From NCBI GenBank assembly GCA_903834145.1, contig CAILHY010000027.1, positions 1-64,000 on the forward strand: a stretch of DNA of 64,000 nucleotides. The letters run 5' to 3'. The position numbers were made by a program, and so were the translations under genes. The notes under the pieces were generated by a model. It was given only the letters and a program-made list of their open reading frames with translations, was not told the DNA's origin and did no database searches. The stretch comes from an uncultured Actinomycetes bacterium. Lineage in GTDB: Bacteria; Actinomycetota; Actinomycetes; Nanopelagicales; Nanopelagicaceae. Below, piece by piece: positions 1 through 64,000 of this stretch; within the stretch, counting starts at the first letter, position 1, and each line of letters starts with the position of its first letter.

Positions 1-969
1 ATGGCTCGCCTGCATACAGGCAAGCAAAAGATTTTTTCAACATACCGTTCTTATCACGGCAACACTGGCTCAGCGATTAGTTCCACTGGCGATCCACGCC
101 GTTTCCCTAACGAAAATAGCATTGGTCACGTTCACTTCTGGGGCCCATACCTATACCGTTCATCCTTTTGGGCAACCACTGAAGAGCAAGAATGCGCACG
201 CGCTCTGGAGCACTTAGAGCAAACCATTATTTTTGAAGGTCCAAAGACCATCGCAGCAATCCTTATTGAATCCGTGCCAGGTACTGCTGGAATCTTGGTG
301 CCACCAAAGGGTTATCTAGAAGGTGTTCGAGCACTGTGCGATAAGTACGAGATCCTTTGGATCGCTGATGAAGTTATGGCGGGCTTTGGCCGTACAGGCA
401 AATGGTTCGCATTCAAGCATTCCACAGTCGAGCCAGATCTAATTGTTTTCGCAAAGGGAATTACATCAGGGTATGTCCCACTTGGTGGTGTCATCATCCC
501 TGACTACATCGCTAAAACATTCGACGACCGCGTATTTCCTGGCGGCTTGACTTACTCAGGTCATCCCCTTGCATGTGCCACCGCCGTTGCAACGATTGAT
601 GCAATGAAAGAAGAAGGTATGGTCGAACATGCTGCGCATATCGGCGAGACCATTCTTGGCCCAGGGCTTCGCGAGTTAGCAAAGAAGCACAAGGTCATCG
701 GGGATGTTCGCGGAGCGGGCGTTTTCTGGGGAATGGACATAGTCACCGATCGCGAATCTCGCGCACCGATGGCACCGTACGGTTCTTCAAGCCCTGCAAT
801 GAATGAACTTATTGCAGCGTGCAAGAAGCATGGTTTGATGCCATTTCCAAACTTTAACCGTTTGCATATGACTCCTCCCTGCAATATTTCTGAAGCTGAT
901 GCTCGACTTGGTTTGGAGATGTTGGATAAAGCACTTACTGAAATCGGAAAGCACTACACCGGCGCGTAA
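1..969 (+). CDS. class III (omega) aminotransferase, 5'-truncated
   Basis: This is the C-terminal part of a PLP-dependent class III aminotransferase, which moves an amino group from an amine or amino acid to a 2-oxoacid. It shows the IADEVMAGFGRTG segment (Asp that binds the PLP ring nitrogen) and the Schiff-base lysine in FAKGITSGYVPLGG (Lys152 of the visible part). Family members are about 430-460 residues long, so the ATG at base 1 is almost certainly internal and some 100-130 residues lie outside the window. It ends 26 bases before a 3-oxoacid CoA-transferase pair on the same strand, which suggests a shared catabolic operon. The substrate cannot be told from the sequence; taurine, beta-alanine, GABA or aspartate-family substrates are all possible. 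Confidence 0.9.
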   Translation: MARLHTGKQKIFSTYRSYHGNTGSAISSTGDPRRFPNENSIGHVHFWGPYLYRSSFWATTEEQECARALEHLEQTIIFEGPKTIAAILIESVPGTAGILVPPKGYLEGVRALCDKYEILWIADEVMAGFGRTGKWFAFKHSTVEPDLIVFAKGITSGYVPLGGVIIPDYIAKTFDDRVFPGGLTYSGHPLACATAVATIDAMKEEGMVEHAAHIGETILGPGLRELAKKHKVIGDVRGAGVFWGMDIVTDRESRAPMAPYGSSSPAMNELIAACKKHGLMPFPNFNRLHMTPPCNISEADARLGLEMLDKALTEIGKHYTGA

Positions 970-995
970 TAGCAGCAACCGACACGGAGGATTGC

Positions 996-1712
996 ATGAC
1001 GAAGCTGTACGAAAGTATTTCTCAGTCACTCGATGGTGTCCTCCGGGACGGAATGACTCTTGCAGTCGGCGGCTTTGGACTCTCTGGCATTCCTTCAGAT
1101 TTGATTGAAGCGGTGAGAGATACTGGAGTAAAAGATTTGACCGTTGTCTCCAACAATATGGGAGTAGATGGGAAAGGTCTTGGCCTGTTGCTTGAAAATG
1201 GCCAAGTACGCAAAGTGATTGCATCTTACGTAGGAGAAAACAAACTATTCGCTGAGCAATTTCTTGCAGGAAACCTTGAGGTTGAATTCAGTCCGCAAGG
1301 AACTTTGGCCGAGCGCCTTCGGTGTGGAGGCGCAGGCATCCCTGCTTTTTACACAAAAACCGGCGTCGGAACACTTGTTGCAGAAGGAAAGCCTCACGCC
1401 GAATTCGATGGTGCAACCTACGTGCAAGAGCGTGGCATCGTGACCGATGTAGCACTGGTGCATGCATATCTCGCCGACACGGCAGGAAACTTGGTGTATC
1501 GATACACCGCACGCAATTTCAACCCTCTGGTTGCAACCGTCGGACGAGTCACCATTGCCGAAGCTGAACGTATCGTCCCGGCTGGAGAGATCGATCCTAA
1601 CCATGTAATAACTCCTGGAGTTTTCGTGCACCGCCTTGCTAAATGCACTGATCGTGAGAAAGATATTGAACAGCGCACCGTACGTCCACGCCCCGTCACT
1701 GTGACGAATTAG
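996..1712 (+). CDS. scoA: 3-oxoacid CoA-transferase subunit A
   Basis: Subunit A (238 aa) of a family I CoA-transferase that moves CoA from succinyl-CoA to a 3-oxoacid such as acetoacetate. The N-terminus carries the family's GxxLAVGGFGLSGIP stretch (about residues 19-33), and the central region has the NNMGVDGKGLGLL segment typical of ScoA/AtoD/PcaI. An ACGGAGG Shine-Dalgarno sequence precedes the ATG. Subunit B follows after 31 bases. The convergent thiolase next door supports acetoacetate or ketone-body use; 3-oxoadipate (PcaI) is an alternative that sequence inspection alone does not exclude. Confidence 0.92.
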   Translation: MTKLYESISQSLDGVLRDGMTLAVGGFGLSGIPSDLIEAVRDTGVKDLTVVSNNMGVDGKGLGLLLENGQVRKVIASYVGENKLFAEQFLAGNLEVEFSPQGTLAERLRCGGAGIPAFYTKTGVGTLVAEGKPHAEFDGATYVQERGIVTDVALVHAYLADTAGNLVYRYTARNFNPLVATVGRVTIAEAERIVPAGEIDPNHVITPGVFVHRLAKCTDREKDIEQRTVRPRPVTVTN

Positions 1713-1743
1713 CGATTCACTCTAGAGATGAAGGACTGAAACA

Positions 1744-2382
1744 ATGGGTTGGACTAGAGATGAGATGGCCGCGCTTGCAGCTTCAGAATTGATCGACGGC
1801 GATTATGTAAATCTTGGCATCGGTATTCCTACTTTGGTTGCTAATAATTTGCCGGCGGGAGTTTCTGTCACCCTTCAAAGTGAAAATGGAATCTTGGGGA
1901 TGGGTCAATTTCCATTCGAAGGCGAAGAAGACGCCGACCTCATTAACGCAGGAAAACAAACAGTGACGCTCATAGATGGCGCATCGATCTTTGACTCCTC
2001 AGTTTCATTCGGAATGATTCGAGGTGGCCACGTAAAAGTTGCGATTCTCGGAGCCATGGAGGTCTCGGCAACAGGGGATCTCGCTAACTGGACCATTCCA
2101 GGCAAAATGGTAAAGGGCATGGGAGGCGCCATGGATCTCGTTGCAGGCACCCCTCGAGTCATAGTTTTAACCGAGCACGTAGCAAAAGATGGCTCTCCAA
2201 AAATAGTAAATAAATGTTCACTTCCGCTTACGGGAGTTGGTGTCGTTGATCGAATAATTTCCGACCTTGCCATGTTTGATGTCACCGACAATGGTTTAGT
2301 CCTTCGAAAGCGGGCGCCAGGCGTTAGCGTTGAGGAAATTCGCGAAAAGACCCAGCCAGAATTTGTTGTTGACGAATTCTAA
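1744..2382 (+). CDS. scoB: 3-oxoacid CoA-transferase subunit B
   Basis: Subunit B (212 aa) of the CoA-transferase. The catalytic glutamate is in [11 protein letters not shown] (Glu47), which forms the glutamyl-CoA thioester in this family. The [13 protein letters not shown] segment before it and [13 protein letters not shown] later are also diagnostic. It forms the heteromer with the subunit A gene just upstream. Its stop lies only 10 bases from the stop of the convergent thiolase gene, so the two transcripts face each other: activation to acetoacetyl-CoA on one strand and thiolysis to acetyl-CoA on the other. Confidence 0.93.
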
Positions 2383-2392
2383 AAACAAGTCG

Positions 2393-3571
2393 CTATCTTT
2401 TAAAGATCAGCGCATCTCCTTGGCCACCGCCGCCGCATAGAGCGGCAACTCCGTAACCGCTGCCCTTGGCTTTGAGTTGGTATGCCACATGCAAAGCAAG
2501 TCGAGCACCTGACATTCCCAAGGGATGACCCACCGCAATAGCACCGCCGTGGATATTCACTTTATCTGCAGAGAGTCCCAGCCCATTAGTTGAAGCGATG
2601 CCAACTGCAGCAAATGCTTCGTTGATTTCTACAATGTCCAATTGACCTATTGAGATTCCCTCTTTTTCGACTGCCAGCTTGATTGCATTTGCTGGTTGCT
2701 CGTGAAGTGAAGCATCAGGCCCTGCCACCATGCCTTGTGCGCCAATTTCACAGAGCCAATCAAGTCCCAATGCAATCGCCTTTTCCTTGAGCATTACGAC
2801 AACTGCTGCGCCGCCATCTGAAATTTGTGAAGCAGAACCAGCAGTGATTGTGCCTGTAGGTGAAAATGCAGGTCGCAGTTTTGCAAGCCCTTCAAGTGTT
2901 GTATCTGCTCGGACGCCTTCGTCGGCAGAGAAGATAGTGACGTTGCCTTTTCGATCCTTCAGTTCTACGGGGACAATCTCTTCATTGAAAACTCCTGCAG
3001 CTTGCGCACTTGCTGCGCGCAGATGAGACTCAAGGGCGAAACTGTCTTGAGCCTCGCGCGTCATTGCATATCGTGAATTATTCTTTTCTGTTGCATCGCC
3101 CATGCCCATTTGATCAATACTGCAAAAGAGACCATCAAGGAGCATCGAATCCTTCAAGACACCATCGCCCAATTTGTTGCCCGTGCGCGAATTTAATAAT
3201 AAGTGCGGCGAATTTGTCATCGACTCCATTCCACCTGCAACAATTACATCAAATTCACCAAGACGGATAAGTTGATCTGCAAGTGCAATCGCGTTCAAAC
3301 CCGATAAACACACTTTATTTACCAAGATTGATGGAATACCCATCGGGAGTCCGCCTTTGATACCTGCGTTTCTGGCAGGACCTTGTCCAGCACCTGCTTG
3401 CAATACGTGGCCCATAATCAAGTACTGCACTTGATCGGGAGCGATGCCGGCACGACTTACCGCCGCCTTGATTGCGATGCCACCTAAATCTGTTGCGCTC
3501 AATGCGCTGAGTGCGCCGCTGAATTTTCCGATGGGAGTTCTAGCACCTGCCACGATCACTGAGGTTCTCAT
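2393..3571 (-). CDS. acetyl-CoA C-acetyltransferase (thiolase)
   Basis: Thiolase of 392 aa, a typical full length, that interconverts acetoacetyl-CoA plus CoA and two acetyl-CoA. All three catalytic residues are present: nucleophile Cys88 (NKVCLSGLNA), His349 (GGAIAVGHPLGMSGAR) and Cys379 (ALCGGGGQGDA). The NEAF motif is at about 317-320. The start ATG has no good ribosome site but has TAATAT seven bases upstream (3579-3584), which fits a leaderless transcript. It is convergent with scoAB. The short acyl pocket suggests acetoacetyl-CoA, but 3-oxoadipyl-CoA cannot be excluded. Confidence 0.93.
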   Translation of the reverse strand: MRTSVIVAGARTPIGKFSGALSALSATDLGGIAIKAAVSRAGIAPDQVQYLIMGHVLQAGAGQGPARNAGIKGGLPMGIPSILVNKVCLSGLNAIALADQLIRLGEFDVIVAGGMESMTNSPHLLLNSRTGNKLGDGVLKDSMLLDGLFCSIDQMGMGDATEKNNSRYAMTREAQDSFALESHLRAASAQAAGVFNEEIVPVELKDRKGNVTIFSADEGVRADTTLEGLAKLRPAFSPTGTITAGSASQISDGGAAVVVMLKEKAIALGLDWLCEIGAQGMVAGPDASLHEQPANAIKLAVEKEGISIGQLDIVEINEAFAAVGIASTNGLGLSADKVNIHGGAIAVGHPLGMSGARLALHVAYQLKAKGSGYGVAALCGGGGQGDALIFKR

Positions 3572-3578
3572 GTGTTAG

Positions 3579-3584
3579 ATATTA
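3579..3584 (-). promoter_or_regulatory. putative -10 box of a leaderless promoter (thiolase gene)
   Basis: On the minus strand TAATAT lies seven bases before the thiolase ATG, with no Shine-Dalgarno sequence. This spacing would put the transcription start at or next to the A of the ATG, as in actinobacterial leaderless mRNAs. Confidence 0.4.
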
Positions 3585-3591
3585 GTCTGGG

Positions 3592-4959
3592 TTATCGAGA
3601 ATATTGATTCCCCAGTGGTCCTTTTGCTGCGGCGAGAAGGAGGTTCTTTGTCACGCCTGTTACAAAAGCTCGAGTAGCAGCAGGTACATCTTTTGTAAGG
3701 CCTCGTTCAACCCATTTCATGGTGCCTACCGAAATGGTGCCTGCCCCACTTGGAGAAATGCCGTAAATCATTTCTGAAGTTGTTTCCCTGGGCAGTAATG
3801 ATCCGCAGGTTACAGCTGATTTAGCAACCACATGTAGGGCTCCGACAAAATGTGAGGGAACTTCTAGGTGATCTACTTCTGGTCCAATAATCCCTGCAAA
3901 CTTTTGGCCTTTGGAAACTTTTAAACCATCAAAAACAAACGAGGATGGATCGGCAACCGTAAAGCTACCGGTAGCCGGAAAGCAATTATATTTCTGCCCG
4001 GTCAGAATTGATTCATGCTTGTTGAGAGAACGAAAACGAATTGTCGGATTAGTTTTATTTGGATCTTCGGTTGCAGATTTGTAGATGGACATTTGAAGGC
4101 CATCGGCACTAAGACGTGTTTGCCAATAGGCAATGTTTGCCCCAAAGAAGAGAAGGTTTGTTCCTTGAGTTCGTGCAGTTTCAACCGCCGTTCGTTCCGC
4201 GCCCGTCCAATACTCATCATGCCCGCCAGAAACATACGCGACAGCGCCGTCGAGCAGATGTGGAATCATCGATACATCAACATCTGTAACATAATCGATA
4301 TTTAGTCCAAGCTCTTCTGCAGTTTCCAAAAGAGGACGCACATAATTGAGATATTTGCCGCTTCCATATCCCCAGTCAGTGGGGCGGTTGAAGGAAAGCA
4401 CGCGCGCACGATCTGAGAATCCCGCGGTTCCACGGTACGCACTTGCGCCTTGCCACCTGTCGTAGGCCAAACTTGTCATTGTTGGGATCACAAGAACAAC
4501 AGTTCCAACTGCACTGGGTTGACGAATAGTTAGCGTCATATATGCCTGATGGCCGACGCTGGTATCGATCTTCACTAAATAGAAACCTGGAATTAAAACT
4601 GTTGTTGGAATCTTCAAACTCAAGGGCCAGTGGCTTTCACTCATGTGAGTGATTGGGTCAATTACCTGCGCTGCTTGCTGAACGCATGGGAGCCAACCCG
4701 AACTCCAATAGGGTTCGGCGCCGACGCCCTCGTAATAGCCCATGCGATATGCCGTGAGAGAAAAGGTCCCCTTGGGACAGGTTACAAAGGCGCTAACGCT
4801 GTTACCTGATGTGGTCGAAGCTGGCGAGATAAAACCCGCAGTATCAACTTTGAAATTCGCTTTAGATATACCCCATTCGATGTTTTGAGCACTGGCTGGT
4901 GCACCCAATCCCGTCGCGATCAACGCGAGGCAAAGCAGAAAGGACCAACGTTTCATCAT
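3592..4959 (-). CDS. secreted N,N-dimethylformamidase large-subunit-like protein
   Basis: A 455-residue exported protein with a signal peptide (MMKR, hydrophobic core, cleavage after PASA at residue 24). The mature part resembles the C-terminal region of the N,N-dimethylformamidase beta subunit family, with the typical VSGGHDEYW motif (residues 243-251), FGANIAYWQ shortly after, and RMGYYEGVGA near residue 72. Characterised family members are cytoplasmic iron amidohydrolases; an exported stand-alone version is different and its substrate is unknown. It follows ychF by six bases and so is probably cotranscribed with it. I cannot confirm the metal ligands by eye. Confidence 0.75.
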   Translation of the reverse strand: MMKRWSFLLCLALIATGLGAPASAQNIEWGISKANFKVDTAGFISPASTTSGNSVSAFVTCPKGTFSLTAYRMGYYEGVGAEPYWSSGWLPCVQQAAQVIDPITHMSESHWPLSLKIPTTVLIPGFYLVKIDTSVGHQAYMTLTIRQPSAVGTVVLVIPTMTSLAYDRWQGASAYRGTAGFSDRARVLSFNRPTDWGYGSGKYLNYVRPLLETAEELGLNIDYVTDVDVSMIPHLLDGAVAYVSGGHDEYWTGAERTAVETARTQGTNLLFFGANIAYWQTRLSADGLQMSIYKSATEDPNKTNPTIRFRSLNKHESILTGQKYNCFPATGSFTVADPSSFVFDGLKVSKGQKFAGIIGPEVDHLEVPSHFVGALHVVAKSAVTCGSLLPRETTSEMIYGISPSGAGTISVGTMKWVERGLTKDVPAATRAFVTGVTKNLLLAAAKGPLGNQYSR

Positions 4960-4965
4960 GCCGAG

Positions 4966-6039
4966 CTAAACGTTAAACCTAAATTCGACAACGTCTCCAT
5001 CGTGCATGACATATTCCTTGCCTTCCATGCGTACTTTGCCGTGTGCTTTTGCCTCAGCCATAGAGCCCGCTGTTACAAGGTCATCAAAGGAGACTACTTC
5101 GGCTTTAATGAAACCCTTTTGGAAATCGGTGTGAATAACACCTGCAGCCATTGGCGCTGTGTCCCCCACGTGAATCGTCCACGCCCGAGCCTCTTTAGGG
5201 CCAGCCGTTAAGTAAGTCTGCAACCCCAGAGTCCTAAAGCCAACATGTGCCAGCGTTGCAAGACCAGGTTCAGTAAGGCCAATAGATTCTAAAAGTTCCA
5301 GAGCATCTTCATCACTGAGTTCAGCGAGTTCGGCCTCCGTCTTTGCATCCAAGAAAATTGCTTCAGCAGGTGCAACAAGGGCGGCTAGTTTCGTGCGAAG
5401 CTCTTGATCATTTAATTCTGCAGCATCAACGTTGAATACGTAGAGAAATGGTTTGGCTGTCATGAGGTGCAATTCTTCAAGGAGCGCGAGATCTACCTTG
5501 CTGCTAGAAAGTGGCTTACCTTCATTGAGAATTCGTTCGGCTTCCTTCACTGCATCCACAACATGCTGGCGCTCTTTGTTGACTCGCGCCTCTTTTTCTA
5601 TACGAGGAAGCGCCTTCTCAATTGTTTGTAAATCTGCGAGCGCCAATTCTGTGTTGATGATTTCCATATCGCTGGCTGGATCCACACGACCTTCAACGTG
5701 AATCACATCGCCATCGCCGAAAACTCGGATGACCTGACAGATCGCATCGGTTTCGCGGATATTTGCCAAAAATTTATTGCCAAGCCCTGCACCTTCTGAG
5801 GCGCCTTTTACAATTCCGGCAATATCTACGAAAGAAACCACGGCCGGCAAAATTGTCTGGGACCCAAAGATCCCTGCCAGCACAGCCAGGCGAGCATCGG
5901 GTACGCCCACGACCCCGACATTGGGCTCGATTGTGGCAAAGGGATAGTTGGCGGCCAGGACGTTGTTCTTGGTCAGGGCATTAAAAAGGGTGGACTTGCC
6001 GACGTTGGGCATTCCGACGATTCCAATAGAGAGGCTCAC
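4966..6039 (-). CDS. ychF: ribosome-binding ATPase/GTPase YchF
   Basis: OBG-family P-loop protein of 357 aa, close to the normal ~360. It has Walker A GMPNVGKS (9-16), switch II DIAG (72-75), the non-canonical G4 motif NVDAAE (203-208) that gives YchF/OLA1 its ATP preference, and a C-terminal TGS domain (about 280-357). YchF binds ribosomes and influences translation under stress. The start codon is GTG. It is divergent from rmuC with 51 bases between starts; the neighbourhood of ychF and a DUF6542 protein is common in actinobacteria (from memory). Confidence 0.97.
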   Translation of the reverse strand: MSLSIGIVGMPNVGKSTLFNALTKNNVLAANYPFATIEPNVGVVGVPDARLAVLAGIFGSQTILPAVVSFVDIAGIVKGASEGAGLGNKFLANIRETDAICQVIRVFGDGDVIHVEGRVDPASDMEIINTELALADLQTIEKALPRIEKEARVNKERQHVVDAVKEAERILNEGKPLSSSKVDLALLEELHLMTAKPFLYVFNVDAAELNDQELRTKLAALVAPAEAIFLDAKTEAELAELSDEDALELLESIGLTEPGLATLAHVGFRTLGLQTYLTAGPKEARAWTIHVGDTAPMAAGVIHTDFQKGFIKAEVVSFDDLVTAGSMAEAKAHGKVRMEGKEYVMHDGDVVEFRFNV

Positions 6040-6090
6040 AAGAAGTAGAGCCTACGGGTCTTCGTCAGTGGTTCCTGCCACGATAGGCCC

Positions 6091-7254
6091 ATGACCATTC
6101 TTATAGGCGCAATCGCCCTGGCTTTGGGCGCAATTATCGGTTACTTGTTGGCCAAATCACGAGCCGCTGGCGTCAGCGCCGAGTTAGCTCTGGCCAAAGG
6201 TTCGGTCCTCTCCCTCGAGAAACAGATCGCGACCATGCAGGGTGCGCAGACTGAGACCACTCGATTGGCTACTGAGTTAGAAGCGATGAAGAAATCCGTC
6301 GAAGTTCTCTCATCTCAAGCGCGCGAAGCAGATCGAAGTCGGATCGCAGCAGAGGAAGGTATTCGCAAGGACTTAACAAATATGGCGCAAGCAAATAAGT
6401 CTTTGCTCGATGAAACGACAAAAATTGCAGGAGCACTGACCAGTTCGCAAAAGCGTGGAAAATTTGGCGAAGCACAATTGGAGTTATTACTTGAAACGTC
6501 AGGTCTTATCGAGGGAGAACACTTCACGCGTCAGAAGTCTTTTAGGGCCGATGATGAGAAGACCGGTATCCCTGACATCACAATTTCAATGCCAGGTTCT
6601 AGTCTGCTCTTCATCGATTCCAAATTTCCATTCGAACGCATTCTTGAAGCATACGAAACTGCAGACCCCGATAAACGTGAAGAATTAATTGCCCAACATG
6701 CTGAAGACTTACGCAAACATGTCGATGCGCTAGCAAAGCGCGGATATGCCGACAAAGATTCATCGCCAAACTTCGTTGTGCTCTTTGCGCCCTTTGAATC
6801 TATTTTGACTGAGGCGCTTCGGGTCAACAGCAATTTACTTAACTATGCTTTTGCTAAAGGTGTCACGATCGCAACTCCCACAACCATGATGGCTCTATTG
6901 CATACAGTGGGATACATCTTTAGTCGCAACCGTTTGGCTGAGAGCGCAACCGAAATCCAAGAGCTAGCGGGGGCCTTCCTTAAAAACGTCGGCGCATTGC
7001 ATGCCAAGATCCTCACGGTGGGCGATCGCCTTAAGAGCACGCTCAAGGCCTACAACGAGATGATTCCAACAGCTGAAAGTACCGTCCTGAGCCCAGCTAA
7101 AAAGATCATGAACCTTGGAGTGTCAGGAGATGCCAGTAAAGTTAAGTCCATACCTGAAGTCTCCGAGAATGTACGCCAGCTCAAGAGCAATCTTGCACTG
7201 GATGCCCCCGATGATTTCATTGATGCAGAAGAGATTGACGAGGAGAACACATGA
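6091..7254 (+). CDS. rmuC: DNA recombination protein RmuC homolog
   Basis: A 387-residue RmuC-family protein: one N-terminal membrane segment (residues 2-20), a coiled-coil stretch (about 30-100), then the RmuC nuclease-like domain (about 110-350), with family stretches such as KRGKFGEAQLELLLE and IPDITISMPGSSLLFIDSKFPFE. RmuC limits DNA inversion and recombination in E. coli; the exact activity is unproven. The next gene starts inside its stop codon (ATGA overlap), so the two are translationally coupled. Confidence 0.93.
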   Translation: MTILIGAIALALGAIIGYLLAKSRAAGVSAELALAKGSVLSLEKQIATMQGAQTETTRLATELEAMKKSVEVLSSQAREADRSRIAAEEGIRKDLTNMAQANKSLLDETTKIAGALTSSQKRGKFGEAQLELLLETSGLIEGEHFTRQKSFRADDEKTGIPDITISMPGSSLLFIDSKFPFERILEAYETADPDKREELIAQHAEDLRKHVDALAKRGYADKDSSPNFVVLFAPFESILTEALRVNSNLLNYAFAKGVTIATPTTMMALLHTVGYIFSRNRLAESATEIQELAGAFLKNVGALHAKILTVGDRLKSTLKAYNEMIPTAESTVLSPAKKIMNLGVSGDASKVKSIPEVSENVRQLKSNLALDAPDDFIDAEEIDEENT

Positions 7255-7646
7255 CATCCCCAACAGTTCAACGACCAGCTATTGCCATCTCGAAAAAGGG
7301 TCTCACCAAGCCAGGAGTCGCTGTGCTACAAACCCTGCTGATTGGGCTCGCTTCGGTGGCTGAACTAGAGATTCGCCATGGCATCGGTATTTCTACTTCG
7401 ATAGCGCTCTGCATATGTGCCATCGGTGGCGTTCGCTTTGGACGAAAAGGCAGTGAATATGTCTGCGCTGCGACTCCCCCATTGGCCTTTGCCATTATTG
7501 TCTTTGCCACGCTCATCATGATCGACGGATTTCATCCATCACGTTTTGGTGTCGATTTCGTTGCCGCGTTGGCAAGCGTCGCGCCATATTTAATCGCGAG
7601 CGCTGCCTACGCGTGGTTTAACTTCTACAAATCTCGTAAAGATTAA
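7251..7646 (+). CDS. small membrane protein, DUF6542-like
   Basis: A 131-residue integral membrane protein with about four hydrophobic segments (roughly residues 23-38, 46-62, 75-92 and 103-123) and short basic ends. The arrangement and its place beside ychF and rmuC fit the actinobacterial DUF6542 family, whose function is unknown. Its ATG overlaps the rmuC stop by four bases. No catalytic motif is visible. Confidence 0.7.
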   Translation: MTSPTVQRPAIAISKKGLTKPGVAVLQTLLIGLASVAELEIRHGIGISTSIALCICAIGGVRFGRKGSEYVCAATPPLAFAIIVFATLIMIDGFHPSRFGVDFVAALASVAPYLIASAAYAWFNFYKSRKD

Positions 7647-7667
7647 ACTTTAAACTTCGATATTGCT

Positions 7668-9293
7668 TTAGCTATGAGCCGGTGAATTGCTCCATGTGAA
7701 GTATCCGCCATCGAGATTTAACGCATTAAATCCATATTCTTTCAGAAGTAATGCGGCTGTGTGCCCGCGTTGACCTACTTGGCAATTTACAACAACATTC
7801 TTATTGGTAAATTCTGAAATACGCTCTCGAATTTCATCGACAGGAATATTGACCGAACCAGGAATGGTTCCGCGCGCATATTCTCCGGCGCCACGAACAT
7901 CAACAAGGGCGTATCCCTTTTCACGATAAGCCTCGACTTCGTGCCATTGAACGTTTCCGGTCAATTTAGAAACTAGGTTCTCTGCGATATAGCCAAGCAT
8001 GTTGACCGGATCCTTCGCTGAGCCAAAAGGTGGGGCGTACGCCAACTCCAGGTCAGCTAATTCTGGCGCCGTGATTTTTCCACGCATCGCTGTTGCAATA
8101 ACATCAATGCGTTTATCCACGCCCTCTTTGCCGATACCTTGAGCACCGAGAATTTCTCCAGAATTTGGATCCAGCAATAACTTTAAGGAGATCGTTTGTG
8201 CTCCTGGGTAATAACCTGCGTGTGAGCCTGGATGCGTATGAATGGCCAGGTATGGACGTTTGGCGGCAATTAACCGCTTTTCATTCCATCCAGTGGTTGC
8301 AATCATCAAATCGAAAACTTTTACGATAGCTGTCCCAATGGTGAGTACGGGTCGAACAGGGAGCCCATTGATGTGGTCGGCAACCACGCGCCCGTGGCGG
8401 TTAGCCAAGTTTGCAAGTGGAACAAGTGTGGAATTCCCGTCCAATGAATCACGCTTCTGGGCAACGTCACCGACTGCATAAATATCAGCATCACTAGTCT
8501 GATTAAAGTCATTGACTTCAATGCCCCCACGATCCCCGATAGTGAGTCCGGCGCTTTTGGCCAGTGCCGTATCGGGGCGAACTCCGATTGCCATGATCAC
8601 GAGATCGCTAGGGATAACCTCCCCGCTGGCTAGGGAAACAGATTGAGGCGTGATTGCCGTGACGCTATCCCCTAGATAAACATGAACTCCGTTGCGCACC
8701 ATTTCGGCGCTGACAAAGGTTGCCATTTCTGGATCTAGCGGTGCGAGAAGTTGCGGGGTTGCCTCGACAATAGATGTTGTAATCCCTTTGTGAACAAAGT
8801 TCTCCGCAATTTCTACCCCAATAAATCCTCCGCCAATTACTACCGCGCTTCGAGGGGCAAGTTTTACTTGTTCAACAATTCGTTCAACATCTTCAACGGT
8901 GCGAAGGGTCATAGCAAACTCTGCTCCGGGCAAGTTTGGAACTATTGGTGACGCCCCTGGACTAAGGATGAGCTTGTCGTATGAGAGAACGCTTTCCTGA
9001 CCAGAAACAAGGCTACGCAGACTTATGGTCTTCGCATCGGCATCGACACTGAGTGCTTCAGTCAGTACACGAACATCGAGCCTGAAACGTGCATGAAGTG
9101 AAGCAGGTGTTTGCAAGAACAAAGATGCTTCGTCTTCTATTACTCCACCTACATAATATGGAAGTCCACAGTTAGCGTAGGAAACGTGACCGCTTTTTTC
9201 AAGAACGATGATTTCCGCATCAACATTTAATCTGCGAAGACGAGTAGCAGCAGACATTCCACCTGCGACTCCACCAACAATGACAATCCTCAT
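7668..9293 (-). CDS. CoA-disulfide reductase with C-terminal rhodanese domain
   Basis: A 541-residue flavoprotein disulfide reductase. FAD-binding GGVAGG (8-12), the single redox cysteine in SYANCGLPYY (Cys42, the CoADR position), an NADH-binding GGGFIGVE segment, and a C-terminal rhodanese domain with active-site loop CQVGQR (Cys504). Proteins of this build reduce CoA disulfide or CoA persulfide with NAD(P)H. I chose the ATG at 9293 because MRIVIVGG is the family N-terminus, and because it forms a one-base TGATG overlap with the upstream rhodanese gene; a longer reading frame upstream of it would run into that gene. It is the last gene of the CstR-like operon and fits sulfane-sulfur handling. 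Confidence 0.93.
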   Translation of the reverse strand: MRIVIVGGVAGGMSAATRLRRLNVDAEIIVLEKSGHVSYANCGLPYYVGGVIEDEASLFLQTPASLHARFRLDVRVLTEALSVDADAKTISLRSLVSGQESVLSYDKLILSPGASPIVPNLPGAEFAMTLRTVEDVERIVEQVKLAPRSAVVIGGGFIGVEIAENFVHKGITTSIVEATPQLLAPLDPEMATFVSAEMVRNGVHVYLGDSVTAITPQSVSLASGEVIPSDLVIMAIGVRPDTALAKSAGLTIGDRGGIEVNDFNQTSDADIYAVGDVAQKRDSLDGNSTLVPLANLANRHGRVVADHINGLPVRPVLTIGTAIVKVFDLMIATTGWNEKRLIAAKRPYLAIHTHPGSHAGYYPGAQTISLKLLLDPNSGEILGAQGIGKEGVDKRIDVIATAMRGKITAPELADLELAYAPPFGSAKDPVNMLGYIAENLVSKLTGNVQWHEVEAYREKGYALVDVRGAGEYARGTIPGSVNIPVDEIRERISEFTNKNVVVNCQVGQRGHTAALLLKEYGFNALNLDGGYFTWSNSPAHS

Positions 9294-9679
9294 CAGGTGG
9301 TCACCAATGGTAAGCCTTGTGCAATCCAATCGGTTACCCCATTGGATAAATTGAATATGGATGTAAATCCGGCCTTAGCCATCGCTGTCGTCGCTATTCC
9401 TGATCTACGTCCGCTGTGGCAATACACGGCATAAGTCTTGGTCTTATCCAACTTTGCGATTTCGTTATCGAAAGTCGTCGCTTCAACATCGATATTAATC
9501 GCACCAGCGATATGACCCGTCATGTATTCACCGCGTGTTCGAACATCAATAGTGACAACGCCCGACTCTTGAGTCTTTGCAGAAAATGCTTTTGAATCTA
9601 AGTTGGTAATTGCACTTCCGGAAGACGAACAAGCAGTAAGGGTAAGTGCGGCCACGAGGCCAAGAATGATTTTTTTCAT
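9293..9679 (-). CDS. rhodanese-like lipoprotein
   Basis: A 128-residue exported single-domain rhodanese. The signal peptide ends in a lipobox LTAC (Cys17), so the domain should be anchored outside the membrane. The active-site loop is CHSGRRS with catalytic Cys87, and the CDC25-like VDVRTRGEYMTGHIAGAIN strand-helix is present. It would carry persulfide sulfur from an acceptor on the outer face. It lies two bases downstream of the CstR-like regulator gene and overlaps the CoA-disulfide reductase gene by one base. Confidence 0.93.
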   Translation of the reverse strand: MKKIILGLVAALTLTACSSSGSAITNLDSKAFSAKTQESGVVTIDVRTRGEYMTGHIAGAINIDVEATTFDNEIAKLDKTKTYAVYCHSGRRSGIATTAMAKAGFTSIFNLSNGVTDWIAQGLPLVTT

Positions 9680-9681
9680 CT

Positions 9682-9969
9682 TTACGCCAAACTCAAGAAT
9701 AGTTTTTGAAGTTTCTCAGTCACCGCAGGAGCATTGGATTTGTCATCCTCAATGCATTCCTTCAGATTCGCTGCTATCAAGGTAAAGGCGGCAGTGTTAA
9801 CTGCCTTACCTACTGCCGCCATCTGATTAACAATCTCTTCACAGGTGCGACCTTCTTCGAGCATCCGCACTACTGCACCTAATTGTCCATGGGCGCGCTT
9901 GAGCCTTTTGGTGAGAGCATCCAGTTGCGCTGGATCTGAAAGTACGTGTGATGTGGCTTTAGCTGCCAT
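9682..9969 (-). CDS. CsoR/FrmR-family repressor, CstR-like persulfide sensor
   Basis: A 95-residue all-helical DUF156-family repressor. CsoR copper sensors use a Cys-His-Cys set; here both cysteines are kept (Cys43 and Cys72, 29 apart) but the position four residues before the second Cys is Asn68, not His. Loss of that His is the mark of CstR-type persulfide sensors. The context agrees: its operon holds two rhodanese-type proteins, and the facing operon holds a sulfide:quinone oxidoreductase. A G-tract palindrome at 10007-10024 lies 38 bases upstream of the start and is the likely autoregulatory site. A ribosome site GGGGGAAAAG precedes the ATG. Confidence 0.88.
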   Translation of the reverse strand: MAAKATSHVLSDPAQLDALTKRLKRAHGQLGAVVRMLEEGRTCEEIVNQMAAVGKAVNTAAFTLIAANLKECIEDDKSNAPAVTEKLQKLFLSLA

Positions 9970-10006
9970 CTTTTCCCCCAGTTGTACGAGTAGGAGGCAA
10001 CCCTAG

Positions 10007-10024
10007 CATACCCCCTGGGGTATG
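10007..10024. promoter_or_regulatory. CsoR/CstR-type operator upstream of the sensor operon
   Basis: Palindrome CATACCCC-CT-GGGGTATG: two perfect 8-base arms with a 2-base centre. This is the AT-flanked G-tract form bound by CsoR-family repressors. It lies 38 bases upstream of the CstR-like gene. An almost identical copy (15 of 16 core bases) is at 12065-12080. Confidence 0.85.
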
Positions 10025-10036
10025 TGTCAAACCAAC

Positions 10037-10183
10037 CTAGTGATGTCCTTTAAGGATCATTTTCACCATGCGGATATTGATCGCAATAAATCTCCAACTT
10101 TGAATAAACAAATTCTTGCGTGCACGCAAAGTTTCAGAAGTCGGTAGCGGAGCTTTAGCGATACTCAATTCCTCGTTTTCCAT
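10037..10183 (-). CDS. 48-residue conserved-looking protein of the sulfide oxidation operon
   Basis: A small reading frame downstream of the sulfide:quinone oxidoreductase gene. It begins MENEELSIAKAPLP and ends in a basic amphipathic or membrane-associated stretch (WRFIAINIRMVKMILKGHH). I favour the ATG at 10183 because an AGAGG ribosome site lies six bases upstream; an ATG at 10189 touches that site. From memory, short proteins of this shape occur beside sulfide:quinone oxidoreductase genes in other bacteria, but I cannot verify this here. The function is unknown; a membrane-peripheral helper for the oxidoreductase is possible. Confidence 0.7.
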   Translation of the reverse strand: MENEELSIAKAPLPTSETLRARKNLFIQSWRFIAINIRMVKMILKGHH

Positions 10184-10207
10184 ATCCATCCTCTTCTCGG
10201 GGCCAAT

Positions 10208-11665
10208 TTATTCTGGAATGAGAAACCACAAAGGTTTCGCTTTAGCTTTGTAGATGAACATGACGTGTAAAAGATATTTGATCCAGTGAGCAGCCAACCC
10301 AATTTCGCCGAAGGTGTCCTTCGCGCTTCGCCCGCTACCCGGATATTTCTGATAATCCGGTACGACTGGATACATAGTCATCGCCGCAGCAGTACCCGTC
10401 CTCATCCCTGATCCAGCAGATGCAATGCACGCGGCTCCCATATTCGCCATAGATGCGTGATGTGCTGGAGTGGATTCCCCTTTGAGGATTCTTTCGGAAA
10501 TCGTCAGCGCCGCCGTTTTACCCATAACACCTGAGGGCATGCCGGTACGAGGAGGAGATGGTGCGATCAAAGTACCGGTAACGCTTTTGCGAGGTTCTGA
10601 AATTTGGTGAGGTGGGGCAAAAGCAATACCTACTCCAAAAATATTTGAATAAAGGGGCGTTTGGTAGGTACTTGGCCAGTCCTCAGCTCGCCAGTCTGCG
10701 AATGCTTTAGGTGTGTAATTGGCATCGACTTTCATGAACCCACTTGGCGCAAACATTTCAGCGGAGATGTCCTCACCCGCAGCGTTAAATGCCTTCATAT
10801 CAACTCCTCTAAATGGAGGTAACAACATCGCAAAATCAAAAGTTAAGGAGCGCTTAATTCCATCTAATTGCTCGTAATGGATGACGCCTTCTTCGATCTT
10901 CTCTACATGCGATTGCAAGATTGCGTGTACTCCACGTTCGCGAAAGAGAGATTCGGTCCACAATTTACTTGTGGTTTCGAAGCCACTTTGCGTGAAAGTC
11001 ATTCCGCCCACACCAAAATCTCCGAGTTCGAATTCATTGGTGAGATAGACAACTTCTGCCAATTCACGAACGCCTGCCAAGCGCAATTCGTGTTCAACGT
11101 TAAATGCATACTCAAATGCCGCACCTTCACAGGTGCAAGTGCCGTGTCCAACTCCGATAACAAGTCTTTGGGCAACCCCTGCTTTCAATTTTGCGATGAC
11201 ATCTTTTAAATGCGAAGCGGCTTCGATTGCATGCGATGGGGTACAAACTGAAACTGTGTGACCGTCTGGCCCTAGGCCTGGTGTTGCAGCAAAATTAAGT
11301 TTTGGCCCAGTAGCATTAATTAAATAGTCGTATTCGATCTCGCCTTTTTCCCCGCTTCGTGTGGGATCGGTGTAACTAATTTCTACGAAGGCACGCTTGT
11401 GGAAACTATTTCCTTCAGGATGAATGGCAACGCCAAGCGCCTGATGGAGCACTATCCCTTTTCGACGATAAATAGGGGCAAGAGCAAAGGTCACTTGTTC
11501 GGTTGTCATCTTTCCTACGCCGACCCAAATATTGGAGGGAATCCAGTTCCATTTTGAATTCGGGGTTACGACAACTACTTCGTGCTCTTTCCCCAGCATT
11601 CTGCGCAAATGCAAAGCTGCAGTATGGCCAGAGATTCCTGCCCCGAGAATTACTATTCGTGCCAC
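10208..11665 (-). CDS. sqr: sulfide:quinone oxidoreductase-like flavoprotein
   Basis: A 485-residue FAD protein that should oxidise sulfide to sulfane sulfur and pass electrons to quinone at the inner face of the membrane. It has the FAD fingerprint GAGISG (8-13), then cysteines placed as in SQR: Cys141 (SVCTPSHA), Cys177/Cys179 (GHGTCTCEGAAFE) and Cys413 (MGAACIASAG). The C-terminal amphipathic part (HWIKYLLHVMFIYKAKAKPLWFL) fits membrane docking. It follows the thioredoxin gene by 32 bases and precedes a 48-residue protein. A regulated promoter with a CstR-type operator lies upstream of the thioredoxin gene. Confidence 0.88.
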   Translation of the reverse strand: MARIVILGAGISGHTAALHLRRMLGKEHEVVVVTPNSKWNWIPSNIWVGVGKMTTEQVTFALAPIYRRKGIVLHQALGVAIHPEGNSFHKRAFVEISYTDPTRSGEKGEIEYDYLINATGPKLNFAATPGLGPDGHTVSVCTPSHAIEAASHLKDVIAKLKAGVAQRLVIGVGHGTCTCEGAAFEYAFNVEHELRLAGVRELAEVVYLTNEFELGDFGVGGMTFTQSGFETTSKLWTESLFRERGVHAILQSHVEKIEEGVIHYEQLDGIKRSLTFDFAMLLPPFRGVDMKAFNAAGEDISAEMFAPSGFMKVDANYTPKAFADWRAEDWPSTYQTPLYSNIFGVGIAFAPPHQISEPRKSVTGTLIAPSPPRTGMPSGVMGKTAALTISERILKGESTPAHHASMANMGAACIASAGSGMRTGTAAAMTMYPVVPDYQKYPGSGRSAKDTFGEIGLAAHWIKYLLHVMFIYKAKAKPLWFLIPE

Positions 11666-11697
11666 GCGAGTGCTCCTTCCTGTCCTTTGCTACCTAG

Positions 11698-12066
11698 CTA
11701 CTTAGCGGCTTCATCTGCAGCGATCTTTGCACGAACTTCGTCCATATCCAGGGCCTGGACGGCATGAATAAGTTCATCAAAACTTGGAGCGGGCATGGCA
11801 CCAGGCTGACTGAAAACCAGAATTCCATCTTTAAAGGCCATCAGCGTTGGGATTGATGTAATTCCAGCCCCACCTGCGAGTTCGCGTTCTGCTTCTGTAT
11901 CGACTTTGCCAAAGGTTATTTCTGGATACTTCTCAGAAGCGGCCTCAAAGATCGGGCCAAACATTCGGCATGGTCCACACCAGGCAGCCCAGAAATCAAC
12001 AAGGACAATGCCATCTTTTAGTACGTCTTTTTCAAATGTTTCGTTCGTTAAGTTCACCGTAGACAT
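11698..12066 (-). CDS. trxA: thioredoxin
   Basis: A 122-residue thioredoxin with the classical WCGPC active site (Cys30, Cys33), VDFWAAW before it, and the cis-proline region GITSIPTLMAF. A C-terminal extension of about 15 residues is longer than in E. coli TrxA. It heads the operon with the sulfide:quinone oxidoreductase, so a role in reducing persulfides or releasing sulfane sulfur from carrier proteins is likely. The CstR-type operator at 12065-12080 overlaps its start codon. Confidence 0.95.
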   Translation of the reverse strand: MSTVNLTNETFEKDVLKDGIVLVDFWAAWCGPCRMFGPIFEAASEKYPEITFGKVDTEAERELAGGAGITSIPTLMAFKDGILVFSQPGAMPAPSFDELIHAVQALDMDEVRAKIAADEAAK

Positions 12067-12080
12067 ACCCCCTAGGGTAT
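12065..12080. promoter_or_regulatory. second CsoR/CstR-type operator, overlapping the thioredoxin start codon
   Basis: ATACCCCCTAGGGTAT differs from the core of the site at 10008-10023 by one base. It overlaps the ATG of the thioredoxin gene (12064-12066) and fills most of the 22-base gap to the upstream MFS gene. Bound repressor would cover the start region of the thioredoxin-SQR operon, placing both halves of the sulfide module under one sensor. Confidence 0.82.
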
Positions 12081-12088
12081 CACAGGAT

Positions 12089-13330
12089 CTAGGCGGTGGT
12101 TGTTCGTTCCTTAATTCTCAACGACCAGATACCTAATCCCGCAACGGGAATCGCGGCAAATAAACATAGCCAGGCGTATCCCAGGGTCCCGATGATCACT
12201 CCCGCTAGGGCGCCACCACCTGCACCCATGAGATTCATAACGAGGTCGCTTGCCCCTTGAGAGGAAGGGCGCAAATGACTTTCCATGGATTCAGAGAGAA
12301 GGGCTGATCCGGCAATCAAGGTGCAAGACCATCCAAGGCCTAGTAAGAAAAGTCCAATACCTAATGAAACGGAATCATGATTGGCAGCGGTGCCGGAAAT
12401 AAGCGCAGATAAGAGCAAAATCAGGACTCCGATTTGGATCACGCGTTTTCGACCAACTCTGTCACTCAAAATTCCTACGATTGGGGAAAATGCATACATG
12501 CCCAAAATATGAACGCTGATCACCAAGCCAATGATGGTAAGAGTGATGTCGTAATGTGACATATGAATAGGCGTCATCGACATGACCGAAACCATCGCCA
12601 CGTGACCAATTGCAATTGCGGCAATTGCAAAGAGAGCGATGGGGTTATTGCGAATAATTCGTAACGCTTCCTTTGCTGGAAGAGTTTGATGATGAATATT
12701 GCTTTGCTTATTGATGGCAATAGCAGTGAGGTAGGGATCAGGTCGCAAGAACAATCTGACCACAACAACAACTAGCGACAGTGAAGTTGCTGCAATGATG
12801 TAAGGGCCAACGAGTCTTGGCAAACCTAAAAGTTCTGCCAAGTTTCCAGAGGGTTGCATCAAGTTAGGACCGGCTACGGCACCGATCGTTGATCCCCACA
12901 CAACAAAAGATAATTGCCGAGATCGAGATTCGTTTGTTGCTAAATCAACGGCCGCAAAACGTGCTTGATAGCCAGCAGCCGATGACGCGCCTAACATGAA
13001 AGTCCCGCACAACATCAGAAAGAGAATCTTGTTAGCTCCGCCGATGATCGCAAGAACCGCCCCGAGGGAGCCGATGAAATAGCCGACGGAAAGACCTAAA
13101 CGCCTGCCCCCTCGTTGAGTAAGTCGAGAGAGTGGAAGAGCCATTGCTGCAGCCCCGAGCACAGCAGTTGTTTGAGCAAGCCCTGCCAAAGTTTCAGATT
13201 TGGAAATTGAAGAAACTAGCAGCGATCCTGCTGCCACAGTTCCTGCGACGCCGACTCCGCTGAGTACTTGAGAAATCGCCAAGACCTTAACAATTTTTCG
13301 TTGTGTGACTGAGGTCTCTTTGCTATCCAT
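12089..13330 (-). CDS. MFS transporter
   Basis: A 413-residue major facilitator protein with about 12 membrane segments. The loop 2-3 signature appears as LSRLTQRGGRRLGLSVGY (near residue 62-80) and the repeated form as GILSDRVGRKRVIQ (near residue 265). The substrate is unknown; this size and build fit a drug or small-solute exporter. It is upstream of the thioredoxin gene on the same strand, with only 22 bases between, but the CstR-type operator in that gap suggests the two are separately controlled. Confidence 0.88.
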   Translation of the reverse strand: MDSKETSVTQRKIVKVLAISQVLSGVGVAGTVAAGSLLVSSISKSETLAGLAQTTAVLGAAAMALPLSRLTQRGGRRLGLSVGYFIGSLGAVLAIIGGANKILFLMLCGTFMLGASSAAGYQARFAAVDLATNESRSRQLSFVVWGSTIGAVAGPNLMQPSGNLAELLGLPRLVGPYIIAATSLSLVVVVVRLFLRPDPYLTAIAINKQSNIHHQTLPAKEALRIIRNNPIALFAIAAIAIGHVAMVSVMSMTPIHMSHYDITLTIIGLVISVHILGMYAFSPIVGILSDRVGRKRVIQIGVLILLLSALISGTAANHDSVSLGIGLFLLGLGWSCTLIAGSALLSESMESHLRPSSQGASDLVMNLMGAGGGALAGVIIGTLGYAWLCLFAAIPVAGLGIWSLRIKERTTTA

Positions 13331-13452
13331 GAAAACATTCTATCGGCGCATCATGTACCCATATCGGATCTATCAAAATGAGTGCTGGGTCTGAGTCCGA
13401 CGTCTCTCTAAGAGCCCTTACCTTCGCCGTGTTAGAGGCGTACCGTCATAAA

Positions 13453-13473
13453 TGCAACAGAGTAAGTGTTGCA
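13453..13473. promoter_or_regulatory. inverted repeat upstream of the alcohol dehydrogenase gene
   Basis: TGCAACA-N7-TGTTGCA, a perfect 7-base inverted repeat with a 7-base spacer. It lies 31 bases before the alcohol dehydrogenase ATG, next to TATCTAT (13480-13486), a plausible -10 box. It may be a repressor or activator site. No adjacent regulator gene is present to assign it to. The rest of the 13331-13504 gap shows nothing else I can support. Confidence 0.45.
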
Positions 13474-13504
13474 GCGCAGTATCTATGTGAAAAGAGGCAA
13501 GAAA

Positions 13505-14560
13505 ATGAAGGCACTAGTTTACGGTGGACCTGGAATTAAGGAATGGAAAGAAGTTCCCAATCCCAAGATTATGCAGCCGGGCGATGCGATAGTGAAAGTT
13601 GATACAACTACTATCTGCGGAACTGACCTACATATTCTTAAAGGTGATGTGCCTGCGGTAACGGTGGGACGAATCCTTGGACACGAAGCAGTCGGAACTA
13701 TTACCGAATTAGGCTCGTCTGTTCAATCTCTTAAGGTAGGCGATCGCGTCATTGTTTCGTGCATCAAATCTTGCGGACATTGCGCCAACTGTAAAGCTGG
13801 CTTGTACTCCCACTGCCTTGGAGAAGAAGGTGCCTCCGGAATGGGTTGGATTCTCGGTCACTTAATCGATGGCACCCAAGCAGAATTCGTTCGCGTGCCT
13901 TATGCCGAGAACTCGCTCCATAAAATGCCTGCAGGAGTAACTGATGAGGAAGGTGTATTACTTTCAGATATCTTCCCTACCGGTTTCGAAATCGGTGTAC
14001 AAAGTGGTTACGTCAAACCTGGTGATACGGTCGCAGTCGTAGGTGCTGGACCTGTTGGTTTGGCAGCTATTGCTACCGCTGGACTTTATGGCGCCGCACG
14101 AATTATTGCGATCGATCTTGATGAAAATAGATTGATCAAGTCAAAGGAGTTTGGTGCCACCGATTACGTTCTAGCCAGCGCTGCTGACTGGAAATCCCAA
14201 GTAATGGCGATGACCGACGGTGCGGGTGTAGATGTAGCAATTGAGGCGGTCGGCACTCCAGCCACTTTCACTATGTCTACTGAAATTGTGCGCCCAGGTG
14301 GCCATGTGGCCAACGTCGGAGTCCATGGAAAGCCCGTGGAACTCCATGTTGAGAACCTCTGGATCCATAACGTAACAATCAGTATGGGTTTGGTGAATAC
14401 AAACACCACTCCGATGTTGCTTAAATTGATCGCACAGAAGAAACTTCCGGCGGCCAAGATGGTGACGCACCACTTCACCTTCGACAAATTCTTGGATGCC
14501 TACGACACCTTCTCCCGTGCAGCCGAAACTAAGGCTCTGAAGGTGGTTATACAGGGATAG
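13505..14560 (+). CDS. zinc-dependent alcohol dehydrogenase
   Basis: A 351-residue medium-chain dehydrogenase. Catalytic zinc ligands Cys38 (ICGTD), His60 and Glu61 (GHEAVG); a structural zinc lobe with Cys90, Cys93, Cys96 and Cys104; NAD(P) fingerprint GAGPVG (180-185). I chose the ATG at 13505 because an AAGAGG ribosome site lies upstream and MKALVYGGPG is the family N-terminus. Downstream lie a hairpin and an aldehyde dehydrogenase, so an alcohol to aldehyde to acid route is likely. The substrate (secondary or short primary alcohols) cannot be fixed from sequence. Confidence 0.93.
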   Translation: MKALVYGGPGIKEWKEVPNPKIMQPGDAIVKVDTTTICGTDLHILKGDVPAVTVGRILGHEAVGTITELGSSVQSLKVGDRVIVSCIKSCGHCANCKAGLYSHCLGEEGASGMGWILGHLIDGTQAEFVRVPYAENSLHKMPAGVTDEEGVLLSDIFPTGFEIGVQSGYVKPGDTVAVVGAGPVGLAAIATAGLYGAARIIAIDLDENRLIKSKEFGATDYVLASAADWKSQVMAMTDGAGVDVAIEAVGTPATFTMSTEIVRPGGHVANVGVHGKPVELHVENLWIHNVTISMGLVNTNTTPMLLKLIAQKKLPAAKMVTHHFTFDKFLDAYDTFSRAAETKALKVVIQG

Positions 14561-14573
14561 CCCAACGCTCCTA

Positions 14574-14602
14574 GAGTGCCAATCCATTAAGGGTTGGCAC
14601 TC
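14574..14602. terminator. hairpin between alcohol and aldehyde dehydrogenase genes
   Basis: GAGTGCCAATCC, loop ATTAA, GGGTTGGCACTC: a 12-base stem with one G-T pair, starting 13 bases after the alcohol dehydrogenase stop. No T run follows, so it may be a tailless terminator or a processing hairpin. It is not a CIRCE element (the arms are in the opposite order). Confidence 0.55.
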
Positions 14603-14692
14603 GGGATTGCTATAGAAGGCCCATAACACGCTGGTTTAGCGTTCCCACCACGAGGAGAGGCGCCCTTGCCGACCCTTCGCCAAGGAGAAAAC

Positions 14693-16219
14693 ATGGGAAA
14701 ATTATTTGTTGCCCCCGGACAACCGGGAGCAATCGCGAACTATAAGAGTCGCTATGACCACTGGATCAATGGAGCTTATGTTGCGCCATCTTCTGGTCAG
14801 TATTTTGAAAATGTAAGCCCTGTAAACGGCAAAGTCTTTTGCGAAGTTGCGCGCGGTAATGCCGCAGATGTTGAACTCGCATTAGATGCAGCGCACGCAG
14901 CTGCAAAGGCATGGGGTAAGACTTCTGTAACAGATCGTTCCAATGTATTGCTCAAGATCGCAGATCGCATGGAAGCAAATCTTGAGGCACTTGCATTAGC
15001 CGAGACGTGGGAAAACGGTAAGCCAATCAGAGAAACAATGGCGGCAGATCTTCCATTGGCAATCGATCACTTCCGTTATTTTGCTGGCGCGCTTCGTGCA
15101 CAAGAAGGAACACTTGGAGAACTCAACGATGACACAGTGGCATATCACTTCCACGAACCATTGGGTGTAGTTGCACAAATCATTCCGTGGAACTTCCCAA
15201 TCCTCATGGCGGTATGGAAGTTGGCTCCAGCACTTGCTGCAGGTAACGCCATCATCCTCAAGCCAGCAGAACAAACTCCGGTATCAATCCACTTCTGGAT
15301 GGATCTCATCAAAGACTTGTTGCCACCTGGAGTCCTCAACATCGTCAATGGATTTGGTGTTGAAGTTGGTAAACCACTTGCTTCATCACGGCGCATCGCC
15401 AAGGTTGCATTTACAGGCGAGACAACAACAGGTCGCTTGATTATGCAATACGCAGCAGAGAACATCATTCCTGTCACGCTAGAACTAGGAGGCAAGAGTG
15501 CCAACATCTTCTTCCGGGATGTTGCCTCTGCCAATGATGATTTCTACGACAAGGCGCTAGAAGGATTCACAATGTTTAACCTCAATCAAGGTGAGGTTTG
15601 TACCTGTCCATCACGTGCCCTTATTGATGCTCCGATATATGACAAGTTCCTTGCTGACGCGACAGCACGCACTAAGGCGGTAATCCAAGGAAATCCATTG
15701 GATACTGACACGATGATTGGTGCACAAGCAAGTAATGACCAACTTCAAAAAATCTTGTCGTATATAGAAATCGGTAAAGCAGAAGGTGCTCGCTTAGTAA
15801 TGGGTGGAGAACAAGTGGATCTTGGCGGAGACCTTTCCGGCGGCTTCTACATGGCACCAACGATTTTTGAAGGCAAGAACTCGATGCGTATCTTCCAAGA
15901 AGAAATCTTCGGACCAGTTGTTGCGGTGACGAAGTTCGATGGCTTTGATGATGCGATGACGATCGCCAACGACACTCTCTATGGTCTTGGCGCTGGTGTT
16001 TGGACGCGAGATACCAACACCGCATATCGGGCTGGGCGTGCAATCCAAGCCGGCCGTGTTTGGACCAACTGCTACCACGACTATGCCGCACATGCAGCGT
16101 TTGGTGGGTATAAGTCATCTGGTATTGGCCGAGAGACTCACAAGATGATGCTCGATCATTATCAGCAGACAAAGAATCTCCTTGTTTCTTACTCTCCGAA
16201 GAAACTGGGTTTCTTTTAA
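14693..16219 (+). CDS. aldehyde dehydrogenase (acetaldehyde-type)
   Basis: A 508-residue NAD(P)-dependent aldehyde dehydrogenase. Catalytic Cys303 in [11 protein letters not shown] and general-base Glu264 in LELGGKS; PWNFP at 166-170 for cofactor binding. The double-Cys GEVCTCPSR form is that of the acetaldehyde dehydrogenase (AldB/ExaC/AcoD) subgroup. An AAGGAG ribosome site supports the ATG at 14693. Upstream is an alcohol dehydrogenase, and downstream, after a terminator, a DUF779 protein, which from memory is a frequent companion of this aldehyde dehydrogenase subgroup. Confidence 0.94.
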
Positions 16220-16233
16220 CCACCATTCAACAA

Positions 16234-16274
16234 CGCGGGGGTCGCAGCCAATTGGTGCGGCCCCCGCGCTTTTG
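16234..16274 (+). terminator. rho-independent terminator after the aldehyde dehydrogenase gene
   Basis: A 13-base stem CGCGGGGGTCGCA / TGCGGCCCCCGCG (one G-T pair) with a 9-base loop, followed by CTTTTG. It starts 15 bases after the stop codon. Confidence 0.85.
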
Positions 16275-16277
16275 TTC

Positions 16278-16283
16278 TACAGT
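16278..16283 (+). promoter_or_regulatory. putative -10 box of a leaderless promoter (DUF779 gene)
   Basis: TACAGT followed by exactly six bases and then the ATG at 16290, with no ribosome site. The same hexamer and spacing precede the ABC ATPase gene at 40148. Confidence 0.55.
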
Positions 16284-16289
16284 TCATTC

Positions 16290-16706
16290 ATGACCCCATC
16301 ACTTCCTTCAAGAGTTGATGTAACAGAGGAAGCGTCTGTTCTACTGCGAAAACTTGCAGCTATTCACGGGCCTCTGATGTTTCATCAATCAGGTGGATGC
16401 TGTGATGGCTCGTCGCCCATGTGTTATTTAGCGGGTGAATTTCGAGTCGGCGGCTCCGATGTTTTCCTCGGTGAATTAACTGTTGATCACATTGATCAGC
16501 CGATTAAAGTCTGGATTTCACTGCCACAATTTGAGTACTGGAAGCACACCCATTTGACGATCGATATTGTCAAAGGACGCGGTGGAGGCTTTTCGCTAGA
16601 GGCCCCAGAAGGCTTTCGATTCCTGATCCGATCTCGCCTCTTCACCGACCAAGAATGGGCTCTATTAGAGAACGCCCCGATTTTGACTGGGGCCCTAGGC
16701 ATCTAA
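16290..16706 (+). CDS. DUF779 domain protein
   Basis: A 138-residue protein that I assign to DUF779 from its Cys-rich SGGCCDGSSPMC motif (about residues 32-43) and the central DHIDQPIKVWIS and GRGGGFSLE stretches. The function is unknown; members usually lie beside acetaldehyde-type aldehyde dehydrogenase genes, as here, and the cysteines suggest metal or redox chemistry. It lies downstream of a terminator and has its own leaderless-type promoter, so it is probably expressed independently of the dehydrogenase. Confidence 0.85.
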   Translation: MTPSLPSRVDVTEEASVLLRKLAAIHGPLMFHQSGGCCDGSSPMCYLAGEFRVGGSDVFLGELTVDHIDQPIKVWISLPQFEYWKHTHLTIDIVKGRGGGFSLEAPEGFRFLIRSRLFTDQEWALLENAPILTGALGI

Positions 16707-16757
16707 AAGCTGCGCTTATGGGGATTTCTCACCCTGTCGCTCCTATACCCTTGCCAC

Positions 16758-18251
16758 GTGAGAAGTGCATCCGAGACCCTGCCCACCATTATTCAAGGCG
16801 GAATGGGCATCGCAGTTTCCTCGTGGCAGTTGGCTCGTGCGGTTTCCCAGGCAGGCCAACTCGGTGTCGTGTCAGGTACGGCGATCGACGCCGTCTTTGC
16901 GCGACGTTTGCAAAATGGTGACGAAACCGGCGATCTTCGCAGAGCCCTCGATGCATTCCCTTTGCCAGCCATTGCTCAACGCGTGAAGGCGAAATACTTC
17001 AATCCCGAAGGTCGCGATCCGCACCACCAATATGCGAGCGTCTCAAAACTGACTATCAGCCCCAATCATGAATCTCTGGAGCTTCTGGTTGTTTCTAACT
17101 TCGCAGAAGTTTGGCTTGCTAAAGAAGGTCACAATGGATTAGTTGGAATCAACTATCTCGAAAAGATTCAGATGGCGACACCTGCTTCTGCATACGGCGC
17201 GATGCTTGCAGGTGTTGATTATGTCCTGATGGGCGCGGGTATACCTGCTGAAATTCCTCAGCTTCTAAATAATCTTTCACTGCATCATCCCGCTTCGCTC
17301 AACATTGCTGTTGATGGAGCGACGATGGCATATAAATCTACATTCCATCCAAAAACTTTAACGGGCGTAGATCTACCTCCACTTCACCGCCCGCAATTTC
17401 TTGCGATCATTTCCGCGCACGTTCTTGCCACGTACCTTGCAAAAGATGACGTTACTCGCCCCGACGGTTTCGTTATTGAAGGATTTACTGCCGGAGGGCA
17501 CAATGCTCCTCCTCGTGGAACGCTCACTCTGGATGATGATGGCCAACCTGTTTTTGGGCCGCGAGATCAACCAGATTTAGAAAAGGTTGCAAAAGTTGGT
17601 CTACCTTTTTGGTTAGCAGGTGGATACTCCACACCTGAACATATTGAAGAAGCGCTCATTCACGGTGCAATGGGCGTACAGATCGGAACCATTTTTTCGC
17701 TAGCTCACGAGACTGGAGTGGATCAAGCACTTCTTCAAAGAATGCGTCAGGAAATTCAATCGGGAACTTTGGTAGTCCGAACCGATGCCCTTGCCTCACC
17801 GACGGGTTTCCCGTTCAAGGTAGTCACTCTTTCAGAGACGTTGTCTGAGCCTTCGATGTATGAAGAACGTCCACGATTGTGCGATTTAGGTTATTTGCGA
17901 ATCCCCTATGAGAAAGTTCCAGGGACTCTTGGATATCGCTGTTCTGCTGAACCAAAGCATGTCTTCATCAAGAAAGGTGGAACCGAAGAAGGCGCACACG
18001 GAAGAAAATGTCTGTGCAACGCGCTGATGGCAAATATTGGACTAGGAAATACACGCGGGGATGGTTATGCCGAACAACCCATGCTCACACTTGGTTCTGA
18101 TCTGAGCGGGCCTTCGGAAATGATGAAGATCTTTCCGCACGGGTGGGGTGCGGCTGAGGCAGTAGATTATTTATTGAATGTTTCAAATATCTCGTCAAAA
18201 AATTCAGCAAAAGCAAGCGACTCAGAAAGTGGCATAAGCCAACCTGCTTGA
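16758..18251 (+). CDS. nitronate monooxygenase / 2-nitropropane dioxygenase-like protein
   Basis: A 497-residue TIM-barrel flavoprotein of the NMO family. Visible features are IIQGGMGIAVSSWQLARAVSQAG at the N-terminus, LVGINYLEKIQMATPASAYGAMLAG in the middle, EGFTAGGHNAPP (catalytic His region) and LAGGYSTPEHIEEALIHGAMGVQIGT (phosphate binding). It is longer than typical NMOs (about 330-380) and has a Cys-containing C-terminal part (CSAEPKHVF, KCLCNAL) found in a larger subgroup. The start is a GTG with TATACC eight bases upstream (16744-16749), so probably leaderless. The last 85 bases overlap the convergent Gfo/Idh gene; the tail residues there look unconstrained. Confidence 0.85.
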   Translation: MRSASETLPTIIQGGMGIAVSSWQLARAVSQAGQLGVVSGTAIDAVFARRLQNGDETGDLRRALDAFPLPAIAQRVKAKYFNPEGRDPHHQYASVSKLTISPNHESLELLVVSNFAEVWLAKEGHNGLVGINYLEKIQMATPASAYGAMLAGVDYVLMGAGIPAEIPQLLNNLSLHHPASLNIAVDGATMAYKSTFHPKTLTGVDLPPLHRPQFLAIISAHVLATYLAKDDVTRPDGFVIEGFTAGGHNAPPRGTLTLDDDGQPVFGPRDQPDLEKVAKVGLPFWLAGGYSTPEHIEEALIHGAMGVQIGTIFSLAHETGVDQALLQRMRQEIQSGTLVVRTDALASPTGFPFKVVTLSETLSEPSMYEERPRLCDLGYLRIPYEKVPGTLGYRCSAEPKHVFIKKGGTEEGAHGRKCLCNALMANIGLGNTRGDGYAEQPMLTLGSDLSGPSEMMKIFPHGWGAAEAVDYLLNVSNISSKNSAKASDSESGISQPA

Positions 18252-19129
18252 CCACGAATCTTTCTTGAAAATGAATCGGCCATTAATTGATAAGGGTCGC
18301 AGGGTTCAAAATGTTCAAAAGTTTTTTCTCCGTTAACGGTAATTTCCAAAACGCTTTCTTGATTATGTGAGTTAAATGCATGATTGCCGGGCATTGAAAG
18401 AGACCCGAGTTCGCCTGTCACATCAAAATACAATGTATCGGGTGTATTCATAGAGGTAACAGTCTCCGCGGTAGCCGAGCCAATTGTAAACGTGGTTCGT
18501 ACGGTTTCATCTGCGCCTTTTGAATGCCACGTGACTTCAGTTTCAATATCGTCGTGAGGTGCGAAATTGAGTAACCATAATGGTGCAACTACTGAATATG
18601 GTCCCAGGTCGTAAGTTCCACCGCCGCCTAATTCAGGTTCAGTACGAATGTTATCCATGCTGAGTCCGTCATAAGTAAAACAAGACCTAATGGACTTTGC
18701 TTCGCCGATGATTCCAGAATCGTAAAGTTGCTTGAATCGAATTGTACGTGGATGCCAGCGATTCCAACTTGCCTCCATGAAGTACATGCCTGTTGCCTCT
18801 TGGACATCCATCGCAGTTTGCAACTCTTGTGCATTCATAGCCAGAGGTTTTTCACATAAGACATGTTTACCTGCTTGCATTGCCTTGATTGCCCACTCGA
18901 TATGCAAGGAATTTGGCAAGGAAATATAGATCGCTTCAACTTTAGGGTCAGAGAGCAATTCTTCGTAGCTGCTATAAATTCTTCCCGAAGGAGAAAGTTC
19001 CTTGGCACGATCTTCATGCTTGGAGGCAACAGCATAAATTTCGGCAACTTCGGATTTCATTAGAGCGGGATAGAGGGCCTTCTTGGCAATATGACCAGCA
19101 CCAATGAAACCCCAACGTACTTTTTCCAT
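18167..19129 (-). CDS. Gfo/Idh/MocA-family oxidoreductase
   Basis: A 320-residue NAD(P)-dependent dehydrogenase with N-terminal Rossmann motif GFIGAGHIAKK (8-18) and CEKPLAMN (about residues 92-99). The C-terminal domain has GGGGTYDLGPYSV. The substrate is unknown, though the form resembles dihydrodiol or glucose-fructose oxidoreductase-like members. It is the last gene of the leftward hydroxyproline operon (26 bases after the epimerase gene), but no step of that pathway needs it. Its 3' end overlaps the convergent NMO-like gene by 85 bases. Confidence 0.88.
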   Translation of the reverse strand: MEKVRWGFIGAGHIAKKALYPALMKSEVAEIYAVASKHEDRAKELSPSGRIYSSYEELLSDPKVEAIYISLPNSLHIEWAIKAMQAGKHVLCEKPLAMNAQELQTAMDVQEATGMYFMEASWNRWHPRTIRFKQLYDSGIIGEAKSIRSCFTYDGLSMDNIRTEPELGGGGTYDLGPYSVVAPLWLLNFAPHDDIETEVTWHSKGADETVRTTFTIGSATAETVTSMNTPDTLYFDVTGELGSLSMPGNHAFNSHNQESVLEITVNGEKTFEHFEPCDPYQLMADSFSRKIRGQAGWLMPLSESLAFAEFFDEIFETFNK

Positions 19130-19154
19130 AACGGACCTTTCGTTGTGTGGAACT

Positions 19155-20162
19155 TTAAACTAAGAAGCCCTGCGGAAACGGATCCGTTGGATCTAGCGTC
19201 CATGTTGCTTCACCCATTACCCAAGCACGTCCTGTGATTGTTGGAATGATTGCTGGTAGATCCCCCACTGTAGTGTGCTCGAGTACGCGACCTTCAAATT
19301 GCGAACCTATCCACGATTCATTGACAAGAACATCCGAGTCCGCAAATTCTTCTCGCGCAACCATCTGTGCCAGCCTTGCGCTTGTACCTGTTCCGCAGGG
19401 CGAACGGTCAAACCATCCCGGGTAAATGGCCATAGCGTTCTTCCAATGCAACGCTCCCGCATTACCAGGTGCAATGAAATCGATGTGATGACATACATTG
19501 ATTTCAGGATTCTCTGGATGAATCGGTCTGTTCTGTTCATTAATAGCCTGCGATATTGCCAAACCTGCATCCAGAATTTTTTGCCCATTTTCTCGAGCGA
19601 ATTCAATTCCAACGCGCTCGATTGGAATGATTGCGTAAAAGTTTCCACCAAATGCCATGTCGTAAGTGACTTTGCCAAACCCGGGAACATCGACCACTTG
19701 ATCCAGAGCTAAAGAGAAAGAGGGGACATTGATGAGCGTTACTTTTTCGGCTTTACCATCCTTTACTGCCACCTCTACAGTCACCAATCCAGCAGGTGTG
19801 TCTAAGCGAATGGTCGTCACTGGCTCAACTACAGGAACAAGATTCTTCTCCACTAAAACTGTGGCAACTCCGATAGTTCCGTGGCCGCACATGGGTAAAC
19901 ATCCAGATACTTCAATGTAGAGAACGCCCCAATCGGCATCTGAGCGAGTAGGTGGTTGCAATATGGCACCACTCATAGCGCCATGACCACGGGGCTCATA
20001 CATCAACCATTCTCTGATGTAATCCATGTGGTCTAAGAAATACTGTCGACGTTCAAACATCGTCGCCCCAGGAATTATGTCGATTCCGCTGGTGACAACT
20101 CGCGTTGGCATTCCCTCAGTATGAGATTCGACCGTCGTAACGGTTCGCAGACTTGGTCTCAC
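19155..20162 (-). CDS. 4-hydroxyproline 2-epimerase (proline racemase family)
   Basis: A 335-residue enzyme of the proline racemase fold that should convert trans-4-hydroxy-L-proline to cis-4-hydroxy-D-proline. Both catalytic cysteines are present: Cys92 (PMCGHGTIG) and Cys256 (DRSPCGTGTSARLA), so it is an epimerase and not a Thr-containing dehydratase. I chose GTG at 20162 because the family begins just before TVESHTEGMPTRVV; a longer frame from 20246 would overlap the deaminase gene by 65 bases. It corresponds to LhpA/HypRE in other bacteria. The dehydrogenase and deaminase genes upstream complete the route. Confidence 0.9.
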   Translation of the reverse strand: MRPSLRTVTTVESHTEGMPTRVVTSGIDIIPGATMFERRQYFLDHMDYIREWLMYEPRGHGAMSGAILQPPTRSDADWGVLYIEVSGCLPMCGHGTIGVATVLVEKNLVPVVEPVTTIRLDTPAGLVTVEVAVKDGKAEKVTLINVPSFSLALDQVVDVPGFGKVTYDMAFGGNFYAIIPIERVGIEFARENGQKILDAGLAISQAINEQNRPIHPENPEINVCHHIDFIAPGNAGALHWKNAMAIYPGWFDRSPCGTGTSARLAQMVAREEFADSDVLVNESWIGSQFEGRVLEHTTVGDLPAIIPTITGRAWVMGEATWTLDPTDPFPQGFLV

Positions 20163-20181
20163 AAGAAATCCGAACGAACTT

Positions 20182-21081
20182 CTAGTTCTTGCGTTGTGCG
20201 TAAAAGTCGAGCGCCTGTTTAATATCGGCGCGACATTGATCTTCATCGGCTGGTGGTAGAGCTAAACGTGGCAAGCGGGTTGGGCCACCGTAACGTCCAA
20301 TGACATCCATCGCTAATTTGATTGCCTGAATGAATTCCTTGCGGCTATCCCACATGAAAAGATTGTGAACCGCTGCATATGCAGGAGCAGCTTCCGTAAA
20401 TTTTCCGGCCATGGCCAAGTTGTAAATCTCCGCCGATTCTTTAGGAAATGCATTTGGAAATCCTGCAATCCATCCAACAACTCCGCCAGTGGCGAGTTCT
20501 AGGAGAACGTCGTCAGCCCCAATCAATACCTCAATTCGTGGCGCATGATGATGAATCTTCCAAACTCGACGGACGTCGCCAGAAAATTCCTTAATAGCAA
20601 CGACGTTTTCCACGGCGTCTGCAATCTTCGCGACCAATTCAGGTATCAAATCTATTTTCGTATCAAATGGATTGTTGTAAGCAATAATTGGCAGTCCAAC
20701 TTTTCCAACCTCACGATAGTGCGCAATTACTTCATCATCATTTGCACGATATGAAGTTGGCGGCAACAACATCAAAGCAGATGCCCCAGTTTCGGCTGCA
20801 TGCTCAGCCCATTTGCGGGACTCTGTTGCCCCGTATGCGGCAACACCCGCAACGATGCTAAAACCTTTAGGTGCTGCGGCAACGGCTGTTTCCAGCATTT
20901 TGGCGCGCTCCTGCGGCGTGAGCACTTGATACTCGCCCAGGGAACCATTAGTTACTGCTCCATGCGTGTTATTAGCGGCTAACCATTGGATGTGTTCGGC
21001 ATACTTTTCAAAATCGACGCTTAAGTCACTACGAAAAGGGGTTGCGGTCGCCGTCAAAATTCCATGCCATGGTTGAGTCAT
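20182..21081 (-). CDS. DapA-family lyase, probable pyrroline-4-hydroxy-2-carboxylate deaminase
   Basis: A 299-residue DHDPS/NAL-family aldolase fold with Schiff-base Lys164 (VAIKEFSGD) and Tyr135 in YNNP. The GTTGE motif of true DapA is replaced by TNGSLGEYQ (44-52), as in family members with other substrates. Between hydroxyproline epimerase and D-hydroxyproline dehydrogenase genes, the best role is the deaminase that makes 2-oxoglutarate semialdehyde (LhpC type). The next enzyme, 2-oxoglutarate semialdehyde dehydrogenase, is not seen in this operon. Confidence 0.85.
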   Translation of the reverse strand: MTQPWHGILTATATPFRSDLSVDFEKYAEHIQWLAANNTHGAVTNGSLGEYQVLTPQERAKMLETAVAAAPKGFSIVAGVAAYGATESRKWAEHAAETGASALMLLPPTSYRANDDEVIAHYREVGKVGLPIIAYNNPFDTKIDLIPELVAKIADAVENVVAIKEFSGDVRRVWKIHHHAPRIEVLIGADDVLLELATGGVVGWIAGFPNAFPKESAEIYNLAMAGKFTEAAPAYAAVHNLFMWDSRKEFIQAIKLAMDVIGRYGGPTRLPRLALPPADEDQCRADIKQALDFYAQRKN

Positions 21082-21108
21082 AGAGGCAATTTAGTGCCTC
21101 ATTAGGTG

Positions 21109-22485
21109 TTAATCAACGATCGGAATTTGGGCTAATTCACCAAGAAGAATGGGGCTTGCGATGGGTCTGGCAGCCGATGACACTCGATCTGCATCAGATG
21201 CGGGTTTTCCTGAAATTCGAGCCACTACATCATTCACTGATCTTCCACATATTCTTCCTTGGCACATTCCCATCCCGCAGCGGGTGAAGAGTTTCACTGT
21301 TCTGGAATCAGTTGCTCCCAAATCCAAGACAGACTTCTCAATGATTTCTAGAGTTACTTCTTCGCAACGACAAATAGTGGTTTCTGGCTTTAGCCAACTC
21401 TGCCAATTGGGTCCTACGGGATAGGTGCGCAAAAGCGCCGATGCGAATTTTGCAAGTTTCCTTTTCTTAGAAGTATTGGTTTCACTCCCGGCCGCGGCAC
21501 TTCCAGCGATCTCGCCCTCAGCTAATGAAAGTTTGGAGCCGCCTATCCCAGTGATTTCTCCAGCTGCAAAAATTCCTGCTTGGCTCGTTCCTTGATGTTC
21601 ATCTACAACTACATAAGTTCCACCATCAAGTAACGAAACTTGTTGCATCAATCCAAGATTTCCTGCAAGTGAAAGGTCAGCAGTGAATCCCCATCCGATT
21701 GCTGCAACATCACACACAACTTTTCTCTGTGATCCTTCAATAACGCTAAAGTCGGATTTCACTCGAGCCACTGTTACTGCGCTGAGATTTCCATCACTGC
21801 CAGAATGCGCTTCAACGACGGCATATCCGCGTTGCACTCGGACTTTGAACTTTCGTAAAGTGTGAAGATATGAAGCTCCTTCTTTAATTGCGGAGATGTT
21901 GTTCAAGAGCGCTGGCAACTGCCATATCCAGCGGCGTAAGCGGTTTGCCTCAAAGAGTCCAACAACATCTACTCCGTACTTCGCTAATCCCGTTGCTACC
22001 GGCAGAAGAAAAGGACCCGTACCAGCGATCACAATCTTCTTGCCAGCTTTCACATTATTTCCTTTGAGCAACGCCTGAACTCCCCCAGGAGTCATGACGC
22101 CTGGAATATCCCATCCCGGAAATGGCAAGGTGCGATCATATGCACCTGTTGCAAGAATGAGTTTGTTGGTGCGAATTTCCCGTGTTGTGCCGCCTGAGAT
22201 TGTATGAAGAATTGAGATCCCTTCTTCATGTGAGGCACGCCAAACCTGAGTATTGAGCAAAACGGTGATGTTCGGGTGGGCTTGAACTTTCTCGCGTAAT
22301 ACTTTTCCTGATTGGAAATCATGATTGAGTGCTTGCTGATCAACAACGATCGAATTTGGAAGATTGCGCCAATACTGCCCACCTAAACGCGCTCCGCTTT
22401 CAATCAATTCAACGCTCTCACCTGCGTTAGCAGCCGATAAGGCCGCCGCCAAACCAGCAGGTCCAGCTCCAACGACTGTGATCAT
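21109..22485 (-). CDS. D-hydroxyproline dehydrogenase alpha-like subunit (HcnB-type flavoprotein)
   Basis: A 458-residue FAD/NAD(P)-binding protein with N-terminal FAD motif GAGPAG (6-11), a second nucleotide motif GTGPFLLP (155-162), and a C-terminal BFD-like [2Fe-2S] segment with Cys372, Cys374, Cys403 and Cys408. The same arrangement is seen in hydrogen cyanide synthase HcnB and the large subunit of three-part D-hydroxyproline, octopine and nopaline dehydrogenases. It overlaps the small ferredoxin-like subunit gene by four bases, and the DAO-type subunit lies just upstream of that. Confidence 0.88.
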   Translation of the reverse strand: MITVVGAGPAGLAAALSAANAGESVELIESGARLGGQYWRNLPNSIVVDQQALNHDFQSGKVLREKVQAHPNITVLLNTQVWRASHEEGISILHTISGGTTREIRTNKLILATGAYDRTLPFPGWDIPGVMTPGGVQALLKGNNVKAGKKIVIAGTGPFLLPVATGLAKYGVDVVGLFEANRLRRWIWQLPALLNNISAIKEGASYLHTLRKFKVRVQRGYAVVEAHSGSDGNLSAVTVARVKSDFSVIEGSQRKVVCDVAAIGWGFTADLSLAGNLGLMQQVSLLDGGTYVVVDEHQGTSQAGIFAAGEITGIGGSKLSLAEGEIAGSAAAGSETNTSKKRKLAKFASALLRTYPVGPNWQSWLKPETTICRCEEVTLEIIEKSVLDLGATDSRTVKLFTRCGMGMCQGRICGRSVNDVVARISGKPASDADRVSSAARPIASPILLGELAQIPIVD

Positions 22486-22724
22486 CGCTGAAAACCTTCT
22501 ACGCGCATTCCTTCTTCAACTTCCACAAGGCATGCACGTTGATTTGCTACCCCATTAATGGTGACAACGCAGTCAAAACAAACACCTATGCCGCAAAACA
22601 TCCCTCGGGGAGCACCTTCAAAGCGAGTTCGGCGCAAGACCCGAACGTTATTTTCAAGTAATGCCGATCCAACAGTTTGACCGGCAATCGCGTGAATTTC
22701 ATTATTTTCAAAGAAAAAGATCAT
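22482..22724 (-). CDS. D-hydroxyproline dehydrogenase small [2Fe-2S] subunit (HcnA-type)
   Basis: An 80-residue plant-type ferredoxin-like protein with CGIGVCFDC and a later Cys in NQRACLVEV, giving the four ligands of a [2Fe-2S] cluster. It links the two flavin subunits in HcnABC-type dehydrogenases. I start it at the ATG at 22724, which overlaps the upstream DAO gene stop (ATGA) and matches the family N-terminus; a longer frame from 22868 would lie wholly inside the DAO gene. It also overlaps the next gene by four bases. Confidence 0.88.
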   Translation of the reverse strand: MIFFFENNEIHAIAGQTVGSALLENNVRVLRRTRFEGAPRGMFCGIGVCFDCVVTINGVANQRACLVEVEEGMRVEGFQR

Positions 22725-23872
22725 GGGGCGGACTCCTGAATAAATCGGCGCGGTGAAAATGGCGATGCATCCATGAAAACTTCTCTGGCGAGTACTTGCC
22801 CGACAATGATCTCCGCCGTTGCAGGAGCCAATCCAATACCAGCACCTTCGTGTCCGGCCGCATGCCATAAACCTTTGATCTTCCCATCTTCACCGATCAC
22901 TGGCAGGTGGTCCGGCGCAAAGGGACGAAAGCCACGATAGGCGCGCATTAATTGAACGCTGGCAAGAATTGGGAAAAGAGAGATCGCTTGCCTTGCAAGA
23001 ATGCGCAGAATAGAAACGTCAAAATCGGATTTGAATCCGACCCGTTCGCGGCTAGCACCTATCAAGATGGTTCCACTTTTCGTGCCCTCGACGACTGCAC
23101 TTGATTGTAAATCAGTACTATCACTAGCCACATTTGCAACGTAATCTGCATCGTAAACTTTATGACGTATGAGGTTAGGAGCCGGTGCACTTACCAATAT
23201 AAATCCACGGCGCGGTGCAATAGGCAGATAAGAACCTGCCATTTGCGCAATCTCGCCAGCCCAAGTACCAGTAGCGTTGATAACAATTTCGGTTGAGTAC
23301 TTCTCTTTTTCCGTGACCACTTGGCTAATTGCAGAGTCTTTCGTGTGAATTGCTCTCACCGCTGCGCCGGTAATAACTTCGCCTCCCATGGAACGCAGCG
23401 CTTTGAGCATCTGCGCTGCCGATAGCATCGGCTGGCACTGCGCATCTGCCGGATAGTGAAATCCAAAGTCAATCGACGGATCCAAATAGGGCTCTAGTTG
23501 ATGGAGCGCGCTTCTATCTAGCTCGTGTGCTTGGACTCCAGCCCTCTGTTGACGTTTGGCCAAATGAGAAAGTGCCGTTGCTCCGACCTGGGTACGGGCA
23601 ACCACGATTCCACCTTTTGCCTCTAGCTCGAAGCCTGCGCCAATCTCATCCGCGATTTCAAACCATGCATTACGAGATCGAATCGCAAGAGTGAGTTCTG
23701 GTCCGGGTTCTTTATCTGATACAAGAATGTTTCCTTCACCTGCTCCCGTTGTCCCACCTGATACGGGACCACGATCGAGCACCACAACTTTCAATCCAGC
23801 TTTTGCCAAACCTAACGCACACGCCGAACCCACAACTCCTGCGCCAATAACAATTGCGTCAGGTTGTTTCAT
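22721..23872 (-). CDS. D-hydroxyproline dehydrogenase beta-like subunit (HcnC/DAO-type flavoprotein)
   Basis: A 383-residue D-amino-acid-oxidase-fold protein with N-terminal FAD motif GAGVVGSACALGLAKAG (10-26) and the C-terminal GLWHAAGHEGAGIGLAP. It carries the substrate site that oxidises cis-4-hydroxy-D-proline to the 4-hydroxy-pyrroline carboxylate. It is the first gene of the hydroxyproline set and has TACGGT six bases before the ATG, a likely leaderless promoter of its own, although the upstream exporter gene ends only 24 bases away. Confidence 0.88.
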   Translation of the reverse strand: MKQPDAIVIGAGVVGSACALGLAKAGLKVVVLDRGPVSGGTTGAGEGNILVSDKEPGPELTLAIRSRNAWFEIADEIGAGFELEAKGGIVVARTQVGATALSHLAKRQQRAGVQAHELDRSALHQLEPYLDPSIDFGFHYPADAQCQPMLSAAQMLKALRSMGGEVITGAAVRAIHTKDSAISQVVTEKEKYSTEIVINATGTWAGEIAQMAGSYLPIAPRRGFILVSAPAPNLIRHKVYDADYVANVASDSTDLQSSAVVEGTKSGTILIGASRERVGFKSDFDVSILRILARQAISLFPILASVQLMRAYRGFRPFAPDHLPVIGEDGKIKGLWHAAGHEGAGIGLAPATAEIIVGQVLAREVFMDASPFSPRRFIQESAP

Positions 23873-23878
23873 GCGCCT

Positions 23879-23884
23879 ACCGTA
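23879..23884 (-). promoter_or_regulatory. putative -10 box of a leaderless promoter (hydroxyproline operon)
   Basis: On the minus strand TACGGT, six bases, then the ATG at 23872. It lies in the 24-base gap after the YeiH-like exporter gene, so it may separate the hydroxyproline genes from the sulfolactate operon upstream. Confidence 0.5.
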
Positions 23885-23896
23885 CTTGTATTGAAC

Positions 23897-24883
23897 TCAA
23901 ATTCCAGTGATCCGTACTGCTGTGAGGGCCACTCCTGCCACGATTACCCAGGCGATCATTCCCATCATCATTGGCTTGGGACCGATCGCACGAATCGCTT
24001 TCCAGCGAACGCCTGAACCAAGTGCCACTAATCCAGCGCCAAGTAGAACTTTGCTGGTTGTGACCACATCGTTGTGGAGGTGGGTAGGGATCTTGAAAAC
24101 GTTTTGGATAACGGCAACTGCGATGAATCCAAGAACGAAGAATGGAATCAGCGGAATCTTTGTGCCTTCGACAACGCTTTGACCTTGACTCTTGAGGTAT
24201 CTGCGGTGGCGCACCGAGAGCGTCAAAACAATGGGCGCCAACAAACAGACTCGAGATAATTTGATAACAATTGCAGCCGAGACCGCTGCTGGGCTCCATA
24301 CAGAAGCGGTGGCAATTACTTGCCCAACATCGTGAACGGCAGCTCCCGCCCAAGCCCCAAAGGTTCGATCATCTAAATGCATGAGATGTCCAAGGAAGGG
24401 CAAAATCACAATCGAGAGGGTTCCGCATAAAGAGATGAGCGCTATGGCATAGGAGGTTTCCTCCTCTGTAGCGCGAGTCTGCGGGCGAATCGCAGCAACT
24501 GCTGTTGCCCCGCAAATACCAAAGCCAATACCAATCAGAAGACCTAAATCTCCCGTCATTCCGAAAAGTTTAGAAAGCAACAAGATTCCAAAGATGGTGA
24601 AGGTAACGACAACAAGAACAGTAAATACGCCTTTGATCCCGATGGCGCGAAGTGAGGCAACGCTTACTTGCGCGCCTAATAGCGCGACACCGATTCTCAT
24701 TAAGCGTTTAGACGCAAAACCATTTGCGGGGGTAGCCCAATCAGGCCACACCGCAAAATTAGCAACGATGAATCCAAAGGCGACACAGAGCGCAAGTGGG
24801 CTAATGGCAGGTTGAATCGCATTGATTGCAAAAGCGATTCCAACTAATACTGCAATAAGTCCTAAGCCAGGAAGTTTCTTCAC
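23897..24883 (-). CDS. YeiH/UPF0324-family membrane protein, probable sulfite or sulfonate exporter (CuyZ-like)
   Basis: A 328-residue, roughly ten-helix membrane protein of the putative sulfate exporter family. Family marks are GVALLGAQVS, GFGICGATAVAAI and GAAVHDVGQVIATASVW. CuyZ, a member of this family as I recall, is placed with cysteate sulfo-lyase genes and is thought to export sulfite. Here it ends a sulfolactate operon, so sulfite export is the best inference. I start it at GTG 24883: this gives a GTGA overlap with the ComC-like gene and a GGGAG site; an ATG at 24910 would overlap by 31 bases. Confidence 0.87.
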   Translation of the reverse strand: MKKLPGLGLIAVLVGIAFAINAIQPAISPLALCVAFGFIVANFAVWPDWATPANGFASKRLMRIGVALLGAQVSVASLRAIGIKGVFTVLVVVTFTIFGILLLSKLFGMTGDLGLLIGIGFGICGATAVAAIRPQTRATEEETSYAIALISLCGTLSIVILPFLGHLMHLDDRTFGAWAGAAVHDVGQVIATASVWSPAAVSAAIVIKLSRVCLLAPIVLTLSVRHRRYLKSQGQSVVEGTKIPLIPFFVLGFIAVAVIQNVFKIPTHLHNDVVTTSKVLLGAGLVALGSGVRWKAIRAIGPKPMMMGMIAWVIVAGVALTAVRITGI

Positions 24884-25893
24884 GCTTTTACTCCCAATCG
24901 TATTGCCCATTCTTGAATTTGTGAGCCCACTGTATCTGTAATAGTTATGTGGTCATCAGAATTAAGTGCGGTCGGATCTACACGAGTGCTACCAGGAAGT
25001 CGACCACCGGCTTCTGTCACTCCATCTTGAAATTGTGAAATGCGATCGTTAGGACCATCAACAGAAAGTTTCGATGCATCAATAGCAATCACGAAATGTG
25101 CAATCTCCTGCGGATTTGCATCTTGGGATGAGGCAAACATGTCAGGAATATTCTTAGCCAGGGTTGGTCCAACAAGAACTCCGGTCAGGGATTCAACCAG
25201 GACAGCCAATGCATAACCTTTAACCCCGCCCAGCGGTGCCAACATTCCTGCAAGAGCCGCTTTGGCATCGGTAGTCGGTTTTCCTTCTGCGTCAAAGGCC
25301 CAACCAGATTCCAGCACCTGATCTGATTGCGCTTTTGCAGCAATCTTGCCTCGGGCAACGGCGCTTGTTGCTAAGTCAATAATTGTTGGCGGGTTCGTTG
25401 GGATGCCTGCAGCAATAGGTGATGTCGAAAGAATGGGGGTCGTGCCATTCCAAGGGGGCATGACAGCAGGGCCGGTACTGAAAACAATGCCCACCAAATT
25501 CTGATTCACCATTGGCCACACGTAAATTCCAAGTGCACCACAGTGAGAAGATCGCCCAACCCCAACAGCTGCAATCCCATTTACCTTCGCACGTTCGGAT
25601 GCGATCTCGGAGGCGCGTTGAAGCTGCCAGTGTCCTAACCCGTCTTCGCCATCAAAAATTACAAGTCCAGGCAGATCAGTCACGATCTTCATAGTTGCTT
25701 TCGAATTGATTCCACCTGCTAGTAGGCGTTCGAGATAAAAGGGAAGTCGCATGAGGCCATGACTTCCTATTCCCCATCTATCACTTGCAATGATGCAGCG
25801 AGCACTTACTCGCGCTTTGGATTCTTCAAGTCCGGCGCAAACGAGCAGCTCTGTAGCAATACGAAGAGCGTTTCCAACTTGCAGACTTGCCAT
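24880..25893 (-). CDS. comC: Ldh-family dehydrogenase, probable (R)-sulfolactate dehydrogenase (ComC-like)
   Basis: A 337-residue member of the malate/L-lactate/ureidoglycolate dehydrogenase family (not the Rossmann Ldh). The family His is in RSSHCGALGIY and the cofactor region in PIAAGIPTNPPTIIDLATSAVARGKI. In sulfolactate-degrading bacteria ComC reduces sulfopyruvate to (R)-sulfolactate, working with SlcC to invert (S)-sulfolactate. Placement after an SlcC-like gene and SuyAB supports this; on sequence alone other 2-oxoacid substrates are possible. Two bases separate it from the SlcC-like gene. Confidence 0.82.
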   Translation of the reverse strand: MASLQVGNALRIATELLVCAGLEESKARVSARCIIASDRWGIGSHGLMRLPFYLERLLAGGINSKATMKIVTDLPGLVIFDGEDGLGHWQLQRASEIASERAKVNGIAAVGVGRSSHCGALGIYVWPMVNQNLVGIVFSTGPAVMPPWNGTTPILSTSPIAAGIPTNPPTIIDLATSAVARGKIAAKAQSDQVLESGWAFDAEGKPTTDAKAALAGMLAPLGGVKGYALAVLVESLTGVLVGPTLAKNIPDMFASSQDANPQEIAHFVIAIDASKLSVDGPNDRISQFQDGVTEAGGRLPGSTRVDPTALNSDDHITITDTVGSQIQEWAIRLGVKA

Positions 25894-25895
25894 GC

Positions 25896-26852
25896 CTATC
25901 GACTCGAAACCTTGTGAGTACCTACCGCATGAGTTGCTGGTTTGGAGGAAAGGACTAACTCAATATTGCTTGTGAGGATGTCGAAGATGCGATCTTGGCT
26001 CTCCTTTGTGATGCCAGCGATATGTGGTGCAAGAATTACTTGTGGGAGTGTTTCCAACTCTCCGACATGTGGTGGTTCTTCGGCTCGTACATCCAGAGCA
26101 GCACCTGAAATTGTTCCGCTCTTTAATGCAGTGAGTAAATCCGATTCATTAATCACTTCACCTCTCCCAACGTTTACGATAATCGCGCTCTTCTTCATCA
26201 GCGAAATCTTCTGAGAATTGATAAGGCCGTTAGTTTCATTATTGGACGGTAGATGAATGCTTAGAACATCCGAACCAACCAAAACGCTATCGAGATCAGT
26301 TAATTCAATACCTAAATCCTTTATACGAGAATCATTCGGATCCATAAATGGGTCATAGGCAAGGACTGTGCAATGGAAGCCTTTGAGCAGTGCGGCGGTG
26401 GCGCGTGCCGTTGCTCCACATCCCAACATCCCCCATGTAGATCCAGAGAGTTCTCGTCCAGCTTTGCGATTCCAGGAACCAGCGTGCGTGCTGGCATTAA
26501 GTTCAGTCACATTTCGCAGGAGGGCAATTGCTAATCCCAATGTCAGTTCACCAACACTTGTGGCGTTTGCTCCGAGTCCAGCTACAACAACAATGCCCGC
26601 ATCATCAGCTGCTTGAATATCAATATTGTCTAAACCCACACCTGCCCGCGCTATGACTTTAAGCTGTGGTGAGTGCGCAATCAATTCCCTCGTTACTTTT
26701 GTGCGATTGCGCACCACCAAAGCTTCTGCCCTGTTGAGTGCCGTGATTAACTCTTCTTTTCTGCTCCAAAGATTTGGGTCATAGTGAGTGTTGTGGCGCG
26801 TGCCCAACTCTTCAAATTGAACGCCCCATACATCTTCGGAGATTACGATCAC
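25896..26852 (-). CDS. slcC: D-isomer-specific 2-hydroxyacid dehydrogenase, probable (S)-sulfolactate dehydrogenase (SlcC-like)
   Basis: A 318-residue NAD-dependent dehydrogenase resembling phosphoglycerate dehydrogenase without its regulatory domain. It has ARAGVGLDNIDI, a cofactor loop GMLGCGATARATA (the usual GxGxxG reads GCGATA), VNVGRGEVI with the catalytic Arg region, DVRAEEPP and the catalytic His in LAPHIAG. SlcC oxidises (S)-sulfolactate to sulfopyruvate. The operon with SuyB (GTGA overlap), SuyA and a ComC-like partner makes this the best role. The start codon is GTG. Confidence 0.82.
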   Translation of the reverse strand: MIVISEDVWGVQFEELGTRHNTHYDPNLWSRKEELITALNRAEALVVRNRTKVTRELIAHSPQLKVIARAGVGLDNIDIQAADDAGIVVVAGLGANATSVGELTLGLAIALLRNVTELNASTHAGSWNRKAGRELSGSTWGMLGCGATARATAALLKGFHCTVLAYDPFMDPNDSRIKDLGIELTDLDSVLVGSDVLSIHLPSNNETNGLINSQKISLMKKSAIIVNVGRGEVINESDLLTALKSGTISGAALDVRAEEPPHVGELETLPQVILAPHIAGITKESQDRIFDILTSNIELVLSSKPATHAVGTHKVSSR

Positions 26853-28015
26853 GCGCTGATGTACAACTTCGTGAAGGTGTACTCGCGATGTCCCATGACT
26901 TCAGCGGCACAAAGGCGACCATTTACGGTGCGATTGATAACTTCCATCATGCGATCGCCAGCTTCTTTCAAGCTATATTCGAAGCGAAGTAGACCAGAAA
27001 CATCAAGATCCATGTGCTCGCTCATACTTGCTGCAGTCTTTGGGTTTGCAGTCAATTTCAGAACGGGTTCGATTGGATTTCCAATGACGTTTCCTTGTCC
27101 TGTAGGGAACAAGTGGATTACCGCTCCAGCTGCTGCCATCAAAGTGATGCACTCGGCTGCGGCTGATGAGCTATCCATGAAATACAAACCAGGCTTCTTT
27201 GGATCTGGCTCTTGCGCAGGCTTCAATACGCCCATCACGGGAACCGAACCAGTCTTGGCAATATTTCCAAGGGCTTTTTCTTCAATCGTTGTTAAGCCGC
27301 CAGCGATATTCCCTTGTGTCGGTTGGGATCCCAAAAGGTTTGCACCCGTTGATTCGATGACCTTGATGTAGTTGTCGTAAGTGGTTTGGAAAAGATTGCG
27401 GCAGGCATCATCAATGCAACGATCTGCAATGAGATGCTCTCCACCCGTGAGTTCACTCGTCTCACCAAACAAAACTGTTCCACCAGCTGCTACCCAACGA
27501 TCGACTGCCTCTGAAGTTGTTGGACATGATCCAAGTCCGCTCGTGGTGTCTGATTCTCCGCACTTAATGCTCATCATGAGATCCCCCATTTCGGCAGGTT
27601 CACGATTGATTTCACTTGCATCTTGCATAAATTGCGCGGCAACACGTGCTGCCTCAGCAATCACTGCAAGGTCTCCGCGACCTTCAATAGAGAACATCGC
27701 AACGGGCTTGCCTGTTGCGGCAATACCTTCAGCAACTTTCTTCGTCCATTTTGGTTCGATACCTATAACAACTACAGCGGCAACGTTTGGATTCTTGCCA
27801 GTGCCGATCAATGTTCGAAATGTAAGGTCTAGGTCTTCGCCAAATTGAAGACGGCCGAATGCGTGAGGCAGAGCCATCGTGCCAGGAATGATTTTGGCAA
27901 CTGCTTCAGCCGCGGCATTTGATAAGTCATCGAGAGGCAAAATAATGACGTGGTTACGGATACCCATCGTGCCGTTGGCGCGACGATATCCGGTTAGGCG
28001 CGGCTTGCTTCCCAT
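26849..28015 (-). CDS. suyB: (2R)-sulfolactate sulfo-lyase beta subunit
   Basis: A 388-residue UxaA-family lyase, the large subunit of the enzyme that splits (R)-3-sulfolactate into pyruvate and sulfite. It starts with the family's RRANGTMGIRNHV, has IGTGKNPNVAAVVVIGIEP (70-88) and KCGESDTTSG (151-160), close to what I recall of SuyB. It lacks the HxxGCG and GCE motifs of altronate dehydratases, as SuyB does. An AGGAG site is seven bases before the ATG, which lies inside the SuyA gene (22-base overlap). An altronate or galactarate-type dehydratase is the main alternative; the neighbours argue against it. Confidence 0.88.
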   Translation of the reverse strand: MGSKPRLTGYRRANGTMGIRNHVIILPLDDLSNAAAEAVAKIIPGTMALPHAFGRLQFGEDLDLTFRTLIGTGKNPNVAAVVVIGIEPKWTKKVAEGIAATGKPVAMFSIEGRGDLAVIAEAARVAAQFMQDASEINREPAEMGDLMMSIKCGESDTTSGLGSCPTTSEAVDRWVAAGGTVLFGETSELTGGEHLIADRCIDDACRNLFQTTYDNYIKVIESTGANLLGSQPTQGNIAGGLTTIEEKALGNIAKTGSVPVMGVLKPAQEPDPKKPGLYFMDSSSAAAECITLMAAAGAVIHLFPTGQGNVIGNPIEPVLKLTANPKTAASMSEHMDLDVSGLLRFEYSLKEAGDRMMEVINRTVNGRLCAAEVMGHREYTFTKLYISA

Positions 28016-28293
28016 CGATAACTCCTCATGTTGTGTGTGTGGATGTATTCACCAGTTTTAATGGGCGCCGATGCAACGCCTACCTGAATTCCATACTTAA
28101 TGATGGGATCGCCTTCGGCGTGATCAACGAGAGCAAACTTGTGCCCCAATGGAATAGCCTGATTGAGCACCGCTGTGCTCCATGTTCCTTGTTTCACCGA
28201 AGCACCCTTCAAGGTGCCTGGTTCCAAATCCTGCACTGCCACCGCGACGCTATCTCCGTCGTGATGGAGCAAGAATTGAGGTGCGCTCGTCAT
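27994..28293 (-). CDS. suyA: (2R)-sulfolactate sulfo-lyase alpha subunit (SAF domain)
   Basis: A 99-residue SAF-domain protein, the small subunit of sulfolactate sulfo-lyase. It has HDGDSVAVAVQDLEPG and the conserved HKFALVDHAEGDPIIKYGIQVGVA with the C-terminal GEYIHTHN. I start it at ATG 28293, preceded by GGGAGAGAG; a longer frame from 28458 would run through the operator and into the divergent gene. It is the first gene of the sulfolactate operon and has a FadR-like operator 27-37 bases upstream. Confidence 0.88.
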   Translation of the reverse strand: MTSAPQFLLHHDGDSVAVAVQDLEPGTLKGASVKQGTWSTAVLNQAIPLGHKFALVDHAEGDPIIKYGIQVGVASAPIKTGEYIHTHNMRSYRWEASRA

Positions 28294-28319
28294 GCTCTCT
28301 CCCTCTATGAATTCTGAAG

Positions 28320-28330
28320 TGGTCTGACCT
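28320..28330. promoter_or_regulatory. FadR/GntR-type operator site 1 (suyA promoter)
   Basis: TGGTCTGACCT within AAGTGGTCTGACCT. The 4-base arms GGTC/GACC around one base match the GntR/FadR form TGGTNNNACC. It lies 27 bases upstream of the suyA ATG. A second copy with 13 of 14 bases identical is at 28382-28395 beside the divergent gene. Confidence 0.72.
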
Positions 28331-28384
28331 CTTGGCAGATTGTAAGCGGTTTTACCGTGAGCGTCTACCCCCAAATACCGTAAG

Positions 28385-28395
28385 TGGTCTAACCT
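28385..28395. promoter_or_regulatory. FadR/GntR-type operator site 2, overlapping the -10 box of the divergent gene
   Basis: TGGTCTAACCT within AAGTGGTCTAACCT, a direct repeat of site 1. Its right half, TAACCT (28390-28395), is also the -10 box of a leaderless promoter: six bases follow before the ATG at 28402. A bound repressor would block that promoter. Confidence 0.72.
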
Positions 28396-28401
28396 GTGGC
28401 C

Positions 28402-29508
28402 ATGAGCAACACAATTCGCTACGGAATCATCGGCGCCGGAAGCATGGGCCGCGAACATATCGAAAACCTTAAAGTCATGGAAGGAGCCTTGGTTACGGCA
28501 GTCAGCGACCCGAATGAGGCCTCACGATCAGCCGCTCTGGCCATTGCCCACCCCGGAGCCGTGGCTTTTTCTGGACATCAAGAATTACTGGATTCTGGCT
28601 TGGTGGATGCAGTGGTGATCGCAACTCCCAATGACACACATGTTGATGTCTTGGCTGATGCGCTCTCTACTGCGGTTGCAGTGTTTGTAGAAAAACCTTT
28701 GGCAACAACTATTGCCGACTGTAAGAGGATCCTGGAATGGGACTCCAAGCGAAGTGCTCTCACATGGATGGGCCTTGAATATCGCTTTATGCCACCAGTC
28801 AATGACGTCATTCAACGTACCAAAGCTGGAGCCGTCGGAAAAGTTCACCAAGTATCCATCCGCGAACATCGTGAACCTTTCTACCCAAAAGTTGATAACT
28901 GGAATCGTTTTGCAATCCGTACAGGTGGAACTCTTGTAGAAAAATGTTGTCACTATTTCAATTTGATGGACCTCGTTCTTGGAGAACATCCAGAACGTGT
29001 TTTTGCATCTGGCGGGCAGAACGTTAACCACTTGGATGAAACCTATGCTGGTGAGCAGGCTGATATGTTAGATAACGCGTATGTGGTCTTGGAGTACGCC
29101 AGTGGCGCACGTGCCATGTTGGATTTATGCATGTTTGGAGAAGGTTCCTACGACAAAGAAATTCTCACCGTGGTGGGCGATGAAGGCAAACTCGAGTCCT
29201 TCTTACCTTCCCACAATGTGCGCTATAGCCGACGTGAGGATTGGGGTCGCAAAAGTGCGTGGGGTTCTAAAGAAGGAACTGGACGTGGTAGCGAGATCAA
29301 ACAAGTCACTGACCTGTCATTGAAATATCTTGGCCATCACTACGGGGCATCGCTCATCGAGCATGTGAAATTTCGCGATGCGATTATCAATGGGACTCCT
29401 GCCGAAGTAACACTGACTGATGGAATAACCAGCGTTGCTACTGGGCTTGCCGCTCACAAAAGTATCGCTGAAGGGCGCGTTGTTGCCTTAAGCGAGATTT
29501 GGGCGTAA
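28402..29508 (+). CDS. Gfo/Idh/MocA-family protein, candidate NAD-dependent sulfoquinovosidase
   Basis: A 368-residue NAD-binding protein with Rossmann motif GIIGAGSMG (8-16) and VEKPLATT (96-103). The usual GGxLxDxGxH stretch reads GGTLVEKCCHYFNLMD, with a Lys-Cys-Cys-His variant. It lies divergent from suyA and stops two bases from the convergent YihT-like aldolase gene, so it sits in the middle of the sulfosugar cluster and shares its operator. From memory, NAD-dependent sulfoquinovosidases (GH188) belong to this fold and occur in actinobacterial sulfoquinovose clusters; that would supply the missing glycosidase. A dehydrogenase of sulfoquinovose or sulfolactaldehyde is an alternative. The ATG at 28402 is chosen over GTG 28396 from promoter spacing. 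Confidence 0.75.
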   Translation: MSNTIRYGIIGAGSMGREHIENLKVMEGALVTAVSDPNEASRSAALAIAHPGAVAFSGHQELLDSGLVDAVVIATPNDTHVDVLADALSTAVAVFVEKPLATTIADCKRILEWDSKRSALTWMGLEYRFMPPVNDVIQRTKAGAVGKVHQVSIREHREPFYPKVDNWNRFAIRTGGTLVEKCCHYFNLMDLVLGEHPERVFASGGQNVNHLDETYAGEQADMLDNAYVVLEYASGARAMLDLCMFGEGSYDKEILTVVGDEGKLESFLPSHNVRYSRREDWGRKSAWGSKEGTGRGSEIKQVTDLSLKYLGHHYGASLIEHVKFRDAIINGTPAEVTLTDGITSVATGLAAHKSIAEGRVVALSEIWA

Positions 29509-29510
29509 AG

Positions 29511-30395
29511 CTACTTCCAACTTGTCCAGGGCTTGGCGTATTGATCAACGATCGCGCCAAGCTTTTCAAGTCTAGGAATAGAGACTTTGCTCAGTGCACC
29601 GGGAATATCAGCTGAACCGACAATGTCAGCCCAGACAGCGCGTCCCGCAAGAAAACCGCTTGCCCCGCCTTTGGCGCACGCTTCTACCGCGCTCGCAAAG
29701 GATTCCGCTTTTACGCCATTGGAAAGAACAACCCATGGTCCGCCGATCACGTCGGTGATGCGCTGTGCATTACGAGTTATTGCCGCAAGGTCACCCTCTC
29801 CATGGAAAGGCACCTCTGCTTTGTAGAGATCGGGTTTCCAGGTTGCCGCCTCAATAGCAGCAGTGATCAATTGTTCTTCGCGATCAAAAGCAATATCCGC
29901 TGAATTGGGTGCTTTCACGATGATTTCGATAATGGAAGGCAACCCGGCGCTCTGGCAGACACTAAGAAATTCATCAACGAGAATCCGTCGTTGTTCAACA
30001 CTTTCATCGGCCCTCCATAGGACCAAGAATTTGAGTCCTACTGCACCGATTTCTTTCATGCGAATTGGATCTACATCGTGATCTACGGCGGTATCGGTTG
30101 CCGCGCCACCTGCAGGACCAAGAAGTAAATCTGCGGCAGCAATGAGTCCACACCCACCGGTCAGGGCCTTCTGATCGACAATGGCATCGATTCCAAATTC
30201 TTGATCCACGAGAAGCGCTGAGGCATATGGAGACAACTCACGTGCAACATCGACTTTGAATTGCGTCAATTGCGCATCAGAAACTGGGCCATCTTGAAAC
30301 TTGGCAAACATTCCGCGTAGCGCTTCGCGCTGGTCCACTGCAACCATTGCCAGCGTGCCAGAAGGTCGGGCTAACTTTTCCAGTGATGCTCTCAT
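29511..30395 (-). CDS. yihT: 6-deoxy-6-sulfofructose-1-phosphate aldolase (YihT-like)
   Basis: A 294-residue class I aldolase that should split 6-deoxy-6-sulfofructose 1-phosphate into DHAP and 3-sulfolactaldehyde. It follows E. coli YihT along the whole length: AMVAVDQREALRGMF near the start, SPYASALLVDQEFG, LKFLVLWRADE, the Schiff-base lysine in DLYKAEVP (Lys192; 193 in E. coli), and GGASGFLAGRAVWA near the end. The start at ATG 30395 gives an ATGA overlap with the kinase gene; the longer frame from 30503 would run deep into that gene. Tagatose-bisphosphate aldolase is the nearest alternative, but the kinase and SuyAB context favours the sulfosugar. Confidence 0.9.
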   Translation of the reverse strand: MRASLEKLARPSGTLAMVAVDQREALRGMFAKFQDGPVSDAQLTQFKVDVARELSPYASALLVDQEFGIDAIVDQKALTGGCGLIAAADLLLGPAGGAATDTAVDHDVDPIRMKEIGAVGLKFLVLWRADESVEQRRILVDEFLSVCQSAGLPSIIEIIVKAPNSADIAFDREEQLITAAIEAATWKPDLYKAEVPFHGEGDLAAITRNAQRITDVIGGPWVVLSNGVKAESFASAVEACAKGGASGFLAGRAVWADIVGSADIPGALSKVSIPRLEKLGAIVDQYAKPWTSWK

Positions 30396-31279
30396 GTGTT
30401 TTTCTCCAGATAGGTGTCGAGTTCGGACAAAGTCGGAATTTCTGACTGACCATCTAGGCCAAGGCAAGATAAGGCGGCCACGGCATTTGCGCGCCTGAGG
30501 CAATCTGGTAATTCTCGCCCTTGAACTATTTGCGCAACGAGAGCTCCATGGAAAACATCGCCGGCGCCTAACGTGCTCACTACTTCTACCGCAAATCCTT
30601 CTGCTTCATAAAACGATCCATCGCGCACTGCCGCGCTCCCAAGTGATCCACGAGTTGCCACAACAGTGTTGTTGCTCTCTCGTGAATCTTTTTCTAGCGC
30701 TTGCCTCAAAGAAAGGGAAGGATGACGCGCCGCCATTTGGCGATCGGTCGGAACGAAGAGATCTACTAAAGCGGCATCGAAAGTTTCAACTCCGTAACCG
30801 GCATCGAATGAAATATATGGACCAGTCCCACGTGAAATTCCAAGTGCCTGTAGTTGGGTTATTCCCACATGATCACAGTGAATCCATTGAGCTTGGGATA
30901 CGAGTTCGATGGCACGTGAATTAGGTTTGCTCTGAATAGGTGGTTGCCTGGTGCTTATTGCTCGAGAGTGATGCTCGCGCGAGGCAATAATGACGCTTCC
31001 TCCTGTAGGTGCGCTTCCTACGGATACTCCTGATGAATCAATGTTTTCTCGCTCAAAAATGCGCAAGATTTCACGGCCATCCTCATCGTCCCCGATAGTT
31101 CCTACGATGGCTACGGAGATCCCTTGTCGAGCCAGAGTTACTGCAGATACTGCGGCAGGACCTCCCCCGGCTCTGATGATTTGGTCGGCAATTACACGCT
31201 CATCTTCACCTGGGTAGCGATCAACGGAGGCGATTGTGTCGATAGTAATTACTCCAACACACACCACTTCAGGTTTCAC
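30392..31279 (-). CDS. yihV: PfkB-family kinase, 6-deoxy-6-sulfofructose kinase (YihV-like)
   Basis: A 295-residue ribokinase-fold sugar kinase with GGGPAAVSAVTLARQG (38-53) and the catalytic motif STLGAGDVFHGAL (Asp241 as base). The stretch VEVVSTLGAGDVFHGAL is very close to YihV's VDVVDTTGAGDVFHGAL as I recall it. It would phosphorylate sulfofructose at C1 for the aldolase encoded by the overlapping next gene. It follows the GntR regulator gene by five bases. Confidence 0.82.
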   Translation of the reverse strand: MKPEVVCVGVITIDTIASVDRYPGEDERVIADQIIRAGGGPAAVSAVTLARQGISVAIVGTIGDDEDGREILRIFERENIDSSGVSVGSAPTGGSVIIASREHHSRAISTRQPPIQSKPNSRAIELVSQAQWIHCDHVGITQLQALGISRGTGPYISFDAGYGVETFDAALVDLFVPTDRQMAARHPSLSLRQALEKDSRESNNTVVATRGSLGSAAVRDGSFYEAEGFAVEVVSTLGAGDVFHGALVAQIVQGRELPDCLRRANAVAALSCLGLDGQSEIPTLSELDTYLEKNT

Positions 31280-31284
31280 AATAA

Positions 31285-31983
31285 TTACTTATCTTTTGCA
31301 AAATCCAGGGCAGTCTTTCGCGCACCAGAAATATGTTGAAGCGTAAGTTTGGCGGCAAGGGCTCCGTCGCCAACTTCAATCGCGGTCAAAATTGCATTGT
31401 GTTCGGTTTTTGATATTTCAGAACGTCCCGGCAGCCGCAAGGTAGTTTCCATGGACATCTGCATTACATCCTGCAAAACACCAAGAGTCTGATTGATGAA
31501 TCTATTTGCAGCAACATTAACAATGGTTAAGTGAAATTTTGCATCCAATATTTGCAGTTCGTCGTAATCAACAGGCGTTATCGCAGTAATGTTCGCCATC
31601 TGGTTGAGAATCGTGCGCAAAATACGAATATCTTCCTTCGTCGCTTTCTCTGCCGCCCATCGTGATGCTGGAACTTCTAAAACTTCACGGGCGTCATAAA
31701 GTTCGTTTAGGTCATGAGTCTTTGTCATAACCTTCGCTCTAAGCTCTTGTGCCACCAAAGGTTCCTGCACAAAGGAACCCTGTCCATGTTTAATCGAAAC
31801 AAGTCCCTGTGCTTGAAGAATATGTAGAGCCTCACGCAGACTTGGTCTACTTACTGCCAGCAGATTCGCCAAAGCTCGTTCGGGAGGCAGACGATCCCCT
31901 GGAGATAACTTCTTAGATTCGATGATGTCCACTAATTGTGAGGCAATGCGTTCGGCCCTCTGAGGTGATGCAATCGCTGGCAT
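31285..31983 (-). CDS. GntR/FadR-family transcriptional regulator (FCD domain)
   Basis: A 232-residue repressor with an N-terminal winged helix (residues about 10-75: SPGDRLPPERALANLLAVSRPSLREALHILQAQGLV) and a helical FCD ligand domain (about 90-220), with the DAKFHLTIVNVAANRFI histidine segment that often binds a metal. It is encoded inside the sulfosugar operon. Four FadR-like palindromes (28320, 28385, 36664, 36771) at the promoters of this system are its likely targets; sulfoquinovose, sulfolactate or a phosphorylated intermediate may be the inducer. Confidence 0.92.
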   Translation of the reverse strand: MPAIASPQRAERIASQLVDIIESKKLSPGDRLPPERALANLLAVSRPSLREALHILQAQGLVSIKHGQGSFVQEPLVAQELRAKVMTKTHDLNELYDAREVLEVPASRWAAEKATKEDIRILRTILNQMANITAITPVDYDELQILDAKFHLTIVNVAANRFINQTLGVLQDVMQMSMETTLRLPGRSEISKTEHNAILTAIEVGDGALAAKLTLQHISGARKTALDFAKDK

Positions 31984-31993
31984 GGTGGAAACC

Positions 31994-32809
31994 CTACCCT
32001 TTCACGGCGCCAGCAGTCAGACCAGCGATGAAGGAGCGCTGCATAAATATATACATCGCAATCATCGGCACTGAAGCAACCATAATGGCGGTGAAAAGCA
32101 TGCTGTAACTCGTTGCAAATTCTCCACGGAAATCAATCAAGGTCAACGGCAATGTTTTCTTGTCTAACTGAGTAATCAACATCAATGGATAAAGCAAGTC
32201 GTTCCAACAGATGACAAAGAGAAAGATTCCTGTTGCTCCAAGGGCCGGACGTGAAAGCGGAAGCGCGATTGAGCGATAAATTCGAAGATGTCCTGCTCCA
32301 TCGATGCCCGCTACCTCATACATTTCCTTGGGAATGTCCTTGAAGAATGAGGTCAATATGAAGATAGAAATGGGCAAGGTTAAGGCAATATTTACCAAAA
32401 TAAGGCCAACAAGAGAATTGGTTAAATGCAGTTTTACGAATAAATGGTAGATAGGAATGATGTTGACCTGCCCGGGGATTGCAAGTCCCAATGAGAAAAG
32501 CATGAAGAGCATGCGACCAGTAATGGTCGTCATTCTGGCAATTCCGTATGCAGCAAGGCTTGCAAAGAGCAAAGTTATTGCGACTGAGAATAGTGAAACG
32601 ATCACACTGTTCTTAAAAGGAGTAAAGACATTGCCTTCATGAATAAGGGTTCTAAAGTTATTGAAATTCCAACTCTTTGGAAGTGCCAAAGGATTTGAAT
32701 AGATTTCATTGTCCTTCTTAAATGCACCTAATACGACAATCGAACTTGGCACGATGACCGCTAAAGCAAAGATTGAGAGCATCGTATTTTTAAATACTTT
32801 ATACATCAT
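31994..32809 (-). CDS. sugar ABC transporter permease, MalG-type
   Basis: A 271-residue inner-membrane permease with about six helices and the EAA loop EVAGIDGAGHLRIYRSIALPLSRPA. It pairs with the MalF-type permease encoded by the overlapping gene upstream (ATGA). By context it imports sulfoquinovose or its glycerol glycoside. No ATPase gene is present in the cluster, so a shared MsmX/UgpC-type ATPase from elsewhere is likely used. Confidence 0.92.
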   Translation of the reverse strand: MMYKVFKNTMLSIFALAVIVPSSIVVLGAFKKDNEIYSNPLALPKSWNFNNFRTLIHEGNVFTPFKNSVIVSLFSVAITLLFASLAAYGIARMTTITGRMLFMLFSLGLAIPGQVNIIPIYHLFVKLHLTNSLVGLILVNIALTLPISIFILTSFFKDIPKEMYEVAGIDGAGHLRIYRSIALPLSRPALGATGIFLFVICWNDLLYPLMLITQLDKKTLPLTLIDFRGEFATSYSMLFTAIMVASVPMIAMYIFMQRSFIAGLTAGAVKG

Positions 32810-33654
32810 TTCTTCACCCCGTAATCGATACGAAGCGTACGACGCTGTAACCAGGTGACCAGTAGTACAACAAGAATTAGAACAACTGATTGAGCAGATG
32901 CATAGCCATACTTAAAGCTAGCAAAAGCAGTGTTGTAAATGCTCGTGACAATCAGATCAGAGGAATTTTGAGGTCCGCCCTGCGTCATAGAATAAACAAG
33001 GTCAAAGGCACGGAAGGATTGAATTGTCGTGTATGCCACAACAACCGCAGTAGTCGGTAGAGCCATTGGCCAAGTAATGTTTTTAAATTGTTGCCAACGT
33101 GTGGCTCCGTCTACTTCTGCTGCTTCATAGAGATCTGCGGGAATCTGCTGGAGGCCAGCAACATAAATAATTACCATCTGCCCTGTGTGGAACCAAATTT
33201 GGGTGACTGCGATGGCGTAAAGAGAATATTTGGTATCGCCGAGCCAATTGAGGGCCAAACTATTGAGACCCATCGCTTTGAGCGTTGCATTAATGAATCC
33301 AAAATTTGGGTTATACAAGAAGGTCCAAATGAGGCCGACAGAAACTGAAGACAAGATTGTCGGAAAGAAATAAATAACGCGAAGAAAGATCGTTGTCTTG
33401 GTGTTCTTCAAGAGAAAGGTTGCGAAAAGCAAAGAGAATGCAGTTTGGAAAATGACAACGATCAGCGTAAACCGGATGTTGTTCCCCACGATTCGACGAA
33501 AAAGATCATCGCTTGTCGCCAGATGAACAAAGTTATGTAGTCCCACTTGCTGCGGTTTAGTCACGCCATCCCAGCGTTCAGTGGCGTAGAGCAAGTTTTG
33601 CACTGCGGGATAAAGATAAAGAAATGAATACACCGCAACGGCAGGAAGTGCCAT
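32806..33654 (-). CDS. sugar ABC transporter permease, MalF-type
   Basis: A permease of 282 residues from the first standard codon, with EAA loop EAAEVDGATRWQQFKNITWPMALPT. The frame stays open upstream of the ATG at 33654 and encodes a basic stretch (KGKRRDKESKILIA) that looks like the normal cytoplasmic N-terminus, yet it has no ATG, GTG or TTG. A non-standard start (for example CTG 20 codons upstream) is possible, or the short form is real. The long perfect hairpin at 33709-33741 lies in this upstream stretch. Confidence 0.88.
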   Translation of the reverse strand: MALPAVAVYSFLYLYPAVQNLLYATERWDGVTKPQQVGLHNFVHLATSDDLFRRIVGNNIRFTLIVVIFQTAFSLLFATFLLKNTKTTIFLRVIYFFPTILSSVSVGLIWTFLYNPNFGFINATLKAMGLNSLALNWLGDTKYSLYAIAVTQIWFHTGQMVIIYVAGLQQIPADLYEAAEVDGATRWQQFKNITWPMALPTTAVVVAYTTIQSFRAFDLVYSMTQGGPQNSSDLIVTSIYNTAFASFKYGYASAQSVVLILVVLLVTWLQRRTLRIDYGVKK

Positions 33655-33708
33655 TGCAATAAGGATCTTTGATTCTTTGTCGCGGCGTTTACCTTTGAAC
33701 AGCCCTTT

Positions 33709-33741
33709 GACAGCCTTGCCGCTTGTGGCGGCAAGGCTGTC
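33709..33741. repeat. perfect hairpin between the binding-protein and permease genes
   Basis: GACAGCCTTGCCGC, loop of 5, GCGGCAAGGCTGTC: a perfect 14-base stem. It lies 24 bases downstream of the stop of the binding-protein gene and before the permease start, with no T run after it on the minus strand. Such hairpins often protect the binding-protein mRNA or cut expression of the permeases relative to it. Confidence 0.8.
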
Positions 33742-33764
33742 TCGGGATGTAACTGAGGAGCTAA

Positions 33765-35213
33765 TTACGCTCCGAATGACTGTTTGATCGTCTTGGATGT
33801 GTCAGCCAGTGTCTTTGTAACGTCTGCTCCACCGCCGATGGCGATGAGTGCATCTTCCAAAGGATTACGGACTGTTCCAACATTGTTGAACAAGAAACGT
33901 GGTGCAAGAAGCAACTTCTTGCCCATGATGTCTGAAGTGTTCAACAAATCAATGTTTGCAGAGTAATTAACATTGATGATCGAAACATGTTGCGAAGTTC
34001 CTACTGCATATTCTTGTGCGATAGGTGCTGTTGCAAGGAAGGAGATGAACGCACGTGCGATGTTTTGATCACGTGATGTCGCCTTGGCGTTAACACTCAA
34101 AATGAAAGTGTTATTTGTGATGCCTTGGTACAAAGGCTTCTCATCCACGGTGATCATGGACATGAGCTTCATCTTGCCCTTCATTGCTGGATTGAGATTT
34201 GTAACGGTACTCATACCAAATGTTCCTGTTGGGTAGATGGCAGCTTTTCCGTTAGCAAAATCTGCTGGAGCAACGGTGTCGTTGTATCCAGTAACGTTTG
34301 CAGGGAAGCATCCTGAATCTGCCATTTGCTTGTACTTGTTAGCAATGGCAACAAACCAATCTGATGTGAGATCAGCTTTTCCAGTATCGATTGCTTGGAT
34401 GCGACTTGTGAGAGTTGCTAGGTCAGGCGCTGAATTCATAAGGAATGAGTTCATGATCTGTCCTGCATTTCCACGTGTTGCTGCTGGCCATGCAAATGGA
34501 ATGATTCCGGCTGCTTTTACTGTCTTGCAGAAGGAAAGAAGCTGTGTCCAGTTTGTAGGGACGCTCCATTTGTGAGCTGCGAACATTTCTGTGTTGTACA
34601 GCGGATCATTAAAGAGTGATTGGTATGGAACTCCATAGACCTTACCGCCCACGATGCCCGGTGTTAAAGCACTTTGAATGACGTTCTGACGAACGAAACG
34701 ATCAGAACTGATATCGCGGAGTAATCCGCCTTTGTAGAACTGATCGAACTGTCCACCGCGAACCGTTACGAATACCGCAGCCTTAGGGTTAACGCTGATC
34801 TTTGCGTAAGCCAAGTTGGTGTAATCGTTAGAACTCATGATGACCTGATTAACATGTGTTCCTGGATTTGCCGCTTCAAACTTAGCAATAATGCTTGCAA
34901 ATACTGCCTTGTCCTCTGGGCGGAAATGATGGAATTCAATGGTGCCAGGTGATGCCTTAAGTGCAGCAACGGGGGCACCTGTTGATTGACCCAAACGAAC
35001 ATTGGTCCAGGTGAGTTTGCCGTTGTCGCCCATTGTGCAAACGAGAGATGATGATGATGTGCCGGTACTGACACCTTCGGTAGTACATGCTTTTCCGAAA
35101 GAAGGATCTGCGGCAAAGCCGGTTGTGATGGATGTGGCAACAAGCGCAAATGCAATTGTTGCTACAGCGCCTAACCGACGTGCGCTAAAGGATTTCATTC
35201 CTTGAGTTTTCAT
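33765..35213 (-). CDS. sugar ABC transporter substrate-binding protein (family 1)
   Basis: A 482-residue exported binding protein. The signal peptide (basic start, hydrophobic core 13-34, cleavage near GFAA) is followed by a short extra module with a Cys pair (ACTTEG, Cys43; LVCTMGDNGKLTW, Cys59 and Trp69) that common sugar-binding proteins lack. The family 1 binding fold starts near residue 88 (GTIEFHHFRPEDK). No lipobox Cys is at the cleavage site, so anchoring is unclear. By context the ligand is sulfoquinovose or sulfoquinovosyl glycerol, as for SmoF in other bacteria, but similarity to SmoF was not tested. Confidence 0.88.
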   Translation of the reverse strand: MKTQGMKSFSARRLGAVATIAFALVATSITTGFAADPSFGKACTTEGVSTGTSSSSLVCTMGDNGKLTWTNVRLGQSTGAPVAALKASPGTIEFHHFRPEDKAVFASIIAKFEAANPGTHVNQVIMSSNDYTNLAYAKISVNPKAAVFVTVRGGQFDQFYKGGLLRDISSDRFVRQNVIQSALTPGIVGGKVYGVPYQSLFNDPLYNTEMFAAHKWSVPTNWTQLLSFCKTVKAAGIIPFAWPAATRGNAGQIMNSFLMNSAPDLATLTSRIQAIDTGKADLTSDWFVAIANKYKQMADSGCFPANVTGYNDTVAPADFANGKAAIYPTGTFGMSTVTNLNPAMKGKMKLMSMITVDEKPLYQGITNNTFILSVNAKATSRDQNIARAFISFLATAPIAQEYAVGTSQHVSIINVNYSANIDLLNTSDIMGKKLLLAPRFLFNNVGTVRNPLEDALIAIGGGADVTKTLADTSKTIKQSFGA

Positions 35214-35250
35214 CTGTTGTAGTCCTTGCGTCTTGGAGGGGTGGGTTGAT

Positions 35251-36651
35251 TTACCATTCAGTGAGGGGGATCCCTAACATGTCTGCCATTCTGCGAAGTT
35301 CCGGTCGCACATCGATCCACGAGATCACGAGGTGGTGCGGATATCCGCGAGTGACTATTCCATTCACCAGAGCAGCAGCGTTAGGTTCAGTTCGAACCGT
35401 TGCCGTATTGCCTTGGAAGTGATTGGGAGCAGGGATCGATTCCCCTCGGCTCACAACCATGCGCAGCCCCGTGCTATTGCTTGGGTCTACGTCCCGATCA
35501 ATACGAACCAGAGTTACTGGGCCGGTCTTGAGCGGAAAGTTACCTGCGACGCCTAAACGTCGATTGCAGTGGGTAAATTGCGTGGCATCTGTTGGATCGG
35601 CAGCCAATTTTGTTGCCGCTGAACCGCAATGCCACAAGCGAAGAATGTTCTCGTCCTCTTGCAAATCAACGATGTCCACTAAATAGTTTTCATCCGAACC
35701 AAGAACTTCGCAGACCAACATCGTGACCGCACCAAGAACATCTCGTTCGCAAGTTGTAACGGTTCCGCGATCAGAGAGACGCCCAAGAGCTGAACACACA
35801 CATGCGCCAAGTTCGGTTGGAAATTCTGGCCAACAACGCACCGCAATTGCATCAAGGGCTTCTTGATCGCGCCATTCATCTAGCGCAACTTCGACACCTG
35901 CAACTTTTGTTGCTTCGTCTTGATTTACGGATGCAAGTGATCCTTGTGCCGCGATTGCCCGTGAATTGGCTGCGATACTTTCAGTGGCAGGTACTTTTGC
36001 AATTCGTGCAAATGCGCCTTCAATGGAGATCGGCATTATCTCCAAGCCAAAAAGCTCCTTTAATTTTGGCCCGTTATAAAGACACGGTGTAAATCCAACC
36101 GGTGCTTCTCCTATTGTTCCTATGCGCATTCCTGAAAGCTTTGCGAGCGCCGCATTTGTCTTTGCTATGTCGCCAAGTTCGCGCACATGATTATCTGGTG
36201 CTAAATCACTCGGTAAATCTCCTGCAAGGGCGCGAATAAGAGTTTGCTTCACTGCGCTCTCGTCCGCATTGCCGTGCAAGTGGCGAACACTTTGGCCGGC
36301 ATCCATCAGTGCATGTGCTGCCAGGTTTGCACCGCACATGGAATTCAATTTAAGTCGCTCACCAACTTCGCCAGGTTCGCGCATCGACCATAAAAGAATT
36401 GGACCATCAACATTCCCGAATACCTCAACTGCAGGGGAGGCATCTGAAAAGGAGGCCATGAAAAGGATGTGGAGATCTACTTCTGGCAGCGTTATTGCTG
36501 CGACATCCTCGGCAGTCATGACGAGTTCGGCTGGTCCCACGACATCGCCACCAAGGCTGCGCAGGAGCGCAGCGGCAGAATCAAAATTTGCTTGGGCACA
36601 TGCGAGGTCAAAGGTAGGACGTGCTAACGCTACGAGAGCGACTCTGCTCAC
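35251..36651 (-). CDS. L-fucose/L-arabinose isomerase-family protein, candidate sulfoquinovose isomerase
   Basis: A 466-residue sugar isomerase-like protein. Family marks are WPEFPTELGACVCSALGRLSDRG (from residue 274), CERDVLGA (301-308, metal-ligand region) and LRLWHCGSAA (340-343 is WHCG). It is unrelated to YihS (AGE fold), the E. coli sulfoquinovose isomerase, but is the only aldose-ketose isomerase candidate in the cluster. I recall fucose-isomerase-like enzymes being proposed for some non-enterobacterial sulfo-EMP routes. The start is GTG 36651, preceded by GGGGG; a frame from 36714 would run over the operator. It heads the transport-regulator-kinase-aldolase operon. Confidence 0.8.
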   Translation of the reverse strand: MSRVALVALARPTFDLACAQANFDSAAALLRSLGGDVVGPAELVMTAEDVAAITLPEVDLHILFMASFSDASPAVEVFGNVDGPILLWSMREPGEVGERLKLNSMCGANLAAHALMDAGQSVRHLHGNADESAVKQTLIRALAGDLPSDLAPDNHVRELGDIAKTNAALAKLSGMRIGTIGEAPVGFTPCLYNGPKLKELFGLEIMPISIEGAFARIAKVPATESIAANSRAIAAQGSLASVNQDEATKVAGVEVALDEWRDQEALDAIAVRCWPEFPTELGACVCSALGRLSDRGTVTTCERDVLGAVTMLVCEVLGSDENYLVDIVDLQEDENILRLWHCGSAATKLAADPTDATQFTHCNRRLGVAGNFPLKTGPVTLVRIDRDVDPSNSTGLRMVVSRGESIPAPNHFQGNTATVRTEPNAAALVNGIVTRGYPHHLVISWIDVRPELRRMADMLGIPLTEW

Positions 36652-36663
36652 ATTGACCCCCAG

Positions 36664-36674
36664 TGGTTTGACCT
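36664..36674. promoter_or_regulatory. FadR/GntR-type operator site 3 (isomerase operon)
   Basis: TGGTTTGACCT within AGTGGTTTGACCTCTT, which matches site 1 (AGTGGTCTGACCTCTT) at 15 of 16 bases. It lies 13-23 bases upstream of the isomerase GTG. Sites this alike 8 kb apart at two promoters of one pathway suggest a shared regulator. Confidence 0.72.
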
Positions 36675-36770
36675 CTTCTGGAGGAGGGTGCCACCAAGTA
36701 GCCCCTGGAGTCAATGAAAACGCGTAATTTTCTAGATTGTTACCTACTTGTGATAATCGACGATAAGAGG

Positions 36771-36781
36771 TGGTCTTACCG
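36771..36781. promoter_or_regulatory. FadR/GntR-type operator site 4
   Basis: TGGTCTTACCG, the weakest match of the four. It overlaps the stop codon of the M24-family gene and lies 120 bases upstream of the isomerase start, where the promoter of that operon could lie. Confidence 0.5.
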
Positions 36782-37852
36782 CTTCAGAATTCCTGGGCGG
36801 CTTCGCGAATTACAGATCACAGAGGGCCAAGCTGAATCTTGCGTTAAAAGTACGGGGCCATCGCTACCTGTGAGCCAGGTGTCCTCAACTTTCCAGCCTG
36901 AGCCTGTTGGATTCCAACTCACAGGCTGGGCATCGGCGATAAGGCGCTCAGTAAATTGCGTGGCTGGCCAATCCCTGGGGAGATACCCCGTGGGTCCACC
37001 TTGATGGTGCTTGGTCCATTCTTCGGGATCAAACCCATAGGCCGGATATGCCTTTTGCACCGTTTCAATGGCGCTTTTAAACGCAACACCGACAACAGTG
37101 GCGTCGAGCAATGCGGCTTCGACCTCTAAAAGATTTTCGTATCTACGAAGGTCGCTCTCATTCTGAGGGCCAAATGTCACGATGCGAGTCGCTGAAGCAA
37201 TCAGGCCCTTTCGTCGTGCACAAATAGAGGCAACAACTCGGCCACCTATTACTTCGGAAGTGGGAAGTGCATGGCGAATGGTGTGAGCACGGTTCTCCCC
37301 TGCTACTCCAAGAAATACAGTGTCGAGATTACTTTCCCATAGCGCATGCGTAATGCGTCCGGCGACATCTATTTCACGATCACCATAGACAACTTCTTTC
37401 ATGGCCCTTCCTAGTGCACCTGCTGCATCCAAGGAAATCTTTTCCAGACGTTGAGCGTCAAAGGCGGTTAATGAGGCTCTCGCCATTTCAATTTCCAGGG
37501 AAACATCGCTCCGATTGGCAGCAGGTTGATCAGTCCCGATCTTTTCGCCGGTAGGCAACTGCGCGTCTCGGCCGTCCCACCAAGGAATCACCACCACCTC
37601 AATCGTGTTAGGCAATTCCTCAGCAATAAGCCTCGGCGCCTCTATTGCATTTGTTACAACTGTGAGCGAATCCGACGTAACAATCAGATCAAAACATGCA
37701 AGGTCAATTGCGCTGGGTACATGCACTCGTCCACCGGTGAACCACGCCAGATTTGGGTTACGGCGCAACACAATTGCTTCAAGGTTGCGGTTGGCAATAA
37801 TTTCGCGTACACGTGAGACTCTTTCGGAAAAACCTTCATCGGGATGGGGCAT
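36776..37852 (-). CDS. M24 (creatinase/prolidase-fold) protein lacking metal ligands
   Basis: A 358-residue protein with a creatinase N-terminal domain (about 1-125) and a pita-bread M24 domain. In the M24 domain the two metal-binding Asp positions are replaced (VVASICARRKGLIASATR, residues 206-223, where a metalloenzyme has VLID...SDITR), while the His region HHQGGPTGY (282-290) is kept. It may therefore be a metal-free hydrolase like creatinase, or a non-catalytic protein. It lies upstream of the isomerase gene on the same strand; its link to sulfosugars is unproven. The ATG at 37852 has TATCTT six bases upstream; the frame extends to 37897. Confidence 0.78.
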   Translation of the reverse strand: MPHPDEGFSERVSRVREIIANRNLEAIVLRRNPNLAWFTGGRVHVPSAIDLACFDLIVTSDSLTVVTNAIEAPRLIAEELPNTIEVVVIPWWDGRDAQLPTGEKIGTDQPAANRSDVSLEIEMARASLTAFDAQRLEKISLDAAGALGRAMKEVVYGDREIDVAGRITHALWESNLDTVFLGVAGENRAHTIRHALPTSEVIGGRVVASICARRKGLIASATRIVTFGPQNESDLRRYENLLEVEAALLDATVVGVAFKSAIETVQKAYPAYGFDPEEWTKHHQGGPTGYLPRDWPATQFTERLIADAQPVSWNPTGSGWKVEDTWLTGSDGPVLLTQDSAWPSVICNSRSRPGILKR

Positions 37853-37858
37853 AGCCCA

Positions 37859-37864
37859 AAGATA
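37859..37864 (-). promoter_or_regulatory. putative -10 box of a leaderless promoter (M24 gene)
   Basis: On the minus strand TATCTT, six bases, then the ATG at 37852, with no ribosome site. Confidence 0.5.
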
Positions 37865-37920
37865 ATCAGAAATCGACTCGAAGGAAAGTATCACCATCTA
37901 GACTTTCGCTGCTGGCCATT

Positions 37921-37947
37921 ACATGAATGACATGAATGACATGAATG
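37921..37947 (+). repeat. three tandem copies of a 9-base repeat
   Basis: ACATGAATG repeated three times with no change. It lies just before the ribosome site of the DUF6069-like gene. Each copy adds an in-frame ATG (MND repeated), so copy number could alter the N-terminus or spacing. Confidence 0.8.
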
Positions 37948-37958
37948 AGAGGAAACTG

Positions 37959-38360
37959 ATGCCCTTCACCACGATGCAAGCTCTGTCTCGAGCAGTGCTT
38001 ATCGCAATGGGAGCCAACGCTTTTATCTATTTCATCGCAAAGACACTTTCGGGGAATCTCATCTCTACTGTTGCTACTCCACATCAACCCATCACGCTTA
38101 TTCAAGTCGTCGGCGCAACGGTTGTTCAAGGCTTCATAGGAGGAACGTTCCTTGCATGGGTCGCTTCAAAAACGGCAAAACCTCGACAGTATTGGACCAT
38201 TGTCGCAGCGCTCTTGTTGGTTGCTAGCTTCTTTATGCCATTGAGTTCTACCGAAAGAATTATCGAAGCACTATGGCTCTGTCTCATGCATTGCACTACT
38301 GGATATTTTGTCATCACTGCAGGGATAAAGAACCTCCCTGCGATTCGCGCGCCTAAGTAA
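37959..38360 (+). CDS. four-helix membrane protein, DUF6069-like
   Basis: A 133-residue membrane protein with about four helices (roughly 8-27, 50-68, 78-95, 100-120). The layout fits DUF6069; the function is unknown. I prefer the ATG at 37959 because a GAGAGGAAACTG ribosome site precedes it; an upstream ATG at 37923 would start inside the 9-base tandem repeat. Confidence 0.65.
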   Translation: MPFTTMQALSRAVLIAMGANAFIYFIAKTLSGNLISTVATPHQPITLIQVVGATVVQGFIGGTFLAWVASKTAKPRQYWTIVAALLLVASFFMPLSSTERIIEALWLCLMHCTTGYFVITAGIKNLPAIRAPK

Positions 38361-38365
38361 TCGCT

Positions 38366-38911
38366 CTAGTCCAGCAACCTTCGGCGTCGATCAAATTCCG
38401 CCCAAATTCCAATGAAAGCTAAGGCGGCAAGTATCAAGTAGATGTGGTCACGATGATGCACCCAGAAATTTTCATGATGGGCTTGTGTTACTTGCGTTGG
38501 TTGCCCAGGTTCGGTGGGTGCGGCTGGTGCGCCTTTGCTCACGGTAAATTCGTAAGAGCCTTCTACTGGGTGCCCATCACTGGAAACCACTCGCCAGGAG
38601 ACCGTGAAAGTTCCGGCACCTCTCTGGTCTGCCAGATCCACAGAAAGGATCGGTCCGCTTGTTTTTGAATTACCCGCATCGATTTCTCGTCCAGAAGCAT
38701 CTGTTACTTGCAAAATATTTGTCTTGGCGCTTCCCAGCACAATCAAATTTCCATCGAATTCAACTTCAACACTTTTTGGCAGAACAGATAATGTCGAATT
38801 AATTGCCGGCGTTGCAGAAACAAGTGCAGCATGGGCTTGTGCTTGCGGAATTGGCAGTACGACTAGACCAATGATGGTAAAAATGAAACCCATGCTGAAC
38901 TTGAATCGCAT
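38366..38911 (-). CDS. copC: CopC-domain copper-binding protein with C-terminal membrane anchor
   Basis: A 181-residue exported protein: signal peptide to AQA (residue 26), so that His27 (HAALVSATPA) becomes the mature N-terminus and copper ligand. The CopC beta-sandwich follows with SSDGHPVEGSYEFTV, then a His-rich linker (HHENFWVHHRDH) and one membrane helix. It lies 20 bases downstream of a YcnI-like gene, a usual partner in copper handling or cytochrome oxidase assembly. Confidence 0.93.
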   Translation of the reverse strand: MRFKFSMGFIFTIIGLVVLPIPQAQAHAALVSATPAINSTLSVLPKSVEVEFDGNLIVLGSAKTNILQVTDASGREIDAGNSKTSGPILSVDLADQRGAGTFTVSWRVVSSDGHPVEGSYEFTVSKGAPAAPTEPGQPTQVTQAHHENFWVHHRDHIYLILAALAFIGIWAEFDRRRRLLD

Positions 38912-38931
38912 ATAACTTCCCTAACTCGTGG

Positions 38932-39531
38932 TTATTTAGTAATTGTGAACTTCGCGGCGGGACCATATTCGGTGTCACTTGTATCCTTGGGAACTGCCCC
39001 TGTAGTCACAATCCATTTCAGGAATAGAGGTTTGCCAAGATCCTTAGTTCCACTCATACCTCCCATGCCCGCCATGGCGCCCGTTGGATTTGCGTTGACA
39101 AGGCACGTTTGGATCGCAGGAATATAAAAGGTCTGAGGTTTCTTCGACCACGTCGTGATCATTCCGACTTCGAAATAATTTGACCCATCAAGGGCCGAAG
39201 CAGCGTTCTTAGCTTTCCAGGTAACCGTGTAAGTCGATGGAACCCCTGCAGAATCTTTCTTCTTTGAGTCAACAACCGTTGCGACAAACCCAGGGAGATT
39301 TGATGGAATTGGTCGCCCTGCTGCATTAGGGACAGTTACCTGAAGTTGCTCAGTCGGATACATCCCATTGTTATACATGCATCCGTGTTCGGCACGAAGC
39401 CAAATCATGCTTTCATCACCTGCAGTTGAACTGTAACCACGCAACTGAACTTCAACGTGAGCACTTGCAGTTGATATGCCGACGGTGACTATGGAAAAGA
39501 GTAAAACAGAAAATATCGCTAACTTTTTCAT
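38932..39531 (-). CDS. ycnI: YcnI-family (DUF1775) copper-binding protein
   Basis: A 199-residue exported protein. Cleavage after TASA (residue 24) exposes His25 (HVEVQLRGY) as the N-terminus, the copper-binding His of the YcnI fold. The family's beta-sandwich shows in GRPIPSNLPGF and STYTVTWKAKN. A Met- and Gly-rich segment (GAMAGMGGMSG) near residue 155 may add copper sites. It is upstream of copC and is likely cotranscribed. Confidence 0.88.
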   Translation of the reverse strand: MKKLAIFSVLLFSIVTVGISTASAHVEVQLRGYSSTAGDESMIWLRAEHGCMYNNGMYPTEQLQVTVPNAAGRPIPSNLPGFVATVVDSKKKDSAGVPSTYTVTWKAKNAASALDGSNYFEVGMITTWSKKPQTFYIPAIQTCLVNANPTGAMAGMGGMSGTKDLGKPLFLKWIVTTGAVPKDTSDTEYGPAAKFTITK

Positions 39532-39599
39532 TGTGATTCCTTTTCGAAAGTGGAGTCCACATGAGTGCGCGATGATAGAAGAAAGTTATGCGGGTTTCA

Positions 39600-40112
39600 C
39601 TATCTCCATTGCATCGCGAGAACTGGTGGGCCACGTCGACTTACATCACCAGAAATTGACCATCGAGGAAAGTAATCTCTCTCCTGGATTGTCTTTTGAT
39701 AAACGATGATTGCAACGTTGCGTACAGAGAAATGAGGGACCCTGAAAATCGAGGATAGAAGCACTCTAATAAAACTCGCTCCGCGATCCAGATTGATGGT
39801 AAATGTATATCCAACAACAACTGAAATAGCGTGCGCGGTGATCATGCGAAATGGCGATGAAGACGCAGGTGCACTCAGAGCAACGTGACCTAACCCTTGA
39901 AAGATAACAAGAATTGCGGCCAATTTTGGACCCTCTAAATCTTTAGGGTGAAAATTGCGAAACAAGAGAAAAGTTGAAGTAAAGAGCGCCAAGGCGTAGG
40001 GGCTGATAGAAGCTGCCCCACCCGCCATGTGATGAGAGATAAGGACCGTAGTAAAAAGTACGAGCGTCAAGACGAGGCTACGGATTGTTCGGCCCGATCT
40101 CATGGATGGCAC
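39600..40112 (-). CDS. membrane protein of unknown function
   Basis: Up to 170 residues with four hydrophobic segments (about 11-27, 36-52, 63-80, 88-105) and an SHHMAGGA motif with two His in the first loop. The C-terminal 60 residues are polar and less convincing. It lies upstream of the ycnI and copC genes on the same strand, so a role in copper import or membrane insertion is possible. The start is GTG 40112 or ATG 40103. It is divergent from the ABC ATPase gene with only 35 bases between. Confidence 0.6.
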   Translation of the reverse strand: MPSMRSGRTIRSLVLTLVLFTTVLISHHMAGGAASISPYALALFTSTFLLFRNFHPKDLEGPKLAAILVIFQGLGHVALSAPASSSPFRMITAHAISVVVGYTFTINLDRGASFIRVLLSSIFRVPHFSVRNVAIIVYQKTIQERDYFPRWSISGDVSRRGPPVLAMQWR

Positions 40113-40135
40113 TCTAACTGCCTTGACCGCAGGGG

Positions 40136-40141
40136 TACAGT
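40136..40141 (+). promoter_or_regulatory. putative -10 box of a leaderless promoter (ABC ATPase gene)
   Basis: TACAGT, six bases, then GTG at 40148. The same hexamer and spacing are found at 16278. Confidence 0.55.
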
Positions 40142-40147
40142 AATGAG

Positions 40148-40855
40148 GTGGCTAATGCAGTTGAGATAAGCAGCTTGAAGATCATCCGGGACGGCAAAGT
40201 CCTAATCCCCGCACTTAATTTTTCCGTTCCAAGCGGCAAAATAATGGGGCTCCTTGGTCCTAGCGGAAGCGGTAAAACCACGATCTTTCGGAGCATCGTT
40301 GGAGTCCAAGCCATTGCTCAAGGTTCCGTGCAGGTCTTGGGCCTTGAAGCCGGGTCCGTGGGGCTTCGCACCAAGATTGGTTATCTCACTCAAAGTGCCA
40401 GTGTTTATTCGGATCTGACCTGTGAAGAGAATTTAAAATATTTTGCACGAATACTTGGCACTTCCGAAATATCTGTCGATGAAATCTTTGAGCTTGTAGA
40501 TCTTGGAGCGAACCGTAAACAGCTGGCATCATCCTTATCCGGTGGCGAACGTGCGCGCCTTGCTTTAGCTACCGCCTTACTCGGATCGCCTGAATTGTTG
40601 ATTTTGGATGAACCAACAGTGGGTCTCGATCCACTCCTTCGCATGGAGCTATGGAAACTCTTTCACCGTCTGGCCCAACAAGGTAAGACCCTTTTGGTCA
40701 GTAGCCATGTGATGGATGAAGCAGAACGTTGCGATGAATTGACTCTTCTGCGCGAAGGAAAGATTTTGGCAACCGGTACCCCTGCAGAGTTAAAATCTCA
40801 AACTGCCTGCGATGATATGGAAGATGTTTTTATCTCTTTGGTAGGCGCCAAATGA
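40148..40855 (+). CDS. ABC transporter ATP-binding protein (ABC-2 exporter)
   Basis: A 235-residue ATPase with Walker A GPSGSGKTT (37-45), signature LSGGE (130-134), Walker B LLILDEP (Glu155) and a switch His in VSSHVMDEAERC. The short form with MDEAERCDE is typical of drug or antibiotic exporters. Its stop overlaps the permease start (ATGA). Confidence 0.95.
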   Translation: MANAVEISSLKIIRDGKVLIPALNFSVPSGKIMGLLGPSGSGKTTIFRSIVGVQAIAQGSVQVLGLEAGSVGLRTKIGYLTQSASVYSDLTCEENLKYFARILGTSEISVDEIFELVDLGANRKQLASSLSGGERARLALATALLGSPELLILDEPTVGLDPLLRMELWKLFHRLAQQGKTLLVSSHVMDEAERCDELTLLREGKILATGTPAELKSQTACDDMEDVFISLVGAK

Positions 40856-41580
40856 ACGTCAAACGAATCTTCGCAACCACCCAGCGGATCCTTTCGCAAC
40901 TTCGTCATGATCCACGCACATTGGCGCTAATGGTCGTGGCCCCATGTTTGCTCATGACAATTCTTAAATATGTCTATCAGGGACAACCTCAAACTTTTCA
41001 GCACGCCGCTGCTGCAATGTTAGGAATCTTCCCGATGCTGGTGATGTTCCTCATTACATCCGTAGCCACGTTACGCGAGCGAACATCCGGGACATTAGAG
41101 CGATTACTTATACTTCCCATAACAAAACTTGAATTTATACTTGGTTACGCTTTCGCGTTTGCACTTGCAGCATTCATTCAATCGATCGTGGTGTCTTCGG
41201 TGGCCATTGGACCGCTAGGTCTTAAAGTAGCGGGCTCACAATTGTCCATGATTTTTGTGGCTGTCCTTGATGCGCTTCTGGGCTTAGCAATTGGCCTCTT
41301 CGTGAGTTCTTTTGCAAAGACAGAATTCCAAGCGGTGCAGTTCTTGCCTGTTGTGCTCTTGCCTCAACTTCTCTTAAGCGGATTACTTGCGCCCGTTGAA
41401 ACAATGCCTGGACTCTTCCACTTCCTTTCCCATTTCTTGCCACTGACCTACTCGGTGGATGCGATGAAAAAAGTGATGACGGGGCAAGGCTCGTTCACGC
41501 ATGATTTCGAATTAATCGCGCTCTTCTTGTTCTTCTTCTTGGCAGCAGGAGCGCTTACCTTAAAGCGTAAGTCAAAGTAA
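40852..41580 (+). CDS. ABC-2 type permease
   Basis: A 242-residue permease with about six helices and an ABC-2 layout (RERTSGTLERLLILPITKLEFILGYAFAF in the coupling region). It pairs with the ATPase upstream. The SAF-domain gene starts three bases after its stop, so the exporter and the UxaA-like set may be one transcript. Confidence 0.93.
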   Translation: MNVKRIFATTQRILSQLRHDPRTLALMVVAPCLLMTILKYVYQGQPQTFQHAAAAMLGIFPMLVMFLITSVATLRERTSGTLERLLILPITKLEFILGYAFAFALAAFIQSIVVSSVAIGPLGLKVAGSQLSMIFVAVLDALLGLAIGLFVSSFAKTEFQAVQFLPVVLLPQLLLSGLLAPVETMPGLFHFLSHFLPLTYSVDAMKKVMTGQGSFTHDFELIALFLFFFLAAGALTLKRKSK

Positions 41581-41583
41581 TTA

Positions 41584-41859
41584 ATGCGCAAGATCCTGAT
41601 CCTGCACGTCAACGATAATGTGGCTGTAGCACTTACCGATATTTCGCAGGGAGAGCTAATAAGTCAAGATGAATATCTTTTCACTGCCAAAGACAACATT
41701 GCCCGCGGACATAAGCTTGCGACTCGCAATATTTCAATCAATGAAGGAATCATAAAATACGGCGAACGGATGGGGCATGCCACTTCAGAAATCAGAACTG
41801 GCGAGCACGTACACGTTCACAATGTTTTGGGCGATCGCCTGTCAAGCGAGGTGAAATGA
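41584..41859 (+). CDS. SAF-domain protein (UxaA/SuyA small-subunit type)
   Basis: A 91-residue stand-alone SAF domain like the N-terminal part of altronate dehydratase or SuyA: NVAVALTDISQGE, ARGHKLATRNISINEGIIKYGERMGHATSEIRTGEHVHVHN. The HVHVHN ending is the form of altronate dehydratases (in SuyA here it is YIHTHN). Its stop overlaps the next start (ATGA). It should be the small subunit of a lyase or dehydratase built with the two UxaA-like proteins that follow. Confidence 0.88.
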   Translation: MRKILILHVNDNVAVALTDISQGELISQDEYLFTAKDNIARGHKLATRNISINEGIIKYGERMGHATSEIRTGEHVHVHNVLGDRLSSEVK

Positions 41860-42668
41860 CTTCGAACGGATTCGATCATGGAAAAAGAGGAATAGGTGTA
41901 AGAAATCACCAACTCATACTCCCTTCTGTCGTTTGCTCCACCCACATATCTAGGCGAATCGCTTCAGCCGTTGGTGCACTCTCTTTCTCTCATCAGCATG
42001 GTTGCGGAATTATCGGAGCCGATGTTGCGGGAATTGAAGATTTCTTCGGTGCCCTTGCAAACCATCCCAATGTTTCGTCATGTCTGATTGTTTCTCTCGG
42101 CTGTGAAACTATCCAAGGCCAGGAATTAGGTGCACGCCTTGCATCGGCGAATGTTTCAACGAAGTATCAAATCATTCAGGATTCTGGTGGTGTCGAAGCA
42201 ACTGTGTCAGCAGGAATTTTAGCTGCACGTCATTTACAAGAGTCATACCCTCCTGTGAAGGCTGCTTTCGGAAATATCACCGTTGGTATTGACCTGTGCA
42301 GAGAAAGCGCCCAGATTGCCGAATTGATAGCTGGGCTTTCCGAAGTGGGAGTTGAAACGATTGTTGCCAGGCAAGGAAAGAGTTCAGCAGAGAACTTCTC
42401 GCAGTTGATGCTCGCTAAAGCTCATGTAATTCTCTCATTCCCATCACCTGATCAACCAGCATCAGGTTTTCCACTCATTCCCGTGATTAATGTTGCAAGT
42501 GAAAGTTCATTGCATCAAGGGATAGTCGCTGATTTCGACCTGGCTCACGAGTCAACTATTGAAGCGACAATTTCTCGCATTATGGAAGTGGCCGATGCTC
42601 AAGCAACGATTGCAGAAATGAATGGGACGGGAGAGATTCTTGCTCCTCGATTGGTTAGAAGCACATGA
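41856..42668 (+). CDS. short UxaA-family paralog retaining the N-terminal cysteine motifs
   Basis: A 270-residue UxaA-like protein, about 110 shorter than its neighbour. It begins with GIGVRNHQLILPSV and keeps HQHGCGIIGAD (46-56) and LGCE (81-84), motifs typical of altronate or galactarate dehydratases. The second half is shrunken, and the ECGGSDxxSG motif is replaced by IDLCRESA (145-152). The end still resembles the family (PLIPVINVAS). ATGA overlaps on both sides tie it to the SAF protein and the full-length paralog. It probably works only as part of a mixed complex. Confidence 0.72.
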   Translation: MTSNGFDHGKRGIGVRNHQLILPSVVCSTHISRRIASAVGALSFSHQHGCGIIGADVAGIEDFFGALANHPNVSSCLIVSLGCETIQGQELGARLASANVSTKYQIIQDSGGVEATVSAGILAARHLQESYPPVKAAFGNITVGIDLCRESAQIAELIAGLSEVGVETIVARQGKSSAENFSQLMLAKAHVILSFPSPDQPASGFPLIPVINVASESSLHQGIVADFDLAHESTIEATISRIMEVADAQATIAEMNGTGEILAPRLVRST

Positions 42669-43840
42669 GCCATTCACCGATAAGGGCATACCTTCGGCCG
42701 AATGGCTCATGGGGATTGCGAAATCACGTTCTGGTGCTTCCACTTCATTCAGCGCTCTCATCGAGTGCACGCGCTATCGAAGATGCTTGTCCTGGAGCTG
42801 TGGCTATAACCCACGACTGGTCGGGTGAAGTAGATGGTGATCTGCAAAGGATTATTAGGATTTTGGCAGGTTTTGCTTCCAATCCAAATAACTTTGCCAC
42901 GATCTTTCTATCGTTGGGTTCAGCCAATGAAGAGGAAATTATCGCGCAAGCGGAAAATCTAGGTTTGGCCAATGTTGTGCATTTATCATTACCGCATATT
43001 GGTTCGACAAAGTTGCTTATTGATGTGGGAATCCGAGAAGCAAGTGATCTGCTTGTAAGGGCTCATGAGCAAATCAGAATCGAAGCCCCTTGGAGCGCGA
43101 TCGTTTTAGGACTCGAATGCGGAGGTTCAGACGCGCTCTCCGGAATTACTGCGAATCCTGCTCTGGGCGTTGCCAGTGACAGGCTCGTCGAGTTAGGTGC
43201 CATGTCGGTTTTAGGTGAAACAACAGAGATCCTTGGGGCTGAACATCTTCTTGCTGCTCGAGCGATCACTCAAGATATTGGGCAGCGAATTATTGAGACT
43301 GTTGCGCGATATGAAAAATCAATTAACTACGAAGGAATTGATTTACGCGGTGCTCAACCATCTCGTGGAAATATTGAAGGTGGCCTTTCTACATTGGAGG
43401 AGAAATCACTGGGTGCCGCAAAGAAGGCAGGAAATGCCCAACTGAGTGGTGTTCTCGAATACGCAGAAATACCTCCTGCAAGAGGTTTGTACTTCATGGA
43501 TACACCTGGACATGACATCGAACAGCTCACCGGATATGCCGCAGGTCATATCAATATTGTGGTTTTTACCACTGGACGTGGGACTCCGACAGGATCGGCG
43601 ATTATGCCTGTAATTAAAGTTGCAACGAATTCTCCTATGGCCATGAAGTTGAGTGACCTGATTGATTTAGACGCAGGCTCAATCGCCGATGGAATGGAAA
43701 CTCTTGCAGAAGTCGGTACTCGGATTTTCGATGAGATTATTCGGATCGCTAATGGATGTGAAACTAAAGCCGAAATCTCTGGAAATCATGAATTTGCACT
43801 TTCACGGATGTATAAGACAATTGTTTCTTATGACGCCTAA
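42665..43840 (+). CDS. UxaA-family lyase/dehydratase large subunit
   Basis: A 391-residue UxaA-family protein without a SAF domain. It has RPNGSWGLRNHV at the start and ECGGSDALSGITANPALG (151-168) with LGETTEILGAEHLLAARA. It lacks the HxxGCG motif (THDWSG, 49-54) and the GCE motif (LGSANEE, 84-90), the two that its shorter neighbour keeps. In this it resembles SuyB. The substrate is a hydroxyacid, perhaps a sugar acid or sulfonate; nothing nearby fixes it. The next gene overlaps it by 11 bases. Confidence 0.82.
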   Translation: MSHSPIRAYLRPNGSWGLRNHVLVLPLHSALSSSARAIEDACPGAVAITHDWSGEVDGDLQRIIRILAGFASNPNNFATIFLSLGSANEEEIIAQAENLGLANVVHLSLPHIGSTKLLIDVGIREASDLLVRAHEQIRIEAPWSAIVLGLECGGSDALSGITANPALGVASDRLVELGAMSVLGETTEILGAEHLLAARAITQDIGQRIIETVARYEKSINYEGIDLRGAQPSRGNIEGGLSTLEEKSLGAAKKAGNAQLSGVLEYAEIPPARGLYFMDTPGHDIEQLTGYAAGHINIVVFTTGRGTPTGSAIMPVIKVATNSPMAMKLSDLIDLDAGSIADGMETLAEVGTRIFDEIIRIANGCETKAEISGNHEFALSRMYKTIVSYDA

Positions 43841-44900
43841 ACTTTTCGATCCGCTTGTAATCCGCGACCTGACGATTGCTAATCGCGTTTGGGTAAGTCC
43901 TATGTGCCAGTACTCATCAACGGACGGGATCGTAGGTGAATGGCATCGAGTCCACCACGGAGCATTTGCCACAGGAGGATCTGGCCTTATTTTTATGGAG
44001 GCAACGGGAGTAGTTCCTGAAGGCAGAATTTCTATCGGATGTCCAGGAATTTGGAACGATGAGCAAGTTGCTGCGTTCAAACCCATTACCGCGTTCGCAC
44101 ATTCCATGGGCACGCTCATGGGAATTCAACTAGCGCATGCAGGGCGCAAAGCTTCAACTACACGGCCAGGATCCGATCATCCATTTGCAACTGCTGAAGA
44201 AGGTGGCTGGGAGAGCGTTAGCGCAAGTGCCATTGCTTATCATGGGATGCCAACTCCGCGTGCTCTCACCGTTGAAGAAATACATGTCCTAACGAAAGAT
44301 TTTGCAAAGGCTGCCGTTCGCGCAGTAGATGCCGGTTTTGATGTGATTGAAATTCACGCAGCGCATGGATATCTACTCCACCAGTTCTATTCCCCAGTCT
44401 CCAATCAGCGCAGCGATGAATATGGCGGATCCTTTGATAATCGAATTCGTTTTCTTCTTGAAGTAACCCAGGAAGTTCGCGATGCAATCTCTTCAAGCGC
44501 CCCCCTCTTTGTTCGCATTTCGGCATCGGATTGGATTGAGGGCGGTTGGACTATTGATGAGTCAGTTGCACTTTCCAAAGAACTGAAGGCGCTTGGGGTC
44601 GATCTCATAGATGTTTCGTCAGGGGGCAATGTACACAACGCTCCGATCACACCTGGACCTGGTTACCAAGTTCCATTTGCAGAAAGTATTCGCACCAACG
44701 CGAACATTATGACGTCGGCCGTGGGCATGATCTGGGAACCAGAATTCGCGCAGGAAATCGTTTCATCAGGGAAAGCTGATGCTGTAATGCTTGCTCGTGA
44801 AATGTTGCGAAATCCCCACTGGCCACAAATGGCAGCGGAAAAATTAGGTGTCAAGATTCCTGTGCCTATTCAATATGAGCGAGCAAGAACCCTTAATTAG
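43830..44900 (+). CDS. old yellow enzyme family NADH:flavin oxidoreductase (YqjM class)
   Basis: A 356-residue FMN TIM-barrel ene-reductase. The redox-tuning Cys26 and Tyr28 (SPMCQYSS) mark the thermophilic-like YqjM/XenA class, and the substrate His pair lies in EIHAAHGYLLHQF. It reduces activated C=C bonds. I start it at ATG 43830 (MTPKLFDPL), matching the family N-terminus; a longer frame from 43689 lies in the preceding gene. Coupling to the UxaA-like set hints that it acts on their unsaturated or 2-keto product. Confidence 0.92.
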   Translation: MTPKLFDPLVIRDLTIANRVWVSPMCQYSSTDGIVGEWHRVHHGAFATGGSGLIFMEATGVVPEGRISIGCPGIWNDEQVAAFKPITAFAHSMGTLMGIQLAHAGRKASTTRPGSDHPFATAEEGGWESVSASAIAYHGMPTPRALTVEEIHVLTKDFAKAAVRAVDAGFDVIEIHAAHGYLLHQFYSPVSNQRSDEYGGSFDNRIRFLLEVTQEVRDAISSSAPLFVRISASDWIEGGWTIDESVALSKELKALGVDLIDVSSGGNVHNAPITPGPGYQVPFAESIRTNANIMTSAVGMIWEPEFAQEIVSSGKADAVMLAREMLRNPHWPQMAAEKLGVKIPVPIQYERARTLN

Positions 44901-45777
44901 CCTTTGGGTGCGCCAATAGGAAATCAACAACTTTGGCAGCAAATCCTGGTGAGAAATTAGGAGTATGAAATCCACCTTTCATTGTCCAAAGTTCTACCGT
45001 TGTTTTGTTTGCACAACCTTGATACTGCCCGATGCTCGTTTCGTTTCCAGGGATCGTAGATTCGATATCTAGAGTCTTTGAAAGTGGAATGACCTTCATC
45101 AGACACTTATCGATCTTTGCCCAGCTGGACATTGTTTTCGCAGCACCCGGATATGGGTTATCCAGAATATATCCGCCGGTATAACTAATTGTCGCATCGG
45201 CGGTTCCCCAGATTTGCAAAATACTCACCGCCGTCTTGGCTTTGCATGCGGCCGGATCATCGTAGGTTGCCCCGGCAAGGGATGCGATGGCGGCTATTCG
45301 GTCTGAATGCGTGCAAGCCATGTGATGGGCCATAAATCCACCATTGGAATGACCAATAATGTAAATGCGTTTCTGATCAACGTTATATTTCTTTGAAACG
45401 TCGTTGATGATGCTCATCAAATACTTGTCATCGTCAACGCTGGAATTCGTTAAATTGCAACAAGCCGGGGTTGCATTCCAGAATCGAGATTCCGTGCTAT
45501 CCATGGTTCCATCAGGGTGAACATAGAGAATTCCCTTAGCCTGGGCAATTGAGGTCAATTGCAGGAACTTCTCCATCTCATCACCTGATGAGGTATATCC
45601 GTGAAGTGCCAGAATCAATGGCGCTGGCTTGGATTTGTTGTACGTGCTTGGAATAAAGAGAGTGTAGGGACGCTTGGCTTTAAACGTAACAACAGCAGCA
45701 CTGCTGTGAGCGACACCGCTGAGAATTGATAACACGAGCACGAGTGAAACTGTGGCAATTCCTACACTTCTGCGCAT
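44893..45777 (-). CDS. secreted polyhydroxybutyrate depolymerase/feruloyl esterase-like hydrolase (LpqC family)
   Basis: A 294-residue exported alpha/beta hydrolase. Signal peptide to about residue 28, oxyanion region LALHGYTSSG (57-66), nucleophile Ser144 in GHSNGG, and catalytic His in GGFHTPNF. A cysteine pair ATPACCNL (106-107) is usual for the family. It should cleave esters of plant phenolics or short polyesters outside the cell. Its stop overlaps the stop of the ene-reductase gene by 8 bases. Confidence 0.88.
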   Translation of the reverse strand: MRRSVGIATVSLVLVLSILSGVAHSSAAVVTFKAKRPYTLFIPSTYNKSKPAPLILALHGYTSSGDEMEKFLQLTSIAQAKGILYVHPDGTMDSTESRFWNATPACCNLTNSSVDDDKYLMSIINDVSKKYNVDQKRIYIIGHSNGGFMAHHMACTHSDRIAAIASLAGATYDDPAACKAKTAVSILQIWGTADATISYTGGYILDNPYPGAAKTMSSWAKIDKCLMKVIPLSKTLDIESTIPGNETSIGQYQGCANKTTVELWTMKGGFHTPNFSPGFAAKVVDFLLAHPKAN

Positions 45778-45894
45778 CAGATCACTCCTTTATAAGGCGT
45801 TAAGTTTCCCACGGAAGTTCAGAAAATGAGGGGTGAAACTGATGACTTCCCGGAGCGCCCTTTGTAAGGTTGCCCGACAAGACAGGAGCACATC

Positions 45895-47325
45895 ATCGCC
45901 ACAGAACAGACCCCAGGGCACCCGAATTTAACGACCCGTCGAGTTGTCTTTCTTGTAATTGCCGCAGCCGCGCCTATGGCAGCGATGGTCGGCAACGTCC
46001 CGCTAGCTCTGGTCTACGGAAATGGCGGAGGACTTCCAGCAGCATTTCTGATGGCGACCTTAGTGCTCTTATGTTTTTCTGTTGGTTATGCCGCGATGAG
46101 TCGCAAAGTAATTAATACCGGGGCTTTTTATACCTACATTGCACGTAGTCTCACTAAACCAGTCGGCGTTGGTTCAGCATACGTTGCGCTAGCTGCCTAC
46201 ACGGCCCAAGCATGCGGATTAGCAGGTGCCTTCGGATACTTCATGCAACAACTCGTTCTATCGGCTGCCAATGTAGATGTCCCTTGGTATGTATTTACAG
46301 CCATCGGAATTCTTCTCGTGGCAATTCTTGGGTACCGATCTGTTGAAATGTCCGCCAAAGTAGTGGGCTTTTTCATGATGGCCGAATTTGCCATTCTCTT
46401 CGTCTTCGAAGGGCTCGTGCTCAACAAGAAACATTTTGCAGCATTTCCCTCGGCTTCATTTAGTCACTCACAAATTACTTCTGGGCCAATTGGTATTGCT
46501 ATGCTCTTTGCTTTTACCAGTTTCATAGGTTTTGAATCTGCAGCGCTCTATGGTGAAGAGACAAAAGACCCAGAGCGAAGCATTCCCCGAGCCACCTACA
46601 TCGCAGTCTCCTCTGTTGGAATCTTCTACATTCTCTCCACATGGATCATCATTGGTTCCGTTGGAATTGATGGCGTCCGTGCGGCTTCAAAGAAGGATGG
46701 TGGCGTCTTTGTTCTTAATTTAGTTCAACGCTATGGCGGAACTATTTTGTATGACCTCACAGCAGTTCTTCTCTGTACCAGCGTCTTGGCCGGGTATTCA
46801 GCAATTCATAATGCGGCGAGCCGATATCTCTTTGCACTGGGCCGTGAATCGATTATGCCGCAACGTTTTGGTCAACATCACAAACACCACTTCAGTCCAC
46901 ATATTGCCAGCCTTGCAATTACCGGCGTCGCTGTAATCTCCGCAGTCGGTTTTGCCATTAGTGGTGCTGATCCTTATACGGTCTATGCGGCAAGTCTGAT
47001 TGCCATGGGCACTCTAGGGATCGTGGCATTACAGGCAATGGCATCGCTCTCGGTTGTTGCCTTCTTTTGGAAACGTCCAGATCGGAAACTATGGCAAGGT
47101 GTCATTGCGCCCACGATTGGATTTATCGGCCTCGTTATTGCCTTTTTTCTCGCTGCCATGCACTACAACACCCTTACCGGTAGCAGCAATAAAATCGTAA
47201 ATCTAGTTCCGTTTACGCTTTTGTTCATCGCTGTCGGTGGAATGATCTATGGACATCGATTAAAGACGAGCAGGCCCGATGTGTATGCAGATTTAGCTTC
47301 GTCAAAACTGCGCGACGAGTTATAG
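45895..47325 (+). CDS. APC-family amino acid permease with an apparent non-standard (ATC) start
   Basis: A 12-helix amino acid/polyamine transporter, about 476 residues. The first standard start codon is ATG 45976, but it would cut the first helix (RRVVFLVIAAAAPMAAMVG). The frame runs upstream to a stop at 45865 with no ATG, GTG or TTG. A strong AGGAG site (45885-45889) lies six bases before ATC 45895, which would give an N-terminus of IATEQTPGHPNLTTRR, as expected. So translation may start at AUC, or the codon is a recent mutation or sequence error. The substrate is unknown. Confidence 0.82.
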   Translation: MATEQTPGHPNLTTRRVVFLVIAAAAPMAAMVGNVPLALVYGNGGGLPAAFLMATLVLLCFSVGYAAMSRKVINTGAFYTYIARSLTKPVGVGSAYVALAAYTAQACGLAGAFGYFMQQLVLSAANVDVPWYVFTAIGILLVAILGYRSVEMSAKVVGFFMMAEFAILFVFEGLVLNKKHFAAFPSASFSHSQITSGPIGIAMLFAFTSFIGFESAALYGEETKDPERSIPRATYIAVSSVGIFYILSTWIIIGSVGIDGVRAASKKDGGVFVLNLVQRYGGTILYDLTAVLLCTSVLAGYSAIHNAASRYLFALGRESIMPQRFGQHHKHHFSPHIASLAITGVAVISAVGFAISGADPYTVYAASLIAMGTLGIVALQAMASLSVVAFFWKRPDRKLWQGVIAPTIGFIGLVIAFFLAAMHYNTLTGSSNKIVNLVPFTLLFIAVGGMIYGHRLKTSRPDVYADLASSKLRDEL

Positions 47326-47327
47326 AG

Positions 47328-48197
47328 CTACTCCACGTATTCCCATCCATCGCCCACTTTTCTTGCGATGCCACGTAGTTCTAACTCCTTAAGGTATTTC
47401 TTATGACCTTTTTCTCCGCTACCTCTGAACAATGGCATTAAACGCGGTAATTGGTTTGGGATAAGAAGGGCTATTTTTACGAGCCACGATTCGCTTCTCT
47501 TTGGGTAGATTTCAAAGCGAGGCTTATCTAGCATCTTGTAAAAGGAGTTCACCACAACTTGCGTGCTTTGTGGTGGATCCATAAATTGCAGTGAGTTACC
47601 ACCTTCAATCGCTTCGCGATGCAACATTGGGGTGTCAGTTGCTGATGGAAGCACAGAGCCTGCCTTTATTCCTTTACCTGCTAAGTCCAAACTCATCGAA
47701 AGCATGGCACCACGAAGACCAAATTTCGATGCCGTGTACATAGGGGTCTCCCCCAAAGGAAAAATCCCTCCGAGTGAACCTGTTGTGATGATTCGAGGAT
47801 CAGTTGCTTTCTTCAAGAGAGGAATTGCACTGCGGATGAAGATCAAAGGAGCGACCAAATTGATATCTAGCTCGCGCTCAATGCTTTCAACACTTCGAAC
47901 ATCGAATCGATCGGTCGTTGTAATTGCGGCATTAGGAATAAGCACATCAATATGCCCGTATTTTTCATCGATGATTTTGATGCAATTCTTGATTTCATTT
48001 CTATCGGTGAGATCGCAAGCGATGGACAAGTGATTGGAGCCAGGTAGTGAGGCGATGATTTCTGCAAGTTTCTCTTTGTTACGAGAAATCAAAACAAGTT
48101 GTGCTCCTTTAGCAGCAAACTCGCGGGCCAAATGAGATCCGATTCCGCCTGCCCCACCTGTGATAACGAAGACCTTATCCGCGAATGAGTATTTCAT
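47328..48197 (-). CDS. short-chain dehydrogenase/reductase
   Basis: A 289-residue classical SDR with TGGAGGIG (13-20), the NAG-like IPNAA (87-91), and the catalytic Ser141, Tyr154 and Lys158 (YTASK). The cofactor loop ends in SRNKEKL, which favours NADP. A long C-terminal extension (about 230-289) with a membrane-leaning PNQLPRLMPLF stretch resembles SDRs acting on lipids. The substrate is unknown. Two bases separate its stop from the convergent permease gene. Confidence 0.92.
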   Translation of the reverse strand: MKYSFADKVFVITGGAGGIGSHLAREFAAKGAQLVLISRNKEKLAEIIASLPGSNHLSIACDLTDRNEIKNCIKIIDEKYGHIDVLIPNAAITTTDRFDVRSVESIERELDINLVAPLIFIRSAIPLLKKATDPRIITTGSLGGIFPLGETPMYTASKFGLRGAMLSMSLDLAGKGIKAGSVLPSATDTPMLHREAIEGGNSLQFMDPPQSTQVVVNSFYKMLDKPRFEIYPKRSESWLVKIALLIPNQLPRLMPLFRGSGEKGHKKYLKELELRGIARKVGDGWEYVE

Positions 48198-48314
48198 GGT
48201 TCACTCTCTCGCCAAAAGTTATACTTTGCAAGAATCGCCAGCATAGGAATGTGTTGTATTTCAAGAGTCGATATGCAAAAGTAGATTATTACGATCAGAA
48301 TTTGGGGTTAACTT

Positions 48315-49730
48315 ATGTCGGAAGATACCAACGGTATGGACTCAATGATGGATGAGTTGTACCCCTATCGAAATTCCACACATACCTACTCGACAATTCC
48401 CGATAATGGGCGATCCCCTGAGGAAGTCATCGCGGAGGTTCGCAACTTTGCAACTCGCGAAGACGCAGTCGGGGATACAGGTCGCGTATCTGGTTCCCTC
48501 TACAGCGGGGATCACGATCACTATCATCTGCTCACCGAGGTTTTTGAAGAATTTGCGCATGTAAATGTTCTCCAACGAGATATGTATCCATCCGCGACAA
48601 AGTTTGAGGGCGAAATAATCGCCATGGCTTTAGATATGTTGCACGGTTGCACACCCGATAGTGATGCATGCGGTGTAATAACAAGTGGCGGAAGCGAAAG
48701 TCTTATCACTGCACTTTTCACATATCGTGAGCAAGCCGCTCGCGAGCGCGGTGTCACGCAACCCAATGTTGTTATTCCCGCAACTGCACACGTTGCCCTT
48801 GATAAGGGTGCCCACTGGCTAGGCATTGAAATGCGCCACGCACCTTTAGGAAGTGATCACCTCGTTGATGTTGCAAAAATGGAATCAATGATCGATGCGA
48901 ACACGATTGCAATCGTGGGTTCTGCCGGGAACTATGCACATGGATTGATCGATCCGATTCCAGAACTCGGGCAATTGGCGCTCAAGCATGGAATTGGTTT
49001 ACACGTCGACGGATGTCTCGGAGGATTCATCTTGCCGTGGATTGAAGCAAACGGAATTGCCGTAACTCCGTGGGATTTCCGGGTTCCCGGAGTAACAAGC
49101 ATCAGCGCAGATACACATAAATATGCTTACGCTCTCAAAGGAACATCTACGCTTCTCTATCTCACAAAAACTTTGCGCTCCTATCAATATTTCACTTATC
49201 CAGATTGGCCAGGCGGGCTATACCTTTCTCCAGGTTTTGCAGGTTCGCGAAGCGGAGGGCTAATTGCATCCTCGTGGGCCTCAATGCTGCTCATGGGCAA
49301 GCAGGGCTACCGCGATGCGGCTAAGGAGATTTACGCTGCGGCGCAGAAAATTGTTATGGCAATAAAGAGCGAAATCCCTGAACTGGAAGTAGTGGGCGAT
49401 CCAACATTCCTTGTCGCATTCACATCACCACAACTTGATGTCTACCTAATTAACGACGAACTCAAGCGACGCGGATGGCGGATGAATGCCCTGCAAATGC
49501 CACCTGGGCTCCACTTTTGCATTACACGCCCAAATACCGGTCCTGGTGTGATCGAAAAATATATCGAAGATCTCAAAGCCTCCGTCGCATATGCAAAAGA
49601 GAATTTAGGAGCAACTGCGCAAAGTGGTGCCATGTATGGGTTCGGTGGTACTCCAAAGGGCAACGCAACGCTTTCCTTTGTTATGAGTGGATATCTAGAC
49701 GCTATGCACGAGTTAGCTCCTACGGAATAA
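48315..49730 (+). CDS. PLP-dependent enzyme, sphingosine-1-phosphate lyase/group II decarboxylase-like
   Basis: A 471-residue fold-type I PLP enzyme. Schiff-base Lys269 in ADTHKYAYALKG, Asp232 in LHVDGCLGGF, and TSGGSESL (123-130) for phosphate binding. The pattern is that of bacterial sphingosine-1-phosphate lyases, which split phosphorylated long-chain or small amino alcohols. A GGGG ribosome site lies near the ATG. It precedes an FGGY kinase gene by seven bases, an unusual pairing, which may mean that the true substrate is a phosphorylated sugar amine or polyol derivative. Confidence 0.85.
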   Translation: MSEDTNGMDSMMDELYPYRNSTHTYSTIPDNGRSPEEVIAEVRNFATREDAVGDTGRVSGSLYSGDHDHYHLLTEVFEEFAHVNVLQRDMYPSATKFEGEIIAMALDMLHGCTPDSDACGVITSGGSESLITALFTYREQAARERGVTQPNVVIPATAHVALDKGAHWLGIEMRHAPLGSDHLVDVAKMESMIDANTIAIVGSAGNYAHGLIDPIPELGQLALKHGIGLHVDGCLGGFILPWIEANGIAVTPWDFRVPGVTSISADTHKYAYALKGTSTLLYLTKTLRSYQYFTYPDWPGGLYLSPGFAGSRSGGLIASSWASMLLMGKQGYRDAAKEIYAAAQKIVMAIKSEIPELEVVGDPTFLVAFTSPQLDVYLINDELKRRGWRMNALQMPPGLHFCITRPNTGPGVIEKYIEDLKASVAYAKENLGATAQSGAMYGFGGTPKGNATLSFVMSGYLDAMHELAPTE

Positions 49731-49737
49731 TCTCCAT

Positions 49738-51282
49738 ATGGGGCGCTGGATTCTTGCAATTGATTTAGGTAATGGTGGACCCAAGGTTGCTGTCGTTGAC
49801 CTACATGATCAACTCCTTGCTGTGAGTGTTCGTGCTGTCAGTGTAAAAATCGGGCTGGATGGCACCGCTACCCAAGATGCAAATGAATGGTGGAAAGAAA
49901 CGCTTCAAGGTGCACGCGAGGCAATTGTTACTAGCAATGTGAACCCTCAAGATATGCATGCAGTTGCTATTACAGGGCAATGGGGCTCTACGGTCCCCGT
50001 GGATTCCAAAGGAATTCCCGTTGGCGAAGTACTTCTCTGGTCGGACACCCGCGGTGAAAGATATATGCGCGAAATCATTGGTGGTCCTATTAGTTATCAA
50101 GGATTTGCGCCTCATCGCGTAATTCCTTGGATACGAAAAACAGGTGGCGGCCCAACTCCCAGCGGAGCGGATCCGACCGGTCATTCCATGGTGTTGCAAC
50201 GCGAAATGAAAGCAACGCACGATCGCGCCTCATTCTTGCTGGAACCTATCGACTATCTCGGCATGCGTTTTACGGGAAAAGCCGGAGCAACTCCTGCATC
50301 CATGATTCTTAGTTGGATCACGGATAATCGCATAGGTAAACCTATGCAATATGACGCTGGACTTGTGAGAAAAGCTCACCGTGATCCGGCTAAATTACCT
50401 CCATTGCTCTCCACTGGATCAATCCTTGGAACAATTCTTCCCGATGTTGCAGAATCTTTGGGAGTTCCCACAAACGTTCCGGTCATTTGTGGTATTCCTG
50501 ATTTGCATTCTGCAGTTATCGGCAGCGGCGCCGTAGAACCTTTTGATACCCATGTAACGATTTCAACAACGGCTTGGATTGGCGCTCGAGTTCCCTTTAA
50601 GAAGACCGACATTTTGCATTCCATCGCAAGCGTTCCGGGTCTCGATAAGAACTATCCAGTCGTTGCCAATAACCACGAAACAGGTGGTTCGGCCCTTCGT
50701 TGGTTAATAGAAAATGTATTCACTGGCGAAGGATATGAAGGTGCCCTCGCAAGGGCACAGACTGCCCCTGCTGGCAGTGAAGGTGTGATCTTTACTCCTT
50801 GGCTTAATGGTGAGCGAAGCCCGATCGATGACAAGAAAGTCCGCGCTTCATTCTTAAATATGTCACTTCGGACCGATGAATCCATGATGATTCGGGCCGT
50901 AATGGAAGGCGTGGCTTTTAATTCTCGTTGGCTCTTTGATTCTTACGAAAAATTCCTGGGTCGCAAGCCCGCAACGGTTCGCATTATCGGCGGTGGCGCG
51001 CAATCAGATTTGTGGTGCCAAATGCATGCTTACGCACTCAATCGACCGGTGGAACGTCCTGCTAATCCACGAGATGCACAACTCAAAGGCGCTGCTTCGT
51101 GGGCAAGAATTTGCTTGGGAGAAATTTCGCTAAGAGAGGCGGGTGATCAGACGAAAGTCGCTGACACGTTCCTTCCTGATGGACCTGATGCGAAGATTTA
51201 TGCCGATCTTTATCAAGAATACCGAGGTCTTTACACGGTGCTTAAAAAGACCCATCACCGACTGGGCAAGATCACTAATTAG
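49738..51282 (+). CDS. FGGY-family carbohydrate kinase (xylulokinase-like)
   Basis: A 514-residue sugar or polyol kinase. N-terminal ATPase fold AIDLGNGGPKVAVVD (7-21), TGQWGSTVPVD, WSDTRGE (catalytic Asp region), and the C-terminal signature RIIGGGAQSDLWCQMHA. Xylulokinase is the nearest named type, but FGGY specificity cannot be read from sequence. It is probably cotranscribed with the PLP enzyme gene. Its end overlaps the convergent PfkB kinase gene by 8 bases. Confidence 0.9.
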   Translation: MGRWILAIDLGNGGPKVAVVDLHDQLLAVSVRAVSVKIGLDGTATQDANEWWKETLQGAREAIVTSNVNPQDMHAVAITGQWGSTVPVDSKGIPVGEVLLWSDTRGERYMREIIGGPISYQGFAPHRVIPWIRKTGGGPTPSGADPTGHSMVLQREMKATHDRASFLLEPIDYLGMRFTGKAGATPASMILSWITDNRIGKPMQYDAGLVRKAHRDPAKLPPLLSTGSILGTILPDVAESLGVPTNVPVICGIPDLHSAVIGSGAVEPFDTHVTISTTAWIGARVPFKKTDILHSIASVPGLDKNYPVVANNHETGGSALRWLIENVFTGEGYEGALARAQTAPAGSEGVIFTPWLNGERSPIDDKKVRASFLNMSLRTDESMMIRAVMEGVAFNSRWLFDSYEKFLGRKPATVRIIGGGAQSDLWCQMHAYALNRPVERPANPRDAQLKGAASWARICLGEISLREAGDQTKVADTFLPDGPDAKIYADLYQEYRGLYTVLKKTHHRLGKITN

Positions 51283-52246
51283 CCCTTATCTTCTCAAATA
51301 TTTCTGCTACACGTGAAGCATCCACATCTCCCGCTCGTCCCTTTTCACATGCCGCTGAAGCAGTTGCTGTGCCATACATAAGTGAGAGTTTCCAATCAAT
51401 GTCAGAAACTTTGGTGACGACTCCTTGCTCTTCACTCTTGAGAACAAAACCTGCAGCCAGTGAATCTCCCGCACCGACAGCGCTTACTACGTTCACGGGA
51501 AAGCTCGGAACAAAATCGACTCGGCCTTGGTGGGCAATGGCAGTACCCAATTCGCCCGCATGTACAAGTGCAACTTTGACTCCCATTTCGCAGAGCTTAA
51601 GCGCAGCGCTCTTAGCGCGTGCGATTCCATCGCGAATATCTCCGGTGAAGAAATCTTCCGAGCCAGCACTGATCACCGCTTCGGCTTCATCCAAATTGGG
51701 GGAAACAATGTCTACTCCAGCAAAGAGACCAAAGGATAAAAAGTGAGGGGCGGTATCCATAAGCAAGAGGCTTCCTTTTTCGTGAACGAGATTAACTAAG
51801 GCAGTAACTGACTCTTGCGTAACACCATGTGGAAAACTGCCCATACAGGCGACGATTTCACCAGGCATGATTTCTCGTTCAATTTCAGCCAGATACTTCT
51901 TCCAGTCTTCTTCGGTAATTGTTGGTCCTTCTTCATTGACTACGGTGTTTACCGCCGTGCCCTCTTCTAAGTACATAGTCGCGACTCGAATACTCCCAAC
52001 GTAAGTGGTGTAGCGAAAATCGGCTTTCTCGTCAAAGAGCAGTCGGCAATATGTATCAGCATCACGATCTCCCACTAACACGATGAGTGGGGCCTTGCGC
52101 TTTAAGCTGTGTGCTACCCGAGCTGAATCAATGCCCTTGCCGCCAGCACGCACTTCCGCCGAGGGCGTCCTCATTACTGCGCCCCGTTCAAAATGCCCCA
52201 TATGAAGGGTTCGGGAGAAACATGGGTTCGGGTTGAGGATCAACAT
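51275..52246 (-). CDS. PfkB-family kinase (1-phosphofructokinase/tagatose-6-phosphate kinase-like)
   Basis: A 323-residue ribokinase-fold kinase. The N-terminus LILNPNPCFSRTLHM and GGKGIDSARVAHSL (35-48) are those of the LacC/FruK branch, and the catalytic GAGD is at 258-261 (SAVGAGDSLAAGF). The substrate is probably a sugar phosphate. No PTS or bisphosphate aldolase gene is beside it. It follows the MgtA-like gene on the same strand by 18 bases. Confidence 0.88.
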   Translation of the reverse strand: MLILNPNPCFSRTLHMGHFERGAVMRTPSAEVRAGGKGIDSARVAHSLKRKAPLIVLVGDRDADTYCRLLFDEKADFRYTTYVGSIRVATMYLEEGTAVNTVVNEEGPTITEEDWKKYLAEIEREIMPGEIVACMGSFPHGVTQESVTALVNLVHEKGSLLLMDTAPHFLSFGLFAGVDIVSPNLDEAEAVISAGSEDFFTGDIRDGIARAKSAALKLCEMGVKVALVHAGELGTAIAHQGRVDFVPSFPVNVVSAVGAGDSLAAGFVLKSEEQGVVTKVSDIDWKLSLMYGTATASAACEKGRAGDVDASRVAEIFEKIRAN

Positions 52247-52264
52247 AACGTCACTTCACCTTTT

Positions 52265-54709
52265 TCATGGCATCCAGTATTTCTTTGCTGCTTCATTAAG
52301 AAAAATGTAGACCCCTATTAAGCCAAATAGAACCACCAGAAGTTTCAAAGGCAGTGGTGAAAGTCCGATCAGTGAATGAATGGGCGAATACGGAATACCT
52401 ATGGCCAGGACTGCCAAAATCGCACTCGCCCAAAATAGTCCTTTACCCGGCTTACTTCTCCAGAAACGTCTGTTTGTGCGAAGGACCATCATTACTGAAA
52501 GTTCGGTCAGGGTTGATTCCACAAACCACCCGCTTCTGAAGAGTGTTGCATCTGCGTTGAAACCTAGTTTCAAAACCAGAAAAGTGAGTATGTCAAAAGC
52601 GGAACTCAACAAACCAAATGAAATCATAAACTTTCTAATTGCCTTTATATCCCAAGCTCTAGGGCTAGCTACGTTCTCTGGATCGACCAAGTCACCAGAA
52701 ATAGCAAGTGCAGGGAAATCCGTCATGAAATTCAGGAGAAGAATCTGCATAGGCAGGAGCGGCAAGTATGGCAAGAACACATCGGCGATCGCCATTGAAA
52801 CAACGTTTCCGAAAGCAGCACTTACTCCAACTCGAACGTACTTCATCGTGTTTACAAAAGTGCGTCTGCCCAAACGAATTCCTTCGGCAACGACCCTGAG
52901 GTCTTTATCGAGCAGCACTATGGATGCAGCACTTTTTGCCACATCTACTGCAGTGTTCACCGAAATGCCGACATCGGCTGCGTGCAATGCAGCAGCATCA
53001 TTGATTCCATCTCCGAAATATCCAACGGTGGCACCACTTGCTCGCAAGGCACGGACAATTCGTTCTTTCTGAAGTGGATCTACTTCAGCAAAGACTCTGC
53101 AGCCTTTAGCTTTCAGTGCTAACTCATCATCACTCAGGGCGGCAATGTCATTGCCTGTAAGAATTACCTCGGCATTTAGACCTACTTGTTTGGAGATCGA
53201 CTTTGCCGCAAGTGGGTTATCTCCTGTAATCAGATAGAGATCGATTCCTAAACCAGCCAGTTCCAATATCGCCTCACGTGCATCACTCTTTGGAGGATCC
53301 AGAAAAACAAGGAGTCCTTCAAAGGTCATTTTGCATTCATCTGCGGCAGTTATCGAGGTACTTCCTGGAAGCGTTCGCGTGGCAATTGCCAGGACACGAT
53401 TACCTAGGGCACTGAGTTCTCGAAACTTTTCAGTCAAAGAATCCGCAACATCGGCAATAGGTAGGAGTTCCTCTTGTCCTCTGGCGTTTTCGCAAACTTC
53501 TATTACCTTTTCAAATGATCCTTTCGTGATCATTACCGGATCTGGATCAGCGACCAGCACGCTTAATCGACGGCGTTGAAAATCATACGCGGCTTCCCCA
53601 AGTACTGGGATGCTCTCAAATCTCTTACCCACTGAAGCAATAATTGCTGCATCGAGAGGATTAGTGAAACCTTTTTGCAAACTTGCATTGAGATATGCCA
53701 GGCGAAGCACGTTATCGCTTGAATCACCGTGGCAATTAATGGCTGAATCTAAATTCACAACTCCTGCAGTAATTGTGCCTGTTTTGTCTGTGCAAAGAAT
53801 TGACATAACGCCGAAATCTTCAATCGCATCAAGACGCTTTACCAGGACTTGTTTATCGGCCATGCGGCGCGCTCCAGCGGCGAGGGAGACAGAGATGATG
53901 ACAGGCAAGAGTTGAGGCGTGAGTCCTACCGCCAGAGCGAGCGAAAATAGCAATGACTCGATTAAGGGGCGATGCAAAAACATATTGACAATAAAGAGTA
54001 CCGAAACCAATACAAGCATGGCATGCAACAGGAGCATTCCAAATGCAGTGGTTCCCCGCTCGAATCCCGTGGTTACATTTTTACTATCGACTTCTTTCGA
54101 TAAGGATCCAAATTGAGTTTCTTTCCCGGTCTTTACGACATGCCCTTCACCGACCCCACTGACTACATGCGTGCCGTAAAACAATTCAGTGGATCTTTGG
54201 GAAATTGGTTTAGTCGCATCTGGTTCGCCAGCAACTTTCTCGCGCGGAAAAGACTCTCCCGTCATGGCTGATTCATCCACCATCAGGGCCTGCGCTTGAG
54301 TGATGTTCATATCAGCAGGTATGAGGTCTCCCACTCGTAACACCACCAAATCACCAACAACGACTTCAGCAATAGGTATCGCGATTTCAATCCCATCTCG
54401 CACAACTTCAACATGAACTTGCACCCGGCTCATTAAGGTGGCCATCGTTTGCCCGGCTCGATGTTCTTGCCAATATCCGAGAGCTCCGCTGGGAATAATG
54501 ATTGCCAAAATGATTGCACCATCAGTGATGTCCCCCGCGATCATCGAAATAATCGTTGCGGCGAAGAGAATCAGGATGATGGGGCTCTGAAATTGCTTAA
54601 TAAAAAGGCGAAAAGCTGAATGCACCGCTTTCGCTTCTATGGAGTTCGGGCCATTTGCCTTGAGTCGTTCTGATGCTTGCGCTGAACTCAACCCGCCCAG
54701 TGAAGTCAT
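52265..54709 (-). CDS. mgtA: magnesium-transporting P-type ATPase (MgtA/MgtB type)
   Basis: An 814-residue P3B-type ATPase. Phosphorylation site DKTGT (Asp308), TGES actuator motif (150-153), the ion-site helix VGLTPQLLPVI (261-271) close to the MgtA VGLTPEMLPMI, GDGINDAAAL hinge motif and about ten helices. It imports Mg2+ under limitation. It is shorter than E. coli MgtA (898), mainly at the N-terminus. I saw no M-box or MgtL-type leader upstream; the 134 bases to the korA start hold nothing else I can name. Confidence 0.93.
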   Translation of the reverse strand: MTSLGGLSSAQASERLKANGPNSIEAKAVHSAFRLFIKQFQSPIILILFAATIISMIAGDITDGAIILAIIIPSGALGYWQEHRAGQTMATLMSRVQVHVEVVRDGIEIAIPIAEVVVGDLVVLRVGDLIPADMNITQAQALMVDESAMTGESFPREKVAGEPDATKPISQRSTELFYGTHVVSGVGEGHVVKTGKETQFGSLSKEVDSKNVTTGFERGTTAFGMLLLHAMLVLVSVLFIVNMFLHRPLIESLLFSLALAVGLTPQLLPVIISVSLAAGARRMADKQVLVKRLDAIEDFGVMSILCTDKTGTITAGVVNLDSAINCHGDSSDNVLRLAYLNASLQKGFTNPLDAAIIASVGKRFESIPVLGEAAYDFQRRRLSVLVADPDPVMITKGSFEKVIEVCENARGQEELLPIADVADSLTEKFRELSALGNRVLAIATRTLPGSTSITAADECKMTFEGLLVFLDPPKSDAREAILELAGLGIDLYLITGDNPLAAKSISKQVGLNAEVILTGNDIAALSDDELALKAKGCRVFAEVDPLQKERIVRALRASGATVGYFGDGINDAAALHAADVGISVNTAVDVAKSAASIVLLDKDLRVVAEGIRLGRRTFVNTMKYVRVGVSAAFGNVVSMAIADVFLPYLPLLPMQILLLNFMTDFPALAISGDLVDPENVASPRAWDIKAIRKFMISFGLLSSAFDILTFLVLKLGFNADATLFRSGWFVESTLTELSVMMVLRTNRRFWRSKPGKGLFWASAILAVLAIGIPYSPIHSLIGLSPLPLKLLVVLFGLIGVYIFLNEAAKKYWMP

Positions 54710-54843
54710 TGCAACAGGCTACTCTCATGGAAAAGTCAAGGATTTCCTGAGAGGAATTCACACGCTCGGAATGGTCGGAGTGCTCGCCCTGAGATGAAAG
54801 TCATCCAAGAAATGCCCTCACTGACTAGCCATTTAGCGTCAAA

Positions 54844-56691
54844 TTGAGCAAGATAAACCACGTGACCAAGCCCGTTGTATCGCTTGACCAGGTAACAATT
54901 CGATTCGCTGGCGACAGTGGTGATGGAATGCAACTCACCGGTGATCGCTTCACGATGGACACCGCAAGTCTGGGTAATGATCTTTCTACACTCCCAAATT
55001 ACCCTGCGGAAATTCGTGCACCTCAGGGAACCATCCCTGGCGTCTCCTCATTCCAACTTCACTTCGCTGATCACCATGTTCAAACACCTGGCGATGCACC
55101 GGACGTATTAGTTGCCATGAACCCGGCAGCACTTAAGGCGAACATTAAAGAGGTTCGTCGCGGCGCGACCATCATCGTGGATAAAGATGAATTCACCACG
55201 CGCAATCTTTCTAAGGTTGGATACGAGACAAATCCTCTAGAAGATGGCTCCCTTGATAGTTACAAGGTGCACGCGGTAGGGCTGACTTCATTAACGGTGG
55301 CGGCACTTTCTGAGCTTTCATTAACCCGCAAAGAGGCTGAGCGCTCTAAGAACATGTTCGCGCTTGGACTTCTCACATGGATGTATCACCGTCCAACAGA
55401 GTCCACTGAAAATTTCTTAAAGGCTAAATTTGGAAAGAAGCCAGAAATTTTGGCAGCCAACTTGCTTGCCTATAAGACTGGTTGGAATTACGGAGAAACA
55501 ACCGAGGACTTCGCAGTTTCTTATGAAATCGCAAAAGCTCACATGCCTGCGGGTAAATATCGCAACATCAGCGGCAACACTGCGATGGCATATGGGCTCA
55601 TTGCCGCTTCACAGCGCAGTGGCCTTAAATTATTTCTTGGCTCCTACCCCATCACTCCTGCATCAGATATCTTGCATGAACTTTCAAAACATAAGAAGTT
55701 TGGCGTCATTACTTTCCAGGCTGAGGATGAGATTGCTGCTGTTGGATCTGCCCTAGGTGCTTCTTATGGTGGCGCTCTCGGAATCACAACAACATCAGGT
55801 CCCGGAGTTGCGTTAAAGAGCGAAATGATTGGTCTGGGAGTCATGCTGGAGTTACCACTGATCATCATCGATGTTCAACGTGGTGGTCCATCAACGGGGC
55901 TCCCAACAAAGACCGAACAATCCGATCTACTGCAGGCAATGTATGGACGAAATGGTGAATCTCCTGTTGCCGTTCTTGCACCGTCACATGCCAGCGATTG
56001 CTTTGACATTGCGCTAGAAGCTGCGCGTATTGCAACGACGTACCGTGTTCCGGTATTCATTATGTCTGATGGTTACATCGCTAACGGATCAGAGCCATGG
56101 AAGATCCCATCTGTGGATTCACTTCCTGACCTGCACGTGGAATTCGCGAAAACCCAAGAGAATTTCATGCCATATCTTCGCGATCCAAAGACACTTGCCC
56201 GGCCGTGGGCAATTCCTGGTACCAAGGGAATTGAACATCGCATTGGTGGTCTAGAAAAGGCAGATAAGACAGGCGCCATTTCTTACGAGCCAGCAAACCA
56301 CGACCTCATGGTTCGTGCGCGTGCTGCCAAGGTTGCAGGTATCGAAGTTCCTGATTTAATCGTCGATGATCCTACGGGCGACGCAGATGTTTTGATACTT
56401 GGGTGGGGTTCAACATTTGGACCAATCGCCTCTGCAATCGAAGCACTTCGCGAGAGTGGAGAAAAGGTTGCACAGGCTCACCTGCGCTACATCAATCCAT
56501 TCCCAAAGAACTTAGGTGCGATCCTTGAGAAGTATCCAAAGGTTTTGGTACCTGAAATGAACCTAGGACAACTGGCAATGCTTTTGCGCAATCAGTTCCT
56601 CAAGGATGTTATTCCTTGCAATCAAGTACGGGGTCTTCCATTCACAACTCAAGAACTCATTGACTCAACGATGGCGGTGTTGCATGCCTGA
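54844..56691 (+). CDS. korA: 2-oxoacid:ferredoxin oxidoreductase alpha (gamma-alpha fusion) subunit
   Basis: A 615-residue subunit with the gamma domain first (IRFAGDSGDGMQLTGDRF, residues 19-36; about 1-200) followed by the pyrimidine-binding alpha domain (YPITPASDILHELS; TTSGPGVALKSEM). This is the actinobacterial two-subunit KorA, which with KorB oxidises 2-oxoglutarate to succinyl-CoA and reduces ferredoxin. The start is TTG 54844, with TAGCGT four bases upstream; GTG 54862 is an alternative. It overlaps korB by 8 bases. Confidence 0.92.
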   Translation: MSKINHVTKPVVSLDQVTIRFAGDSGDGMQLTGDRFTMDTASLGNDLSTLPNYPAEIRAPQGTIPGVSSFQLHFADHHVQTPGDAPDVLVAMNPAALKANIKEVRRGATIIVDKDEFTTRNLSKVGYETNPLEDGSLDSYKVHAVGLTSLTVAALSELSLTRKEAERSKNMFALGLLTWMYHRPTESTENFLKAKFGKKPEILAANLLAYKTGWNYGETTEDFAVSYEIAKAHMPAGKYRNISGNTAMAYGLIAASQRSGLKLFLGSYPITPASDILHELSKHKKFGVITFQAEDEIAAVGSALGASYGGALGITTTSGPGVALKSEMIGLGVMLELPLIIIDVQRGGPSTGLPTKTEQSDLLQAMYGRNGESPVAVLAPSHASDCFDIALEAARIATTYRVPVFIMSDGYIANGSEPWKIPSVDSLPDLHVEFAKTQENFMPYLRDPKTLARPWAIPGTKGIEHRIGGLEKADKTGAISYEPANHDLMVRARAAKVAGIEVPDLIVDDPTGDADVLILGWGSTFGPIASAIEALRESGEKVAQAHLRYINPFPKNLGAILEKYPKVLVPEMNLGQLAMLLRNQFLKDVIPCNQVRGLPFTTQELIDSTMAVLHA

Positions 56692-57685
56692 TCTAGCTCT
56701 GACCAAGAAGGACTTCACCTCTGATCAAGAAGTGAAATGGTGTCCTGGTTGTGGTGACTATTCGATCCTCTCCACGATGCAATCCTTCCTTCCTGAACTT
56801 GGCGTTCCTCGTGAAAACATCGTTTTCGTTTCGGGTATTGGGTGCTCCTCCAGATTCCCTTACTACTTAGAGACTTTCGGCATGCACTCGATCCACGGTC
56901 GTGCCCCAACGATTGCAACAGGTCTAGCGATTTCACGACCTGATTTAACGGTCTTCGTTATTACTGGAGATGGCGATTCACTTTCTATCGGTGGAAACCA
57001 CTTGATCCATTCATTGCGCCGCAATATCGAACTCAAGATTTTGCTCTTCAATAACCGTATCTACGGTTTAACGAAGGGGCAATACTCACCGACGAGCGAG
57101 CAAGGAAAGGTCACCAAGTCGACCCCTCTGGGTTCACTAGACACTCCTTTCAATCCAATCTCCTTGGCAATCGGCGCTGAAGCAACATTTGTTGCCCGGA
57201 CCGTGGACAGCGATCGCAAACATTTCACAGAAGTTTTGCGTGCTGCTACCGCCCATAAGGGATCGGCTTTGATTGAAATCTTCCAGAACTGCCCCATCTT
57301 TAATGATGGCGCCTTCGATATCGTCAAAGATGGCGACACCAAGGGCGCTGCACTCTTGCAGATGGTTCATGGGCAGGCAATCAAATCTGAAACCCACGGA
57401 TTGGTTCACGATGGAGCATCGCTCAAAGTTGTTGAACTCGGTAGCGTCAGCGAAAGTGATCTCGTGATTCACGATGCTCATAACGCTGATCCTTCATACG
57501 CCTTCGCACTCTCGCGTCTTTCATCATCGGAACTCAGCCATGTACCTGTGGGTATTTTCCGCGATGTTCAGCGCGATGGATACGGCTCCATGGTCAATAA
57601 CCAAGTTGCCGACATCATTGCTGCACAAGGCGCGGGGGACCTAAATTCTCTACTCACTAGTGGCGATACCTGGGACGTACAGTAG
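56684..57685 (+). CDS. korB: 2-oxoacid:ferredoxin oxidoreductase beta subunit
   Basis: A 333-residue TPP-binding subunit. CPGCGDY (20-26) and GIGCSS (51-56) give cysteines for the iron-sulfur cluster, and the TPP motif is GDGDSLSIGGNH (95-106) ending in LLFNNRIYG. I start it at ATG 56684, where MPDLALTKKDF matches the family, inside the end of korA. It forms the oxidative TCA-cycle bypass common in actinobacteria. Confidence 0.95.
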   Translation: MPDLALTKKDFTSDQEVKWCPGCGDYSILSTMQSFLPELGVPRENIVFVSGIGCSSRFPYYLETFGMHSIHGRAPTIATGLAISRPDLTVFVITGDGDSLSIGGNHLIHSLRRNIELKILLFNNRIYGLTKGQYSPTSEQGKVTKSTPLGSLDTPFNPISLAIGAEATFVARTVDSDRKHFTEVLRAATAHKGSALIEIFQNCPIFNDGAFDIVKDGDTKGAALLQMVHGQAIKSETHGLVHDGASLKVVELGSVSESDLVIHDAHNADPSYAFALSRLSSSELSHVPVGIFRDVQRDGYGSMVNNQVADIIAAQGAGDLNSLLTSGDTWDVQ

Positions 57686-57696
57686 CTACAAAACTA

Positions 57697-58716
57697 TTAG
57701 CGGGTCACTCTCATCAAGTTCATTGGTAGGAGAGCGCTAACAGCCACGGGAAGAATCCACCAGCTCACTGCGCCTGAATGATTGACCATGGCCGTTGCGA
57801 TAAATGCGAGCAGGATTCCTACCGTGCCCCGCCAATCATCACCAATAAGAAAGTCAAACCAGAAGTCGCCGAACGCTTTGAGGCTCGTCCTAAAAGTTTT
57901 GCTCTGCAGAATTTCGGTTTCATCTTCTTCGATTTCATCAGCAAGAGTCACTTCAACAACATGCGCTTGAGCTAGCACCAGAGCGCGAGCCGCATGACGA
58001 CGCCGCAATAGCGCAACCAAAATCCAAGAAACAAGCGCCATAAAAGCGATGATTGCAGGTAGCGAGGCATCTTTACCTGGCCACTTCGCCCCTGCTCCTT
58101 CGGCTCCCCAGAAGATTCCAAATGAAGTCAACATAATTCCGACGATAAATTTCATGGTGTTTTCAGGAACTCGCGCCAACGGTTTACGCAGAGCAAATCC
58201 CGCGATCACCACAATGATTACGGCGGCAAGGGCAGCAAGTGAAGCCAGACCAATTTGATGTTGGATTGTTCCGAAAGTTAAGACGATAAAGGCAACCTCA
58301 AGTCCCTCAAGCAATACTCCCTTGAATGAGAGTGTGAAGGCATACCAATCATGCACTCCCAGGCGTTTTCCACTCTTTGCTTTACGCGCCTGCGCTAATT
58401 CCTCTTGAAAGATCGCATCTTCATCATGTAACGCTTTATAACCGCTGCTACGTAAAATCGCTTTGCGCACCCATTGCAAACCAAAAACAAGCAAGAGTCC
58501 ACCAACGAATAACCGAAGCCCACCAATCGGTAACTTTGAGAGCGCTGGTCCAAACCCACCAATAATTACCGCCAAAGTAGCTAGTCCGCTGCCGGTTCCC
58601 AATAATGCAGATCGCCAATCACGGGCAGTTCCTGCTGCTAAAACAATTGTTGTTGCCTCGACCGCCTCCACCGCGCATGCAAGAAAGACAGCAATAAATA
58701 AGGCCACACCATGCAT
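57697..58716 (-). CDS. COG4280/GDT1-like membrane protein, putative cation transporter
   Basis: A 339-residue membrane protein with about eight helices in two repeats. Each repeat holds an acidic motif (VEAVEATTIVLAAG near residue 17, LEGLEVAFIVLTFG near residue 135), as in the GDT1/UPF0016 and LysE-like transporters that move Mn2+ or Ca2+. A cytoplasmic acidic loop (LADEIEEDETE, near residue 257) separates the last helices. The substrate is inferred from family resemblance only. Confidence 0.72.
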   Translation of the reverse strand: MHGVALFIAVFLACAVEAVEATTIVLAAGTARDWRSALLGTGSGLATLAVIIGGFGPALSKLPIGGLRLFVGGLLLVFGLQWVRKAILRSSGYKALHDEDAIFQEELAQARKAKSGKRLGVHDWYAFTLSFKGVLLEGLEVAFIVLTFGTIQHQIGLASLAALAAVIIVVIAGFALRKPLARVPENTMKFIVGIMLTSFGIFWGAEGAGAKWPGKDASLPAIIAFMALVSWILVALLRRRHAARALVLAQAHVVEVTLADEIEEDETEILQSKTFRTSLKAFGDFWFDFLIGDDWRGTVGILLAFIATAMVNHSGAVSWWILPVAVSALLPMNLMRVTR

Positions 58717-58761
58717 TGAGATCTCTCTTTCCTAGATTGCTCATTATGCCGTGACTTCAGA

Positions 58762-58767
58762 TAGCGT
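58762..58767 (+). promoter_or_regulatory. putative -10 box of a leaderless promoter (nucleoside hydrolase gene)
   Basis: TAGCGT, six bases, then the ATG at 58774. Confidence 0.55.
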
Positions 58768-58773
58768 TGGCAA

Positions 58774-59718
58774 ATGAGCCAAAACCCCATTCCGGTAATT
58801 CTTGATTGCGATCCAGGCCACGATGACGTCATGGCGATTCTTCTGGCCGCTGCCAGCGAGCGACTTAATCTCGCAGCAATCACGACGGTCTCGGGCAATG
58901 GTCCTATCGATAAAGTCACCCAAAATGCGCTCAAGTTTTGCACTTTGGCGGGCCTGACAAATATTCCAATCGCCCAAGGTGCAACGCATCCTCTGATCGG
59001 GCAATCACATGCGGCGACCGAAATTCATGGAGAGAGCGCTCTGGATGGAGTCGCCCTTCCAGAAAGCACGATTGCATTGTCCAAGTTCAGCGCCGTCCAA
59101 CTGATGGCGCAGATCATTACTGAGTCACCTGTACCCGTCACGATTATTGCCACTGGCCCACTCACCAATGTTGCACAACTTCTGAGAACTCACCCTGAAC
59201 TTCATTCACGGATTCGGAGCATCAGCATTATGGGCGGTGGGACAGAGCGTGGTAACTGGCGTCCCTTGGCCGAATTCAACATCTGGTTTGATCCAGAGGC
59301 TGCCGACATTGTTTTTACAAGCGGACTCGATATCTACTTGTGCGGCCTCAACATCACGCACCAGGTTCTGATTACTCCCGAAATCTTCACACGATTAGAA
59401 AATATCGATTCGCACCTTTCGCGTACCATCGTTCCACTGATGCGATTTTTTGCTCATGCATACGACACAACATTCGGGATGCCACAACCACCTCTACATG
59501 ACCCGATAGCCGTGCTCATGGTCTCGCATCCAGAACTCTTCACTTTCGCTCATGTACCTGTCGCTATTGAAAAAGACGGCACTCATACGCGCGGAGCAAC
59601 AGTAATTGACCTTCATCGAGTAACGGATGCACCTAATAATGCATATGTTGCTATCGGAGTAGATGTGCCAGCATTTTGGGACTTAATGATTGAGGCAGTA
59701 GCAACTATCAGCGAATAG
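58774..59718 (+). CDS. inosine-uridine-preferring nucleoside hydrolase family protein
   Basis: A 314-residue ribohydrolase. The calcium-binding signature DCDPGHDD is at 11-18, with TTVSGNGPIDKVTQNALK and the catalytic His region PPLHDPIAVLMV near the end. It releases free base and ribose for salvage. It has a predicted leaderless promoter and overlaps the convergent MFS gene by 11 bases at the stops. Confidence 0.95.
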   Translation: MSQNPIPVILDCDPGHDDVMAILLAAASERLNLAAITTVSGNGPIDKVTQNALKFCTLAGLTNIPIAQGATHPLIGQSHAATEIHGESALDGVALPESTIALSKFSAVQLMAQIITESPVPVTIIATGPLTNVAQLLRTHPELHSRIRSISIMGGGTERGNWRPLAEFNIWFDPEAADIVFTSGLDIYLCGLNITHQVLITPEIFTRLENIDSHLSRTIVPLMRFFAHAYDTTFGMPQPPLHDPIAVLMVSHPELFTFAHVPVAIEKDGTHTRGATVIDLHRVTDAPNNAYVAIGVDVPAFWDLMIEAVATISE

Positions 59719-61099
59719 AGTCCCCTGCAGTACGTGGCAATCGCACTGCGCCAACGACTGCCAGGAGCATAAATGCAATCACAACCCAGAAAGCGAAGGA
59801 AAATTGCTGCGAACTTCCTAGCAATGATGCTCCGACTTTCATCGAAATAACTGCACACACCACAGCAAATACATTCGTTAACTGTTGGATCATGTTTGCC
59901 AAGCTATTTGCCTCTCGCATCATTGGTTGTTCGATATCTGCAAATGTGATCGTGTTGTAACAGGTGTAGCCCAGCGACCTAAAAGAGCCACTAACAATAA
60001 GCACCCCCGCTATTACAACAACGGAAGTCGTTGAACGCATCGCAACTAGCGCAACGATTGAAAGAGCAGAAATGATTCCCGAAATAATTAGGACTGATCG
60101 AAACCTGAATCGCTTCAATATCGGTGTAGTTAAGGGCTTAAATCCAACATTGCCCAGGAAAAGAAAGAGAACAATGGTTCCAGTTCTGGCCGGACTCCAG
60201 CCAAATTTATCTTGGAAAAGAAGCGGTAATAAAAAGGGAACAGCATTGACGGCGATACGAAAGAGCCCGCCACCCGCACTTGCTGAACGAAAGGTTCGAA
60301 TACTTAACGCCCCAAGTCCCACAAGTGGCGATTGCACGCGCAACATATGTCTGACTGTAGGAACTCCGGCTCCAACAGCAACCACCAGCAAAATGAAAGT
60401 AACAATCGAGGAAGCATGTGGCTTTCCAAGTTCAGCCGCTCCAATAACGAGAGCACCTAGAGAGAGAACGGTTCCGTAGAAACCAACCCAGTCCAGTTTG
60501 CCAGCGTTCCCATGATCCCCAGCGGGGATGATTCGAAATGCAATCACTAGCGCCACAATTCCTAAAGGCATGTTGATAAGGAATATCCACGGCCATGACG
60601 CGTAAGTAATGAGATAACCGCTGAGGGCTGGCGCAATCACCGGTGCAAAGAGTGCGGGCCACGTTAGATAAGAAATCGCTCGAATGATGTTTGCCTTGTC
60701 GGTAGACCTCAAGACAATGAACCGTCCAACGGGCACCATCATCGCTCCACCTGCACCTTGCAGGACGCGCATAAGCGTTAATTCGGGCAAACTCGTACTG
60801 ACCGCACACAGAACCGACGCGGTAGTAAAGAGAACAATGGCGCTAAAGAGAACTGGTCTGACTCCCCATTTTTCAACTAACCACGCACTGACAGGAATCA
60901 ACACAAGAACAGTCGCTAAGTACGCCGTCATGCAGATACCCATTTGAGAAGAAGTCACATGAAAGGCACGAGCAATAGTCGGGGCCGCGGTAGGAATAAC
61001 GCTGGCATCCAAGCTCTCCATGAACATCAGCCCAGCGATCAATATTGCAACAGGTCCTACATCCCAGTGTTCGGCCTTGCTGGAGGCTCCAGAGTTCAC
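59708..61099 (-). CDS. MFS transporter, DHA2 (drug:H+ antiporter) type
   Basis: A 463-residue exporter with 13-14 predicted helices. Motifs are LDASVIPTAAPTIARAF near the start (the DHA2 form of motif D1), WLVEKWGVRPVL for motif A, and LMRVLQGAGGAMMVPVGRFIVLR for motif C-like. The start is GTG 61099 with TAGACT six bases upstream. Substrates are probably toxic organic compounds. Confidence 0.9.
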   Translation of the reverse strand: MNSGASSKAEHWDVGPVAILIAGLMFMESLDASVIPTAAPTIARAFHVTSSQMGICMTAYLATVLVLIPVSAWLVEKWGVRPVLFSAIVLFTTASVLCAVSTSLPELTLMRVLQGAGGAMMVPVGRFIVLRSTDKANIIRAISYLTWPALFAPVIAPALSGYLITYASWPWIFLINMPLGIVALVIAFRIIPAGDHGNAGKLDWVGFYGTVLSLGALVIGAAELGKPHASSIVTFILLVVAVGAGVPTVRHMLRVQSPLVGLGALSIRTFRSASAGGGLFRIAVNAVPFLLPLLFQDKFGWSPARTGTIVLFLFLGNVGFKPLTTPILKRFRFRSVLIISGIISALSIVALVAMRSTTSVVVIAGVLIVSGSFRSLGYTCYNTITFADIEQPMMREANSLANMIQQLTNVFAVVCAVISMKVGASLLGSSQQFSFAFWVVIAFMLLAVVGAVRLPRTAGDSIR

Positions 61100-61105
61100 T
61101 CTCGA

Positions 61106-61111
61106 AGTCTA
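61106..61111 (-). promoter_or_regulatory. putative -10 box of a leaderless promoter (DHA2 MFS gene)
   Basis: On the minus strand TAGACT, six bases, then GTG at 61099. Confidence 0.5.
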
Positions 61112-61160
61112 GAGCACGTTAATTCGGCCGATGAATCAGAATGAGAGCCTAACGAATCTT

Positions 61161-63059
61161 CTATTTCGTAACTGTAATTCTCAGCAAGAAACTCTTAGCT
61201 CCATTGCTAAGAATTACGGATGAAGTGCCAATTGTGACTGGCGTAAATCCTGGATTAGCGACGTACGTCCCTTTGCTTCCGCCCTTCTCAAACCTGACAA
61301 CTGCATTGGCCGCGAGATTTGCCTTCCAGGCCGAGGGATTCTTCACAAGAAGAACTAAATGCCCAGATAGTTTTATCGTAACGGATTTGATTTTTGTCGG
61401 ATCAATCATGATCGGTGGCAACACAGGATTTGTAATCGCTATGGGCTTCTCCGTTGGAGTAGGCACGGGAGTAACTGCTATTGGAGCCTCCTGAGTCAAT
61501 TTTGCCATCACCGTTGGGGCAGAGAATTCAAACCCATTTGCACTCAGGTGCATCCAACCGTTTTGTTCGGAAATCGATGTAGTCGCTACTTCCGGGCTTC
61601 CATCGGCACTTAAAACAGAAATTGAGGCTCTTATAGGTGCCTTCGAGAAGCCGTACACGCATCGAACCACTTCCGAGCGCATGAGAAGATCGTAAGAACC
61701 TTTGAATACTTCATTAGTAGCGGTCAAGTGCGGTGCCGCTACCTGATAATCAAGTGCTCCCGATACCTGATTGTAAGTGGGAGGCCCATCTGAATATTCC
61801 GTTGAATTAGTAGTGACAATTCCTGTGACTTTTGTATTGTCCGTAAAACATTTATTTGAACCTAAGGTTTCAGACGAATCCAAACTTCGAACCGACCACG
61901 AACTTGGCACAGAAGTCGCTTTATCGTTGACATAAGGCAGCCATAACTTCATTTCTTCTATCCCGCTTGCGCCCGAAGCCAGTGGCAAACTAAACATATT
62001 CCTAGTAGTTGGATCCGATTGAGGCCATTGTAGGATGCGAGAAAATCCGCCCCCGTTGCCTTTGTAAAGTCCGTTTGTTACCCCGTATTGAGAAGTTATC
62101 CAAGCTGGTAAATCAACCCACTTCGCGGCTACATACAAAACGGGTACAGCTACAGTGCCACCTTCAACATCAAGAATCGTCGAGTCGCCAGCTGTTGTTA
62201 TCGACATCTGCGGATTCGTGAGGCGACCATGTAGCCAACCAGCTGGAGTTAAATTCAACTTTAGGCGAACATAGAAACGAGATTCTTTAGGAAATCCGAA
62301 TCTCTGAGCGCATGAACTGGTGGAAGGTTCTACAGCAACGCAATAGTGAATGCCGTCAGCGCCTGGCCCTTGAAGACCCCATGTATAAGTTCCATCCGTA
62401 TTCTTAACATTTGCCCAACCCCAGTTAGGGTAATTTTGCATAGGAGGCATCGTTTGCACCTGAACGGGCGTAACTTTGATACCAAACTGCGAAAGTCCAG
62501 TAGTTCCCGCACCTCCCTGCGAACTCCCACCACCATTCATGACAACTTGAAGTTCGTAATTGTCACCGCCTGCGTGTTTCGCTGCTGGGACTGAATACAA
62601 ACTGCCCCCACCACCAGAAGGTAAGTGCCAGGCTGAGTTGCCAACATATTGGTTTTGGGCAATTTTGGGAAAATATTGTGCAAAAGTTGCGGGAGTTCTA
62701 TTTCCTGAAGCATCCACTGATCCAAATTCCTGAATACAGTTCACTGCATCGATCGCCGAACATTGTTGCAAAGTAGCTACAAATTGGTAACTGGAGAAAT
62801 TACAGTTCGCATCCTCTGTACTCTTGCACGTCGGGTCGACGTTGAGATTTCTCTTTGAGTTATCTACCAACCAGGATCCTGATTCGCCCGAGCGATTGTC
62901 GCTAAAAAGCACTCCCTGGATCCCTGGCTGGGGATCATTGGGTGCGATAAATACTTCGTTCGGATCGACCACGGGGTCGGCAATCGCGAGGGAGCCTGGT
63001 GTTAAAGGACTCAACACCAGGCCAACCAACACAAAAACCGCGAAGAATGCTCTCCTCAT
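61161..63059 (-). CDS. large secreted protein of unknown function
   Basis: A 632-residue exported protein that I do not recognise. The signal peptide (MRRAFFAVF, cleavage near SLAIA, residue 26) is followed by a Gly- and Ser-rich region (PSGGGGSLY, GGGSSQGGAGTTG), several spaced Cys (CKSTEDANC, CSAIDAVNC, CVAVEPSTSSC) and Trp-rich strands (YPNWGWANV), suggesting an extracellular beta-rich fold. A Pro-Thr linker (APIAVTPVPTPTEKP, about 527-541) leads to a C-terminal domain of about 75 residues. It lies 33 bases downstream of another secreted protein gene and is probably cotranscribed. A cell-surface role is inferred. Confidence 0.72.
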   Translation of the reverse strand: MRRAFFAVFVLVGLVLSPLTPGSLAIADPVVDPNEVFIAPNDPQPGIQGVLFSDNRSGESGSWLVDNSKRNLNVDPTCKSTEDANCNFSSYQFVATLQQCSAIDAVNCIQEFGSVDASGNRTPATFAQYFPKIAQNQYVGNSAWHLPSGGGGSLYSVPAAKHAGGDNYELQVVMNGGGSSQGGAGTTGLSQFGIKVTPVQVQTMPPMQNYPNWGWANVKNTDGTYTWGLQGPGADGIHYCVAVEPSTSSCAQRFGFPKESRFYVRLKLNLTPAGWLHGRLTNPQMSITTAGDSTILDVEGGTVAVPVLYVAAKWVDLPAWITSQYGVTNGLYKGNGGGFSRILQWPQSDPTTRNMFSLPLASGASGIEEMKLWLPYVNDKATSVPSSWSVRSLDSSETLGSNKCFTDNTKVTGIVTTNSTEYSDGPPTYNQVSGALDYQVAAPHLTATNEVFKGSYDLLMRSEVVRCVYGFSKAPIRASISVLSADGSPEVATTSISEQNGWMHLSANGFEFSAPTVMAKLTQEAPIAVTPVPTPTEKPIAITNPVLPPIMIDPTKIKSVTIKLSGHLVLLVKNPSAWKANLAANAVVRFEKGGSKGTYVANPGFTPVTIGTSSVILSNGAKSFLLRITVTK

Positions 63060-63092
63060 TCGTAAATATTCTCTGATTTTCGAGAAGGCTCT

Positions 63093-64000
63093 TTAGTGAG
63101 CCACGCCTACCTTCTTATATCCCTTAGGGCATACAGGTTTGGTCCCGGTGACCTTCTTGGTCGTGGCACCTAGCGCACATACCTGCGTAAGTTTTGGTGC
63201 TGCCAAGGTCGAGATCTTCTTCTTTGATGGCTTGTAGCCCTTTTGGATTGTGATCTTCAATCGCGGCTTTGAGAAGGTGAATCCGGAAATATCAATAATG
63301 ATGTTGTTGTTCTTGGCTGAGACAACACTAATTGCGGCAGATGAACCACCCGCTTCCGTTGAGACACTAACTTTCAGAGCAGTTGCTGCATCTGCAGGAT
63401 TGGTAAGTCCCCACAATAGCGCTGCGTCTTTAAATGGGATCACGGCTTTGTAGAAACCTTGATTGACAGTTGTTCCATCAGCTGCAAAGTGTGGAGCCGA
63501 TGCATCCCAGGTAAATGCCTTGTTTGCTTGATCCCAAACAGGAGTCGAAAGAGAACAAACGCCATTTGTACCAACGTATAGGTTGCCCGTTACTCCATCG
63601 ATTCCGAAGCCAGTTTGGTCATTTTGCGGAATTATCAGAGTTTGGAATTGGCGAACATTCGCCTTTGCAATTCCTGACTCGCCGGTGCAATCGGTCGCTG
63701 GCTTCGCCGCAAGCGGAACCGTGACAGCTGTACCTTCAACGGTAAGTTGCGTGTAATCACCTTGATCCACAGTCGTTATCGTTGTATCTACTCCAACAGC
63801 AACCGTGACGCCGGTTTTCATATCACCTGTGCGAACAGTTACTTTAATAACGATGTCTGAATCTAGATTTACTGCGTAACCCTTGCTTCCAGGTTGGGAA
63901 GCGAGATTCACTTTATTTGCACTATCGGTCAAAGTAGGAACTACATCGATGAATAGAGTGTTCGTGAACTCGTTTGCGGCTTTGGCGTCAACAAATAATC
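63093..64000 (-). CDS. secreted or surface protein, N-terminus outside the window
   Basis: The last 302 codons of a protein that continues past the window edge: the frame stays open through base 64000, so the TTG at 63932 is not a real start. The visible part is beta-rich and Thr/Val-rich, with no known domain that I recognise. It ends in a small Cys-pair tail (LTQVCALGATTKKV, then VCPKGYKKVG), a type of tail I associate with exported proteins of freshwater actinobacteria. It is encoded just upstream of the other large secreted protein. Confidence 0.7.
   Translation of the reverse strand, partial: LFVDAKAANEFTNTLFIDVVPTLTDSANKVNLASQPGSKGYAVNLDSDIVIKVTVRTGDMKTGVTVAVGVDTTITTVDQGDYTQLTVEGTAVTVPLAAKPATDCTGESGIAKANVRQFQTLIIPQNDQTGFGIDGVTGNLYVGTNGVCSLSTPVWDQANKAFTWDASAPHFAADGTTVNQGFYKAVIPFKDAALLWGLTNPADAATALKVSVSTEAGGSSAAISVVSAKNNNIIIDISGFTFSKPRLKITIQKGYKPSKKKISTLAAPKLTQVCALGATTKKVTGTKPVCPKGYKKVGVAH

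Follow-up and report, generated by a model that had tools for sequence, protein, structure and literature searches.

Can the metal site of one enzyme be divided between two paralogous subunits, each of which has lost what the other has kept? The question is raised by three adjoining genes in a 64-kb stretch of DNA on contig C27 (the whole stretch that was analysed, hereafter the window) of a 1.75-Mb, 98.6% complete Nanopelagicales genome, which encode a SAF protein, a 270-aa UxaA paralog (b1), and a 391-aa UxaA paralog (b2). We propose that the products of these genes quite likely form a single sugar-acid dehydratase of the UxaA/GarD superfamily, heteromeric and iron-dependent, with an iron site contributed by two subunits, a reading drawn from motifs, alignments, and gene arrangements.

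Watanabe and colleagues (PMC6336799) describe four conserved cysteines across the superfamily except SuyAB and propose for them a ferric-iron site of the rubredoxin kind, a point for which the authors call for further analysis. They report Cys134, Cys173, Cys208, and Cys276 together with a rubredoxin-like iron signal in the D-arabinonate dehydratase C785_RS13685 of Herbaspirillum huttiense, refer to Cys-to-Ser mutants, and mention the L-fuconate dehydratase pair of Paraburkholderia as a two-part UxaA enzyme. Three of the family cysteines lie in the second domain and the fourth in the C-terminal CGGSD motif; the assignment of the four published cysteines to VxC, HxxGC, LGCE, and CGGSD is our own mapping, by chain order and conservation.

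Domains divided over three chains and cysteines over two

By Pfam, b1 matches GD_AH_second (89.8 bits) without a GD_AH_C match, b2 matches both GD_AH_second (56.9 bits) and GD_AH_C (309 bits), and the SAF subunit is the counterpart of the UxaA/GarD N-terminal domain. The domains of a single-chain UxaA/GarD enzyme are thus all present, spread here over three chains (Table 1), which places the trio in this superfamily (COG2721).

Table 1 Positions of the trio's genes and motifs, and of a SuyAB-type comparator pair, within the window
Feature	Position	Strand	Basis or remarks
SAF subunit, 91 aa	41584..41859	+	Pfam SAF 36.4 bits; b1 adjoins SAF in trios
ATGA overlap SAF/b1	41856..41859	+	sequence
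b1, 270-aa UxaA paralog	41856..42668	+	Pfam, alignments, profile comparison, AlphaFold2
b1 C27 codon (ILPSVVC), proposed iron ligand 1	41934..41936	+	invariant 46/46; column is first conserved family Cys
b1 H46-C50 (HQHGC), proposed iron ligand 2 = C50	41991..42005	+	H46, C50 invariant 46/46
b1 C83-E84 (LGCE), proposed iron ligand 3 = C83	42102..42107	+	invariant 46/46
b1 shortened GD_AH_C-derived C-terminal half, without CGGSD	42258..42665	+	alignments, profile comparison; haloarchaeal counterpart
ATGA overlap b1/b2	42665..42668	+	sequence
b2, 391-aa UxaA paralog	42665..43840	+	Pfam, alignments, structural match of model
b2 degenerate second domain, HDWSGE and LGS replacing HxxGC and LGCE	42686..43057	+	Pfam, alignments
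b2 ECGGSD, proposed iron ligand 4 = C152	43115..43132	+	invariant 46/46
SuyAB-type pair, comparator outside the trio	26849..28458	-	SAF 154 aa, 27994-28458; 388 aa, 26849-28015

The original prediction for this locus held that the 270-aa paralog has HQHGCG and LGCE but lacks ECGGSDxxSG, that the 391-aa paralog has ECGGSDALSG but lacks both cysteine motifs, and that ATGA overlaps join the three genes. All of this holds: both cysteine motifs occur only in b1, ECGGSDALSG occurs only in b2, and both overlaps are present. Its list of cysteine motifs was correct for the HQHGCG and LGCE cysteines and incomplete in overlooking a third conserved cysteine of b1, C27 in ILPSVVC. An alignment with UxaA and GarD of E. 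coli shows the second-domain motifs ILPSVVC, HQHGCG, and LGCE preserved in b1, and the C-domain motifs ECGGSDALSGITANP, GN..GG, and TTGRG preserved in b2. Mapped against the altronate and galactarate dehydratases, the published family cysteines fall on both motif sets, so that all four are found within the trio (C27, C50, and C83 of b1 and C152 of b2) and the canonical layout of four cysteines in one polypeptide is absent from it. The four columns hold cysteine throughout in 20 of 20 canonical sequences, in the first three columns only (CCC-) in b1, and in the fourth only in b2, each in 13 aligned; no cysteine occurs at the three lost positions of b2 in the aligned set.

Judged by alignment, b1 is more than motif-poor, since its C-terminal domain lacks the front part. 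This half of b1 aligns to the end of GD_AH_C (QPASGFPLIPVINVAS vs GTPTGSAIMPVIKVAT), with the domain front including CGGSD missing, and a profile comparison matches b1 to b2 across both halves (E 5.6e-17). The small subunit of the haloarchaeal trios described below, although longer than b1, has a GD_AH_C match confined to positions 112-240 (70.6 bits). A PDB sequence search with b1 gave no match, and Foldseek with the b1 model gave no confident PDB match (GarD was absent among the 50 matches listed), so the homology of the b1 C-terminal half is argued from alignment and profiles.

The trio shares its domains and four cysteines with E. coli UxaA (D-altronate dehydratase) and GarD (galactarate dehydratase, PDB 6u7l), but in these enzymes one chain holds all four cysteines, whereas the trio has three chains and divides the cysteines three plus one over two degenerate paralogs. 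The D-arabinonate dehydratase C785_RS13685, with four cysteines in one polypeptide, and two-part canonical UxaA enzymes, with all four in the large subunit, are likewise unlike the trio. SuyAB sulfolactate sulfo-lyase and other two-part UxaA enzymes resemble it in having SAF as a separate gene, and SuyB-type proteins resemble b2 in that the three second-domain cysteines are gone; in contrast to the trio, SuyAB has a single large subunit, no b1-like partner, and CGESD where b2 has CGGSD. The ECGGSD of b2, the presence of b1, and trees that put b1 and b2 outside the Suy clade all exclude the trio from SuyAB. The 388-aa SuyB-type protein of the window has CGESDTTSG and is without the second-domain cysteine motifs. 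As for the claim that such a layout is not known from described UxaA or SuyAB enzymes, we found no description of it in the open-licence literature searched.

Conservation and spread of the split

A scan of the genome collection gave 47 loci, 45 of them with both b1 and b2, and together with the window 46 trios. An assembly error or window-only artefact was ruled out, as the trio also stands in the complete genome CP015606 of actinobacterium IMCC26077, a member of the same family as the window's genome, and in 46 loci in all. The order SAF-b1-b2 is fixed, with frames that overlap or nearly abut, and no trio departs from C27, H46, C50, C83, and E84 in b1 or from E151-D156 in b2. Across genera b1 is 42-67% identical, and for pairs with dS < 1.5 its median dN/dS is 0.080 (second domain 0.048, C-terminal half 0.090), compared with 0.061 for b2 and 0.116 for SAF. 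The pairwise distances of b1 and b2 correlate (r=0.94), partly through shared descent. Among the matches listed for 296 genomes of the order, b1 occurs in 48, a b2-type second match accompanies it in 48 of 48, and a single genome (G388) has b2 without b1. Database records of b1 homologs come from Ca. Planktophila, Ca. Nanopelagicus, and actinobacterial MAGs, that is, freshwater Nanopelagicales, while some records labelled Bifidobacterium or Streptomycetaceae look like mislabelled bins; the viral contigs scanned with b1 gave no match.

These data bear on whether b1 is a decaying pseudogene beside a functional or dying enzyme, one of two findings that the original prediction had named beforehand as fatal to it. 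Such decay would accord with a b1 that is shorter than canonical large subunits and has no catalytic motif, but b1 is intact in 46 loci with a dN/dS of 0.08 and invariant motif residues, always stands with b2, is carried by 48 genomes, and yields a well-folded AlphaFold2 model (mean pLDDT 87, pTM 0.87). Because the split is invariant in 46/46 trios under purifying selection, the short paralog is not decaying, and we regard a pseudogene as extremely improbable. The other finding named as fatal, metal ligands at different residues, did not emerge either, given that the published family cysteines map onto the two motif sets.

Separately, three Nanopelagicales genomes carry orphan b1 relatives of 343-374 aa (L015:1480-2604, L023:1171-2274, L024:1315-2346), in which few cysteines remain, with no SAF or CGGSD gene alongside; they adjoin sugar ABC transporters and enolase-superfamily or MFS genes.

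When looked for in other genomes, the split was found, beyond the 46 Nanopelagicales loci, in haloarchaeal trios and in Rubrobacter and Pantoea fusions. A phylum-wide search gave 16 genomes, all of one family, with a single 895-955-aa ORF carrying two GD_AH_second domains, among them the Rubrobacter indicoceani plasmid NZ_CP031116, and a Pantoea soli plasmid encodes an 875-aa fused protein that is 42% identical. The fused order is SAF, a Cys-less second domain with an intact CGGSD C-domain, then a three-Cys second domain with a C-domain remnant lacking CGGSD, and the cysteines are divided 3+1 in 17/17. These 875-955-aa fusions, likewise entered in public records as 'UxaA family hydrolase', share with the trio the 3+1 split and the loss of CGGSD in one half, and differ from it in being one SAF-b2-b1 chain. 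Haloarchaeal plasmids carry three adjoining genes, each annotated 'UxaA family hydrolase', in the order large-SAF-small: a large subunit of 393-398 aa, typically with HQMGT, LGTE, and ECGGSD; a SAF protein of 101-107 aa; and a small subunit of 340-382 aa with VIC, H.HGC, and LGCE but without CGGSD. All nine that were examined show the 3+1 division, one small subunit having a stray cysteine near the fourth position, outside any CGGSD motif, and 16 haloarchaeal plasmids carry a small subunit at least 49% identical to the query. The 3+1 split and the loss of CGGSD in one paralog are thus common to the haloarchaeal and Nanopelagicales trios, which differ in gene order and in the longer archaeal small subunit.

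Public records of the haloarchaeal and Rubrobacter/Pantoea split proteins carry no function. The gene surroundings of the fused and archaeal forms (FAH hydrolase, KDG permease, GH28, mannonate dehydratase, and Nramp metal transporters) fit metal-dependent sugar-acid breakdown. Nramp divalent-metal transporter genes stand near the split UxaA genes in Rubrobacter indicoceani (L160:10590-14730) and Haladaptatus caseinilyticus (L163:4986-9048), a possible metal-supply link.

The same comparisons weigh on the idea of two separate enzymes with different reactions, co-transcribed by chance and each using other residues. Other residues are indeed conserved as well (H50-D51-W52 in b2 and C-terminal residues in b1), but a single SAF gene would have to serve both enzymes, their co-occurrence is strict, the natural fusion has one SAF, and the losses are complementary and not independent; this idea is accordingly very unlikely. 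The predicted division of active-site motifs between the two paralogs is supported by the cysteine mapping, the natural fusions, and the archaeal trios.

Whether the split arose once was addressed with trees, in which long branches are involved. b1 and the haloarchaeal small subunit form a group (support 94/82), and the two fused halves, FusA and FusB, make up one side of a branch (98/92). For the second domain (138 columns), AU tests rejected no arrangement with one origin (p 0.14-0.46); for the C-domain, a clade of all Cys-less partners (FusA, b2, and the haloarchaeal large subunit) was rejected marginally (p 0.048), and a clade of b2 and the haloarchaeal large subunit was not rejected (p 0.084). 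We suggest, tentatively, that split-site UxaA enzymes may be a distinct class of bacteria and archaea with a four-Cys iron site formed in trans by complementary paralogs, which perhaps arose more than once, in the trios and in the separately partitioned Rubrobacter/Pantoea fusion.

The proposed composite site and the role of b1

In the heteromeric enzyme that we propose, duplication of a UxaA large subunit would have been followed by complementary loss. In b1 the cysteine-rich second domain would have been retained, along with three of the four proposed iron ligands, while the C-terminal domain lost its front part; in b2 the substrate/catalytic C-terminal domain with the fourth ligand would have been retained and the other three ligands lost. 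The b1-b2 pair would replace the ancestral homodimer, the b1 second domain and the b2 CGGSD domain forming a composite site and the reciprocal, doubly crippled site being dead, with SAF, a chain of its own in two-part UxaA enzymes too, as the third part. The iron site of b1 and b2 would then help to dehydrate the substrate to a 2-keto-3-deoxy acid. Such a site would require either contact between second domain and C-domain across subunits or b1 taking the place of b2's own second domain; in GarD, the second domain is reportedly the dimer interface and calcium reportedly sits in the C-terminal domain. The rubredoxin-like iron site underlying this reading is tentative, and we infer the physical complex, the iron in the site, the one live site per heterodimer, the substrate, and the 'obligate' dependence that was originally predicted.

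The b2 model (pLDDT 79) superposes on GarD 6u7l over both domains (TM 0.75, E 1.5e-24). Its low-confidence stretches are 155-162, 222-225, 229-245, and the C-terminus, the first three of which coincide with some of its most invariant loops. Low confidence on invariant loops would fit a site that is ordered by a partner, though this is only suggestive, as a shallow alignment could give the same.

Alternatively, b1 might be an accessory protein outside the active site (an iron chaperone, or an assembly or regulatory subunit), with SAF and b2 as the enzyme, as in SuyAB. SuyB-type enzymes, including the one in the window, have the C-terminal cysteine only and no b1-like partner, and by analogy with SuyAB enzymes, which work as two parts without the three cysteines, b2 could in principle work without b1. 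Since SuyB has a Cys-less second domain without such a partner, the loss in b2 alone is no proof of dependence. Against an accessory role, b2 has ECGGSD and canonical C-domain motifs, unlike the CGESDTTSG of SuyB, and b1 is a paralog of the same two-domain plan; in each of three gene arrangements it has exactly the ligands that b2 has lost, and in Rubrobacter and Pantoea the two are fused. We therefore consider an accessory b1 unlikely. The strength of the case for a shared site lies in this precise match between what b1 has and what b2 has lost, which recurs across all three arrangements, the fusions among them.

Pathway context and implications

The trio occurs in 28 of the 30 genomes of the order with UxaC (uronate isomerase) and in 20 of the 266 without it (p=4.5e-24, uncorrected for phylogeny), and roughly a dozen loci have UxaC and a fructuronate/tagaturonate-reductase-like gene directly next to it on the opposite strand. 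Contig C32 of the window's genome encodes UxaC (483 bits) and a fructuronate/tagaturonate-reductase-like gene, as well as a KDPG aldolase (Eda-like), a KDG kinase (KdgK-like), a sugar ABC transporter, and a GntR-type regulator, these four recognised by eye without a profile. UxuA was not found in this genome, which encodes no UxaA-type protein besides the trio and the SuyB-type protein. Given the co-occurrence with UxaC, the neighbouring UxaC and reductase genes, the genome's own uronate genes, and the lack of UxuA, D-altronate is the predicted first choice of substrate in Nanopelagicales, a choice towards which this gene context leans, and a related aldonate is predicted otherwise. Uronate breakdown would then run from UxaC through the reductase, the trio enzyme, and KDG kinase to KDPG aldolase, and the trio enzyme would serve in the use of plant sugar acids. 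Because no UxaC was detected in 20 of the 48 trio genomes, the substrate may differ among them. The dehydration step could alternatively be the work of an IlvD/EDD-type dehydratase, recognised by eye, whose gene adjoins UxaC (L161:11510-13243).

The uronate group of the window's own genome (L161:6481-11513, G000:C32) comprises an esterase, UxaC, the reductase, and an FMN-dependent lactate-dehydrogenase-like protein, homologs of which (cluster 0) stand near the trio in 18 other loci.

Within the window, positions 23897-36714 (mostly on the minus strand) hold an apparent sulfosugar-to-sulfolactate cluster that includes the SuyA/SuyB-like pair, an SftI-like sulfoquinovose isomerase (272 bits, below the cutoff of 700), a sugar ABC transporter, GntR, a PfkB kinase, a tagatose-bisphosphate-type aldolase, and phosphoglycerate-dehydrogenase-like and L-sulfolactate-dehydrogenase-like genes. 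This cluster, which would suggest organosulfonate use by freshwater Nanopelagicales, has its own SuyAB-type pair and ends ~5 kb from the trio, which elsewhere adjoins UxaC and reductase genes. An old-yellow-enzyme (OYE) family gene (43830-44900, plus strand) shares 11 bases with the end of b2 and was not seen there in the other trio loci listed. The immediate neighbours, ABC exporter genes upstream and the OYE gene downstream, were dropped as functional clues because most other trio loci lack them.

If the proposed reading is true, the trio would offer a clear example from nature of duplicated genes degenerating in complementary ways, with the paralogs dividing not only a pathway step but a metal site between them, and the divided site would be seen in bacteria, in archaea, and as a fusion. 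Several origins, if true, would strengthen the functional argument, and if the split-site class is real, canonical UxaA/GarD homodimers would carry iron sites across the subunit interface. Two questions thereby become directly testable: where iron is located in UxaA/GarD enzymes, and whether the subunits of these enzymes share active sites. For annotation, the warning is that a single enzyme can be encoded by three adjoining genes that are each labelled 'UxaA family hydrolase', and for abundant freshwater actinobacteria the trio is a candidate dehydratase for uronate breakdown.
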